Source: Adineta ricciae
Lineage: Eukaryota; Rotifera; Eurotatoria; Adinetida; Adinetidae
Direction of reading: 5' to 3'
Assembly: GCA_905250025.1 (NCBI GenBank)
Contig: CAJNOJ010000151.1
Span: forward strand, 62,001 to 126,000
Length of the DNA stretch: 64,000 nt
The notes under the pieces are model-generated. The model worked only from the letters and a program-made list of their open reading frames with translations. It did no database searches and was not told the origin of the DNA. A program made the position numbers and the translations under genes. This document shows positions 1 to 64,000 of the stretch, piece by piece; position 1 is the stretch's first letter; the number at the start of each line of letters is the position of its first letter.

Positions 1-601
1 TAGTACATGACTTTTTTTTTTGTTAATATTTCATTTGAAACGATTGGTATTCAAATATATGACTGTAAAGTAGTACTTCGAAGGTGTTCGAAGAAAATAC
101 GATTATTCGTTGACAATAACATGTTGTCATGTTGCTTCTCTTTTGCAGAAGATCATTGAAAAGACAATGCAAGGTGTTTTAAATAATGTTCATACGAACG
201 CATCATCTTGTAGTACAATTCTTTTCGATTGGTCAGTTTTATGTACTGTTTAGCAAGAGCATTTGTCGATAGGGTACTGCAGATCATCGTCACACATCCA
301 TATAAATGCTACGCTATTTATAGTGGCCTGTCGTACTTATGAATGAAAAGAAGAAGTGTCTGAGTTAGGTAGCAATTGTATTTCCTATTACTTAACTTGA
401 ACATGAAAAATTTTCTTTCAATTGCTTATCGGAAGTACTATGTAAAGCTCTCGGTTAGTAGCTTCTCACTTTAGTATATCATTCTTTGAGAAAGACAGAT
501 GTTCTTCATATCGATCTACTTGAAAAAAAAAAGATTCTAACGCCCTCTCTCTTCGACTGTGTTATACAATTTCCTCTTGTATGGTCTATTACCTGAACCA
601 A
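1..601. other. 5' flank without recognised gene
   Basis: AT-rich sequence with no ORF that looks coding. It may hold the end of an upstream gene or only the upstream region of the GH31 gene. I see no repeat or RNA gene in it. Confidence 0.5.
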
Positions 602-609
602 TATATAAA
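602..609 (+). promoter_or_regulatory. Possible TATA box of the GH31 gene
   Basis: TATATAAA lies about 170 bp before the ATG at 774. It is the best TATA-like string in the upstream region. The distance leaves room for a 5' UTR of about 140 nt. Inferred from sequence only. Confidence 0.35.
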
Positions 610-773
610 TTCTGTATTGATTTTCGCGAAAAAATTCAGAACAATCTGATTAGAGATTAGTTTTACTCAACGCACTCCCCGTTATCATTTAGATAGTAAC
701 TGTTGCTGTCTCTTCATTTCCATTGATGTTTAACATGTCGATCGTAAGATAAGACAATCTAGTTGACTTGACA

Positions 774-3551
774 ATGAGTTTTTCTTCTATTCAAATATTA
801 ACACTAATTTTATTTGTGATCACGTCCGTTGCCTATGATTGTCCATCCTCGTATCATGTTCAGGCAAATTCAACAGATATATCCTTCCAAACATCGTCAA
901 CCATTCAAATTGTTTTGTCAAAACTTTCCTATAAATTGACCGTTATTGATTTAATGACACGAAATGTTCTGTTGCAGAGCAGTCGAGATATTTTCGCTGG
1001 AATATGGGAAGGTACTTATGAAACTCTCTATTTCGGATATATGTTTCGTGCTGGATTCGAAAAAGAACATCGAATAATTGGCAATTTCGAATCGTACTCG
1101 TGTTCTCCTGCGCCAAATTCAATCACATTTTCGTTTCAGGACTTTTCTTTGATATTCGTTGTGGAAGATAACGAACGTAATGTTCATCTACAAGTGACAT
1201 ATACGGGATTCAAAGAACATTTCGATCCTAAATCGACACATTATGTTTTTCCATTTTTGACTTTAGCATTTCGAACACGAGATAGTCAAGAAGATTATTA
1301 CGGTTTTGGTTCCTATTGGGGTTTCACGAGATTTCGTGGAGAGAAATTCTATAGTTGGAGTGAAGATGGTAGTTGGTCATTTCTAAATTTCTCCAGACGA
1401 ATACCTCAATCCAATGCGAGTTACATTCCAATGCCACTTTTTATATCGAATCGTCAATATTCGGTATGGGTAAATGAAAGTCGCCGTGTCAATTTCGATC
1501 TCACTTCTCCGAATGAATGGATCGTTACTACCGAATGGAATAGTACAAATATTCAATTCTATTTTCCCATTACAAATACGACTTTACCAATAAAATCGAT
1601 TATGTCAAAACCGTTTGAGAGATTTTACAATCTCTATCGAGAACAAAATAGGAGAATCAATCCAGCATTTACCGCATTGGTACAAGCACGAGGTGAAACG
1701 ACTCGAATTCCACCGATATTTGCGTTTGGTCCATGGAAACAAACGTCGAATGTTTTGAGAAATGAAACGGAAATCGACGTTGTACGACGTATGATCGAAC
1801 GAGATATCCCAATAACAATTCGAATTGGTTATTTGCATTTTTTTCCAAAAGGAGATCAACAAGGTAAAGCGGTCTGATAAAAATTCATTTCTTATCTCTA
1901 CTTATGTCGAATTTAAGGCCATGAAAATGAAATTCTCGCAGAAAATCGTATTTACAACGCACTTGGCGTCACATCGTTATGTTATTTCAATCCGTACGTA
2001 TCCACATCGTATACAAAATTATTCAATGAAGGTTTAGAGAACGGTTATTTCCTAAAGAATGAATCGAATCTTCCATATTTATTCCCATATTTCGGTGATA
2101 TAATTAGTCGACATTTTTTCACTGCAAGTATTGATTTTAGTAATCGTAATGCTTCACTTTGGTATCAGAAACAAATTCAAGAAAGTATCGACTTGGGATA
2201 CAATGGGTTTATGTTAGATTTCGGTGAATATACTCCGGTAGATTCCATATCAGATAATGGGAAATACGGTCATGAAATGCACAATCGTTTTATTGAACTT
2301 TACCAAAAAACTGTTTATGAAATGACAGTCAATTCCACCGCAGTTCAACAATTACATCATTTACATCCTGACGAATCGAACACTTTGAACCAGAATTATC
2401 AATCGGATTTTGTTTTTCATACACGCAGTGGTTTTACCAATAGTGCTCAGAATACTCAACTACATTGGACTGGTGATGCCAGCGCTGATTGGAATCCGTA
2501 TTCAGGACTACCTGCTCATGTCCAAGCATGTCTCGGCGTCGGAATAAGTGGTGTACCATATTGTTCAAGCTCGATTGGTGGTTATGTATGTGAATTTTAT
2601 CCAGATTTAACAGTGGAGTTGTTAACACGTTGGTTACAAGTAGGAACATTTTCTGGTTTTATGCACGATGAAACAGATGGTTCAGCTTGTACTCAAGAAC
2701 GTGTACAAATCTTTACGAATAATCAAACTGAATATGTCTGGAGAAAATATGCTAAATTCCGTACTCAACTCTTCCCGTACATCTTTACCAGTGCACATGA
2801 AGCACATGCAACGGGTCTTCCAATTACGCGACATCATTTATTGACGTATTATGACGATGAAATAGCCATTCAGCAAGAATATCAGTATACATTTGGTAAT
2901 GATCTGTTGGTAGCACCGGTAGTTCATCAAAATCAAATTGTGCAAGATGTCTATTTACCATCAGGTGAACAATGGATTGATTTATCAACGAATCTTATTT
3001 ATGATGGTAGCACCGATGGCCGGTATCGAATTGGCAGATCTGAAATTGTTCAAGGCGGTCAATGGAGAATGAACATCAGAGCAGATCTATTCACAGTTCC
3101 GCTATTTGCCCGAGCAGGTTCGATCATTCCTCTCCTTGACCCGAGTGTATTCACACTAAATCATGGTCAACCGACTTCTATCTATGATCGCTCATACATT
3201 TTACATCTATGGATTTTTCTCAATGAATTAAACGATGCCAACGGACTAGTCTGGGACGGATTAAATATCCATATTAGTTCCTGTAATTTAAACAAATCAT
3301 TGTGTATCGATATCGATGATCCTTTACAAAGATTACTGATTTTACAATTACCTTTTGATAAAGCAGCACGTTCAATAACAGCGACTGATGCACAACCATT
3401 CGAACGAGTGATGAACTGGCAAATTGTTGTCAAGATCGCTCCGAAAGAACAATTAAAAAACTGTTTTACATATGATGAACAAAGTCGAGTTATTTGGATT
3501 GCAATTATGCTTTCAAAACAATCATCCTTCCACGGACAAATTGATTTTTAA
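774..3551 (+). CDS. Secreted GH31 alpha-glycosidase, sulfoquinovosidase-like
   Basis: Two exons, 774-1863 and 1918-3551, joined by a 54-bp GT-AG intron. The phase closes exactly and gives 907 residues. The ATG at 774 is chosen because the reading frame before it has only non-ATG codons. The N-terminus is a clear signal peptide (about residues 1-21), so the enzyme is probably secreted or lysosomal. The GH31 catalytic barrel shows the nucleophile in MLDFGEY (Asp464) and the acid/base in HWTGDASADW (Asp550), followed by IGGY. The DFGEY and GD-x-x-x-DW context matches bacterial YihQ-type sulfoquinovosidases and related GH31 enzymes better than animal acid alpha-glucosidase. The family hydrolyses alpha-glycosides with retention. 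The true substrate cannot be read from sequence. It sits next to a fungal-like aminotransferase, and both may be foreign genes. An AATAAA at 3579-3584 follows the stop. Confidence 0.85.
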
Positions 3552-3578
3552 AATTTCTTTAATCTTTTTTTCTTATGA

Positions 3579-3584
3579 AATAAA
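3579..3584 (+). promoter_or_regulatory. Polyadenylation signal of the GH31 gene
   Basis: AATAAA lies 28 bp after the stop codon and is followed by AT-rich sequence. Confidence 0.5.
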
Positions 3585-3805
3585 ACGAACCGTATTCTTT
3601 TATCAAACTTAGGATACAATGTCGTCCTATAACTTCAGATGTCACTATTTCATCATTGATACCGCTCTAGATATGAATACTACAAATTATTTGTTAATCT
3701 TTCCTTCGAATAGTGATTCAGCGAGTCCGCACCTTATCGCCATCGGTAAACACTGTTGATAACAACGAATCAAAATTGCTTACTACTCCCTTTTTCTTTA
3801 CTGCG

Positions 3806-3812
3806 TATATAA
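3806..3812 (+). promoter_or_regulatory. TATA box of the aminotransferase gene
   Basis: TATATAA lies 52 bp before the ATG at 3864, which would give a short 5' UTR of about 20-25 nt. Spacing and match are good; function is inferred. Confidence 0.5.
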
Positions 3813-3863
3813 CATAGTGTTGCTTTCGCTTTTTAGACATTTTGTTTTAATCTATTATTCGAA

Positions 3864-5142
3864 ATGACATTCCATCAAGTTGATCATCCTCTCTTGGTAA
3901 TACCAGGCTCGATAGAAGTTAGTGATGATGTTTTATTTGCCAATGCATCACCATCTCAATCCCATATGTCGAAAAGTTTCACAGAAACATTCGGAGCAGC
4001 TATTAAAATGTTCCGACAAGTACTTGTTACTGAACGTGGACAACCGATCATAACAGCTGGAAGTGGCACACTCGGATGGGACATGATTGCATGTAATTTA
4101 ACTGAACCTGGAGATGAAGTACTTGTATTACATTCCGGATACTTCGGTCAAAGTTTTGCCGATTGTTTCGAAACGTATGGTGTGAAAGTTACACAACTCA
4201 AAGCGCCTGTTGGTCAATGTCCATCACGTGAACAATTAGCAGAGGCATTGAAATCCAAGAAATATAAGATTATTACCGTGACACATGTCGATACATCAAC
4301 TGGTGTTCTCAGTAATCCACAAATAGTAGCTGAAGTCGTACGAGAAGTTAGTCCTGATACATTAGTTGCACTTGATGGAGTGTGTTCAGTTGGCAGCGAA
4401 GAAATTCGTATGGATGAATGGGGTCTGGACGTTGTCATGTGTGCTAGTCAAAAGGGTTTGGGTGTTCCGCCTGGATTATGCCTTGTATGTGCTAGTGAAC
4501 GAGCAATTAAAGCGGTTGAAACGCGTAAAACTAAAATCAACTCGTATTTTGCTTCTTGGCTCAACTGGTTGCCTAGTAAATCTTTCATAGATTCTCTCAT
4601 TGATTGATTAAGCATTTTTTATTCATTGTAGTTATGCGTGGTTATGAACAAGGAAAACCGTTGTACTTCGCCACACCTCCTGTACAACTTATATGTGCTC
4701 TTAATGTTAGTTTAAAAGCAATTACATCCAAACCTATCGAAGAACGTTGGACGAAGCATAAACAAGCGAGCACTGACTTTAAACAGTTCATTACTAATGA
4801 ACTCGGATTAAAACAGGTAGCTATCACCTAGATTACTGATAAAAACACCAGCGGTACTGTTATTTCATCTAGGTTCCACAAGATCCATCTATTGCTGCCA
4901 ATGGTATGACCGCTATCTACTTTCCTGATGGTATATCAGCACCAGATATCATCCCACGATTGGTTGAACGAGGAATAATTGTTGCTGGTGGTCTCCATAA
5001 AGATATTAAAGATAAATATTTCCGCGTTGGACATATGGGTATCACTGCAACGGATACAGAAACTCGTCATGATCTGGAAAAAGTCAAAGAAGCTTTGAGA
5101 AATGTCTTCAAAGACGCAGGCTATACGAATCCAACAGCATAG
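3864..5142 (+). CDS. Alanine-glyoxylate / serine-pyruvate aminotransferase, fungal AGX1-like
   Basis: Three exons (3864-4575, 4632-4816, 4873-5142) with two 56-bp introns. The phase closes and gives 388 residues, the usual length of class V PLP aminotransferases. The PLP lysine is Lys197 in ASQKG, and AGSGTLGWD near residue 66 forms part of the cofactor site. THVDTSTGVL, DGVCSVG and WLPIM-x-x-YE-x-GKP all resemble yeast Agx1 as I remember it. Animal AGXT has SGSGH and THGESSTGV at the matching places. The enzyme should convert glyoxylate plus alanine to glycine plus pyruvate. The C-terminus ends in NPTA, so there is no peroxisomal SKL-type signal, and I see no clear mitochondrial leader; cytosolic location is likely. 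The fungal resemblance suggests transfer, with introns gained later. Confidence 0.9.
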
Positions 5143-5762
5143 ACAAGGAACAATCGATCGGCATAGTGTGCTGAAATATGATCTAGTTTTTTGCACTTCG
5201 TGCTTTTAATTTTTTATGCATCAAAATACACGATAGGAATAAGCCAGTATGATGGCTAACTTAGATAAAAAAAACTGCTTTTAATAGTGACCATCGGAAA
5301 TCTTATAGATTCACAAGCTGACTCGAATCATAATTAGAATTTTGTTTGTACGAGAAGTTTAAGTTAGCATGCTTATGATAATCCAGAAGATATCTCGTGC
5401 TAAACTTGATTTAGTGGATGTTCCAGAACGTAGAGTAGTTTCTGCCATCTAGTAGACAGAATAAAGAATCGCGTTCTCAAGAGAGGAAAAATAATACGCG
5501 TCAGAAACAGCGAATAAAAGGAACGCATGTACTTTTCTTTCTTATCTTTCAAACAGAATAAAAAGAACAACGAAGAATAGGCCATTTCGACTGACAGCAG
5601 TGATATGAGAAATAAATGGCACTTCTATTTACAACAGAATACTAAAGATAGACATTTATCGCCAGAAAACAAACTTGACGAGTACAGTTTATCTCGTTTT
5701 TGTCAATATTTTCTTATAGATACTAATTCGTACATTTTTGCCCTTTCTCCTGTGGAAAATTC
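5143..5762. other. Intergenic, nothing recognised
   Basis: AT-rich spacer after the aminotransferase. The short ORFs on both strands have poor coding character and no recognisable domain. Confidence 0.5.
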
Positions 5763-5998
5763 ATGGACAACAACAATTGTAAGTGTTTTATTTTGTTTGA
5801 ATTGTCGATGGGCACGGTATAGATCTTGTTTTAGTAAAAATTCAACCGACATCGGTTCTACCACAACTCGATGAAGCAAACAACGCAAAATTAACTTCAT
5901 TCTATGATAACATGCCTTTGCCCGGTGCACCATCTGGTGCTAGCACGGGGAACAACAGTTTTGTTGGCATCAGTGACTCGAACTGTAACATCAGATGA
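5763..5998 (+). CDS. Possible small two-exon gene, unknown product
   Basis: An ATG at 5763 opens MDNNN, which joins through a canonical intron (5779-5834, GTAAGT...TTTTAG) to a second exon ending in TGA at 5996-5998. The phase closes and gives 59 residues rich in Ser, Asn and Pro (for example LPQLDEANNAK and MPLPGAP). AATAAA strings follow downstream, near 6040 and 6107. I do not recognise the product. It has no signal peptide or membrane segment, so an intracellular disordered peptide is most likely. The strong splice signals and coherent second exon favour a real gene, but its size makes chance possible. Confidence 0.35.
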
Positions 5999-6301
5999 AC
6001 TATCAACCGTCTATCATCATTTCGATCGTAGGATTGGTGTTAATAAATATAAACGCCTAAATATATCCATCAATCTCATCGATAAATGACGTTCTCTTGC
6101 GATTCAAATAAACGTCCTTGTCATTGTATTGTACTTTGAAGTTCAGTAAACAAAGAAATACAAGTGCAATATTCATAATTCCCTAATTAAACGGATCGTC
6201 ACATACGAATTATTTTGATCTTCGTCTGTTAGATTATCTCACGCACTAACCTTTCATGAGTTCACTGTTTTCATTGCAATTATAGTACCAGATAATTGGT
6301 G

Positions 6302-6712
6302 ATGAGTCTAATAGAATTGATACTTTTATTTCTTTACACAAAAAAGAATAATCAAAATATGATCATAGATACGAAAATTGGATTAAGCCAGGCACATTGT
6401 CTCAGTCGTTGTGCTAAGATAACGTTCATTCTAAAAATAAAGATAACAGAAAATGAATTCTGTGAATGTATAAACGAAGACGAGCTGAGAATCGTTGAGA
6501 AAATTGTTCGGTATTTACAGCGAATAGTGATTCAATCACATCACATATATTTGAAACGCGTGCAGAAGAGAAAGATATGCGAGCTAATTATGGATTTACT
6601 CTTATTGTGTGTTTTGTTCTTCATCACCTGTTTTCGATTTTTCGTACTCTATATTCTCTTCTCTTTCATGATCATCATCATCATCTGGAAAGATTTTCAA
6701 AATAACAGATAA
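6302..6712 (+). CDS. Doubtful ORF with C-terminal hydrophobic segments
   Basis: An open frame of about 136 codons from the ATG at 6302. The first half has a short Cys cluster (CLSRC, then FCECIN). The last 40 residues are very hydrophobic and would form one or two membrane segments. Base composition is strongly AT-biased and I recognise no family. It lies 60 bp beyond the 3' end of the large minus-strand gene. It could be chance translation of AT-rich spacer. Confidence 0.2.
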   Translation: MSLIELILLFLYTKKNNQNMIIDTKIGLSQAHCLSRCAKITFILKIKITENEFCECINEDELRIVEKIVRYLQRIVIQSHHIYLKRVQKRKICELIMDLLLLCVLFFITCFRFFVLYILFSFMIIIIIWKDFQNNR

Positions 6713-6772
6713 TCATCAATGAATAATAATTAGAATTCATTCTCTGAAAATGCTTCAATAGAATTCGAGAAA

Positions 6773-9700
6773 CTAATTCTTACATTTCAGTTGTCCAGGT
6801 TTTTTGTTTGGTTCAAGATCAAGTGAAATTCGTTTGTCACCCTCGCCAGCGTCCAACCAACGATCAATAGGAAATCTAAAGAAAAGAAATCAGTGTTATT
6901 CTCATTCACGACAAACATGATTTACTTGTAAGTTTCATTATGCGAAACATGACGAACTTCAACGGAATCCACATACCAACCAGCACCGATTCCACTACCA
7001 TCGTGTTCGAGTCGAATAGTTGTGATCTGTAAGACATAGAAGAATTTTCTTCTTAATCATTTCCTAATATTTTACCTTTCCAACATCTGGTGCGTTAACT
7101 TTAAAACGATTTGTGGCTCCCGATTCGAATAGATTTCGACTTTTATCTATAGGTTCTTTCAATTCTTGTCTTTCCACTTTGCCTTGTTCACCAAATATGC
7201 CGAGGTAAACATTTGCATCTAATCAATGTCAAAATCATCGGACATGTTCCCGTACAATCATCATGCGAGTCAAAATTACCTGTTCCTGCTCCACTCTTTT
7301 TCGCTGTTTTCACTGTCACTTCGTATTCGACATTATTACCAGCTTTCGAAGTATCTAAACGATTTCACAAACATCATTAATGATCTAGTGTGATACAGAA
7401 ATTTCAAAAAAGCACGACAATCACTTTCGCAACTAAGTACAAGCAGACAATAGCAAAAAAAACTAGAAACTAATGACGAAGACAGCACGAAATAGATTTG
7501 CAGCAACTAACCCTCTTTATCGAAAAAGTCGTCACGTTCAACTTTTTCTTTAGGGGATTTACTTCTCTTATTGTCATCATTCGATGAAGTAGAAAGATCA
7601 TCTCCTTCTGATATACAATGTTTGCAATAAATAATTTGTTACGAACAATATTCAAGATTGAACGTTTTTAGTTACCGGTTATGATTTTTGCTGGAGGTTT
7701 CTTATTGGGTTCAAGTTCGAGACTGATACGTTTATCACCTTCATCTACATCAAGCCATCGTCCAACAGGGAATCTGAGAGAGACAACAAATGAAAATATT
7801 CCTATGAAAATTCTATCCATACTTGACAGTATTGCCATTGTATTTCACTTCGACAAAATCGCAAAACCATCCGGCGCCCGAACCAGTACCATCATGTTCA
7901 ATAATGATAGTTTTCAACTAATACGAAGATGGTTAACTTCAATAAGAATAGAAAATAAGAATGAGCTCACTTGGCCGATATCGACTTCGTTGAAAACAAA
8001 ATTATCTTTCGAATTTCGTTCAAATGGATTCCAACTGTCTTCAGGTTTTTCCAGTGATTGTCGAACGACCTTGTTCTTATCACCGTTGAGAGTGATATAA
8101 ACATTGGCATCAGTCCCTGCACCCAATGCGGAACCTGTTTTTGTTGTAACTGTATATTGAGTTTCTAAAAAGCAGAGTAAGACAAGATTTGTGTAAAATA
8201 TCGAGCTGAATGGAATAGATAAATCTACTTTTATTGGGATCAGAAGGAGCTTGAGTTGTTGTAGTTGCTTTTGGAGCTGGTTCACTCTTAGCTGGAGCTG
8301 GTTCACTCTTAGCTGGAGTTGGTTCTTCAAAAGAAACATTTAGTTTTTCGTTTAGTAAAACTGTCAGTTACTATGTGAATCTGAAGTATCTTTACCTTTT
8401 TTGGTTGAGGCTGGATCTGGTGATTTACTTTCTAAAAATGGAGAAGTAGGTTTCGTATTGATTATCGTGTTACACTATGACATTACCACTGGATTGCCCA
8501 GGCTTTTGAGATGCATCAACATCGATTGAAATTCTCTTGTCACCTTCACCTGAATCTAACCAGCGGTCAATTGGGAAGCTAAAAAAAAGTTTTTTTTTTT
8601 CGATAGACTTCGTTTCAATCTCAGTTTCATGCTCACAAGTAGGTTTCGTTATGCGAGATATGGCGAATTTCGATCGAATCGGGATACCAACCAGCACCAA
8701 TTCCAGTACCATCATGTTCAATACGAATAGATTTAATCTGAAAACAAAACATCATGTTATAAGTGATTGCAGTTGAAATTCGATTAAGCTGCTACTTTGC
8801 CAACATCTGCTGCATGTATTTTAAAGCGATTTGTAGCGCCCGATTCGAAAAGATTTCGACTTTTCTCTATTGATTCTTTCAATTGATGTCGTTCTGTCTT
8901 GGTCTTGTCACCATACATGCCCAGATATACATTGGCATCTATTCAATAATAAAATACAAATTTTTCCCTAAGAAATTCAGCAAATAATACAACTGACCTG
9001 TGCCTGCTCCTTTTTTCTTCGCTGTTTTCACTGTTACTTCGTAGTCAACAGCATCTGGTGCGTGTGAATCATCTAAATATGAATTTTACAACAAATACAA
9101 AGATTACAAGACAATAAATAGGTAGAGCACATGCGATATATTGATCAATAAGCAATAGCGGATGAGGGTAATAATTACAATGACATCACGAAATAGATCG
9201 GTTTCACTAACCCTCTTCATCAAAAGGATCATCATATTCATTTTTTTCTTCCGCAGAAGATGATCCTTTTTTAGTTTCATCGTTCGACGAAGTAGAAGAA
9301 GATTTCCCTTTTATAGTTAGTATAGATTAGTAAACATTTATTTCAAATGTGAGACAATCAAACGTTGTTTACCTGTTGTCGTATTGGCCGAGGGTTTCTT
9401 GTTGGGTTCAAGTTCAAGACTAATAAGTTTGTCACCTTCATCTGAATCGAGCCAACGTCCAATAGGAAATCTAAAACAACGTCAAGTTGAATAAAAAAAA
9501 GAATGTTCTACAGCTTCTCGTACTTGACAGTGTTGCCATTGTATTTCACTTCGACAAAATCACAATACCAACCAGAAGCGAGACCTGTATTATCATGTTC
9601 GAGAACGATGGTTTTCAACTAGAAAGAATCATAATAAACATATAAAACTATTGAGAATCACTCGACTTACTTGACCAACGTCGGTATCCTCGAATTTAAA

Positions 9701-12700
9701 GTCATCCTTGGAGTTTCTTTCAAATGGATTTCGACCAGAGTCGGGTTTTTCCAATGGACGTCGAACGATTCGTTGTTTATCACCATTGAGAGTAATGAAT
9801 ACATTGGCATCAGTACCAGATCCCATGGCTGAGCCAGTTTTAACGGTGACTAAGTATTGAGTTGCTAATAAATGATAAGAAATAGAGTTTTTTTGTGAAG
9901 AAAGATCAAGAAAATTACTTTTTTTCGACGTTGATTGATCGTCGGGTTTCGCCGTCTTTTTGCTTGCGTCTGTTGTGCTTGATGTTTCAGAAGCTTTAGG
10001 ATCAGGAGTTTTGCTATCTGAACAAGACGATAGATTTTTCATAGAGACTATCTTTTTTCCATAAGAAATCAATGCCAACCTTTAGCTTGTCCAGGTTTTT
10101 TGTCTGGTTCGAGATCGAGTGAAATTCGTTTATCACCTTCGCCTGTATCCAGCCAACGATCAACAGGAAATCTACATGAAATGGTTCAATAGTATGGTCA
10201 ACTATGAACAAGATAACTTACACGTAAGTTTCATTGCGTGAAACATGATGAATTTCGATGGAATCGAGATACCAACCTGCACCGATTCCAGTACCATCGT
10301 GTTCAATACGAATAGTTTTAATCTAAATTAACTCTCCGATGTAATTCGTACTCTCTATTCTCTTAAATTACCTTTCCAACATCAGCTCCTTGAATTTTGA
10401 AGCGATTTGTTGCGCCTTTTTCAAATCGATTTATGGTACGATCCATGGTTTCTTTCAGCTCATGACGTTCTGAGTTGGTCTTATCGCCAAACATACTCAA
10501 ATAGACATTTGCATCTATTGCATAAACGATTCGGTTTAGATAGAATCTTTTTTCGAAAATTTACCAGTTCCTGCTCCTCGTTTATCGCCTGTTTTCACAG
10601 TGACTTCATAATCGACAGCATTCGGTGCATGGGAATCATCTAAACATTGGGAAAAAAATATTCATCAAAATATTTATTCGGTTTTCTTTCACAAGCAAAT
10701 CGATCAATGTCCCATTGAAAAGCGAAAGCATGCTATATAGCAGAAGAGACGTTAGCGGTGAGAGGAGTGACTAGATGACGAACCATCATCATTATCATCA
10801 TCGAAAAAGTCATCATATTCAACTTTTTCGGTAGAAGATGGTCTCGCCTTCTTTTCATTAGGTGGCGAAATAGAAGAACGTGATTCTTCTTGGTTATCTT
10901 CTAATTCTGATATAAGTGAAAGAAATTAGGTTTTTTATCAAGTCAAGATTCCAAGACCATTGTTGGCAGTTACCTGAGGCGATCTTTGATGCAGGTTTCT
11001 TGTTCGGTTCAAGTTCGAGACTAATACGTTTGTCTCCTTCATCTGAATCGAGCCAACGTCCGACAGGAAATCTAAAAAAGGTAATCTCGTATCGAATCCT
11101 TCATAAAGAATTCTCTTTTATACTTGTAAGTATTGCCATTGTATTTGACTTCAACTGAATCTAAGAACCAACCGGATGCCGCACCCGAATTGTCATGTTC
11201 GATAACAATAGTTTTCAACTGGAAAAATAAGCACGGTATTTCTTATGAACAAATCGGACAAGGAGACTAACTTTGCCAACATCGGTATCTTCGAATTTGA
11301 AGTCATCTTTTGAGCCTTTTTCGAATGGATTTCGGTTTGATTCTGGTGTTCCCAATCGATGTCGATCAATTTTGTCCTTATCACCATTGAGAGTAATGAA
11401 TACATTGGCATCAGTGCCAGATCCCAAAGCTGAGCCAGTTTTAGTTGTGACTGTGTATTGAACTAAAATAACACACAAATTGACTGTATTGATTTATCTA
11501 AAGAAAGTTCTCACCTGGTTTTGGCGAGTCGTCTTGTCGTGCTGCAGAAAGTTGTCTTCCACTTTGAACTGGTTTTGGTTTACCTTCTACAGATCAAGTT
11601 CGAGTGTATCTATTGATTTGTTTCAACTTACTCTTATTATTCTTTCGCGTATCGAATGGAAATTCGACGATTGCTAGAATGAATTCATTTATTCTAGTAG
11701 ATCTCTTAGTGCGACTTACATCCTTCAGGAAACAAGTCGATAACAGTTGTTGTTGATTCAATCGAATCAGCCAATAAGAATCTAACATAATTCAAAGCAA
11801 ATTGTTTCGCTACTTCGAACAAACATTTTTCTTCATACTTTTGTTTAGTTTTTCGTTTACTATCTGAGATTTCAATTGAATCAAGCGGCCATGATCCGAT
11901 CTTTGTACATGTCAATGCTAATTTCGTTAACTATCAAGCAAAACACCATCCGAAACTATTGCTAATTATGAAATATATAATTCCTACTTTTCCGGCATCG
12001 TACGCTTTCTTTTTCAATGTTGTTGTATATCCATCGTATTTCTTTGGATCATTTTCATTACCACGTAGGTCAATTGAACCTGAGCTTCCATTGTCTCCAA
12101 AGATGGTTAGTTTGATCAAACTTTCCTTATCATCAGCATATTCGATGGGTTCATCACTATTAACTTTGATGTCATACATTGTTTCTGTAAAAGAAAAAGG
12201 AATTTTTGTTTGAAAAGATGATTTGCCTCGGTGAAATTACCTGCACGATCAGGTGGAGCTGTATGATGAAGAATAAAGAGACAAATGTTTTGTGTTAAGA
12301 AGATTTTGTAGTTAACTTACAGTCAGCAGCGCCTTTAGCGATTTGATCTCGAACATCTTTCAATGCACGTTCGATAGCTCTTTCAGCAGCCATGTCGTCT
12401 AAACAATCAAATCGAAAGTCAACTCACTGTAGAGATCGATCATAAAAAACGAAAAGAAGAACATTTTTCATGCATAAGAAAAGAAACATCCCACGAAGTT
12501 CGTGCAACATTTTCTAAGAAAGTGTTTATCTCACTTGGTAAATCTTTTATTTCTAAATATTTGTCAATGATTCAGTCGATAAACAATTTACCTGTTAGCA
12601 AAAAATATGTTAGACTTACGTTGATTCCGTGCAAGTTCCAAAGCTTCTTCAAATGTTTTCTCCGCGTCACGATATTGTCGTAGTTTGGTTTCACTGTGTG

Positions 12701-14617
12701 CAACAAGAACTTTAGCATTCAATTGCCAAATTGGATCATTGGCGGCAACAGCTTCAACATAAGATCGTTCACCATATCGTTTCGCACGTTCATAATCACC
12801 TGAAACACAAAAGATTCTCTTTGATTGTCACCCAAATTTCCCATGGCTCACCAAGTCCAAAATGACATTGGCCGATTTCATGAAATAGCCATGCTTTCTC
12901 TAACGGAGATGATGCTAATGGTATCTTTCGTTCCCAAACTTGAATAGCTTGTGCGAATTGTCCACTACGAGCATAGACACGTCCCAAATTATCCAATGCT
13001 CGTGATGATCGATCGGTATCGTGTTTCGATTCGGCATATGTGAGATCTCGGAAATGGTAATCTAATGCTTTGTTATAATCGCCTAATTCTAAGTAGGCAT
13101 TGCCTAGACGTGAATAAACATCGGCAATGACTGGTTGTTTTTCGGGAAATTTGCGTTCATCTAAGCGCTCGCAGAATTCAAGTAGACGTTGTGCACGACG
13201 GCGAGCATCAACAAATTGGTCCATGTTTTGTACTACAAATGAAGAATTATCTATCTGATGAAAGGAAAGATGTGATTTTACATTCATCAATTGCTTCAAG
13301 TTCACGATGAACATATTTGTAGGTTTCATCATTGTTGTCTGCTTTTTTGAGCGATTTACGAGCATAGAGTGGTTCTTGTTGACGCCAGAAATGTGTTCGA
13401 CCATCCAAATAATCGATACCATCCGATGCTAGCTGGTAAATGGCATCACCAGATCTCGTATTTGGTTTTGTTACGGCTATAAAACACACATGTTTTGATG
13501 AAGGATAGAAAATCGTAGAATGATTTACTTGTGTTATTGATAATTTTATCGAGAAAAACACGATCTTCGTATAAATCACCTAAGAGGTGTTTTGTTGTTC
13601 GCGGATTCGCTGGCGGTGGATGTGGTTTTCGTTGAACAGTCGTATCTTTCTTCTGTGATGCTCGGACATAACCAATTGGCTGTTTCTTTTTCTATTATCA
13701 TTCGAGAAAGAAAGGAAAAAACAAATAGGCATCAGTATTCTATCGAACTGAAGATCAAATTCAAGCAGAATTTCTTTAATAGCAGATTAATCACTCGAGA
13801 AAAAAGATGTCTGTTAGTTATTTTCAAACTGAGAATAAAAAGAATCACCTTTTTCGCTTCATCCTGTGAAATATCATGCAAATGTGAAAAGATACGGTCA
13901 TATCTAATTGAATAATTTACCTCGTCGTTCTTGTAGAAAATCGACAAATCACCACTAGCTTCAAGTTTCACACGGTTTGGATCTTTAAAATGAAGAAAAA
14001 GTCGAAATTATAGAAAAAAAGCGTTGTTGTAGTGTTTTCAAATACCTCCGACGGAGTTATCAATTGCTTCTTGTGCTTTGTTGATGCCCAATTGAAATTC
14101 TCGTAAATCGGATCGAAGTTTTTTACCACGATGATAAAACATCAATGCTAATTCGAATTCACCCATCGCGTACAGCGCCTCTGCTTTCTGATACAAACCC
14201 TGTATGACGAAACATGCATTTTTAAGAAGAAGAAAAAACAACGCGAAATCAACGGTTTACTCTGGTAAATTCTTTATTGCTTTTCAACGATTCTTCGGCA
14301 TCTTGTAATGCCAAGTTATTCTTGCCAATCTTCAGATAACACGCTGATCGAGCTACTAAACCGTTCAATCGATCATTAATATCTTTCGCAGTCGATTTAT
14401 CATCATCTTGTGGCAAAAGATCAAGTGCCTAGATGCGATTCGCACAAAATAGAAGTTTTTCTTGGAAAAATCGATTTACCTCGGTGTAAGATTGAATAGC
14501 TTTAATATAAAGTTTATCTCGAGAAAACTTTTCACCTTCGCCCATCAATGCTTGGAAGCTTTTCAAAGGCCCCTTGGTTTCCGAGGAAACACTAATTTCG
14601 TCGTCTTTCTTAACCAT
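6773..14617 (-). CDS. ODAD4 (TTC25)-like dynein-arm docking TPR protein fused to seven PLAT domains
   Basis: A multi-exon gene read from the ATG at 14617 to the TAG at 6773. The 5' exons (14480-14617, 14261-14428, 14046-14199, 13921-13982, 13529-13679, 13282-13476, 12852-13232, about 12620-12799, about 12320-12400) keep phase. They encode the TPR protein ODAD4/TTC25, seen in LVARSACYLKIG, GLYQKAEALYAMGEFE, FYHRGKKLR, INKAQEAIDNSVG, RALDNLGRVYARSG and EKAWLFHEIGQC. That family tethers outer dynein arms to ciliary microtubules. Vertebrate ODAD4 then has a charged tail. Here an 18-nt microexon (12241-12258) leads into a divergent PLAT domain (about 12184-11760) and six regular PLAT domains of LOXHD1 type. 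Each has the form YEVTVKTG...GAGTGANVY...GDK, then DVGK, then IRIEHDG-x-G-x-GWYLDS, then RWLD-x-x-EGDKRIS. PLAT domains usually bind lipid or protein at membranes. The whole protein is roughly 1,500 residues. Two separate genes cannot be fully excluded, but there is no promoter-sized gap at the joint. Confidence 0.8.
6790..11480 (-). repeat. Tandem array of six PLAT modules as three A-B pairs
   Basis: Six coding repeats of about 0.6 kb, most built from three short exons. Type A reads TKTGSALGSGTDANV...NGDK and lies near 11.48-10.97, 9.87-9.37 and 8.16-7.68 kb. Type B reads EVTVKTAKK-x-GAGTGANVYLG and lies near 10.64-10.08, 9.07-8.48 and 7.36-6.79 kb. They alternate A-B-A-B-A-B. Intron positions match from copy to copy, so the unit that multiplied was probably an A+B pair. 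Disordered acidic or Ala/Pro/Lys linkers separate the modules. Confidence 0.85.
12241..12258 (-). other. 18-nt microexon joining the TPR and PLAT parts
   Basis: On the minus strand an AG acceptor and a GTAATT donor flank 18 bases that encode, with flanking bases, SPPDRA. The previous exon ends in phase 1 (GCTGACT then GTAAGT) and the next starts with AA completing Glu, so the frame runs through. Without it the reading frame from the TPR exon soon meets a stop. Confidence 0.65.
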
Positions 14618-15156
14618 CGTTCGTATTGATGTGTGAAAAAGAAACTAATGTCTGTTTTGTTTCAAAGCAACACACTTTTGTTGAGAACAACAACCATTTT
14701 CGATTGTGGATCTCTACTAGACGACAACACCTTTATTGTTACCTGTTTCAACAGAGTTCGCTACATGTCAACAAGTGTTCTTTTGCGTTTTGAATTCTTG
14801 TGAAGTATAAGAAAGAGGGGGTTTTTCCGCTTAAAGCGTACATTTGGATAGTAGTGAAGAAAGTATTCGCGGATGGAAGTATTATTTCGCAAAATCAAGA
14901 AAAACAGCTGATAAGTTGTATGACATCACTCATTTCAGCTGGTGTGAATTTGACAGGTGATATTGGACCAGTATGACTTATTGTTTGCTAATGGTAATAC
15001 GCGGTCAAAAGATAAGATTCTCGCCGAATCGTTTGCGAATCTCATTCCGAAAGTCAATGTACAACAGATGGCGGTTTTCCGAGGAAGTGAGTGTGTAAGA
15101 AAGAGAGGAACTGATAAGAAGTCCGAGAATCCACAGCCGAAGGGGTAAGGCACCGG
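14618..15156. other. Divergent intergenic region between ODAD4-PLAT and the SRCR gene
   Basis: About 540 bp between head-to-head genes, so it must contain the minus-strand promoter and part of the plus-strand one. The ORFs here overlap on both strands and show no domain. Confidence 0.5.
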
Positions 15157-15164
15157 TATAAATA
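15157..15164 (+). promoter_or_regulatory. TATA box of the SRCR gene
   Basis: TATAAATA lies about 50 bp before a well-defined 5' UTR intron (15214-15279, GTAAGT...TTTTAG) and 146 bp before the ATG. The order TATA, short UTR, intron, ATG is coherent. Confidence 0.6.
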
Positions 15165-15309
15165 CTGCACTTGTCGAACACTAACATCACTTCAATCACT
15201 TTCAACAATCAAAGTAAGTGATTAGTAGCTTAGAATTAAGTTGCTATTTTCTGATATACATGTTTGTCTTCCATTTTAGCTCATTTTCTCAATCAGTCAA
15301 TCGAAAAGT

Positions 15310-15885
15310 ATGCAATTCGTTCTTTCAACATTGTTCATTCTTGCTTTGATTACTTCTCAATCAAGCGGTATGTCATTCGGTGAGAGTATTATGCACGAGC
15401 TTCAAGCTAGCTTACAAAATAGCTCATCAATGAGAGCATTATTACCTTGGCAACAAACTTGTCATAATATGTTCAGCTTGTTTTCTTCAACGCGTTCAAT
15501 CGTCGATATAACCGTTCAAGAATTACTTCCATTACGCATTCGCGCCAAAGTTCAACTTGAACATGTCGGTTCCGATCGAAGAGATTACTTTTATGTTGAT
15601 GGACATGTTTGTCAAAACGGTTTCGATCAACATGCAGCCAATGCAGTTTGTCGTTCATTAGGAAAAGGATCCAATGCAGTATATTTGTTGAATCGTCCTA
15701 TTGGTGATCAACCATTTAGTGAATGTCTCTTTCAATATGGCATGGATAAAATCGTTGTTCCCTGCACATTTTTAATGGAACAATTCAAATGCACTTCAAG
15801 TAGTACGACTCTTGGAGGTTGTTCACATTCAAAACTGTTTGAACAAAGTTGTGCTGGTGACATGTACGTTGGAGTTGTTTGTTAA
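15310..15885 (+). CDS. Small secreted protein with one SRCR domain
   Basis: Single coding exon of 191 residues preceded by a 66-bp 5' UTR intron. Residues 1-20 form a signal peptide (MQFVLSTLFILALITSQSSG). Residues 85-191 match a scavenger receptor cysteine-rich domain: VCQNGFDQHAANAVCRSLG in the middle and CTSSSTTLGGCSHSKL with a final GVVC at the end. The region between the signal and the SRCR has no recognised domain. SRCR proteins bind polyanionic or microbial ligands outside the cell. Here a secreted defence or adhesion role is an inference. No membrane anchor follows. The family is often multi-domain, so a single-SRCR secreted form is short but not unusual. Confidence 0.8.
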   Translation: MQFVLSTLFILALITSQSSGMSFGESIMHELQASLQNSSSMRALLPWQQTCHNMFSLFSSTRSIVDITVQELLPLRIRAKVQLEHVGSDRRDYFYVDGHVCQNGFDQHAANAVCRSLGKGSNAVYLLNRPIGDQPFSECLFQYGMDKIVVPCTFLMEQFKCTSSSTTLGGCSHSKLFEQSCAGDMYVGVVC

Positions 15886-15971
15886 ACAAGATTCATAAAA
15901 AAAGTGTTCAGATGATCTGCACTGTTTGCATTCTATTCGCTAAAAAACAGTTTTTATAGCACTTCTGACAT

Positions 15972-15977
15972 AATAAA
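15972..15977 (+). promoter_or_regulatory. Polyadenylation signal of the SRCR gene
   Basis: AATAAA lies 87 bp after the stop codon. Confidence 0.45.
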
Positions 15978-16657
15978 TTGATCCTATGCTATTTAGAAAC
16001 AAAACTTTTTTCAAAACATACACAAAAGATAAGCAGTTGAGCAAGTGATTGAAAACGTAGATTCAAGTATTAGAACATATTTTTGTCGAAAGTCATGTCA
16101 ACACCTACGCACAGTTTCGTATGAATTACGTACGACTGTTATCAGTTTAAAAATTCGCTAATTTCTCTCTGCAGACTTCAACCTACGTTGTCTCTGACTC
16201 ATTTGAAAATACCAAGGTCACAAAAAAAAGCCAATATTAACGCAATAAATGCTCGAGCCTTTCTTATCTTGGAAATTGTTGTGTGATGTACGATTGTGCA
16301 GATATGAATTCATTTACATTCTTTTTCTCAAGTGTCTCTCTATCAGCAACGGTTAGAAGAAGAAAAGTGTAGGTAATCGAGTATTTCATCACAACGCAGG
16401 GGTATTAATACCATTGTGATTGAAAGTTTCGAATTTATCATACTCAGATCTCATTAAGCACTTGCTAAAATAGTGCAAATAAGTCAACCAGCTAACGATA
16501 CTGTGCACTATACAACGGTTGAGTATTACTTTTGTTGGAAAGTTCCGTTTTACAAACTTTGAAAACGAATAACAGTATTTATTTCAGAGAGAAATCTCTT
16601 CACTGTTAGTGAACTTTATGATCTATCAGTATTTCACTGAATTCAAAATTCTACTCC
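15978..16657. other. Intergenic, nothing recognised
   Basis: AT-rich spacer of about 680 bp between the SRCR and NHL genes, holding the promoter of the latter. No clear TATA box, repeat or ORF was seen. Confidence 0.45.
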
Positions 16658-18180
16658 ATGCCTGCTCCAATAAGATCGCCTGCTCCAAAAAGACCGCCTG
16701 CTCCAAAGAGACCGCCTGCTCCAAAGAGACCGCCTGCTCCAAAGAGACCGCCTGCTCCAAAGAAATCGCCTGCTCCTAAAGAATCGCCTGCTCCAAAGAA
16801 ATCGTCTGCTCCTAAAGAATCGCCTGCTAAGAAGACCGGAGTGTTCGTTAGTAGGCGTAGAATATACTGCATTGTTTTCTCCATAGTCTTCGTCGTCGTC
16901 GCAGTAGCTGTGACGGTTGTGGCAGTCAAGTTTGGAAAAAAAGCGACCAAAAACATTCTCAATGATGGAAATACTATAAGTAGGATACAACTATTTAAAA
17001 CGCTCTTCATAAAAAATTTCTTCTATACACTTCAAATAGTCACCACCACCACAACAACAACAGCTATTACTAGAACAACAGCTATTACTAGAACAACAAC
17101 AAATACTCAAACTATGAGTATCAGCACGACTGGTAAGTGAACTCAACGGCCATATTGTTTGTTGTTCGAAAAGGTAGAAGCAATTCGAATAACTGCCAAT
17201 GTATCCCCTTCATATATTCTCATGTTGAGGAACGTTCGTGTACCCTTCTTTTCTTATATTTGTTAACATACTATTCGAATTTAGGTCGTCCGATAGGAAC
17301 CGGCACTCTTTGCAATTTGTCAAAATGGGACGAAAACGGCGTGACTATCGCCGATAGTCTACAGAGTCCACGTGATTTATTTATTGACGGCGAATATCTC
17401 TATGTATCAGAGACAGCCCAAGATCGCCTGATCAGATATCATTTACGTACTCTGGAAAAACGTGTTATACTTGCCGGTGTAACTGCACATGCCATTACAT
17501 TGAATCAAGAAGAACAAGCGATTTACTTTTCACGCGAATTAGACAATCAAGAACTTATCGAACGTATTGCAAAGGACGGACAGGGTGAATTAACTACAAT
17601 CATTCCTCGTGGCAATGTTGAAATTACCTTCAGTTTGGCTTCTATAAAAGACAGTTTGTATATATGCGATAGAAATAAACACCGTGTTGTTTTATGGTCG
17701 AATGTTACAAAGAATATTACTACAATTGCTGGTATTACTGGTATGGGTTCCAATGGGGATCAACTTCGATCACCAGAAGGTATTTTCGTCGATATGGATG
17801 GTAATTTCTATGTTGCTGATACCCTCAATCATCGAATTCAATTTTGGCAAAATAAGGCGACAAATGCGACGACGGTTGCTGGAAACTCAGATTCCAGTCC
17901 TGGAAAGAATTTGAACGAATTACATCGACCAAAAGCGATTTTTATTACGAATGGAACGATGTTCATCGCTGACAGTTATAATCATCGAATTGTCAAATGG
18001 AGAATCGGTGACAAACAAGGTTCTGTAGTTGTTGGGAATGCCACTATGGCAGCTGGAAATAATGCGAATCAGCTAAGCGATCCAACAAGTTTAAAACTTG
18101 ATTCTCACGGAAACCTCTACGTGGTTGACAAGGGTAACAGTCGTATACAAAAATTTATCGTAGATAACAGCTTATGCTGA
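16658..18180 (+). CDS. Membrane-anchored NHL-repeat protein with PAPKRP repeat tail
   Basis: Three exons (16658-16979, 17040-17132, 17285-18180); the phase closes and gives 436 residues. Residues 1-60 are a repeat of PAPKRP and PAPKES hexamers. Residues about 69-90 form one membrane segment (CIVFSIVFVVVAVAVTVVAV) with positive charge before it, which suggests a type II protein with the basic Pro-rich tail in the cytoplasm. A Thr-rich linker (TTTTTTTAITRTT) follows. The C-terminal 300 residues form an NHL beta-propeller: LQSPRDLFIDG, LRSPEGIFVDMDGNFYVADTLNHRI, LHRPKAIF...FIADSYNHRI and LSDPTSLKLDSHGNLYVVD. The propeller would face outward and bind protein or glycan partners. I know this layout as common in bdelloid rotifers. 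The specific ligand is unknown. Confidence 0.85.
16661..16825 (+). repeat. Coding minisatellite, 18-bp unit
   Basis: Units of about 18 bp (consensus CCTGCTCCAAAGAGACCG) repeat around nine times, the first copies almost identical and the last ones diverged. They encode the PAPKRP hexamers of the NHL protein. The near identity of the central units suggests recent copy-number change. Confidence 0.85.
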
Positions 18181-18227
18181 TCAGATATCTCTGCAGTTTG
18201 TCTACTATTTATTATTTTTATATATCA

Positions 18228-18233
18228 AATAAA
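18228..18233 (+). promoter_or_regulatory. Polyadenylation signal of the NHL gene
   Basis: AATAAA lies 47 bp after the stop codon, in AT-rich sequence. Confidence 0.5.
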
Positions 18234-18784
18234 GAAACTAATCATTTCAAGAAATAAGACGAAGAGTTGTTAGTCAATTGAAAGGGCAATGTGATCTTCT
18301 AAGTGCTAATTTTCTTTGTTTGATAGAGTATCTATCGTGTACCACTCGAAAAGATGTTTTTAAAGGTACGCAAATGTTAATCTTCGTTATTATTCATCGG
18401 TAAATATCTGACTTTTTCTCGTGCAGTGAAAAAGGATCAGTAATTCAGACAAACAGAGAAACTCATAGAACTCATAGTCAGGTTTGTTTTTCATGATTTC
18501 GATCAAATGGTTGACATGTATTTGTTCTCTTTCATATTTTCAAATGAGAAAAAGTGACCTGTTTCAATAGATATCGCACGTTGTCAAATTAAATTCGTTT
18601 CAAAATGATTCGTTCAAATAAAATTCAAGATTGGTTGAGTTGAAAGAACAGTAAAGAAAAAGGGCATAAGAAAGAACAAGAACGAAAAATGAGTGAGAAA
18701 AAAACGAAAGAGAAAGCTTATATTACTCTTTACTAGTTCTTCCACGCGTTTGCGCGTGATGAATGCCATGATCTTCATAATTGT
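18234..18784. other. Intergenic, nothing recognised
   Basis: Spacer before the PHLPP gene. It may contain a non-coding first exon, but no exon could be supported. Confidence 0.4.
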
Positions 18785-18791
18785 TATAAAA
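18785..18791 (+). promoter_or_regulatory. TATA box of the PHLPP gene
   Basis: TATAAAA lies 134 bp before the in-frame ATG at 18925. An in-frame stop overlaps this box, so the protein cannot start further upstream without an intron. That supports the ATG at 18925 as start. Confidence 0.45.
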
Positions 18792-18924
18792 CACGCTCGT
18801 GTCAACATTCGTTTACCGTTTCAATCTGGCGTCTGTGAATATTTCCGATGATCTCTACTATCCCAATCGACAATTTCTCAAACAATACATTAGTTTAGCA
18901 CCCAATCGCAATGAAACTTCCATT

Positions 18925-21900
18925 ATGACACCACCTTCAGGTGAGAATGCATTTACAACATTAACAACAACTCTTTCATCGATCAATCCGCTGAATCAAA
19001 CCAATATAAATAACATCGACGAATGGCTTTTACTCGATTCTAACAACGGTTTCATTCGTTTATATGATCCCAACGATGCTTCATCGTCTTATCCACGTTC
19101 GAAACTTGTCCCATGCACCATGTGGACCACTATTGAACAAATCTGTTCAAGATTGAACAATGATTTGGATCCTCGAACATGGTACGTGCAATATCATGGC
19201 GATCGAATTCAACATTTACGTCCCGATGAAAAGCCGTTGTTCATTCAACATAACTATCTCTTATCGATTGGATTTTCGAGCATTCAACGTTTGCAACAAG
19301 AAGGTGATAAACACGATCTTGGTTATTTAATACGCTTCCTTTCTGGTAGAGAAAAAGAATATTCATTAATGCGTTTTTTTTTCAATTATTTCGTGTTTAT
19401 TTAAGATCGATTGATTATTGATCCAAAAATTCAACCTCGAAGTTTATCAACATTAGCTTGGATTCGAAAAGGCAAACTAATACGAAAATGGACGAAGCGA
19501 AAATGCGTCATATCAACTAGTCGACTAACAGTCTATCCTGGTTCGATCAACATAATACAAAAAAGAACTTGATTTGATTATCTATTTCTAGATGCAAATA
19601 CAAATCCATACGTGATAGAACTTCAACGTGCAAGTGTTGAAGAAGTTCGATCGAAAGATAAACCCTTTTGTTTGAAACTGATCGTTGATGATGGTAAAAA
19701 CGAAGTTTTGTATATGGCTTTAAATAATGATGAAGAATACAGTCGGTGGTTGAAACGTCTACGAAAGGTATTGAATTTCATGAATTTTTCTTACTTTTCA
19801 ACGAAAGTGTTTCTTTAGACAACGAACAAATTACCGGATATTGCTGATTATTCCTCGAGTCATTTGGAGTTGATTCCGAAGAATCTATTTGTCAATTCGA
19901 AATTAGTTGTACTCAATTTACGTCATAATAATTTACTCATGCGACCGGCCGATGAAGTCGTTTTCACTGTTGGTAAGTGTTTGATCGATCTAATCCGTGT
20001 TTTTCGTGATACCTATAAAGAAAGACTCTTCTAAGGTTTGAATACTTCATTTGAAATTATCAAGGTAGTTGTTGAAACCTTTGAAATTTGTAAAACTATC
20101 TCTTATAACAACAAACACCTCATGATACGTTTGCTTTTCAGGTTGGTTAGACGATTTAACACGTTTTCAATACTTAACAAGTCTAAATCTCGCTGATAAT
20201 GACCTGAAAATCTTTCCGATCGTCATCTGTCATCTTCCTCGCTTGATCGATCTCAATCTTGCAAGTAATGGAATCGATTGTATTCCAAGTGATATCGAAA
20301 AACTACAAAGGTATCGATCGCATAGTGATTTTCATACAAAAAAAAATATGAATTCGTTCTATTTAGTATGGAAATTCTGAACTTGCAGAGCAATCGTTTA
20401 TCGATTTTACCAACTGAAATTGAAAATCTTAAACGTCTACGTGATTTCTATTTGGATTTCAATCTATTCAAAGATATTCCTACGTCGTTAACACGTTTAA
20501 CCAATGTGCGGTACTCGGACATAACAAATATATGTTTAGCCGGAAATCATATTCGAAAATTTGCAGCCGAATCTGCTCAATTGTAGGAAATTCTTTGTTA
20601 AAATTTGATTAGAACTCTTTCTATTTAGTCTTGAACATTGCCGTCAATTGGATTTACGTATGAATCAGTTAAAGCTCGATGAAAATGATTTTATATTATT
20701 GAATCGACTAACACATCTAACACATCTGGATATTTCACATAATTATCGTATTAACGAGTTGGATCTACGTTCATTATCGACCCTTCAGCATTTGAATTGT
20801 TCGTACAATAATACATTTCGGTTGATTTTGAATGGACACTCGTTGATACAACTGAATGCTTCACATAATAGTAAAGATTTCGATGATAAATTTCGTTTCT
20901 GTTTGTTTATGATTGATTTGTTTAGAATTGAAACATATTGATGTTATCACCGCTCCATTGAACTTAACGGAACTCGATATAAGCTCGTAAGTGTTTGTTT
21001 TATTGATTATTCAGTTGTATCTGATTGAATTTACGTAGAAATGAATTCCAAATTCTCCCAGATTGGTTAAATGAAGAAAACTCATCATTGAAACGATTAA
21101 TTGCTGATCATAATCGTCTCAATATTCTTCCTGCCAAGTAAATTCAACTCTTCCTTCTCCAAATCATATTACAAATGACTGATTTTTCAGATTTTTCACC
21201 TCGAACAAACGTCTCCAGTACGTTCGATTGAATCACAATCGTTTATTACATCTTCCCGAACGTATAATCAATTCAAATATTGAAACCTTATTACTTCATT
21301 CCAATCGTCTCGAACATCTTCCAGTCAATTTACTAAAAAACCTTCATCGATTGAAAATTCTAAATTTAACTCAAAATCAATTAATTTCATTACCATTACC
21401 GAACGATCGAGCTGATTTGAATCGTTTACAAGAACTCTATCTCTCGTGCAATGAACTCGATGACGATGTCTTCGCATTGATCTCCCGATACGACCGATTA
21501 AAAGTTTTACATTTAGCATACAATCGTCTTGAACAAATCGATGATGTGTAAGAAGAATTGATTGATGAAAAAGAAAAGAATGAATGAAAATTTTGTGCTT
21601 CAGGGCTTTGAAAAAGTTGGTCTCGTTGACAGATTTGAATTTATCAGGAAATAACATTCAAGTCTTACCTCAAACAGTAGTGAGTGCTATGGAAAATTTA
21701 CAAATGTTATGTTTGCATTCGAATCTATTACGTGCAATACCGGATCTTCGTCGATTGAATTCATTAAAGGCAAAATTCGAAGAAAAATTTGAGTGAATTA
21801 ATCGGACCTGTTTTCTTTTTAGATATTGGATTTGAGTTTTAATGAAATTGATTCCGCGTCTATTGATAATCTGTTTCCAACATCGCTGACAATCTTAGAC

Positions 21901-24224
21901 CTATCGGGAAATCAAGCAATTAATATTCAAAGAGATAGTTTGAAATCATTAAGGTTTGTTCGTTTTCCCTCAGAATGATCTTCATTGAATTTTGTTTTTC
22001 AGTCAAAAAACTGTTTCCTTAATCAATATTTCTGGTTTATCCGATGTTTCGCATGACACCTCATTATGGTCCGTTGGTTTCGCGCAAAGTTCTGGCATTC
22101 GAAATCGGTTTGTTTCCACAACGCTTTTCTCTTCATCCATCACTTTCTCGTGCTTTTTAGATTAGCAATAACAACTGTAAATGAAGCCTCGTTCAATTAC
22201 TCGCCTACCGATGCTCTATTTGCTATGTTTGATGGCGGATTGAACAATGAAGTACCATCAATTCTCAAACATAAATTACCCGATATTCTTAAGTCTGAAT
22301 ACGAACAATGTGATCAAGCGAATGTCTATCTTAAACATACGTTTTTAACATTGCAAAAGTTCGTTCTCTTGTTAGTGATTTATTCTCTGTAATGCATTCT
22401 TTGGAATTTTAGACGGTTGAAAACAACTGGACAGCGTTTAGGTGCTGCATCGACTGTTGTTCATATTCGTAGTTTATTACCCACAAATGTCGCAAATGCG
22501 AATCTTTACTCTTCGACAACGACAATATCATCGTCATCATCGCAAACTGAAAATCACTTTCGTTTTGAATTGAATGCCGCAAATGTTGGTCACTGTGAAG
22601 CAGTACTTTGTCGTTCATCAATGATTCATCCTCTAACACGTCGTTTTACCATTCCACATGATGAAAGCGAATGTAAACGTATTCGAAAAACACCGAGTGT
22701 AATTATTAATGAAGATAATGCATTAAATGCAATTACATCTCAAACACGAATGTTAGGGTGTTCATTTCTCTATCCTGCTGTCATACCAACACCGCATATC
22801 TCATCGTTTATGCTGAGTAAAAACGATGAATTCTTCATCATTGCGAATAATTTATTATGGCAGGTAAATGAAGAAGTTGAGTAACAAGACGGTTGTTTAA
22901 TCTTATTCTTTTGTAGCATCTTTCCCACGAAGAAGCGGTACGGACGGTTCGCTCGATACAGAACCCTGTTTTGGCATCGAAAAAGCTCGTGGATATCGCG
23001 CAAAGTTATGGAGCAAGAGAAAACTTAGCTGTGTTAATTGTAAAATTTAACTTCCAAAAAAAGACTCAACACGTGACAAATCCTCCTCTTCCTCCTCCTT
23101 CTCATCAACAACAACCACGATTACCTCGGCAAGAAACTTATTCGGAAAATACAAACAGTTCAGGTAATTACACATTCGATTATCAACGACTTTGATTATC
23201 ATCAACGCAATATTGTGTATTTTAGGTGAATATTCGCCAGTGGCAAGTCCTCTGGTACCAATGTTAGATTCAACTGGTTATTTAAGTGTTGGTGAACTGA
23301 GTGCAGCTGATGAAGATGATTCGAATGAAGATCTTCAATCAACATATATATCAACTAGACCTATTCAAAATTATCTCTTTCATTTATCAGATCAAGCATC
23401 ATCAGCGAGTGATGCACCAGCCACATTGAATGATTCAATACAAAATCGTCTTTTGTCACGTAGTGGACGAACTTCCCTAATAGCAGCATCGATGATTGAC
23501 ACATCTGCGTTAGCTGATCGAAAAAATGAGAAGATCTTTCAATCTGACACAGGTTTATTCAATTTTCCAGCATCAAATGCAGAACCAATACGAACAATAC
23601 CAAGTGATTTAACAATCGTTAGCGAAATTCTTCCATCATCACCACCACCCACCGTTGTAACAAAAAGCAAACGAATAAAAAATCCCTCATTAAGTGGCGA
23701 TTGGTAAGGTTTTCATTCTCAAACTATACTATTTATAGAACACTCTCTAATTATTCGATTGTAGTCCCTCACCTCCTCGACCTGGCCGATACCGTAAAAA
23801 ACTAACCCCTCCAGCCCGTCCGCCATTAGGTTATTCAAAACCACCTCGTACGGATCTTTCCAGTAATAGTGATATTTCCAATGACGGACACGATTTCGAT
23901 TATTCTCCAGCATATCCAGCTGGCCTACGTCCTGTCGCTGATGCTGTCTTATCAATTTCATCGAGTGATGGTGATGATGACGATAATGACGATGATGATT
24001 TTTCTTATGTAGTCGATCAGATGAGCTTAACATCAACAAATACGAATACCGATTGTCAACCAATTCAACAACAAAGTGATTTTAATTTCTTCGTTCGACG
24101 ACATTATCCATCGACATCATCAACAACACATTCTGCTGTCAATAGTACACTCACATCATCATCGGTAACAACGAACAATGCTTGTCAAGTAACCATACTT
24201 CCCAATAAAATCACACGATTATAA
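18925..24224 (+). CDS. PHLPP: PHLPP-type PH domain and leucine-rich-repeat protein phosphatase
   Basis: A gene of about 16 short exons. The first are 18925-19345, 19406-19540, 19592-19767 and 19819 onward, with closing phase. Order of parts: an RA-like N-terminus; a PH domain (LAWIRKGKLIRKWTKRKCVIS ... YSRWLKRLRK, 19.43-19.77 kb); about 20 leucine-rich repeats (19.8-21.9 kb); and a PP2C-type phosphatase domain (22.1-23.1 kb) with MFDGG, ANVGHCEAVLCR, TRMLGCSFLYP, PHISS and AQSYGARENLAVLIV. A Ser-rich disordered tail ends in KITRL, a class I PDZ ligand like the DTPL end of vertebrate PHLPP. PHLPP dephosphorylates the hydrophobic motif of AKT and PKC at membranes. The metal-site Asp of MFDG is kept; vertebrates have DGD where this one has DGG. 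The start is uncertain, because the frame stays open for 42 codons before this ATG without an ATG. Confidence 0.88.
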
Positions 24225-26460
24225 TCAATGAAATGTACTTTTGTGTTTCTTTTTATTATTATCTCACTTATCAGTATTTATTCTTTACTAACAACTCATT
24301 GTTTCTTAATGCATTTTTACTGATCTTTTTTTTGTATGAATGATGCTTTATTCCGATATTGATAAATACATAATGGCCATTATTCAGAATAAATGCTGAT
24401 CTCGAAAGATTCTTCAGCATGTGCTGAGAAAGTTTAGAAATAAGTGATAAAAAATGTACAAGATCTTAGTATCCAATGTTATTTTCAATAGAAGTTATTC
24501 AAAAATAGATGATCTCGTACAAGTAATGTTAGATTTCAGATTCGAAGAGATTCTCAAAAAATGAACTTTAACCAGAACACATTCGATCCATCGTTCTTCA
24601 GGATTTTCAAGAGAATACTGTACTGAATTGATTTTCACATTGTACCACTTTCTTCAGATGTCATCATAACCTCAATGAGGCTTTTGTTCATCTTTTTCCA
24701 TTGTTTTGACTTAATAGCGAATGGAGTGCAATATCTCTTCCCTTTTATAAATGACGTACATATAAATAAAAGTGTTTTTTTAATCACATCTCAGTGTCTA
24801 TGAGCATCTTGAGGTCAAATAGTGATACCCTACTGGTTATCAATCATGTTCAATGTTAATTCCTGTGATTCATGTTGATTTAATTGATCTGGAAATATGG
24901 ACGTGGTGAATGTGATACAGATTGTAAACATTTCTTCTTCTATTTGCTGGACTTCTAGTTCAATTCTTTAAAAACATCAAAAGAGTATTTTACATTCACA
25001 GTAGAGTGTCTACCATTTTGCAGATGTCTATTCTAATTGTGTTTGTTATTTTAAAGTATCGCAGAATGAAATCTTAAGTAATTAACAAAAACGTGTAGTA
25101 AATCAAAACCGATTCTAATGACGTTATTTTTGTCGTTCAAAGCATTTGCATCGAAATCATTCTGTGTTATATATACTAAATTCTCAGATCTTCTTTCGTA
25201 TGTTCTATTACTTCAAAAAATGAACGTGAATGCATCCGAATATGGTTCAACTATTGTGTATGACTTCGCTTTAGCAGATACTTAATTCATACTCATGTTA
25301 ATTTTCATTGCTCTATCAATTTAGACAATACCAGAGTGCGTCTCATTTAACAGACCGTATCTTTTGGTGCAATATGATTTTTGACACCTTGGAAACTGTT
25401 GTTAGATGGAATATCCGCAGCAATTGTTTTTTACGGCCTTTATTTCACTGCTGTTCCCTACTATTTGCTTATTTTCCTAATCACTCGAATTGAAGTTGAA
25501 GCTGAAACGCATTATTGCGTGTAAAGCTGTTCGTCGGATAGCCTCTTTTTTTATGCACCAAGAAGTTCTTGTTCAACATCGTTAGTTAACGGCAATGAAC
25601 TGAGCGGTTTAAAGTGAAGAAATGGTGAAAGAACGTTTTCCGTCCTGAGAACATATAACTGCAAAAAAAACTTTATCGTTGTTTCTCATCTACTTTGCTC
25701 AATTACGCATAAAAGAAAGTTCTATTATGCGAATAGTAAACTCTCAATGTGTGCGCCAAGGAAAGAGCACACGTGCTGTTGTTTTTACACCAAAGACTAT
25801 TATCTAGTAAACGAAAAAAAAAACGAATGCAATATTAAAACGACAAGAAAGACAGGAGAATCGAAATCTTTTTAATACCGACATTGTTGTATCGTTGAAA
25901 TATTCTCTTGAACAGACATCAAACAATTTCTTTCGTGTTTTATGAGGTAAATCGACAACTGTTGAGTTTAGAGATCTTGTAATGATTGATAAAAATCGAA
26001 TCTCATGCCATTATTGCAACTTATCTACGTAATAGATAATAAATAAATATATCTATTAGTTCTAGAATGATAGATGAGTCATCAAGAACGAGGAAGTCTT
26101 GTGAATAACGAGACTACACCAATCATTTGGGAAGTACGTGGAAAAATATCTTAGTATCTGTTCGAACTAGTTTCATCGTTTTTGTCGTTCTGTTGCTTCT
26201 TCATCAGTTTGTTTCTTTTTCTCCTTCTGTTAATCATACTGTTTCAATTCATCAGTACTTCTACTCCATACTGCCTATAGTATTTTTCGTCAAAGAACAA
26301 TCGCAAACACACATAGTAAAAAAAAAGAATACGATCGATCAAATATTACTCTACCTTGTTATATCGATGCAAATATTTTTCTTTTACGTTTCTTTATTAA
26401 TTCAACGCTATTCATTTGTTTCTCTCTTACTGACACATTTCTAAACATAACATTTTCAAG
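24225..26460. other. Intergenic, about 2.2 kb
   Basis: No convincing gene. The ORF near 25.3 kb has no domain. The last 350 bp (from about 26.1 kb) are the upstream region of the glycosyltransferase-like gene and are duplicated near 28.45-28.76 kb. Confidence 0.5.
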
Positions 26461-27498
26461 ATGTTCCATTCTCATTCAATAAAGCAGTTCAATTATCGTC
26501 ATGTATTACAAAGATGTTTTATTGGTTTTGACCACAAACGATACTTTCTACTTTGTATACTTCTTTTGTGTGTTATCGTGTTATTTCATTCCAATTCTAA
26601 TGCATTCACAACGACGGACATTCTCGAGAATGAAGATATATGTTCGCAATTACTTCAAATCACACTTCACAGCAACCGAACATTATGTAGCGAAAGCGCT
26701 GATCGTCGTGGTAAAAAGCAACGCATTATTTCTCTATCGATCTTTGGTCCAAAAGAGAACTCGTTGTTTGCTGATGATAACTTTTCTCAATTAATTACAC
26801 CACTAATTCATGAAGCAACAGTATTATTTCCAAAATGGACAATACGTTTGTATGCAGATGAATTGACAATCAGTCGATTGAATTTACAAGATCTGCCGCG
26901 TATATCAAAGAATATTGATATATGTAATGTTAATCAAATACCAGTATTAGGTGATGTGGATGCATATTTATCGGGAAAATTGTGGCGATTTCTTCCAGCA
27001 CTCGATCCAACAGTTGAATTTGTCTCATCGCGTGATCTGGATTCACCATTAACACATCGTGAACAGATAGTCATTGAAGAGTTTATCAATTCACCATATT
27101 TATTTCTAACAATGCGTGATCATCCATTACACAACGTTCCAGTCCTCGGTGGTCTATGGACGGCTGCACTGAATCGAAATCGTCTTTTATTTCTTCGTTT
27201 ATTCAGTATTCTACTGGATCGAACTCGTGTTCAACAATATATTCTCAAAAAAGATCAAAACTTGTTAGAAGAATTAGTATGGCCCAAAGTAAAAGATGAA
27301 GCTTTAGTCTACGATTCCTATCTATGTGAACAATTTCGTGAAGGACATGTACGCGCTTTTCCCAGTCAACGACCAGCACGAGATTGTCATGTAGGTTGTG
27401 TGAGACCTTGTTGTCAAAATTCATCAAAAATAATTCTCGATAGACCATGTCCACAGCAATGTCGACCGAAATATCATCCCGACTGGACTTATTGTTGA
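26461..27498 (+). CDS. Type II membrane glycosyltransferase-like protein, copy 1
   Basis: Intronless frame of 345 residues. A single hydrophobic segment at residues 29-46 (FLLCILLLCVIVLFHS) behind a basic N-terminus fits a Golgi type II anchor. The lumenal part contains RDLDS (a DxD-type sugar-nucleotide site), TMRDHPLHNVPVLGGLW and a Cys-rich C-terminus (CHVGCVRPCC ... CPQQCRPKYHPDWTYC). The MRD-x-P-x-H-x-x-P-x-LGG motif occurs in a broad, little-studied family of DxD proteins in bacteria and invertebrates. A glycosyltransferase role is inferred from the DxD motif and topology, not shown. A divergent paralog lies in inverted orientation at 29.0-30.1 kb, and a collapsed copy lies between them. 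Confidence 0.7.
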   Translation: MFHSHSIKQFNYRHVLQRCFIGFDHKRYFLLCILLLCVIVLFHSNSNAFTTTDILENEDICSQLLQITLHSNRTLCSESADRRGKKQRIISLSIFGPKENSLFADDNFSQLITPLIHEATVLFPKWTIRLYADELTISRLNLQDLPRISKNIDICNVNQIPVLGDVDAYLSGKLWRFLPALDPTVEFVSSRDLDSPLTHREQIVIEEFINSPYLFLTMRDHPLHNVPVLGGLWTAALNRNRLLFLRLFSILLDRTRVQQYILKKDQNLLEELVWPKVKDEALVYDSYLCEQFREGHVRAFPSQRPARDCHVGCVRPCCQNSSKIILDRPCPQQCRPKYHPDWTYC

Positions 27499-28454
27499 TA
27501 ATAGTTTTGTTTTCTATTTCATAGATTAAAAAAAATGAATACTCAATAAAACACATCGAAAATTGTTTCAATTACAAAAATATTATTAAATTTTGTCAAG
27601 TTTAGTACTAACTTGTACTTTTTATATTTACTGACAACAAGTGTCGTTTGTCGACGCTTCAATCATAGCTACCCATCCACACCCTCATTATCCCGTTAGT
27701 ATTCAAAGTAAAGTGAGTCAAGAAACATATGTAAATGAAATCTCTTTTAAAAGTCTTCTTTTTTTTCAAAACACGGGAAAAATGACATGTACATGTGTTA
27801 ATATTCTGGTCAATTAACTATCTCAAACAATATAGTACTTAAATAACGATCATTGTTTTCCTTTATTAATTCGTTATGATCGAAGACGATTGATGTGATA
27901 CATTTAAATATCAGACTTCCGCCACCTGTTGCAGTTTCGGAGAGACGATAACCTTCTGTTTAGTAATATCAAACTTGAATTCAAGGATTGAATTATTCCT
28001 GCATCCATCCCATGCTCACACCTCTACAATGCATTGAAAAATCACAACATTAGTGATGATAATAATATAATTTTGAGCATGACTTGTATGGTCATTTCAA
28101 ACTTTCATCTACGATCGACATACGCAACAGACAAAAAATTGTATGTTCACTTTTTCTCTCTATATCCAATCTTGGCAGGGATCTGTTGAAAAGAGAAATA
28201 TGAGTATGATTGTTCCTCTCACAACAAAGATCAGTGTTGTAATGTCGAAATATCTATTTGATAAAGCATGAAATCACCTCTCTCTTATACTACGAAATTA
28301 ACCAAATTCATAGATCATACAGTAATCAATGCGAATGTATGAATATAATCAAACGATCTGTTTTATTCAACTTACCTGTGTAACACAGAGAGTCAATAAG
28401 AACACTTGCTAGTTTTTGAATGTTGGTCGAATTATTACAAGCGAGGATTCCTAT
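27499..28454. other. Intergenic, nothing recognised
   Basis: AT-rich spacer of about 950 bp after copy 1 of the glycosyltransferase-like gene. The first 50 bp hold its 3' UTR with AATAAA. The rest has no ORF or repeat that I could support. Confidence 0.45.
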
Positions 28455-28890
28455 GAGTAAAAAGAATAGACCAACCAATTATCAAATACGTGAAAAACTC
28501 TGTCTCTTCTAGAAGTAGTTTCATTGTTCTTTTTCCTTTTCCTATCCTATCAATAATATTCTGTTAATTCATAAGATTGCTTCTATTTCATGCTGTCTAT
28601 AGTATTTTTAATCAAGGAACAATCACAAATACACACACAGTAAAAGAAGAATAATATCGATCAAACATTACTCTACCTTGTTATATCGATACAAATATTT
28701 TCCTTTCATATTTCTTTATTAACTGAATACTAATTAGCTGTTTGTGACCTTCAAATTATCGAGATGTTCCATTCTCATTCGATCAAGCAGCACATTTATC
28801 GTCATGTTATTTTCGAATTGGACAATACATTTTAGTGTTGTTTTCTATTTGAAACAAACAAGAAAAATGAATACTTTGTAGAACATTTAG
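28455..28890 (+). pseudogene. Collapsed copy of the glycosyltransferase-like gene
   Basis: Three blocks match the gene at 26461-27498 in order. The first (28455 to about 28811) matches its upstream region and first 16 codons, with the same MFHSHSIKQ start at 28764. The second is about 25 bp matching the segment near 26825-26850. The third (from about 28832) matches the 3' end just after the stop at 27498. About 95 percent of the coding region is gone, and only a 23-codon frame remains. It is a host gene duplicate that lost its interior through two deletions. Confidence 0.75.
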
Positions 28891-29003
28891 AGGATTACTT
28901 TCATTATGAAAATACATTTCAATTGTGATATATATTTATCTCCTTTTATTTGAGAGAAATATCTATTCTCTTCAATGAAAATGTGTGTTGGTGTCTGACA
29001 TCA

Positions 29004-30083
29004 TTAACAAAATATCCAATCTTTATGATTTTCTGGCCGGCACATAACCGGACAGTGTTTGAATGATGAAAAGTCTGTCCTAGATCGTGATTCGTTTGTA
29101 CAACATGGTTTCGGACATCCAAGAAAACATGTTGGATGTTCAATTCTGGTTGGAAAAGGACGTGTATCTGTTCGATAGATGTAACGTGACCAAAAACAAG
29201 AAAATGAATCGTGTGCGAGCGCATTTTGACGAGCAATTGGCCACACATGATGTTCTAAGAATAGTTGATCTCCTCTTTTCGAATAAGATTTCCAGAACTG
29301 TTCGATTTCTTCTTCTTTATCTGACGGTAAAAGTCTATTGGCAATTGTTAATCGATCTTTGATAGACAATCGATTGGAAGCGACGTCCCATAAACCACCG
29401 AGCATCGGAATATTATGCACACTGTTATCACGCATAATATGGAATGCATAGTCTGTTTTTGTTAACCATTCATCCACTGCTTGGACTTCGCGGTCGAATA
29501 TATCAGAATCAAGATCACGAACCATTGTCACACCAACGAATGGATCAACTAAAAGAAAAACAAACTTTCATTCGAAGTAAACTCTCTGTTTCTACTTACT
29601 AGTAGGTAAGAATCGTTGAATTTTGCCTGGTAATTTGTTTTTAATATTGCCTAACACTGGTAAATTTTCAGCTGGACAAAAATCGACATTCTCATATAGT
29701 TGTTCGAAATGATCAATATCAGCTTGACTTTTACTGACTAAATTATAATAATAAACACGTACAATCCATGACGGATAAAATTTCTTGGCTTGTCGAGCAA
29801 ATATTTCGATGTAAAACCATGTGAGGTTACTTTTCAATTGAATACGATCGTCAGATTCATAAGCTGAAACGCTCAGAACGTGTTGATTGAATCCACGTCG
29901 AACAGATCGTTCAGAGCAAAACGATTTATTTTCTGCGAGTAATAATAAATTTCTAGTACGTTGAACGTCAACATAAGTTCTTGATGTAGCTGATTGAAGA
30001 ACGGAGACGAGAAATATTGAGAGGAGAATACAAACAGCAAAATGTATTCGTCGACGAGAAAAGCCAGAAACATTGATTAACAT
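29004..30083 (-). CDS. Type II membrane glycosyltransferase-like protein, copy 2
   Basis: Two exons on the minus strand (30083-29600 and 29548-29004) with a 51-bp intron; the phase closes and gives 342 residues. An anchor segment lies at about residues 12-31 (IHFAVCILLSIFLVSVLQSA). The lumenal domain has the same landmarks as copy 1: FCSERSVRRG, FYPSWIVRVY, NLPVLGNI, FLPTIDPFVG, VRDLDSD (DxD), HIMRDNSVHNIPMLGGLWD, and a Cys-rich end (CPKPCC ... CPVMCRPENHKDWIFC). Identity to copy 1 is modest, so the duplication is old, and copy 1 lacks this intron. A glycosyltransferase function in the Golgi is an inference. Confidence 0.75.
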
Positions 30084-30759
30084 ATTGAATTTGACAACGT
30101 TATGTTAAATTTCATCGAAGTATGCCTTTCATGTGGTTCGTACGCTTTGAAAAAAAAACACCTACAAACGATGCCGATTAAATGACAGAAAGAAAGAAAT
30201 AAAGTAAATAGACACGTTTTATTCTTCTCTTTTTATTTTTCGACATTATGCATGTCTTACTAAGCCAAGCGATACTTTACCTTGACAAATGAACGTCGTA
30301 GTATTTCAAAACACTGATTTTTAACGACAAACGATATAAATTCTCAAAGAATTGCAAGTTTTTCCTCAACGAAATTTCATATAGTGAAGCTCTGTAGGAC
30401 AGTAGATTGCGAATCAAACTGATAACTATGGTCATTTTGCTTTTAAGCAAACAAATCGTAAAGATACGCAATGAAAAAGTTCTTGCGCTGTTGTGCAAAC
30501 ATTTATTGGCAGAGATCTTTGTTTTCCGAAGAATTGCTCACATAGAGCGATTTTTTTTATTGGAAAAACAACAAACAAACAGTGCATTCCTATCATATAT
30601 GTTGGGCTAATCGATTTTCTATGATACGTAACGACCTCTAGTCGATGCGTTCTTCAATTGGCTAATTTCTTCGAATCAATCGGATGATCAGCTTCGTAAA
30701 AATAAATTTAACGAATTTTATCGTGCTTATTTTTTCTCCATTTTTAGTGAATTATCATC
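30084..30759. other. Divergent intergenic region
   Basis: About 670 bp between the minus-strand glycosyltransferase-like gene and UTP11. It must hold both promoters. The ORFs in it overlap on both strands and lack domains. Confidence 0.5.
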
Positions 30760-31845
30760 ATGTCATCGTGGAAGAAATCCAGCAAAGCTGGTCAAGTTCA
30801 CCATCGAGAACGATCCCAAGTAGATAGCCATTGTACTCTCTCGAAAATTAACATAAAACTCTTTGGTTTTTAGCTTTCATCACGCGAACATTTGGGTTTA
30901 CTCGAAAAAAAGAAAGATTACAAGGAACGAGCAGTGTAATTCATCTACAACATTCCATTTCTCACACATCTTTCCTGTTTAGTGATTATCAAACCAAAGG
31001 AAATGTTATTCGTGAACTCAAGAAAAAAGCGTTAGACAAAAATCCCGAAGAATATTATTTCAACATGGTCAATACTAAATTAAAAGTTTGTGATTCACTT
31101 TTTCTCTTGATTTTTTTGTAAAATTCAATGCGTATTTTCGCTGTAGAATGGTGTTCATAGCCTAAAGAAGAAGTATAAAGAATATACAGATGATCAATTG
31201 AAGTTAATGCAAAGCCAAGACTTGAAATACATTAAATACAAACATCAGATGGAAAGAAAGAAGATCGATAGATTACAATCGTCATCACATTTGATCGATT
31301 CGGAATCTCGTCCATCGACCTCGCATATCTTTTTTGTTGATTCACAAAAACAAGGTTGACTCATTGTTTAGTTGAATGCTTAATTTGAATTCAATGCTTT
31401 TAGTTGAAAAATTCGATCCTGTTAAGAAAATGCGCACTCATCCGGCTTTAATCAATCGTCGATCAAATCGATTAACTATTGAACAATTAAAATCCATGAA
31501 AGTCAATTTGGATGATGAGTTAATCAATGTAATTCTCCGGATTTACTTCGCGAATAGTCGTTCTCACCTTTTTTCTTTCCTAGAAATTTCAAAAACAACG
31601 AAAGAAGAAATATGCGGAATTACAAAAAAGGATCGATCGCGAGAAGAAATTGGAACAAGTGGAATCAGCAATGGAAGCTAAACTACTCCTCAAAGTAACA
31701 AATCTTTTCTCAGTTTGATGAACTTTATCTATCGTTTTAGAATCCGAAACAAACGGATAAAGATGACGATGACTTCTGGTCGGATGACGAAGCGGAGAAA
31801 GCGAATGAAAAGAAGAAAACGAAAGTTGTTCCGAGAAAGAAATAA
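30760..31845 (+). CDS. UTP11: UTP11-like U3 snoRNP (small-subunit processome) protein
   Basis: About seven exons, the first at 30760-30819 and the second from 30874, joined by short introns. The protein of about 250 residues keeps the UTP11 landmarks: HRERSQ then SREHLGLLEKKKDYKERAVDY, IRELKKKALDKNPEEYYFNM, NGVHSLKKKYKEYT, QLKLMQSQDLKYI, FFVDSQKQVEKFDPVKKMRT and KKYAELQKRIDREKKLE. UTP11 is a nucleolar component of the U3-containing processome needed for 18S rRNA maturation. The tail is acidic then basic (DKDDDDFWSDDEAEK, ending in RKK). The next gene, also for ribosome biogenesis, starts only 70 bp downstream on the same strand. Confidence 0.92.
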
Positions 31846-31904
31846 ATATTTCTGTTTCGTTTTTTTGTTACAATAAAAAAAAAACAAAGTTCATATGCGA
31901 TTGT

Positions 31905-31915
31905 TTATGTTTCAG
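31905..31915 (+). promoter_or_regulatory. Possible trans-splice acceptor before BUD22/SRFBP1
   Basis: The ATG at 31916 is directly preceded by TTTATGTTTCAG, a typical acceptor, although no donor or upstream exon for it is visible in the 70 bp after UTP11. Bdelloid rotifers are known to add a spliced leader in trans. This acceptor would be the natural site. Inference. Confidence 0.45.
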
Positions 31916-33296
31916 ATGAGTTTAAGTGCATTCAATAATAAGGTATGGAATTATCGACGGATTGAAGGAGAGATGGTGAAGTTTTCTTTGTAAAAGGTTA
32001 TTGAATTAGAGAAATCGGTCAAACGAAGTAAAGTTCGCATCATTCGAAAGTTAACTCGACAAATTGAACATGAAAGAAAGAAGTAAAACTCATTTTTGCT
32101 TGAAAATTCATGTAATACTTTCAATCGTTTTAGAAATCCGGATGACGAACGTACAACACGAAAAGTAAAAAGAATTATCGATGAAATTCATCAAATTCGA
32201 GTGAGAAAGTCTTCTTCAACATGATGTCCGATGAATTGAAGTTATTTAGAAACTATCGAATAAAGATGTCGTGTTATTCGCAATGGAGCACGAAGGAACT
32301 ATCGCTGATGTTCTACAGATATGCAAAGTAAACATCCTTTTTTCTGTCTCCTCTCGTCAAACTATGATCGAGATTTTAGCCAAGTAGTGACGATCTCAAA
32401 CAGTACGCGTTGATTCGTTTAGCAACGGAGAAGTCTCTTCAGTCGGATGTGAGTTCTTTGAAAAATCATGAAGATTATGCAAAGTCGTGGCAACAACTGT
32501 TGATCATGTATCAATCGCGACACGAGAAACGCGTAGCATGGAAAGAGAAATCGAAAGATTTCGAGAAGATTGAACAAGCTCTTGTTGATCAACAGAAAGA
32601 ATTACAAGAAATTGAACAAAAACTGCCCAAACCACTGAAAGTTAAAAAACCTAAAATAGAAAAAACCAAAGAAAAACCTCGTGTCACTCATTCGAAACAA
32701 GCAGTTGTTTGCGTACTCGATCTAGAAAAGAAAACAGCTGAACCACTCGGTGATCAACCGGATGACGACGACGAAGAAGAAGAAGAAGAGCAACAACCCG
32801 AAATGATGGAAACAGAAATAAAGCCTGTTTCCTCATCAGCAACTGTGATTAATGATCCGTTCTTTGTCAATAGTCAACATCAAATAACCTATCAGAAACG
32901 AACTAGTCGAGATAAGAATGATTCTGAACTTGATGATAAACGTTTTATCGAACATTCGTACTTTATCGACGCATTATCATCATCGTCGAATCGTCGTGAT
33001 GGAAAAGGAGATCTAGCGAGAAAGAAATGGGCACATCTCTCACCTCTCGCTCGTTCACTTCCATCGGCAACATCAAAGAAGAAACCGAACGGTATGTCAT
33101 AAGTTAATTAGAAAAACAATTCATCATGTTTGTTTTTGCAGGATCAATCAAGAATTCGAAATCAAAAGTTGAAGATACAAACACTCCGCCTCTCCATCCA
33201 TCATGGGAAGCGAGTAAAGAAGCAAAATCACAATACCGAATACAAAAATCCGAAGCGAAAAAGATCGTTTTCAACAATAGTGATGATGAAACATAG
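31916..33296 (+). CDS. BUD22 / SRFBP1-like ribosome biogenesis protein
   Basis: About seven exons; a large one spans about 32410-33092, and the last runs from about 33142 to the stop. The N-terminus FNNKVIELEKSVKRSKVRIIRKLTR matches the coiled SRFBP1/BUD22 start in pattern. The middle is a coiled coil and an acidic stretch (DDDDEEEEEEQQ). The end has LHPSWEAS, then KKIVFNN, the BUD22 C-terminal signature. BUD22 acts in the nucleolus in 40S subunit production; its animal homolog was named for binding serum response factor. It follows UTP11 so closely that both are probably made from one pre-mRNA. Confidence 0.82.
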
Positions 33297-34304
33297 GAGA
33301 AACCACTCGTTGTTTTGTTTACTTTTAATGTTCTTGTTGTCAATCAGTAAAATTGATCATTGAAAATCATCCGAGTCAGATTCACATAAGTCAACAAATG
33401 ATCTAACTCTATCTCTCTTCGGTCAACCTTGTCAGTTCCTAATTGTAATAGCTCCGACTGTCCATCATCTAACCATCTTAAAAAGACTTGTACGAAGGTC
33501 AAGTCAACACCATAATTATATCAGATATTTTGGTTTCCTTCAACGGCACGGATTTATATTTTACTCATAACTATATTCTAGTCTATTACAAACATATAGT
33601 TGCACATATATCACGAAGTTATATCTTATTACTTTCGCAGCTGGATCAGTACAGAAGACAATTGTCCTTCACGTGCATCCATCGAACAATAAATTAAGTG
33701 CTGACATGGAGAATGACAAAGAAAAACTAATTATTCAATTATGAGCTACATTTCAACATACAAAGAGCAATGATTAGTTCGAAGTTAAAATAACTTTCTC
33801 TAAGTGTTTATTGATTTCATCAGATGGCACTGAGGCATTCAGGCGAAAGGAAACAATTGAAAAAAGTATGCATAATCAAATGAGTTTCAATAATCATTAT
33901 CATCGTTCTTTGCATCAGCCGTGCATATATACTTTGTCTCTTTTCTTATATCAATAGAAGAATTCCATCTGTGACCACCCATCACTGTCAACGATCAATG
34001 CACTCCTCCTCTTTCTTTCATTTTTTTCAAAGAAAAATCACATACGCATTTTTTCTCCTCATCATTTTGGTATTAAAATCCGTGCGTCAGTTGTTGCCAT
34101 CAACGAACAAATGAAACAATGACTTGTCTTTCTCTCTCTCTCTCTCCCTCTCTGTCACTTGCGAACAAGTCAGATATAAATACAAATGATGTTCACTTGC
34201 ACTTCTTAGTTTGTTCAGCAAACCGTCTCTACGTTTTGATTGTTGCTCAGAGAGTCTCGACGTCGATTTTGACTCTATGACAATGGTCAAAATCTTAAAC
34301 GGTT
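33297..34304. other. Intergenic, about 1 kb, with a CT-rich tract
   Basis: No convincing gene. A (TC)n run lies near 34129-34155. The ORFs on either strand have no domain or splice context. Confidence 0.5.
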
Positions 34305-34311
34305 TATAAAT
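34305..34311 (+). promoter_or_regulatory. TATA box of the Na/K-ATPase beta gene
   Basis: TATAAAT lies 82 bp before the ATG at 34393, giving a 5' UTR of about 55 nt. Confidence 0.5.
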
Positions 34312-34392
34312 GTCGATTGCACGAATAGTCTTCTCTGTCATTCTATTCAAATCTAATTAAGCGTGAGAAAAAGAGCAGAAAACTTCGATTCA

Positions 34393-35663
34393 ATGCGTGT
34401 GAAAACTAAATCAACACAGAGCCGTTCGATTGGTCAATGGTGTGAAGATTTCGGTTCGAATTTGGATCGAGGAATTTCTTCCTTGAAGAAATTTCTTTAC
34501 AATCAACGACGAGGTGAAATTTGTGGACGAAACAGCAAACAATGGAGTAGGAAAGGCTCTCTTCTTTATTCATTCTGACATCTTGTTTTCTTCATAGGCC
34601 GATTATCAGCTTTCTATTTTTTCTTTTTTATTACACTTGCTGGTTTCTTTTGTTTATATTTATCTATCTACATGTCATCTTTACCATTAAATCAACCAAG
34701 ATATATAGGCAAAGCGAGTCGATTGACAACGCGGGCGAATCCGCTTTCTCCAGGTTGAGATTCTTAGTAGTTTATAGTTGATGGAATGAGAATGTTGATA
34801 AAGGACTTAGTTTTCGACCACAACCGGAATTTAATCCAAAAGAAATGTATACTGTGATCAGATTCACAGCAAATGGAACAGGACATCGAGGGAAACGATC
34901 AACTAACGAGGATTACGAAAGTTATGTAAAAAATTTGGATGAATTTTTTAATTTATGTAAGTGATTACACGATGAAATTGATTATCCAAACAAATTCTTT
35001 CGATATTAGATTACAGCTTATCGACACCGACAAATTTCACGATCAGTGATGTAGGCGATTGTCATTCAGAGAAACAGTATGGTTTCAAGCATGGCCAACC
35101 ATGTTTTTTGATTAAAATGAATAAAGTTCGAGGAAGAAGATGTGTTATCACAAAAATCTGACTTGTAATTTGTAGATTATCGGTTTTATTCCTGAAATTG
35201 GCAGAACGAATCTTGACAGAGAACATCAACCAGCATGTACAAATATTCCTAATATACCGGTTCGATGCCAAGGCGAAGTTTGTTACGTTTTGTCAATTCT
35301 TACATAAAATTTCTCATCTATTCGATAGAAAGAATCAGATCAGGAGAAACTTGGTAATATAATGTACTATAGTGAATCTGGTTCGAGTGATTTGTGTGGT
35401 ACAATCGATGTTAAACATTTTCCTTACAAGTGAACTTCTTCACTCAAATAACAATTTGAATTTCTCGAATTCATTCTAGTGGAAAAGTCAATCGAAAAGA
35501 TGCATATCAAGTTCCATATGTTTGGGTACAATTTATCAATCTCACAGCGAATGTTTTACTCACAATTGAATGTCGTGTCTATGGTGCAAATATTTTCTAT
35601 GATAAAATAGCTCAACGTGCAAGCATACGTTTTCAACTGTATCTGAATAAAAATTCTTCCTAA
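34393..35663 (+). CDS. Na+/K+-transporting ATPase beta subunit
   Basis: About seven exons with short introns. The ATG at 34393 is the first in the frame. The protein is type II: a basic cytoplasmic start with SIGQWCEDFG and LKKFLYNQRRGEICGR, one membrane segment (AFYFFFFITLAGFFCLYLSIY), then the extracellular domain. FRPQPEFNP, CHSEKQYGFKHGQPC FLIKMNK, CTNIPNIPVRCQGE, LCGTIDVKHFPY, QVPYVWVQF and ECRVYG mark the beta-subunit fold and carry the six cysteines of its three disulfides. The subunit brings the catalytic alpha chain to the plasma membrane and modulates K+ affinity. There is no sign of damage. The alpha subunit is not in the window. Confidence 0.92.
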
Positions 35664-36139
35664 TCATTTGCTTATTTTCCTGGGTATTCATCGTACTTCA
35701 TCTTGAAGGTTGAGATAAGATTTTCTACGAAACTTTTCCTCTGCATTAACTTTATCTGGTAGGATAATTAAGTAGATCGGTTTCCTGTTTTGTTCAAAGG
35801 TTGACTGAGCTGAACATAAGTTTTATGCATATGTTATTCAATCAGCTTGTCCGCTTGAATTCTATATTAACTTTTGTACAAAGATATCGATGCATAGGGA
35901 AAAGCGATCGTTTACAAGCAAATTCTTCATACGTAATCGGAAGACAAGAGTATACTGTGTTGATGAAAGGATAACAATCAATATCCTTATTTCTCCCTTG
36001 ATGAGAGAAAAAAGGACAGTAGAGGGAGAGAGAGAGATGGGAAAAGAACTTCTCAGAATAATTTCCCTCCATTCAATTGTATTTTTTCTTCGAGACATCC
36101 GATCGAAGTCTTGCATATCATCGCTCTCTGTCTTCCGCA
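35664..36139. other. Intergenic, nothing recognised
   Basis: Spacer of about 480 bp between the ATPase beta and SPARC genes. Long open frames on both strands over 35.86-36.2 kb reflect a stop-poor stretch and have no domain. Confidence 0.5.
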
Positions 36140-37922
36140 ATGGTTTCAAAATCGAATATTTTACTCTTAATCGCCATCTTCTCACTTCAACAATTCGTTT
36201 TCATTAAAGTAAGTCAATACGAGCAATCGTATCTCGAGGTGGTCGATATTTTAGATGTGTAGAAACTCCGTACTCTGTAGTAAATTCTTGTTAGTCTATT
36301 TTCTGTAATGCAGACATCTCGATTCTCATTCATAGTCGAAAAATCAATTAACACACACACATACGTTATTCTAGTGGAATTGTTTTCTTTCCAATCGATA
36401 ACTAATGTCTACTGTCAAGGAAAAACAACAACATCCAATTGTACGCTAAACATATTTTCACATAAGTTGGGTAGAAAAACACTCCTTCATTAGTTTTCTT
36501 CTCACTAAAATGTCTTCGAAAGGTTTATCGTTGATTGTGTTAAACAATTTTTGTACTACACGAACTTTCCTTTCATCGGAATCGATGACTGTTTACATTA
36601 TCAGTTGTAATCAACGTTTGGAATGACTTCTATCCTACTCTATCGATCGGTTACATCATTAAGAATAATAAAACAACTGGCAATCACAATTCGATTAACT
36701 AACTTAGTTCAGATAGGAAAGAGAAAGTATGATATGAGAACATGAGCGCACACGTGCGGTGAACGTTGTTTGTATATACTTATCTGATTGAGTGTGAAAT
36801 AATGAGAATGATGTACGTGCTATGAAAGTTGACACACACCAAAGATGATCAAATATTCTTTTGCTTGTAGACAGAAACGGATGTCAAAATTGTACCAAAT
36901 GAAATTTTGACAGTGGAAGAAGAAAAACAAGTTATCAATGATTTTCAAGGTATGTATTTCTACTAATGTTCACACGAATAAAAAGATAGGGATATAGATC
37001 GTTGTGCAAGTACAAAGTGTCGTGACGGTGAAACATGTGTATTGAATAAAGATGGTGATGCTGAATGTGCCTGTGTTGCCCAATGTGAAGATCCGAAAGA
37101 TGAACGTTTAATGGTAGGAAAACGTTTTCCGTTCGTTAAAACTGATAGTTTTGCTCGTGAAAAATAGGTTTGTACAAAAGCTAATCATACATATACATCG
37201 GATTGTGAATTCTTTCAAATGCAATGTTGGTGTCGTAAAGATGATGAAAGATGCACGCGAAAGGAAGCTGTCGCTGACTCGATAGATTATTTTGGACGAT
37301 GTCAAAGTAAGGAAAGACAATAGATGAGTTTGAATGACTGTTGCTGTTTAGATTTGGGAGTTTGTACCGACTTTGAATTGGAAGTTTTTCCAAAACGAAT
37401 GACAACATGGCTCGGTGAAATTCTTGATGCTTTGGTTTGTATTCGTTAACGAAAATCAAGATTTCATTTGTCGTCTCCTTCTAGTTTGTTCGTAAAGATC
37501 TCGATGCCAAATACGAAGTTTTAGTCAATGAAGCACGTAAGATGAAATTGTCGAATACCGAAAAATGGTGGCGTAATGCTGTTCTCTGGGAATTTTGTGA
37601 ACTTGACCGAACACATGATAAGTGAGTGTCATTGATTAAATCTAAAGAAGATTTGCAACGCAGATCTTTCTGTATATAGCGCAGTGAATAACGAAGAATT
37701 GGCACGTTTCGTTCGATCACTTAAAGTACTTGAACATTGTATTCAACCGTTTCTGGATCATTGTGACACAGACAATGACAACAAAATCTCCTCAGATGAA
37801 TGGGGTACATGTCTTGGTTTAGACAAGGGTAAGAATTCCTTCTTAAAACTAATCGATTTGATTTGATTTTCTTTTTTTTTATAGAAGATACAACTTTCTT
37901 GAAAACATTCTGTTCACAATAA
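36140..37922 (+). CDS. SPARC: SPARC (osteonectin/BM-40) matricellular protein
   Basis: Exon 1 is 36140-36208, followed by a 662-bp intron that is long for this genome, then about seven short exons from 36871. The total is about 270 residues. Parts in order: a signal peptide (MVSKSNILLLIAIFSLQQF), a short acidic region (VPNEILTVEEEKQVI), a follistatin-like domain (CASTKCRDGETCVLNKDGDAECACVAQC ... FGRCQ), and the extracellular calcium-binding domain. The latter contains an EF-hand pair, LDRTHDK and CDTDNDNKISSDEWGTC, the second with its flanking disulfide cysteines. SPARC binds collagen IV and shapes basement membrane. The acidic domain is shorter than in vertebrates, as in other invertebrates. 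Confidence 0.92.
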
Positions 37923-38670
37923 ATGAATAGAGACTCGAATATCAATTGCGTGTGTGCCTATTAGTTTAGAGTGTCTTGTTTTTCGAATGTATTCACTAAT
38001 TTTCTTCTCAATAAAATAGTCGCATATTTTCGTTTGCCGATCCAATTGAAAAAACACGAATGAATTTATTTTGAAATAATATGTTTACTTGTTTTGGAAA
38101 TATTTCAAGGCTCGCGTCTGTTTTGCCCCGAATGTATCTGTCTGCGGTTATCTTTTTGTTTCGTAATTGCTTATAATGTTTCAGTCTTTATTGTCATTAA
38201 TATCTCATTAGTTGCCTTCCGTCTAATTAGTTTTTGAAATAGATATCGCACGTACTATGTAATGACTGTCATCACGAAGAATATTGTTTTATCATTTGAT
38301 TCAATCGGATTAGTTCCATTGTCATTCGGATAAGAGGAAAACCATCGAAATCGATCTTCCTGTTTAGGTACATATCGATTCTTGTCAAATGGGAACAAAT
38401 GTCAATTAGCGCTTTGATTTGATGGTTTAACTCAACCGTGATTTTAAATGTAGAAAAAGTGATTTTATATGGTGATCTAATGACTATTCGAACTATACAA
38501 TAGATATTAATAAGAGGCAGACAGAAGTAATTGAAATATTTTGATTTCGAGTTACAATCTTGTTTACTTGTGGCTTTCTTCCTGTAATTGCTGTTAGTTT
38601 GTGTTCGGTTCGTTGCACTTTGATCTTTTAATCGACATTAATGTGAGTCTGATTGTTCGATGAGGTGGGA
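37923..38670. other. Intergenic, nothing recognised
   Basis: About 750 bp of AT-rich spacer with the SPARC 3' UTR at its left end and a promoter at its right end. Confidence 0.5.
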
Positions 38671-38677
38671 TATAAAT
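38671..38677 (+). promoter_or_regulatory. TATA box of the Pro-rich protein gene
   Basis: TATAAAT lies 121 bp before the ATG at 38792. Confidence 0.5.
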
Positions 38678-38791
38678 TAAGCACTTTTATACTTTTCAAT
38701 TCATATAACAATCCAAATCGACAAAAACATTTGCCGTGCCGACAATTCAGTTGATTTATCAAGCAAACTTTAACATTCGTATATTATTGCC

Positions 38792-40235
38792 ATGAGTTTC
38801 AATTCGTTCGCCAACAATCCTGTCATTCAATCTTTATTAAGCAAAGCTGATGAACTCACAAATGTTCAATTTGATGCAAACTCATCAATCACTGTTCTCG
38901 GACAAGAACAAAGTGTGTCTTTCGGTGGATTTGACACCAATAATATAACTTCAGCTGATTCTTTCAATCAGAACGGTGTGAGAATCGAAGAAGTTGATGA
39001 CGCGACTGCTAATCAAATCATTCAATCTTTATCATCATCATCCCTTACTTCTCAGTACCGATCTGTTGATGTAGGTGCCAGCAACAACGCTACTGTTGTT
39101 GAGGAAGCCAGCAGCGCCTTGGCATCCACAACTAACTACAATAACAATCTTTATCAAGATCCTAATGGACCTCAAATCATTCGACGACCAGCAGCTCAAG
39201 GTCCATTGACATATCGGCAGAACGTTTCCGTACGCTTCCTTCAACCGCCACCGGTTCCATCACCAGGCGTATGTACTATCATTTTCAAAATATTTGATTT
39301 CTAACTTCATCTCTGTTTGTGTAGCCATTGATCATCAAAGAAGTTCGTCCACCCCAGGTAAGTGTTCTACTCGTTCAGATCAAACAAAAAAACTTAACTG
39401 ATTTTTCACATTCCACTAGCCACCTCCACCACCTCCCCTTGTCATCCGTCAACACGCTCCTCCATGTCCCCAACCTCCTCCGTTAGTTCTTCGTGAACGA
39501 CCACCACAAGTCCCAACTCCCATTCCCACTCAAACAGTGATTCGAAAATTACCGCCTACATCTCCCCCACCCCGATCGATCATTGTTGAACGATATCCAC
39601 CAGTTCCAGCACGCCCCCGTGATATTGTTATCGAACGCTGGTTACCTTATTCAAAAGAAACTCAAAAACGCAAGGTGATTACCTATCGAGCTCCTCCACC
39701 ACCGTCCTATCCTCAACCTCGTAATACAATCATTGTCTATGAGCCCGTTCAAGTTAATGTTATACGCCAGATTCATCGACTTGGTGTTCAACCACAAAAT
39801 CCTCAAGAATACGTCGCTCAGTACGGTCACAACCTACTCGATTCAGCATCATTACTAGCACAAGCACAGCAGATCGGTATCAATGATAACCTTGTAAGTA
39901 GAAACCAACCAACCCACGAAGTCTCATTATTTGTTTCTAAACTTACTTTTGAAGAGCTCATCAATAAATAACGCTTATCAAATATACCAAACAGATGCAA
40001 GTAATGATTATTATGTGAGTAGTACACAGACCGTCTGGGAGCCTGAATACGACTATAATACGACTACAATAGAAGCGCAAAGAGCAACTAATAGCGAACA
40101 ACCTGAAGTTTACTGGACCGATCGTAAACATCGATTCTTTGTTTAGGATTGAATTGTGATTCTACTTTTCTTTTCGTTTTAGCTCAAGAAGACATTCGTG
40201 CAATTCTTCAACGTCTCGGCATTCCCTTGGAGTGA
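38792..40235 (+). CDS. Pro/Val-rich structural protein, alveolin-like repeats
   Basis: Five exons (38792-39268, 39325-39357, 39420-39893, 39955-40123, 40183-40235); the phase closes and gives 401 residues. The last exon is chosen because the donor GTAAAC at 40124 joins in frame to a sensible end, DIRAILQRLGIPLE; reading through would stop at 40146. The first 150 residues are Ser/Asn-rich. The middle holds Pro-rich blocks with charged hydrophobic steps: PPRSIIVERYPP, PRDIVIERWLPY, KRKVITYRAPPPP and PRNTIIVYEP. These recall the valine/proline repeats of alveolin or articulin-type membrane-skeleton proteins, from memory and with low certainty. There is no signal peptide or membrane segment, so an intracellular structural role is likely. 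Confidence 0.75.
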
Positions 40236-40573
40236 TTTCATTCCAACTCAAATCTTCATTAATACTTAAAAAGAGAAAAGAAATATTTTCTCTTTCCATT
40301 TAGAAATTTGAAAACATTCACTTCGTTTTGATCAGTGCGCTTGTATCACTCGCTTTCTCTTTTTTCCTCTGTTCTTTAATTTTTATTTCTTTTACGGTGA
40401 TGGTATAAAAATAAAATCAAAAAACAAATTAATATTAGCAATAAACAGCACGATAAACACAACATAAAACAATACAAGACAACTTGAAAAGCAAACTGTA
40501 ACATTTGAGATTAAATATTTTGTTAATTTCTAAACTAAAACAGAATTTGTCACTAAAATCTCGTCTTTTTTCT
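40236..40573. other. Convergent 3' ends
   Basis: About 340 bp between two converging genes. It contains AATAAA strings usable by the plus-strand gene and their complements for the minus-strand one. No gene seen. Confidence 0.5.
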
Positions 40574-42146
40574 TCAATTGGATGTCAAATCCGTTTCACT
40601 AAGTATTGCCACACCACCAGTTGTTCCAAACGATTTGTTCCAATCTGTCACACACAATGTTCCTGTCGAGAGAAACGTCAACGAATACGGCTCATAAACT
40701 GAGTTGTATTTATGAACACTAGAAGTTGAACATTCAGAAACCGAAATCAAGCAATGATTGGTTTTGTCAGGAATTAGACATTTTCGCGCACTGTCGGCAT
40801 AAACTGAATAAGCTTGTAAACCCACAGGTGCATTCCAAAGTCGAACCGTTTTTCCGCTCGGCATGTCTTTCTCCTGCAACTGACATGTGTTATTCCGATG
40901 GGTTAATACGAATGAGGAATTATCAGAGCAAAAGTGTGCGGCGTATGGGTAAATCTTTTGATAGGCTTGCGAAGATGCTGATTGTTGTCCTTGCTCACTA
41001 AATGACCAAATACCAACCTCAGTGAGATCTTTATCGAAATACACAATGCGTTCACCGGATGGATCACAAGCTGAAATCGAGTTCGAATGAGAAAAGGTTT
41101 TAAATAATTCAGATCTTTACCTGCAATGGTATTTGCATCTTGAAGATATTGAATATTCCATGGATAAAATCCTCGGCTTTTGGTCCGAACAACAACTTTA
41201 CTCGTTTCTAAATCCAAAATGACGGCTTCTTTTTTGGTGGCCACAAGTGCTTGGAATGGATCTCTTGAATATATTCGAACATCCTTGGGCGCGGGTAAGT
41301 CTCGATATAAGTGATAAACATGACCCTTTAAATCGATAAGAACAAGCGAATCGCGATCATAATTCGCAACTAACAATCGATTGTCCGTCAAAGAACAAAT
41401 GCCTGTCGGTGAGCCAAACTTTTGATAGATAGAATCAAAATTACCGGTCAGCTTAGATATAAAATAATCGTATTTATATTTTCCTAAATCGTACGCAAAA
41501 GGATCATTTGATATTGCTGTTGTTGACTTGGGTTCGGAGTCATCTGCTAGAATGGATTTCAAATCAATAGATGTTTTGGTTTGAACGTCAACATTGTTCG
41601 TCGTAGGCGTTGGTGGAACCACAGCAGGTTTTGGATTAACTACAGTTGTTTTCTTGGGAGTCGGTGAAAACTCAGGAGCTTCGGCCTAAACAAGTAGTTT
41701 TTTTTCTGTATATATGAACACTTTTCACAATATAAGCACAATAGTGTCGAATATGAACTCACTGACCCGCATAGCTATTGTTGGCTGTTGTGCGCTAGTC
41801 ATTGGCTGAGGATGAGGTGTCGGTTGTATGTGATAAGGATATGATGGAACGTATTGAAGTTCCGTTTGTTGTACGTCAGTTGGATATTGAAGATAATAGG
41901 ATGCATCTGGTTGCATATATTGAGCTGGTAGCAATGGCACGCCTTGTGGAGAATAATACAGCTGCTGTTGTTGCGGCGCCATATACATCGAAGGGTCAGA
42001 CATAGGGTTCTGCAATAGTATAGAATAAGTAAAAGTGGAAAAGAAAAGATGCCACTAACCATTTCAGGTTGAAAAGAACTGTGCGCCTGCCTATTCGTAT
42101 AGTTGGCATTTTCATACATATCCTCGTTATTTGCATTGTTCGACAT
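40574..42146 (-). CDS. Uncharacterised protein: disordered N-terminus, propeller-like C-terminus
   Basis: Four exons on the minus strand (42146-42060, 42009-41767, 41685-41121, 41070-40574); the phase closes and gives 463 residues. Residues 1-150 are disordered and rich in Gln, Tyr and Pro (MAPQQQQLYYSPQG, PYHIQPTPHPQPM). The rest has repeated blade-like segments: FGSPTGICSLTDNRLLVANYDRD, PAPKDVRIYSRDPFQALVA, ACDPSGERIVYFDKD, and YSVYADSARKCLIPDKTNHCLI. They suggest an NHL or WD-like beta-propeller of five to six blades, but no standard motif is exact. There is no signal peptide or membrane segment, so it should be intracellular, perhaps an adaptor. It is divergent from synaptojanin, whose ATG lies 281 bp away. 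Confidence 0.75.
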
Positions 42147-42427
42147 ACTTTAATCTGAAGAAAGAAGATACTATTTCGTCAGTTATTACGCTGTATAACG
42201 CAGCTTTCCAGTTGCTTGAGTAAATATGAAAAAAAAACAAAAGATATCATTTTATTATTTCAAAAACAGTCACTGATTTGATAATTTTCTGATTGGTTCC
42301 AAAATTAAGCCAATTGAAATGCGTCAATCAGTACATATGATTTGTTCTATTGCAGACCTACGGCACGGATCGAAACACAATCTAATCTATTCATTATTTT
42401 TATTTTTCTCGAAATACGAAAATTTCC
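42147..42427. promoter_or_regulatory. Bidirectional promoter region
   Basis: 281 bp separate the start codons of two divergent genes, so both promoters must lie here or overlap. No TATA box stands out. Confidence 0.4.
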
Positions 42428-45400
42428 ATGTTTCCAAACGCAGCTCCCACTCGACCTACTCGATCGCCTTTACCCGCTGCATCTCTTGTCACCAACTGGA
42501 ATGTTGTACTTTATCGTAAAGCTGAATCGATTCATCCTTCACATTCGCATGATCCATCTCAAATAGTCTCCGGATCTTTTTACATTCAATTACAACAACA
42601 AGCGTGTTCAACATCGCCAAGTCGTTCCGATGTTCTTTGTCTACGATACCAATCCCAACATCAAAAGAACACGATCGATTCCTATGCATTACCATTTACA
42701 ATAACTCAATTGAGTGATGTCAATCTATCACCCGATTCAGTTCCACTTTCTTCGACATTATCCTCAGCTACATCATCGAAATTTTACAATGGTGATCAAC
42801 AAAATGTTCGTAAGTTGATTACAAGAAAAAAACAACGGATTAAATTTCTTTTGTGAGAACTAATTAATCACAAAATATTAGAGGAATTTCCATGAAACAT
42901 GAACTCACTTAATACACGCACTTTCTAAGGAAACTTATTGTGAAATAAATCAGTACACAGCATTTCAATTTCTCTGAGAATATTCGCGTTAATCAGGCGA
43001 ATTCAAGCTCATTAGTAGTCTTGTCTACGTGCGAATTTTGTTGATTGATAGAATTTAGCTATTTAATATTAATCATACGCAATGAGTCATATCGAATGAG
43101 AATAAATACTTCTTTCCGTATGTCATTATTAAATTTCCGGCAATAATTTTTTTCTTGCAGGAATCAATGCACCATCGGATAGTCCGTTTTCATTATTACT
43201 TCGTGCAAAAGCTTTTCTTGGAATATTGGTACTTAATAACTCCACCAATAGCACCACTGCTAATAGTTTGTATTTAATTCTAATGCGAAAAATAGATAAA
43301 TTATATTTTTGATTAATTTCAGCGGCTGGAATTATTCGTCCATTCATGATATTTGTAACTGAAGATGTGTGCATAGGACAACTATTTGATGCTTATATCT
43401 TTCGTATGAATCAAGTAGATTTTGAATGAGAGGTTGAATCAATGAATGTTATTGTAGGGATTATACAAGTTGCAACGATTTCTATTCGGGATAATCCAGA
43501 AGATGAAGTTTATGTTGCTGGAATTAGGTAAGCGATTCGAATGATTACCTTGGAATTGATAAGTTATTTGTGTGAATTTGTAGAAAATTATTTCAAGGAC
43601 GTTGCTTTTATTATTCTACAGATGTTAAACATGAATCAAATACAAATCGACGGTATTTTAGTAAACCCTATGATATTACTCTTTGTGCTCAACGTATGGT
43701 TCAAGGACATGATTCCGATATTCGATTCTTTTGGTTTGACAAAGTTTCACTTGAGCAAAAACGAGGAAATTTCAACGATATCTTGTCTTTATTAGGAATC
43801 GTGGTCTGTGTTTACCATTTTTAAAATATAATATCGATATTCGATATTGGATACCGAAAGTAATGTGTGGTGGAATTGAAAAATATCGTAGTCAAAGCGA
43901 TGAAATCGATATGTGGTTGATATCCAGGTAGTTAGCAGTGTATTTGTTTTGGAAATATTATTGAGTTTGTATTTAGACTAAGTTGTGAACGTGCTGGAAC
44001 GAGATTTAATGTTCGCGGTGTGAATGACGATGGTGCTGTAGCAAATTTTGTTGAAACGGAACAAGTAAATGTGAAGAATGATCGAATGAAATGATTTATT
44101 TGGAAATGTTTTAGATTGTTCTTCTACATCGACAATTGAATTATTCATCATTTGTGATCGTTCGAGGTTCGATTCCATTATTTTGGCATCAACCGCGTCT
44201 TCAAGTAAGTTAATTGAATGATTTCATTGAAAGAAATCGAATGGGAAAAAAAAATTTAGAATTTATTTTTCTCTTTTTTCCCGGTTTGTTCTGAAAACTA
44301 TTTGCAGATTTCGTTTCCGCCATTTTGCCATTGATTTTTGTCTGAATTTAGGTCGGTACTCATCGAATTACAATCTCGCGTAGCGAAGCACTTAGTTTCA
44401 AAGCTTTTTTCGAGTAAAGCAAATGTCAATGATCTTTTCCAAATGACTTTATACTATTTACAGGCATTTCAAACATCTCTATCGTCATTACGGTCGTGTA
44501 TTGATTCTTAATTTAGTCGAACAACGTGATAATGAAAAACGCGTTGGAGAAGAATACCAGAATCTATTTCGTTTGCTGGTCAAAACTTATCAACAAGCTC
44601 AGCAATCTCATCGACCGTGTCTTGGCCATTTAACCGAACGAGATTTCATTTGGTTCGATTATCATGAACAATTTCGAACGATAAAAAATTTCACACCGGA
44701 ACAATTCGTCCGGAAAATGTTGATTGAAAATAGTCAGCTTAACATTGAACATGCTCTAGAACAACAAAGTGTATTTACTTATATGGATAATACGTCATTA
44801 AGTTTACAACAGGGAATCTTTCGAATCAATTGTATTGATTGCCTCGATCGAACGAATAACGTACAATTGACCATCGGGTTACGGATTTTATCAATGCAAT
44901 TGAGAAGTTTAAGAAAGCAAATCAATTTCAATAATATTTTTGATCAATTGAAAGATATGTGGATTAATAATGGAGATCATATCAGTAGAATTTACACGGG
45001 TACTGGTGCACTTGGACAAAGAAGTATAGTAAGGATGAAGTGTGCTCATTTATTTATCGAATGTTCGCATTGATGAAATTTATTCTAGGCGAAAGATATT
45101 CAACGTAGTGTTGGCCGAGCAATTCAAAATAATTTACGTGATGATGAAAAGCAACAGTCTATGCAAACGTTGATCTACACTTATGCAAAAGATTCTTACT
45201 TACATGAACGTTCTGTCGCAGCACTCTCAACGCCTTATGTTATCGGTAATCTTACTTTCATCTTCGTGTGATTGAGAGAAAGTGTTTTTCCTTTAGCCGA
45301 TGGTCTTATTTTGAGTGAAATGTTCAAAATTCGTCAGAGTTATATACGAAAAGAAGAAATTCGAATAGCAGTTGGCACATGGAATATCAACGGAGATAAA

Positions 45401-48400
45401 AATCGCGAATTAGATCATGAATATCCGTCGATATTGGATGCTTGGATTTTGGATGGACCGGAAAATATGTCGGCGAATTTGAGAAAAGCAAATGCGATTG
45501 AAACCAAGGGTTCGTTTGAAACGAAAACGAAATGTTTTACTTATCAGTTTCATCTTTTCAAGGTTATGTAGTAAATGATTATAAGAAAGCTAAACCGAGT
45601 ATATTGGCAATTGGATTTCAAGAGATTTGCGATTTAACAGCAACAAATATGGTTTGGCAAAGGTAAAAAACATGTTTCTCTTTTCCAAAAAGTTTCCTGT
45701 GTTGTTTTTAGTTCGGTAAATGCAACCCGTTGGGTAGATAATGTTCAAAATTATTTCAGAAAAGCTTATCCCAACGATGAATACATTCTTCTGGGTAACG
45801 ATCAATTAGTCGGAGTCTGTTTAGTCATATTTATTCGTCGAGATCTTGCACCATTTGTCAAGTATATAATCATATACCCAAATCTTTACGTGTTTGAATT
45901 AAATTCTTGGAACTTTGTTTTAGAAATATTGCTGTTGACTCGGTGAAGACTGGAATGGGTGGTAAACTAGGCAATAAAGGTTGTGTAAGTATTTGTTTCC
46001 GTTCTTTATCAACAATCAACAGAATTTGTTCCTTGTCCAAATGTCAATATTATGAGTGTTCACTTGCACAGTTTTCTAAAAACCGCATGTCGACACATTG
46101 AAGGTGAAAGAATATTCTTCTTTCTCTTCGAGTTTCTTTATCCTTGAAATGTAGGACGATCTTTTTATTGATGCAATTACTTCAATATGTTACCCACCAG
46201 TCGATTAAAATGCCTTCTACATACAAAATCAGATATTCATTGTTATTTTAGGTGGCTATCCGTTTGGTTCTACACAATACATCGATCTGCTTTATCTGTG
46301 CACATTTTACTGCGGGACAAAATGAATACAACGAACGCAATAAAGATTATCGATCAATGATGGAAAAACTGTCATTTCCACCGGTATGAGACGCATTTTG
46401 ATGATCTAATTTCTGAAGAAAGTCTTTATAGCCATCACGAGCTCTCTGGCATGATCATATATTCTTTCTTGGTGATTTTAATTATCGTTTAACAATCTCA
46501 CGTAATCAAGTTGAATATCTCGTCCGAAATGAATCCTATGCACAATTGCTTGAATATGATCAACTAAAAAAAGAACATTCCGAAAATCGAGTTAGTATTA
46601 TTCATTAGTCTTGATCGTTTGACACTTGTTTCTGTTGTCTTCTAAGGTGTTTCAAGAATTTCGTGAAGGACCAATCCAATTCCCTCCGACATACAAATAC
46701 GATATCGATTCTGATAATTACGATACAAGTGAAAAGGCACGAACACCTTCCTATACAGATCGTATTCTTTGGCGTAGCATTTCTTCTGATGTTCAATGTA
46801 AACAGTTGTATTACGGGCGTGCCGAAGTGAAAACATCCGATCATCGGCCTGTTAGTTCAGTGTTTGATGCAGAAATAGAGATATGTGATGAAGCAAGAAT
46901 GCATCAGGAATATGTGAATATTTATCGACGATTAGCACCATCAAATGCAGTGATAATCTACGATATGCGTGCGGATTTGACTCAAAGAAAGAGTTTTTTA
47001 ATCGAAGAATTCGATTCGTATGTGAAGAGAAAATATGGGTCACATATACCGATTATTGATCGATTGTAAGTGAATTTCTTTCTATATCAAGAGTAGAAGT
47101 TACGAATGATTTTAGTTTTATTTCGAATCCACGATGTCTTTCATTACATATGTTTTTCGAAAGTGGAGACCATGCTCGAAGAGCGATGGAACCACGAGAA
47201 GATCAAGTGAGTTTTTATGTTTAAGATAACACACAAGATAATGTTTGTTATTTTTCTAGCTTCCAAGTGGAGTTTATTTTAGTAAACGTTTAGTCAATTT
47301 AAATGAAGATTTTGCCTTAGCACAAAAACTAAATCTTCTCTTTGCTGATGCCGATGAAACAATGTATGCCGAATCAACTGCTTAGTAAGTCCATTCGCTC
47401 GTGTTAATCATTCGTTTCAAATATTTTTCAGTGATCTTGGTGTTTATCAACAACCGGCTCGTGAAGCACTGTCGACCGTTCAAGATGTGACTGTAGCTGG
47501 TGTTGGTAAGGCACATTGTTCTTCTTACTTTTCTTTTCTTTCGACCGATCGAATCTGAACCGTCTAGCGCGTAGTTTATCCGATTTTCTAATATTCCAAA
47601 CAATGGAGGATAAATGTGATGCATCAAAATTAACGTTTTCTGAGCAATTGAAGATGTTGAAGTGTAAGGAATAAAGAATGTTTAGGCATGGCTATGAACC
47701 GCATTAGTTTTAACAACTCAATCGCATGAAAGATCTCTCTCACCTATCGGCAATAATGTTAATTTTATTTGTACTCTCCTCTTATAGTTTCGAATGAGGA
47801 TTCTTTGAGTCACTCATCAGCAGAGTTCATTGGAATAGAAGACGATATGCAAGATTTCGAAATAATGAAAGATGTTGAACACACATATGAGCAAAATCGT
47901 CGTAGTTTTGGGAAAGTCATTATTTCGGATTCGGACGAAGCAGAATGCGAATCTTTGGAAAGCTTAGATAATGATAATACAACATCGGATACCAAGAGAC
48001 ATGGCTTAGGACCTGTAAAACTTTATTTCAAAGAGCAATTGGGTACTCGACCGATGTATTATTATAGACAAATGAAACGATCGCGTATGAAAAAACATGG
48101 CTTTCCGATAAACTATGGAAGTATTCATACGAAAGAGATAAAGTTCTCTTTGAAATCGGAAAAAACACAACGAAAACAGGAGGAAAATGGGGTGACAAAT
48201 CTTCTTAATATGATGGAAGATTTACCAAAATCAATGGCATTTGTTTCGTTGGATGCTCAACATCCTGTTGTATCGAATTCGATCGAACAAAAACAAAAGA
48301 AATCACGAATAGATAAGATGAAAGCTAAAGTGAAACAGTCACTACATCCATCGAAAAAGGGCGAAAATACATTGCCTGTCAACAAAGGACATGTAGTTAC

Positions 48401-49228
48401 CACTAACTTTGAAGCGAGTAACGATGAAGAGACTGAAGAATTCTAAATAAATCATCCTACGCTTATAAAAATTTCGTTCTTATATGAAGAATCTATGTGT
48501 CATTTCAATTTGATGTTTTAGTTGTAAATGAAGAATCCGTGCCGTCTAGCGGACAGGAGATCGAAACATATCAAGAAGAAGAAAAAGTGAATGAGTTGAT
48601 TTCATTTGATTCGGATCATTCTAAATCGAACAATAAGAATCTATTCGAACCAGCAGACAATGTAAGTACCGAAACGAATGTTTAAAAACGAGTTGAATTT
48701 TACATAAAAATATGTTAGGTGTTATTCAATGAAAATGCCTTTGATCCATTCCATTTTGGATCTAAATCTGTCTCGAATACTTCCAAAACAAGTATGTTTG
48801 CTATTTGTCGGCGTACATTCATCCAATCTTCTATGTCTTCTTTAGATGGAGATGACCTTCTATCGTTTGATCATCATCCACCTCCAACTAAATCGACTTT
48901 TTATATCGATCCGTTTGAAATTGTTTCTAAACCAATACCACTCTCTCCTCAAATACACCCAATGACTTTAGCAAATAACAAAAATCCTTCGAATCAAAGC
49001 AGTTTTTATTATCAACCGCCACCTCAATTTATTCCAACTCGGCCAGCTCCGCCGGTTCCTCGTCCACTCGCCCCTCCTCCTCCTCCGTCTGTTCAGCGTC
49101 CATTAACTCTAGATAATCTTAGTCTAAACTCCAATCCTTTCACTAATAATATTCCATCAAATGATTTACTCGACCTGGGCGATCCTGGTTCACCACCTCC
49201 AAGTCCAAAATTTGATCCATATGGTTAA
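42428..49228 (+). CDS. SYNJ: Synaptojanin, dual phosphoinositide phosphatase
   Basis: About 25 short exons. The SAC domain (43.1-45.2 kb) has [37 protein letters not shown] and the catalytic CIDCLDRT loop (CX5RT), then IYTGTGALG. The inositol 5-phosphatase domain (45.35-46.9 kb) has [81 protein letters not shown] and SDHRPV. The tail (48.5-49.2 kb) is Pro-rich ([15 protein letters not shown]) with two DPF motifs and one NPF, which fit AP2, SH3 and EH-domain binding in endocytosis. The enzyme strips phosphates from PI(4,5)P2 after vesicle uncoating. Both catalytic centres look intact. The 42.43-42.81 kb first exon holds an extended, poorly conserved N-terminus and is followed by an intron of about 350 bp. 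A possible alternative 3' end is listed separately. Confidence 0.92.
47788..48446 (+). other. Alternative or inserted synaptojanin exon with its own stop
   Basis: After the exon ending at 47505 (phase 1), two acceptors fit: 47787 and 48521. The first opens a 219-codon exon starting VSNEDS and ending EETEEF with a stop that overlaps an ATAAAT string. The second opens with VVNEES and leads to the DPF/NPF/Pro-rich tail. The 219-codon tail is acidic then Lys-rich and has no known domain. It also contains a weak in-frame donor (GTAACG near 48419), so it could instead be an internal exon of a longer isoform. Confidence 0.55.
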
Positions 49229-49590
49229 TTCAACTCTTTCGTTGACCTTTTCTTGCATCTCTTCTCCCTGTGATATCGTGTTTTCTTTTCTCCTTGATAT
49301 TTTTATTTAACAAATCTATGCGCACGTACATTACTTCGCCTGTTAAACTTTCTTCTTTCCATTCGAGTATCAATATATTGTATATTTACGTATTTTCATC
49401 GGAAATTTATCTGTCGATGTGCACGTGATTGTATGTCTACACTAGTCGAAAGTTTTTTCTCTCGAATCATTCCAAAAAGTGAAAGAATTAGAGAAATATT
49501 TTTTGCCGCTTTTCTTCTCTTCAACTCATTTTTTTTCTTTGTGTTCCTAGATAGTAGACGAGCATCCATTCCAATTCAAGTTAATTAACC
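49229..49590. other. Intergenic, nothing recognised
   Basis: About 360 bp with the synaptojanin 3' UTR and the promoter of the transporter gene. Pyrimidine-rich and AT-rich; no TATA box is clear. Confidence 0.45.
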
Positions 49591-51901
49591 ATGAAATTCG
49601 ATACATTCCTTGCCACTGTTGGTGATTGGGGCAAATTTCAAAAAATCAAATATACCCTAATCTGTTTAACTTATATGCTGCCACCAATCATGGTTTATAC
49701 TTATTCGTTTACCGCAGCAACGCCAGATTTTCGTTGTGCGCATCCGAATATACCATCAGTAAATGAATATAACAAATCAGCCAACGAAATTTTCAAAAAA
49801 AGTTATGCACCATCTGAAGATCAATGCAAAAAGGAGGCAAGTCATCTATCCATATCGGAATGTCAACGTTGTTATTATCAAAATGACGATACAGCGAGTT
49901 CGTCTAAATTGAACAAATGTTCGCAATACGTTTTCAGCCGAGAATATTACACGAAAACTCTTGTGGAAGAAGTAAGACTCTTTTTGCTTTTAAAATCTGT
50001 CACTTCTATCTTTTCTATCAGTGGAGTATGGTTTGCGATCAAGTAATCTATCGATCAATAGTACAAGCCGCTTTCTTCGCGGGTTACATGGTTGGTTCGA
50101 TTTTCTTCGGCGTGTTAGCGGACAAGTAAACTCCATCCGAACGAATTCCAATGAAATACATCAGTTCTTGTTCTGTGATTAGATACGGTCGTCGTCCTGT
50201 AATGAGTGTTAGCTTTATTCTTATCTCGATAGCTGGATTTCTTTGTGCTTATGGTCCTCAACAATCACAAGGATTTCTCACGGCTTATACAATCTTCGTT
50301 ATTGGACGATTTTTACTAGCGTGTGCAACGCGAGGTGTATCCGTATCGGGATTTGTACTCGGTTCTGAAATTGGTATAACTTTTCCGGTGAAAATGTCTG
50401 AAATTTTCTCAAATTATTCGTGAATTTTAGTTGGCCCGAGTAAACGTCTGTTGGCTGGTATTGTCATTGAATATTTCTTTGCATTTGGTCAATTTTTTCT
50501 GCTTGCATTCGCATACTTCATACGTACATGGCGAGCATTAGCAGGTGCAATATCTCTATTTACTGTCCCATTTATATTCTTTTATTTGTAAGTGCGAAGA
50601 AATTTCAAATGCAAATTCGACAAAATAAATCAACATGTTTTTTAGTATTCTGCCCGAAAGTCCTCGATGGTTGGTTAGTAAAGGACGATTTGATGAAGCG
50701 GAAAAAATTCTACGCCGAATAGCGGTAATCAATAAGCGAAATTTCGATCGCGATGCTTATCAACAAGTTAAAGATGAACAAGAAAAAGTTCGTTTTACCC
50801 AGTTCAATTAATCGAATTACCATTTCGTTTACTTAGAATATGTTGAATAAAGTCAATCAAGAAGGTATTCTTAGTTTATTCAAATCAAAAATCATGCTTG
50901 TAATCAGTTTAAACCTGTTCTTTCAATGGTATTCAACATTCGTATTCTCATTCGATTCAACTCTATCTTTTGTCTTTTAGGCTCCTTCAGAATTTAGTGT
51001 TCTACGGTATTTCACAAAGTACCGGTAAGTAGGACGTATTCCTGCTTTGAATTTATTGTGTTCTTTTTCTGTTAGGTTTGTGGAAAATGAATCCATATTT
51101 ATCATTCTGTGTCAGCGCACTGGTGGAATTACTCGCATACATTGTTGTTCATTCTATCCTTGATCGTGTCGGTCGTAAATTACCTTACTGTTCTTTTACT
51201 GTACTTTTTGGTATTGTGGCAATACTCGTTTTACCTGTACAAAAATTTATGGAAAAAGACAGTCAAGGTCTGTTTACATCCACTTGATCATTTTTCTTTA
51301 AAAAGAATTAAAACGAAATTTTACATTTCAGCACAACGAATTACAATGAATTTAATTTACGGGTCATTAAAATTTTTGACGTCGGCGTCCTATGCGATTA
51401 TTTATATATATGCTAATGAATTATTTCCAACCAATCTAAGAAATACAGGCATGGGTATTTGTTCAATGATCGCGCGTATTGGCGCGATGGTTGGAACGTT
51501 CTGTAATGATGCATTAGTAAGTGCGAAAACGATGAGTTTCGCTCGGATTTTCATGAAGAATTCTAGTCTCGAATCTGGATGCATCTTCCTATACTTATCT
51601 ATGGTGTTGCTTCGTTGTTAGCAGCAGTTTTGGCTTTGATGTTTCCTGAAACATTGAATAAACCATTGCCACAGAGCGTCACCGACGTTGAACGAATAGT
51701 ATTGGCCGGGTAAGTAGAATCCGTTGAAAATTTTCTCGTTTTGAATTGAATCTTCGGTTTAGTATTCGCCCTGGAAAAGCACAAAGCGGAATTACTGATG
51801 GCACTGGTCATGAAGGCCAATCTTTGACAGGAAATAACGAAGACATTATCCTCAAAGATCAATTACAACGAATGAATCTAAGTGACACTGAACAGATATG
51901 A
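49591..51901 (+). CDS. SLC22-family organic ion transporter (MFS)
   Basis: About ten exons. A 12-helix major facilitator with the SLC22 layout: a first helix (IKYTLICLTYMLPPIMVYTYSF), then a large Cys-rich extracellular loop (residues about 45-130, with CAHPN, CKKEASH and CQRCYY). WSMVCDQ leads into helix 2, followed by the MFS loop signature GVLADKYGRRPV. Further marks are LPESPRWLVSKGRFDEAEKILRRIA after helix 6, LDRVGRKLPY between helices 8 and 9, and YIYANELFPTNLRNTGMG before helix 11. The C-terminal tail is hydrophilic. SLC22 members move organic cations, anions or carnitine across the plasma membrane. Substrate class cannot be decided from the sequence. No damage is seen. Confidence 0.9.
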
Positions 51902-54489
51902 TCTGAACGAAAATTTTCTCTCAGATATCTTGCTTTCCTTTCTCTCTCTCTCTTCGTATGTTTTGTGTTATGAATTTCAGTGCAATATTTTCTTGTTCAT
52001 TTATGGTAATCTTCAATTTTGTTTCTAATCTGAATATTTCCTTATGGCGTTTGTCTGGTGTCTTGCATTTCTTCGTACTAGTCAAAGGATATAATTATTT
52101 GTGATCCTTTCTTTTTTCTGCATGTCTGAACTTTACATTCTTTTCTTCCAGTATATTCTAAAGCAAAATAAAAACAACGTTAGCATATCGAACTATTGAT
52201 GTATGTGAGACGTTTTGTATTTTGTTTGGTGAATAAAAAAAAAATTTTATGATCTGATTTGATACTAAAGCGCGACAGGTGACCGTGAATTACAGGGACG
52301 ATTTTTACAAAAGAATTAAAGTGTTTGATCATGTCTGTATCGTTGTCCGACCGCGAAATTCGAGGCTGTGAATATGCAAACATTGACTGTTTTTCGCTTG
52401 TTTTACATATTCTCTTTCTCTACCTTGTAAAGCTGCGTCGGCATCAAATTTCAATTAGATGCGAGGACTCGTCAAACGCGTTGACACTCGATCTGTGTGG
52501 GTGAACATGGTACCACCATTATTCTTTCTTTATACTCATTTTATTGCCTATTTGAATATGGAGAAAAAAAGGTTCACTAACAACCGAAATCGAATGAGAT
52601 ATGATGCAATCAAAACTGCCGATTGACAACAAATTCTATCGAACTTTTGACCCAAAATTAACAAAGAAATTTTCTTTTTTTTTTCTTTTTTCTCTCTTCA
52701 ATCGCTAATTATATACAGTTCAATCTCTCGATGCATATGTATAAAACTCAATGCTTCTTTGTATATGACTATGTTGGTCGTTGCAAGCGTGTGCCAACTG
52801 CTTACAGTTGCTTCTCTTTCTTGTTCTTCTTCTTTTTAATGAAATATGTCACTGAGAAAGCGTATGTGCCGTGTTGAGATCCAATTTTTTTCTTTTCAAG
52901 CTGCCGGACGACAAAATGCAAGAGTAAAATAAAACACATTGTGTGTTTTTTTTTCACAATCCCAACACCAAACGTGTAGAAGCCACAAAACTAGCATACA
53001 CATGGAGAAAGAGAGAACGAGAGAGAAAGAGTTGACTGATGACGTTCGTCAAATAAATTATCCTCAAGTCTTCTTGAGTATGACATCATATGTGTGTATT
53101 GTTTTCTTCTAGTTTACCGTTTTCTTTTATTGATCGAGAACAAGGACATGCCTGATAGGGTCTCTTTCTCATTGGAAATTTTTTCGAAAATGATATTAGT
53201 TTTTTTAACTAACAAATTTCATTTGCGTAGTTGCGAGTAACTTTACTTCACCTTGCATTTCTCCTCGACATTAGTGCGGTAAATGAACCGCTGCGTGAAA
53301 AACTCTCTTTTTCTCTTCTTGCCATTGACTGATGCCCTGATAATTTCTGTCAGCTCGATGTCTTAATAGCATATAGATCGTTGTTTTATTGTCTAGAAAT
53401 CAAAATACTTAGTAAGCATTGTTTCGCCGAGAATTAAGTCATCATAATGAGGAGAAGAATGAAGTTCCAGGTCTGCGCTGTTGTTACGTTCGTTTTTGAC
53501 AAAACAACTGTTAACTGCGATTCCAAATATTCAAATTTCAACCTTGTTTATCTATACATCTTGAAAATACATGCCATTGAGAGAAGAAAAACGAAAAGAA
53601 ATAACAGAACTATTCATTAAAAAACCGTTCGTCATGCTAATTTGCATTTTTCGAGCGCTTTTAAAGGTTATAAACACATACGCGTATTTTACCTTTCGAG
53701 TATGTTTGTGCGCGTATGTCTTATCTGATTCGTAAGAAGAAAGAAGAAGAAGAGAGACCCCTGGATAGTTTCTTTATTCGATTAGGTCAAAGAAGAGAAG
53801 AAGAAGAAGAAGAAGAAGAAAAAAACTCTTATTTTTTTTACACTTCCATTTCTCTCCATACAGAAATGTTTCTTTTTCGTAAGTGTGCTTGCGCTAAGTC
53901 GTCACATAAAAAAAGAACAAGACTGTAATAGTGTCGACCAGTGATGACTGTAATAGTATTGTTGTTCTTGTTCGAGGGCGAGATAAATGCAGCTTATGCA
54001 GTATATATTTAAACTAGAGAAAGAAAGAGATTTGTTTTTCAGTTCGATTTCGTTTTGAAAGATTCAATACAACTGAGAGTTGTGGTCTAGGAATCGCATT
54101 TCGTTGTTTTGTTTTGCACTAGGACGCTATTGTCTCTTTTGTACTTGATAAGTATCGATCTGGATAAAATCATCATAAAATTTCGTCTTCTCTCCTTCGA
54201 TGTAATAAGTACGTGTAATAATAAACATTTAAATGTACACTACTGATCTTAATTTGACTCGATCGTTTAATGTACATATTCGCTTAACATTGTTTACATA
54301 TCTTACGTTACTAATGTCTTTTTCTCTCCTTCTTCTTCTTCTTCTTTTTAGTCATCCCCGAGACGAAAGCACTCGCATCATCTCTCGTTCATTCGTATTA
54401 TTACAATGAGACAATAAACGAAACATTAGCAAAAAGCAAAGAAACGAACAAGTATTTCTATCTCTTTCTCTCCTTCGAACATTATCATC
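51902..54489. other. Long intergenic region, about 2.6 kb
   Basis: The longest stretch without a protein gene. It is AT-rich with purine- and pyrimidine-rich tracts: GAGA-rich near 53.0 kb, GAA-rich near 53.8 kb and CTT-rich near 54.34 kb. The ORF near 53.72 kb is only translation of the GAA tract. A non-coding first exon of the next gene may lie in its last part. No RNA gene or transposon was recognised. Confidence 0.5.
53733..53823. repeat. GAA-rich microsatellite
   Basis: Interrupted runs of GAA/AGA units, the longest near 53799-53822 with about eight uninterrupted units. Confidence 0.7.
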
Positions 54490-57400
54490 ATGACTATTCG
54501 ACAACAATATGCAAATGAAGAGCTTGTCCATAAACTTCGCTCGATGCTCAATGATCTGCCAACACTTCGGACACGTGCGGTAAAGAAATTGAAACATTGG
54601 CGAGAAGCAGCTATCAAACGTCTTCTGGTCCGTCAACGTGAATTAGAAAAAACGCTGTTAGACAAATTCGAACGTTTAGAATTTGACACTCAATTATTTG
54701 TCGAGAAGATTGAAAGAAAAAAAGCCAATCAACAACGACATTGGCAAACTGAACCATTAGATTATCATAATAAAAGTGAAATCGATCGCATATCAACAAA
54801 TCTCCGCTCGATTCGCGAAGAATTAGAACAATCAAAATATCTTCTCGCTGGTGCAACTATTGATTACGATACCGATGATTTACTCTCCGAGGAAATTCTC
54901 CCTGGCAAATTAGTCAATACGTCGAAATATGGAGGAAGTCTATCATCGAAAGTTGCAACAAACAAAGTTTATGAAAACAATGATCTCGGCTCGGAATTGA
55001 AACGTGTTTTAGAAATTTGTACCAGTCCGCAACGTCCATCATCGTCCTTATCCGCTGATGAGGTAAGAGTGTGTCATCGAATGACGAGTGTAGGAATTTC
55101 CTTCTAGATACTTAAGTAACAAAGAAATCAGAAAGAAAAATAAGCGAGTCAATCAGAGATTTCGACTTGAAAATTTCCTCATCTAAGTGCATTTATTGTA
55201 TAATAATTCACATCGAATTCGATTCTTTTCAATGTATATTTGTATCTGTAATTTTATTCTCTCTATCGTAGCGAATGATGGTAAGCGATTCACGTGAAGT
55301 ATTTCAATATGCTTAAATGCACTCGTGTTATTATTATGATTATGATTTTCGTGTGATATTCGGGAAGAGGTTTTTGTTTGCTTTTGGGATCGAGGGGAGA
55401 GAAGAGTTGGCCGATAAAGATTAATCTCGAGAATTTCTATAGATGAAGTATGGATTTGTTCTACCCAAACCTAAAGTGTTATTCACATTGAAGAACAAGA
55501 AGACAAAGACAAAGAAATTTGATGCACATCGAACAAATTTAGGCTCGAAAGTCAAGGTTAGTTTGTGATATATGAATGATTCGGTGATGGGAGGATGTTA
55601 TCATATCAGTTTTATGTGTGAGTTGACCTTTGTACATTGCAAAAGGCTATTTTCAATCGTTCGTTCGATTGCAATCGCATTGATAGTGAATGATGATTAT
55701 ATAATTGTATAGGTTAAAACTATTCATACTGATTACAATCAAAAATCATGTGAATTCAAATGGGCGTTGTGTCCCGTCGAACAAATGAATCGACTAATTA
55801 TTGATCTTTGATCTTGATTTCTCTTTGTTTTCTAGTTGTCAAATCTACAATCACTTGATCACGTTGGATATCCGTATGACAATAAGTCGAAGTCGTCGAC
55901 ACCGAAGCCAAAGCAAGGTTCGCAAACAGATGGTGTCCATCGTCGACATTCGCGTACTATCGCAAATGTTCCGATTCAACAAAAACAACAGCAAAATGTT
56001 TCGACGAGTACAAATGATCAAGCCACAGAGATCAATGAAGGAAATACAAATCATAAACTATTCGCATTTGAATCATTTGATGATTCCATTCGACGATTTC
56101 AACGTTTGAGAGAAATACGAAAGAATCTTCGAACTAAATATGATGATCATTCACAATCGGTTGGCATCAAACCTTTTCTATTCAAATGTTCGTATTTACC
56201 TTTTTGTGTTCTCTTTTTTAGCAATCTGTTGAATCAACACGACCATCCTCTGCTAATGGTATTGATAATACAGAATCAATCTCTATCACTAAACAAAAAC
56301 CAGTCAAGAGTTCCACTCGTCCATTGTCGAATGGTGTTCAATCAATTCCACCTACACCTTTAACTATTAAATCAACAGTCAATACTAATAAAATAGTACC
56401 GAGAAAAAATGGTGAAACTCGTCAGACGGCAATTACACGCGAATCAGTTAATATTCCAATTGAACGTGTCCTTCCCGTTACCACTACTCCTCCAGTAACA
56501 TCAGATCCCAAAGTAGTGGAATTATACGATCAAGCAGCCAACAGCGTCCGAACAGAAAGTCCAACAGCCAGTAGTACGATTAGTAACACACGTGATCGCC
56601 GATATCGATCAAGGACACTTGAAGGACATCAAATTCAAGCGGTTGATAATCAAATCTACGGATGTCCATCTTCATCGTCGAAATTTAAACAACAAAATCA
56701 TCAACGATCGGAATCAAATCGACATCGTAGTCATCGATTATCACTTCGTCGATCGAGTGAAGATCCTCTGGATAAACAATCTCAACACAAACATAATCAT
56801 GAACATCAAAATGGTTTAAATGAAACATGGTTACATATCGACCAAGAACATTGGACTAATCTATTAGAAAATGGTTGGAGACCAACTCTCAACACGCCGG
56901 GTGTTACATCCGTTGCTATCAATGAGTTAGGTACGATTAAATTTCCTTTTTGTTATATAGGAACAAACTTTTTGCGATTTTATTAGCGGAACAAACAACA
57001 CGCGGGGATAAACAAATGAACGTGAATGGCAAACCTTTGGATCTCTATGAGCAAATCTCAAAAACTGAATATGCGGCTCTCTTTGATCAGCTAGAATTCG
57101 CATATACACGTACGATTAATTTAGGAAATGAATTCTGGCGTTTTTTGGAAATTGATGGTGATCATCACTTATGTCTTTATCATCAACTTAACAAACAATT
57201 CATTATGTATAAACCAGATTTGACACTTTTATGTTTTCCATGGCCATACGATGGCATTGTCGATATATCTTGGTCGAAATCAACACAAAATTGGATTGTT
57301 GCAACACAGACACAAATCGTAAGTTGCATATCTACTTCCAACCTTATCAAAAAAATCTTATTCGCTTTTAGATCATCTGTAATCGTTCGTTCAGTAAGAT

Positions 57401-58058
57401 TTTTCAATCCATTGATATCAATGGCGATTGGCCAAAACGTATTACCTCATGTCAATCATCTATATTTCATACACACAAAATTCCAGCCAATTCGAGCATA
57501 TCATCATCATCATCATCATCGAGTTCATCCTATTATCAATCCTCAACATGCAAAGATCGTCCTCAATTCTTACTTGAACGTTATGATTACAAATTGAAAT
57601 CACTCGGCAAACATATTCTTGAATCTTCTACGATCTGGGATATCGAAGCAGATGATCTAGCCGAACATTTAGCTATTCTATGTGATGTAGCTTTAATCAT
57701 CTTCGATTATCAATTAAATCTTCTAAAACAAATCGAAGTCACCGGATTTAAAGTAACTACAGATCACTTCGGTGGTTGGCTGATTGCGGATTATAATGCA
57801 TCGTGTTTATGGCAAATCAAACGTAATGAATATACAAAAGCGAATAAAATTTTACATGTCGAACGCCCGTGGTCGGTTATATTGGATCGCAGCACATGGA
57901 CGTTGGTTACTTTAAGTGAAACACAGAATCGTGCGAAACGTTTGTTGTTTTTTACTATGAAAAATATACCATCGGCACTTTCGAGTCTTCATTCTGTTCG
58001 ATCACAATCTCAATTATCGGGTTCGGTGTCATCTTCGATGTCGAATTCTTTAACATAA
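54490..58058 (+). CDS. Uncharacterised coiled-coil protein with propeller-like C-terminus
   Basis: About nine exons; exon 1 is 54490-55062 and the last coding stretch runs from about 57370 to 58058. Residues 1-130 form a coiled coil (KKLKHWREAAIKRLLVRQRELEKTLLDKFERLEF, read as heptads). The middle is disordered and Ser/Thr/Asn/His-rich. The C-terminal 330 residues hold blade-like segments (FWRFLEIDGDHHLCLYHQ, DGIVDISWSKSTQNWIVATQ, VALIIFDYQLNLLKQIEVTG, FGGWLIADYNASCLWQIKR, RPWSVILDRSTWTLVTLSE) that suggest a beta-propeller. A coiled coil followed by a propeller recalls TRIM-NHL proteins without RING or B-box. A CAT repeat at 57.50 kb, read in the spliced frame, gives a serine run. I do not recognise the family. 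One intron near 55.8 kb has no standard donor that I could place with certainty. Confidence 0.65.
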
Positions 58059-58591
58059 GAAACAAATCAAACATATATATTGAATTTTAGTTTTTTTTTC
58101 TTTTTATATATAGAAATATATATATCTATTTATCTGTCATAGCCTTTTATATCTCTTTTTCTTTGTTTTATTGCCATTGCTGTTGCTGTTTGGTTCTATG
58201 TAAAGAAATATTTCTATTATAGTTTATCTAAATCACATTTCTGCATGGTTACTCATACAATCGGATGGAGTTTGTCAAGTAGGAGAATGTCTTGTGACAG
58301 ATGATTTGAAAATTCCCGAATGTGTCGACATTTCTATGTAAATTAAGATCATATGAAAAGTTATTTGATTATTCTGTTTGTTCGCCTGAACGATCGTCTA
58401 GGATCTCAGCGAATTGTTTACTTTACTATTCATGACTTGATAATTATCGTCCTTTCAGAGTATTTTATACCCTTTGAAATTTACAGAATTTGATTGTCAA
58501 AGTCTCGTGTACAATGCACAGTAATCTTACTTGAATTTTCCTTCTTTGCCTATCTCAAATCATTCGTGTCACTGCCTTTTCGTATGAACAC
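58059..58591. other. 3' flank, nothing recognised
   Basis: AT-rich 3' UTR and spacer after the coiled-coil gene, with a TA-rich run near 58.08-58.13 kb. Confidence 0.45.
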
Positions 58592-59320
58592 TTGAGAAAT
58601 TTTTCATTAATAGCATCACCAAGTAAATCAACAACAGTCAATGGTAGCTGTGACAATTGTCTTTGTAAAATGGTATTGAGTAACGGAACTATTACCTCCT
58701 TTAGTTGTTTTATGAAAAATAATACGTGTCAAATATTTCTAACATTCGCACTACAAACTTTCTTATCCGGTGTGAATCATTTGACACACTCATTTTATTT
58801 TGTTTCATCTGTAACATTCTTCTTGACGAATCTATCGATGCAAAGCAATCCAAGTATCAATGTTTTATTCGATAAGGATCGAATAAGTCGAAATGACAAA
58901 ACTTTCTACAAATGATTCTCATGTGCAGTTCTTTCATCAGATTCATTGTTCATTATGACAAGTCGAACATTCCAACTTCGTGGACAACATAAACATATAG
59001 TTTCAACGCCACCTAGAAGACAACCACTATTCTTTTTGGTTTACAGGTCAACAATCCAAATCCAATAGCTATTGATCAAGAATTTAATCGGATGGTACAT
59101 ACAACCATGTAGTTCAGGATGCACTAGCGGTGTGATCAATAATGTATCATCACTATCAAATTATTTTTATCATGCTTCTCGAAATTGTTCTGAATATCAG
59201 TTCCTTCAACAAACTTTTGAAAGTACTGTCAATCAGGAGTACAAACTATCCTTTGCTATTGCAACTTTTAGTAATGGTAATGGTGACAATGATCTCAATG
59301 CGAAAGTATCTATTATCTAA
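58592..59320 (+). pseudogene. Remnant of a Cys-rich secreted-type gene
   Basis: An open stretch at 58592-58915 starts without an ATG. It contains TTVNGSCDNCLCKM ... SFSCFMKNNTCQIF, a pattern I associate with a repeated Cys-rich module of rotifer extracellular proteins (T-V-N-G-x-C-x-x-C-L-C ... F-x-x-N-x-T-C-Q). A second open stretch at about 59072-59320 has CSSGCTSGVI and YHASRNCSEYQFLQQTFEST. No start codon, signal peptide or consistent splicing links them. They look like exons of one decayed gene, though an unrecognised live gene is possible. Confidence 0.35.
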
Positions 59321-59858
59321 ACAACGCAATTTGTAAACATTATTTTCATATTCAAATTTTCTTTTCTTCGCAATCAATAAAGCCCTGTCGATAATCGATC
59401 TTTAAATAACTTTTCATCTTAAAAATGATGTTCTCACAGCGAATCGTCAAACAAAACATTCATTTCATATTCTTTCAACCACGAATGAACTGTCTCATCA
59501 ATTTCTCTTCTATTTAACTTTGATTATCAAGACAATGATTACCACCATCGTTAACATACAAAGAAATTGCTTATCTAAATGAACATCATCAATTATTCAT
59601 GCGAATAGTATTGACTATCTTTTAATACCAAACTCATATCTAATTATGAAAAAGGAAAGCCGTCGTACGATGATGTCATTGTTCTCAAATCTATTATTTT
59701 ATTCACAAATAACAAAAAATGTCTGTCTATAGAAATATACAAAAATAAACAAATGTCTTTCTATTGATTTTAATTTAATCGTAAACAACTTATTTCGACT
59801 TCACATGACTAAAATATTGAAATAACAATGTTGTAGACACAAATATAAAAATGAAGTT
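59321..59858. other. Intergenic, nothing recognised
   Basis: AT-rich spacer of about 540 bp without a supportable feature. Confidence 0.45.
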
Positions 59859-60071
59859 TTACTTTGTTGTCACCCATTTTCCTTGAGGTTCTACTTGAGC
59901 TGTAAGACCAAATGCTTCAATACAAACTGCTTCAATCAGCTCTGATGGCCATTTTTTCGGTGCAGCAATTGTCGGTTGAAGTGATGTAGTCGAAGACAGA
60001 TGTAATGATGGAATACAATTCCGTATAAGTTTCACTGAGCACGGAGAAAACGAACATGTTGACGAGCGCAT
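59859..60071 (-). CDS. Possible small single-exon gene, unknown product
   Basis: An ATG at 60071 on the minus strand opens 70 codons ending at 59859. The first half is Ser/Cys-rich (MRSSTCSFSPCSVKLIRNC), and the second half reads APKKWPSELIEAVCIEAFGLTAQVEPQGKW, which has the balanced composition of a folded helical segment. There is no signal peptide, membrane segment or family that I recognise. No intron or strong polyadenylation signal frames it. It stands alone in a gene-poor stretch. Confidence 0.35.
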   Translation of the reverse strand: MRSSTCSFSPCSVKLIRNCIPSLHLSSTTSLQPTIAAPKKWPSELIEAVCIEAFGLTAQVEPQGKWVTTK

Positions 60072-61358
60072 TCTTTGCAATCAAATACTTTTCCCAACTA
60101 ATTTCGTGAACTAGAAATTTTCCCCGTTTTTATCTTTTTTCCCGAACGATGAGCCTCAATAAGGATTTGTTCATTACTACACAATACTGACATCTATTCT
60201 GATGATAATTAATTATCTGACTGGATATTTCTACCAGATTGTGAAAGAAAACATATCAACTGATAATTAACTTTTTTTGTTCTCAGATGATTTTCTTGGT
60301 AAGTTCGAAGTTCTTCCGTACAATACGGTGATTTGATTTTTTTTCTTTTCATTCTGTCGAACTGTTATAATTCCTATTCTTTTGACATTTATGAGCCTGT
60401 TGACACCAATTTTGTTCACTTGATGTGCTTTCTTTTTTTTCTTTATAGATCACTGGCACTCAAATAGTTTCTTTTGTGAACAAGCATTGAATACATTATG
60501 TTTGTAATGTAAAGTCAATCAATTGGAAGCATACTTTTGTTCATATTCAATGATAATGACAAGGTAAAATGAACTTCAATTCCGATAAATTAGTATAAAT
60601 TATGTGGATCAACACGATTATTTAACACACAACGTTCTTTTGTCGACTCAAGTATCATGTTCTTCTTTGCAGCTAGAAATTCAACACCTATCCGATCGTT
60701 TTCTATGTTTAAAACAACAAACTCTTCTCTCTCGTGATTAGGAAAGCAATAACATTACAAATAGATACAAAAAAAATATTCTTTTTTAGTTATTCTTAAC
60801 TAAACAAGAGCCAGATCGACCATCGATGTCTATTAGACAGCTGTTCATATAACCAAACAAAGCAAATAGTAATATCTAATGATTCGTGCTCTACATTGAG
60901 AAAGCAATCTGCCTATTGATTAGATCCCCCCATGATATTTCCTCGTCCTTTTTTCTTCTCATATATGTATTTCTCCCATCTTCATCGTCTGTCTGAGTGC
61001 TACTTTGTATATGTCTATCGATTGTAGACCCAAGCGACCAGTCGATTAAGCACGGTCAGTCTATGAGCAAAAAAGAAAGAAAGAAAGAAGAAATGAGAAT
61101 GGCATAGTCCAAGCACGCGCATTTCTCATCATCAACTTCACACATCACCGATTGAAGACGACTTGTCATATACATGTCAAGATAAATGTCGTTTGTACTT
61201 AAACATACATTTACACGTTGAACAAAAACGATCAGGAGAAATTAGATGATGAAATTCAGATGACGAGTCTGAAGGAAATGGGTTTGTAGAATGTTTTATT
61301 CTGCATGCTCTCGCTTTAGCTTGATGGATACATGAGGCATTTGTCTGATGGTTTCTCC
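60072..61358. other. Intergenic, about 1.3 kb
   Basis: AT-rich, stop-rich on both strands. No gene, RNA or repeat that I can support. Confidence 0.5.
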
Positions 61359-61538
61359 TGAATCGAGTCGTCGGCGGGCCGGCGAAAAAATTTCAGGGAG
61401 AGCAGTAAAAAATTTTTCAGTTATTATTACCACAGATATTCGTTTTCTCTGAGGCGAAGAAATTTATTGCCCTTTCAAAAATTTTTCAGAAGGGGCAATT
61501 GCCCCCCCCCCCCTCTCTGGTCTGTCGATGAATCGAGT
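61359..61538. mobile_element. Short inserted element (MITE-like) with 10-bp direct repeats
   Basis: The 10-mer TGAATCGAGT occurs at 61359-61368 and again at 61529-61538, bracketing 160 bp of clearly different composition. The inner ends form an imperfect inverted pair (TCGGCGGGCCGGC against TCGACAGACCAGA), where almost every mismatch is a G/A change. Inside lie two AAATTTTTCAG-like motifs and GGGGCAATTGCCCC running into a C tract of about 13. Target-site duplication plus terminal inverted repeats and no ORF fit a non-autonomous DNA transposon. The superfamily is not decided. Confidence 0.55.
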
Positions 61539-61895
61539 AATTCGTAGTAAGAAGAAAAAAAACATAGTACACTGACTTTGTGTATTCTCTATTTTGTCAT
61601 TACTCAATCCCTATGCAACAATCCACGTATATAAAAATGTCTCATTATTTTGACCTTGAATAAGAAAAAGGAGAACGACAACGTGTCGAGCGCGTTTCAT
61701 CAGATAGAAATTCAATTCTTTATTGACTAATTTTTCTTTTGAAACCTGTATGAATAATACTAAAATCGTATATATATCGAACAAATATGCGTGTGTACCT
61801 ATCTATCCAACTACACGTTTTCTAATGCAATCTTCTTTTCTTTTTTTTTAAGAACAATGTCTATATGTAATTACTAACGAAAAGAAAATCATCCG
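61539..61895. other. Upstream region of the last gene
   Basis: About 360 bp of AT-rich sequence before the ATG at 61896. No clear TATA box at a usual distance. Confidence 0.4.
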
Positions 61896-64000
61896 ATGGC
61901 AAAACAAAATGAACATGTGTCGATTCATATGCCTAAATACGAAGTAAGTCAAGTTGACCTTTTCCATCAGCATCGATTGATTTGGATATAAATAGACTGG
62001 GCCCATCCAATTTCATCCCTTATCCGAAACTCTTCCTACTGATATAGTCGATATTCAAAATTATATTCGTGAAGTATGTCGAATGTACTTATCGAGGTGA
62101 AATGTACTCATGTTTGTTTTGTATTAGAAAGCAGAGAAAAATCTCGAACAGTGTGTATCGTTTGAAGTATCATTACCACCGTCGATAACAGGCATAACGA
62201 GCGAATCGAATAAAGTAGATCAACTATTGGAGAAGAGAATTTTGTGAATAAGGAATTGATTTCAGATTGAATTTCGATCATTGTTTCAAACTCCAACGTT
62301 AAATGAACTTGAGATTGTTTCAACAAATCCCGACGGCTCGTCGATTAAATTGAATAAAGAACAATTGCAAGCAGTTGAACAAACAGGGTATATTTTATAA
62401 ACATTCGTTGATTAAAACCAATAGGATTGTTGCAGAGAATTTCAAGTTGCAAGTATTCATTTTCCTGGGCAACACCATCGATGGCGTTTGAGTAAATTAC
62501 TTCAATCAGGTGTTCAAAAAGCGAATGAAAAACTTTTCAAAGTTAGTTTTACGAATAGTTTGCCAATGAAAATATCCTCTGTCTTCAGGAATTATCATGG
62601 GCTGTTTATATGTTCATTATCTTTGCTCGTGATCGTATTTTTTCAAATACGTTCAGTTTCAGAGCAACGATCAGATCATGGAGACAAGGTCTTGCAAGTC
62701 TAGTTGGTAAGTTAACGAAGAGTTTTATTTCATTCTATTTGAATTGTCTTGTTTTAGATGCTTTTATTGGTTTACCCGCAGTATTTTCTCCTGGAGTCGA
62801 TGTCGAAGTCGAAAATGAACGATTGAAATTTTTAGTAATCGAACTTTCACCACATGTAAGAACAATTCATTCCAAGCGCGAACTTCTCACTGTCAATTTC
62901 TTGTTTAGGCAAGTGAAAAGGAAATGCACGAAGCATTCTGTGCACAAATTCCAACTCTTCTGGATATTATGGAAGAACATTATAAATATCCAAATCGCGT
63001 AGATAAAGTAATGAAAAATTCGAGGCGAACGATCGTGAAGAAATCGATGTTTGTTTCGTTTAGACACGTCCACCACAAATGTTGCCATATCCGCATCATT
63101 TTGTCACACCGAATAATACTGATATTGATCTCCGACTGCATAATCGAGATATGCAGAATAAAATTCAGACGATTGTTAGTTCGCTGTTAAAAGAGCAAAC
63201 ACCGAAAAATTGGTTTAATTCAACGAAACGACGATTGATCAATGAATATAAACGTAATTTCAAACTGATTTTCTGTTTCTTGATGATAACTCGTGCGATT
63301 TCAGACGAAGAAGTTCAATTGTTGAAAGAAGAAGTTGCTAAAAATGTTCAAACTCATTTGAATATGGAATATGCCGAACGTTCATTTACGATTATTGAAC
63401 AATCAAGTGAACTCGAACAATTATCTCCAGGTCTTGGACGTTTATTAGTCGCACAAGCTCGTGCCATTTTAGCCATGCGATCTGTTGTTGATCAATTGAA
63501 TGAAAACTTGGGAAAACATCTCAAAACAGTCGAACAGACCCTTGTACGTGAACATCCAATCAAATCGAAGATTCGTCGATGGTTGGAAAACAAACTATTC
63601 GAAGCGAGAGTTTCCTATATAAAAGAACATGAATGGGATGCTCATCAGTTATCTATTGGACAATGTAAAGCATTAGGAAATCATCAAGCTGCGTATTTCA
63701 TTCAACGTGATTTGACATTTCGAAAAGATGTATGACGTATTCTCTTCTGCACAATATTTTCTCATTTGTATTCTTTAGCACGAGTCCATTCTTCGACATA
63801 ATCTCAAACCACCTCGAGAACCGATTCGTACAATCAATTGTAATCGATCAATTTGGTTGCCAAGTAAAGAATTTCTGTATGAAGTACTGTTGTAGAATTT
63901 GTATTTGTAGAAAACTGGATTGTCGAACGAACATATCCATTACCTATTCAGCGTGTACCGACACGATTTGCGAAAAATACTTATTCAGCTGAAGAAGAAG
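61896..64000 (+). CDS. Uncharacterised multi-exon protein, cut by the window edge
   Basis: The ATG at 61896 opens MAKQNEHVSIHMPKYE, followed by a GTAAGT donor and an acceptor at 61995. About ten exons keep phase to the end of the window: TGPIQFHPLSETLP, IEFRSLFQTPTLNELEIVS, EFQVASIHFPGQHHRWRLSK, ELSWAVYMFIIFARDRIFSN, AFIGLPAVFSPGVDVEVEN, MHEAFCAQIPTLLDIMEEHY, a long helical exon (about 63305-63729), HESILRHNLKPPREPIRTIN and NWIVERTYPLPIQRVP. At least 570 residues are present. The sequence is mixed alpha/beta, with amphipathic helices in the second half (VQLLKEEVAKNVQTHLNMEY). There is no signal peptide. I do not recognise the family; the ordered splicing argues that it is a working gene. It continues beyond 64000. 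Confidence 0.65.

Follow-up and report, generated by a model that had tools for sequence, protein, structure and literature searches.

An open frame on the minus strand of the window, by which we mean the whole 64-kb stretch of DNA that was analysed, runs through 44 exons; its N-terminal half is ODAD4/TTC25, its C-terminal part is a PLAT array, and an in-phase splice path connects the two. We consider it probable that this is one gene encoding one protein, a member of the ODAD4/TTC25 family in which the vertebrate-type tail would be replaced by seven PLAT units, and that its PLAT tail, within the docking complex, would act as a tether to a partner at the axoneme's edge, which could be lipid of the ciliary membrane (with calcium possibly helping) or a protein.

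Motile cilia have ODAD4 as a core component, and it is linked to disease. A real fusion would provide a natural example in which the docking of outer arms has a physical connection to the membrane or other partners, and in which it could be tested whether docking complexes can bear extra regulatory modules. According to an excerpt of PMC10139691, CCDC151, CCDC114 and ARMC4 depend on TTC25 for their arrival in cilia.

Gene model and the ODAD4 half

The gene model (Table 1) is a prediction from the DNA, with exon and splice borders placed by hand so that the frame stays open. In its spliced form it starts with the ATG at 14617 and runs on the minus strand to 6602, giving 1,703 residues with no internal stops. 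The gene end at 6773 given by the first-pass annotation is probably one exon short: the TAG found there is reached when exon 43 is read through its donor, and splicing at that donor probably leads instead to an extra, acidic exon 44. An AATAAA is present at 6330, beyond this last exon. Coding scores were calculated for ten exons, with the introns of at least 54 bases (25 of the 43), each read in one frame, serving as control; the lowest exon score, 0.20 bits per codon, is that of exon 14 in the degenerate PLAT, and one of the 25 control introns reaches 0.32.

That the N-terminal half is ODAD4/TTC25, as had been proposed from the letters of the DNA, is borne out by phmmer, where the top match is ODAD4 (PDB 8j07, which we take to be the human protein) with an E-value of 1e-101, query residues 19-508 aligning with residues 11-487 of 8j07. 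The top three entries in the table are ODAD4 sequences; an engineered protein of TPR repeats follows them, at 8.8e-72 spread over 13 repeat stretches. Identity to the bovine ODAD4 chain is 44% in the alignment. Pfam TPR models match this half, and alignment with the solved chain also reveals ODAD4 blocks outside the plain TPR motifs, for example GIDYLD..FWRQQ.P.YAR, which on our reading are probably family-specific.

Table 1. Parts of the predicted gene, with positions in the window
Feature	Exons and residues	Position	Strand	Basis
ODAD4/TTC25-like half with TPR repeats	exons 1-11, aa 1-517	12321..14617	-	phmmer, Pfam TPR models
Last exon with vertebrate ODAD4 similarity	exon 11, aa 492-517	12321..12398	-	phmmer
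18-base microexon bridging ODAD4 and PLAT parts	exon 12	12241..12258	-	gene model
Gap of 136 bases (introns of 62 and 56 bases plus the microexon)	between exons 11 and 13	12185..12320	-	
Putative degenerate PLAT and basic linker	exons 13-16 (PLAT about aa 524-676)	11515..12184	-	Pfam, hhalign, intron position
PLAT A2	exons 17-19, aa 698-822	10974..11462	-	gene model, Pfam
PLAT B3	exons 21-24, aa 874-1003	10080..10639	-	gene model, Pfam
PLAT A4	exons 26-28, aa 1037-1162	9373..9864	-	gene model, Pfam
PLAT B5	exons 30-33, aa 1205-1334	8487..9072	-	gene model, Pfam
PLAT A6	exons 36-38, aa 1379-1504	7676..8164	-	gene model, Pfam
PLAT B7	exons 40-43, aa 1547-1676	6784..7354	-	gene model, Pfam
Acidic C-terminal tail and stop (6604-6602)	exon 44	6602..6684	-	inferred splice; coding score 0.82 bits per codon

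The join between the two halves

The join is the weak point of the gene model, with 136 bases that have to accommodate an 18-base exon. An in-phase splice path leads from exon 11 through exon 12 to exon 13, and an in-frame path scoring as high was found in none of 1,500 dinucleotide shuffles and in none of 1,500 random segments of the window, although a path of any kind occurred in 143 and 167 of them, respectively. The splice path in consistent phase into the PLAT part that was claimed at the outset is thus unmatched in 3,000 null trials; a single mRNA across the join is inferred. The individual sites are of unequal strength: the donor of exon 11 is ordinary (6.9% of GT sites score as high), as is the moderate acceptor of exon 12 (score 5.70; 6.6% of AG sites as high), whereas just 0.23% of GT sites equal the donor 56 bases upstream of exon 13, and the acceptor of this exon is very strong, at 10.92 compared with 10.9 for the best of 39 training introns. 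When exon 11 is read through its donor, the frame reaches a TAA at 12297-12295 after 525 aa. Direct splicing from exon 11 to exon 13 was also considered and dropped; it joins the T of exon 11 to the AA of exon 13, which makes a TAA and leaves a 517-aa ODAD4 on its own, and the fusion therefore requires exon 12. On balance we think it likely, with a slightly firmer belief than in the one-protein reading with its binding role as a whole, that the ODAD4-PLAT fusion is real.

The serious rival to a fusion is a two-gene operon, in which ODAD4 would terminate at the stop that comes after exon 11 or close to it, and the PLAT part would be a protein of its own, starting from an in-frame ATG that lies 5 bases into exon 13, with spliced-leader trans-splicing providing the 5' end of its message. 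It is serious because leader use is widespread in bdelloids and because so strong an acceptor with an ATG right behind it fits a spliced-leader site. The same 23-nt leader was found on more than 50% of transcripts in two species of bdelloid rotifers (PMC1925144, in excerpt), and there is a precedent in a chaetognath, where operons, annotated by a distance between genes of under 250 bp, are resolved through trans-splicing (PMC12460157, in excerpt). Even so we judge this arrangement unlikely here, given that the exon 13 acceptor is preceded by two cis donors, at distances of 56 and 136 bases, which together form the in-frame path described above. A nematode trans-splice acceptor switches to cis-splicing once a donor is introduced ahead of it, and under that rule the acceptor of a second cistron has no usable cis donor in the gap before it; the gap here has two. 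The coding strand of the gap is also free of polyA-like signals, as judged from ten hexamers (AATAAA, ATTAAA, AGTAAA, TATAAA, CATAAA, GATAAA, AATATA, AATACA, AATAGA and TTTAAA), and exon 12 codes like an exon, at 1.23 bits per codon over only 6 codons. The rotifer spliced leader has no match within the window when up to 3 mismatches are allowed, and no RNA family in the window reaches its gathering score.

A different possibility, compatible with the one-gene protein that we favour, is that both forms are made, a 517-aa ODAD4 when exon 12 is skipped and the long ODAD4-PLAT protein when it is included. Skipping does put a stop exactly where the ODAD4 part ends, and the moderate acceptor of exon 12 is what an optional exon might have; but a T-AA stop of this kind is not unique to the join, as skipping of exon 15 produces it too, and a stop with 31 introns after it normally sends the message to nonsense-mediated decay. 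We hold production of both forms to be rather unlikely. That a mis-assembly in the window brought together two unrelated genes is very improbable: there is a single assembly to go by, but the join sits between phase-matched exons with a good splice path, and GC content is equal in the 2-kb segments on either side (36.8%). With its 18-base exon, this 136-base join would make a clean test case for cis-splicing versus operon trans-splicing.

The PLAT array and its possible ligands

The six C-terminal PLAT stretches match the Pfam PLAT model (PF01477) with 408 bits and a whole-protein E-value of 5.7e-124, the gathering cut-off being 23. The ATS3 (126.8 bits) and DUF7755 (53.5 bits) models also pass on the six-PLAT region. 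The first unit reaches only 16 bits (E 0.02), below the cut-off; its hhalign score, on the other hand, is 30.0 against a maximum of 21.2 among 150 shuffles, and a phase-0 intron at alignment column 69 is common to this unit and all six other PLATs. We keep it as a putative degenerate PLAT homolog on just these two grounds; a phase-1 entry intron is also common to it and the A-type PLATs. The count of seven PLAT domains given earlier holds if this unit is included. The array would consist of one degenerate PLAT followed by three A-B pairs produced by tandem duplication. The copies are under purifying selection relative to each other, with dN of 0.143-0.183 versus dS of 0.587-1.404 (NG86) in the same-type pairs (n=6).

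In the calcium loop, the six good PLATs share with lipoxygenase PLATs the Asn and the Glu, which are two of the three ligands of 5-lipoxygenase, while the third, Asp44, is replaced by P, R or L; the Asp of a GTD motif is invariant. The alignment has tryptophan in just three columns: in two it is invariant, within GW and RW motifs, and in the third, next to the loop Asn, it is found in A6 alone. At the positions of Trp13 and Trp75 of 5-lipoxygenase no Trp is present in any of the six, so that two of the three membrane Trp of that enzyme are missing. The membrane version of the role is therefore weakened. The link to the ciliary membrane that had been put forward keeps the support of two calcium ligands but loses that of most membrane Trp, and can only be suggested. 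It is quite possible, if short of an even chance in our estimate, that the fusion is real but that the array has proteins as its partners, such as other components of the axoneme or of dynein, in the way that multi-PLAT LOXHD1 may, rather than the ciliary membrane. The missing Trp and the replaced Asp44 would both fit such a role, and PLATs are described as binders of lipids and of proteins alike (PMC8051682, in excerpt). The invariant Asn, Glu and GTD Asp and the Trp of A6 point the other way, as does the calcium-dependent membrane binding documented for lipoxygenase PLATs (PMC7436259, in excerpt). Going further, we may speculate that the docking complex would here have a built-in, multivalent and possibly calcium-tuned PLAT tether to the ciliary membrane or a neighbouring structure, with inclusion or skipping of the 18-base exon switching between tethered and plain ODAD4; we find this full combination doubtful and quite improbable.

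Relatives and comparison with known systems

Searches for relatives with an ODAD4 query gave 19 pattern-matching stretches in viral contigs, none of them confirmed, and with a two-row ODAD4 alignment 53 stretches in genome contigs and 35 in viral contigs, again with none confirmed. The PLAT alignment gave 30 stretches in viral contigs, none confirmed, and 41 in genome contigs, of which nine were confirmed, all in bacterial records and at 30-43% identity. PLATs of a similar kind thus also occur in bacteria; these matches say nothing about the fusion. The open-licence PMC literature had no match for ODAD4 with PLAT, and for TTC25 with PLAT only a lung-cancer array paper. By title, PLAT domain with axoneme returned nothing on the subject and PLAT domain with tetratricopeptide nothing on cilia. 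TTC25 or ODAD4 combined with PLAT domain, LOXHD1 or rotifer was absent from the matches listed in the same literature, and the excerpt of PMC4415241, which came up for a combination of outer-arm docking, fusion and rotifer topics, has nothing on the subject.

The solved ODAD4 structures, 8j07 and 7rro (bovine), are likewise TPR proteins, aligned over about 490 residues and sharing with the half described here a set of conserved blocks, SRALDN-GRV-AR and LEK-WLFHEIG among them. The solved chains have 672-685 aa but are matched only up to residues 487-492, and therefore extend with a tail of their own. This vertebrate-type tail is absent here: beyond aa 508-509 there is no further ODAD4 similarity, and the PLAT units begin at about aa 524. 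In our view the tail is not needed for membership of the ODAD4 family.

For the PLAT part, 14 PDB sequences matched, LOXHD1 not among them; the nearest are 11R-LOX (3vf1, E 7.2e-15) and 5-LOX (3o8y, E 1.1e-13), which as lipoxygenases have an enzyme domain, whereas the array described here is without one. Polycystin-1 is matched as well (6a70, E 1.4e-11; 8z6f, E 1.6e-11), with one matched PLAT stretch; it is a cilia-linked membrane protein without an ODAD4-type TPR half. LOXHD1, with 15 PLATs (PMC8051682, in excerpt), resembles the present array in its tandem PLAT repeats; but the published picture of LOXHD1 is one of PLAT repeats, whereas in the present protein six PLATs and a putative degenerate one would, if the fusion is real, stand behind an ODAD4 half.

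Gene model and the ODAD4 half

The predicted gene in which an ODAD4/TTC25-like half is followed by seven PLAT units (the ODAD4-PLAT gene) was assembled by hand on the minus strand, which was read between 16500 and 5500. This hand-built model codes for 1,703 residues, and its 43 introns are all GT-AG and 45 to 157 bases long. The gene end proposed earlier, at 6773, is probably one exon short; it is a TAG reached by reading exon 43 past its own donor. We infer that this donor is used and joins exon 43 to a final acidic exon (6684-6602), based on the splice sites and on the acidic tail, which resembles the acidic linkers within the array; an AATAAA lies past this exon, at 6330. The ODAD4-PLAT protein is well supported as a gene model, and a single transcript for it is predicted.

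The first-pass annotation had recognized the N-terminal half as ODAD4, and the top matches are indeed three ODAD4 chains: that of 8j07, which we take to be the human protein, matches residues 19-508 with E 1e-101, followed by those of 7rro (E 1.3e-99) and 9cpc (E 3e-96). The 7rro chain is bovine according to an extract of PMC10139691, and in our alignment it is 44% identical to the N-terminal half. Behind these come general TPR proteins, led by an engineered repeat protein (E 8.8e-72) whose score is built up from 13 repeated stretches. In Pfam, 22 families appear up to E 0.01, nearly all of them TPR or similar helical-repeat models, with 10 of the 22 above their cut-offs. Since the similarity to ODAD4 extends into exon 11 (residues 492-517), this exon was assigned to the ODAD4 part. 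The view that no ODAD4 with PLAT domains has been described agrees with the open-licence PMC literature, where we found no report of one; searches of genome and viral contigs returned no second genome with the fusion.

Among the neighbouring genes, the aminotransferase gene is convergent with the ODAD4-PLAT gene, and the SRCR-domain gene is divergent from it, ~0.7 kb apart.

The ODAD4-PLAT gene and its neighbours in the window
Feature	Position	Strand	Observations
Glycosyl hydrolase family 31 gene, at least two ORF pieces	753-3551	+	Pfam GH31 barrel E 5.7e-38, covering 1917-3548 only; piece 753-1877 starts with a hydrophobic, signal-like stretch
Class-V aminotransferase gene	3837-5142	+	Pfam Aminotran_5 E 6e-20 on 3837-4604; alanine-glyoxylate type by reading
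ODAD4-PLAT gene (hand-built model)	ATG 14617, stop codon 6604-6602	-	44 exons
Small protein, hydrophobic start and SRCR domain	15280-15882	+	E 1.1e-8
Proline-lysine repeat stretch, then NHL-repeat protein	16622-18180	+	NHL E 9.3e-21 on 17137-18177
Two look-alike genes, inverted, face to face	26434-27498; 29004-30104	+; -	Common blocks such as MRD..HN.P.LGGLW, by eye; no Pfam family up to E 0.001 in the two ORF pieces scanned
Synaptojanin-type-looking gene pieces	44447-47069	+	Sac homology domain E 7.7e-10; endonuclease/exonuclease/phosphatase family piece E 2.1e-28

The PLAT array

The Pfam PLAT model finds six stretches (408 bits, E 5.7e-124, cut-off 23), and the ATS3 and DUF7755 models also score above cut-off on this region. 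The six units, separated by linkers of 33-51 residues, are of two types that alternate A-B-A-B-A-B, with amino-acid identities of 72-78% for same-type pairs vs 44-55% for A-B pairs. A phase-0 intron at alignment column 69 and a phase-2 intron at column 102 are common to all six; an entry intron, at column 1 or 2, is seen in the A units, and an additional intron at column 19 in the B units. Taken together, the alternation, the pair identities and the intron positions make growth by duplication of a two-domain unit the most likely history of the array. For the six same-type pairs, the NG86 method gives dN of 0.143-0.183 vs dS of 0.587-1.404, which indicates that the copies are maintained under purifying selection.

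A further unit precedes these six (exons 13-15). Scanned by itself, it scores 16 bits with the Pfam PLAT model, whose cut-off is 23, and up to E 10 Pfam lists no other family for it. Profile comparison with the six other PLATs gives a score of 30.0 (program probability 46%), whereas 150 shuffles reached at most 21.2, and 16 segments of the ODAD4 half at most 13.9. At column 69 the unit has the phase-0 intron of the other six, and like the A type it is entered through a phase-1 intron; the phase-2 intron at column 102 is absent. We regard this unit as a PLAT that has degenerated and carries an insert ahead of its last strands; it fails the family cut-off.

The join between the two halves

Between the end of exon 11 (12321) and the start of exon 13 (12184) lie 136 bases, which contain exon 12, a microexon of 18 bases, and none of the ten polyA-like hexamers checked. 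Splice sites were scored with a model trained on 41 introns of the gene, leaving out the two at the junction; as the training sites were hand-chosen, the scores are not independent of the analyst's judgement. By this model the exon 11 donor and exon 12 acceptor are ordinary (6.9% of all GT and 6.6% of all AG sites in the window do as well), and the exon 12 donor and exon 13 acceptor are very strong, equalled by 0.23% and 0.11%, respectively. With donors of at least 3.0, acceptors of at least 2.2, introns of at least 45 bases and at most one exon between, the sole in-frame route across the join is via exon 12. An in-frame route was present in 143 of 1,500 dinucleotide-preserving shuffles of the variable 127 bases and in 167 of 1,500 random window segments, in no case at the observed score. 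The six codons of exon 12 score as coding, with 1.23 bits per codon, the highest of ten exons tested (from 0.20), while 25 introns of at least 54 bases range from -1.49 to 0.32, a range within the top of which exons 14 (0.20) and 10 (0.31) just fall.

A serious alternative is that the PLAT part could be a second cistron, a separate trans-spliced message that starts at exon 13. In two bdelloid species of different families the same 23-nt leader was reported on more than half of transcripts, as an extract of PMC1925144 has it, citing Pouchkina-Stantcheva and Tunnacliffe (2005), and in a chaetognath, operons (annotated as genes <250 bp apart) are resolved by trans-splicing, according to part of PMC12460157. 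The exon 13 acceptor equals the strongest in the gene, and an in-frame ATG follows right after the first 5 bases of the exon; a second cistron that is trans-spliced would be expected to begin in this way. However, two cis donors lie close upstream of exon 13, and the in-frame route across the join has a score that no shuffle or random segment reached. We consider two cistrons a serious but unlikely reading, which would lose most of its support outside the bdelloids, and a single fusion protein the probable product.

Skipping of exon 12 would join T to AA and, with the resulting TAA, give a predicted plain ODAD4 of 517 residues, so that inclusion or skipping is a possible switch between this and the long form. 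Skipping the exon after 12398-12321 (exon 12 after 11) or after 11930-11720 (exon 15 after 14), both on the minus strand, would in each case put a stop codon in frame at once: the T left over in phase 1 is followed by an exon starting with AA. The like behaviour of exon 15 speaks against a switch, in that the stop on skipping may be an accident; moreover, the skipped message may be subject to nonsense-mediated decay.

Possible role and ligand

In vertebrates, one of the linkers that connect outer arm dynein with the doublet consists of ODAD4 and ARMC4, and other docking proteins are reported to depend on TTC25 for their arrival in cilia (extract of PMC10139691). If the single fusion protein docks like vertebrate ODAD4, ~1,180 residues would project from the docking site. 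PLAT domains can bind lipid as well as protein (PMC8051682, in part), and those of lipoxygenases bind membranes with calcium (PMC7436259, in part). Judged from the residues of the array, binding to the membrane is possible, and binding to a protein has about the same likelihood. The calcium loop was located via the N-D-F-E stretch of two coral-type enzymes, which is lacking in the aligned 5-lipoxygenase chain; this stretch presumably corresponds to Asn43-Asp44-x-Glu46 of 5-lipoxygenase. In that enzyme calcium is bound by Asn43, Asp44 and Glu46, and Trp13, Trp75 and Trp102 are the residues for the membrane (extract of PMC5113960). In the six PLATs tryptophan is confined to three alignment columns: those of the GW and RW motifs are invariant, with RW taken as the equivalent of Trp102, and the third, adjoining the loop Asn, has it in unit A6 alone. 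The link to the ciliary membrane suggested at first pass thus stays possible, but with weaker support than was then supposed, given the few tryptophan columns and the state of the loop: of the three 5-lipoxygenase ligands, the Asn and the Glu are present in all six PLATs, whereas the Asp is replaced by P, R or L.
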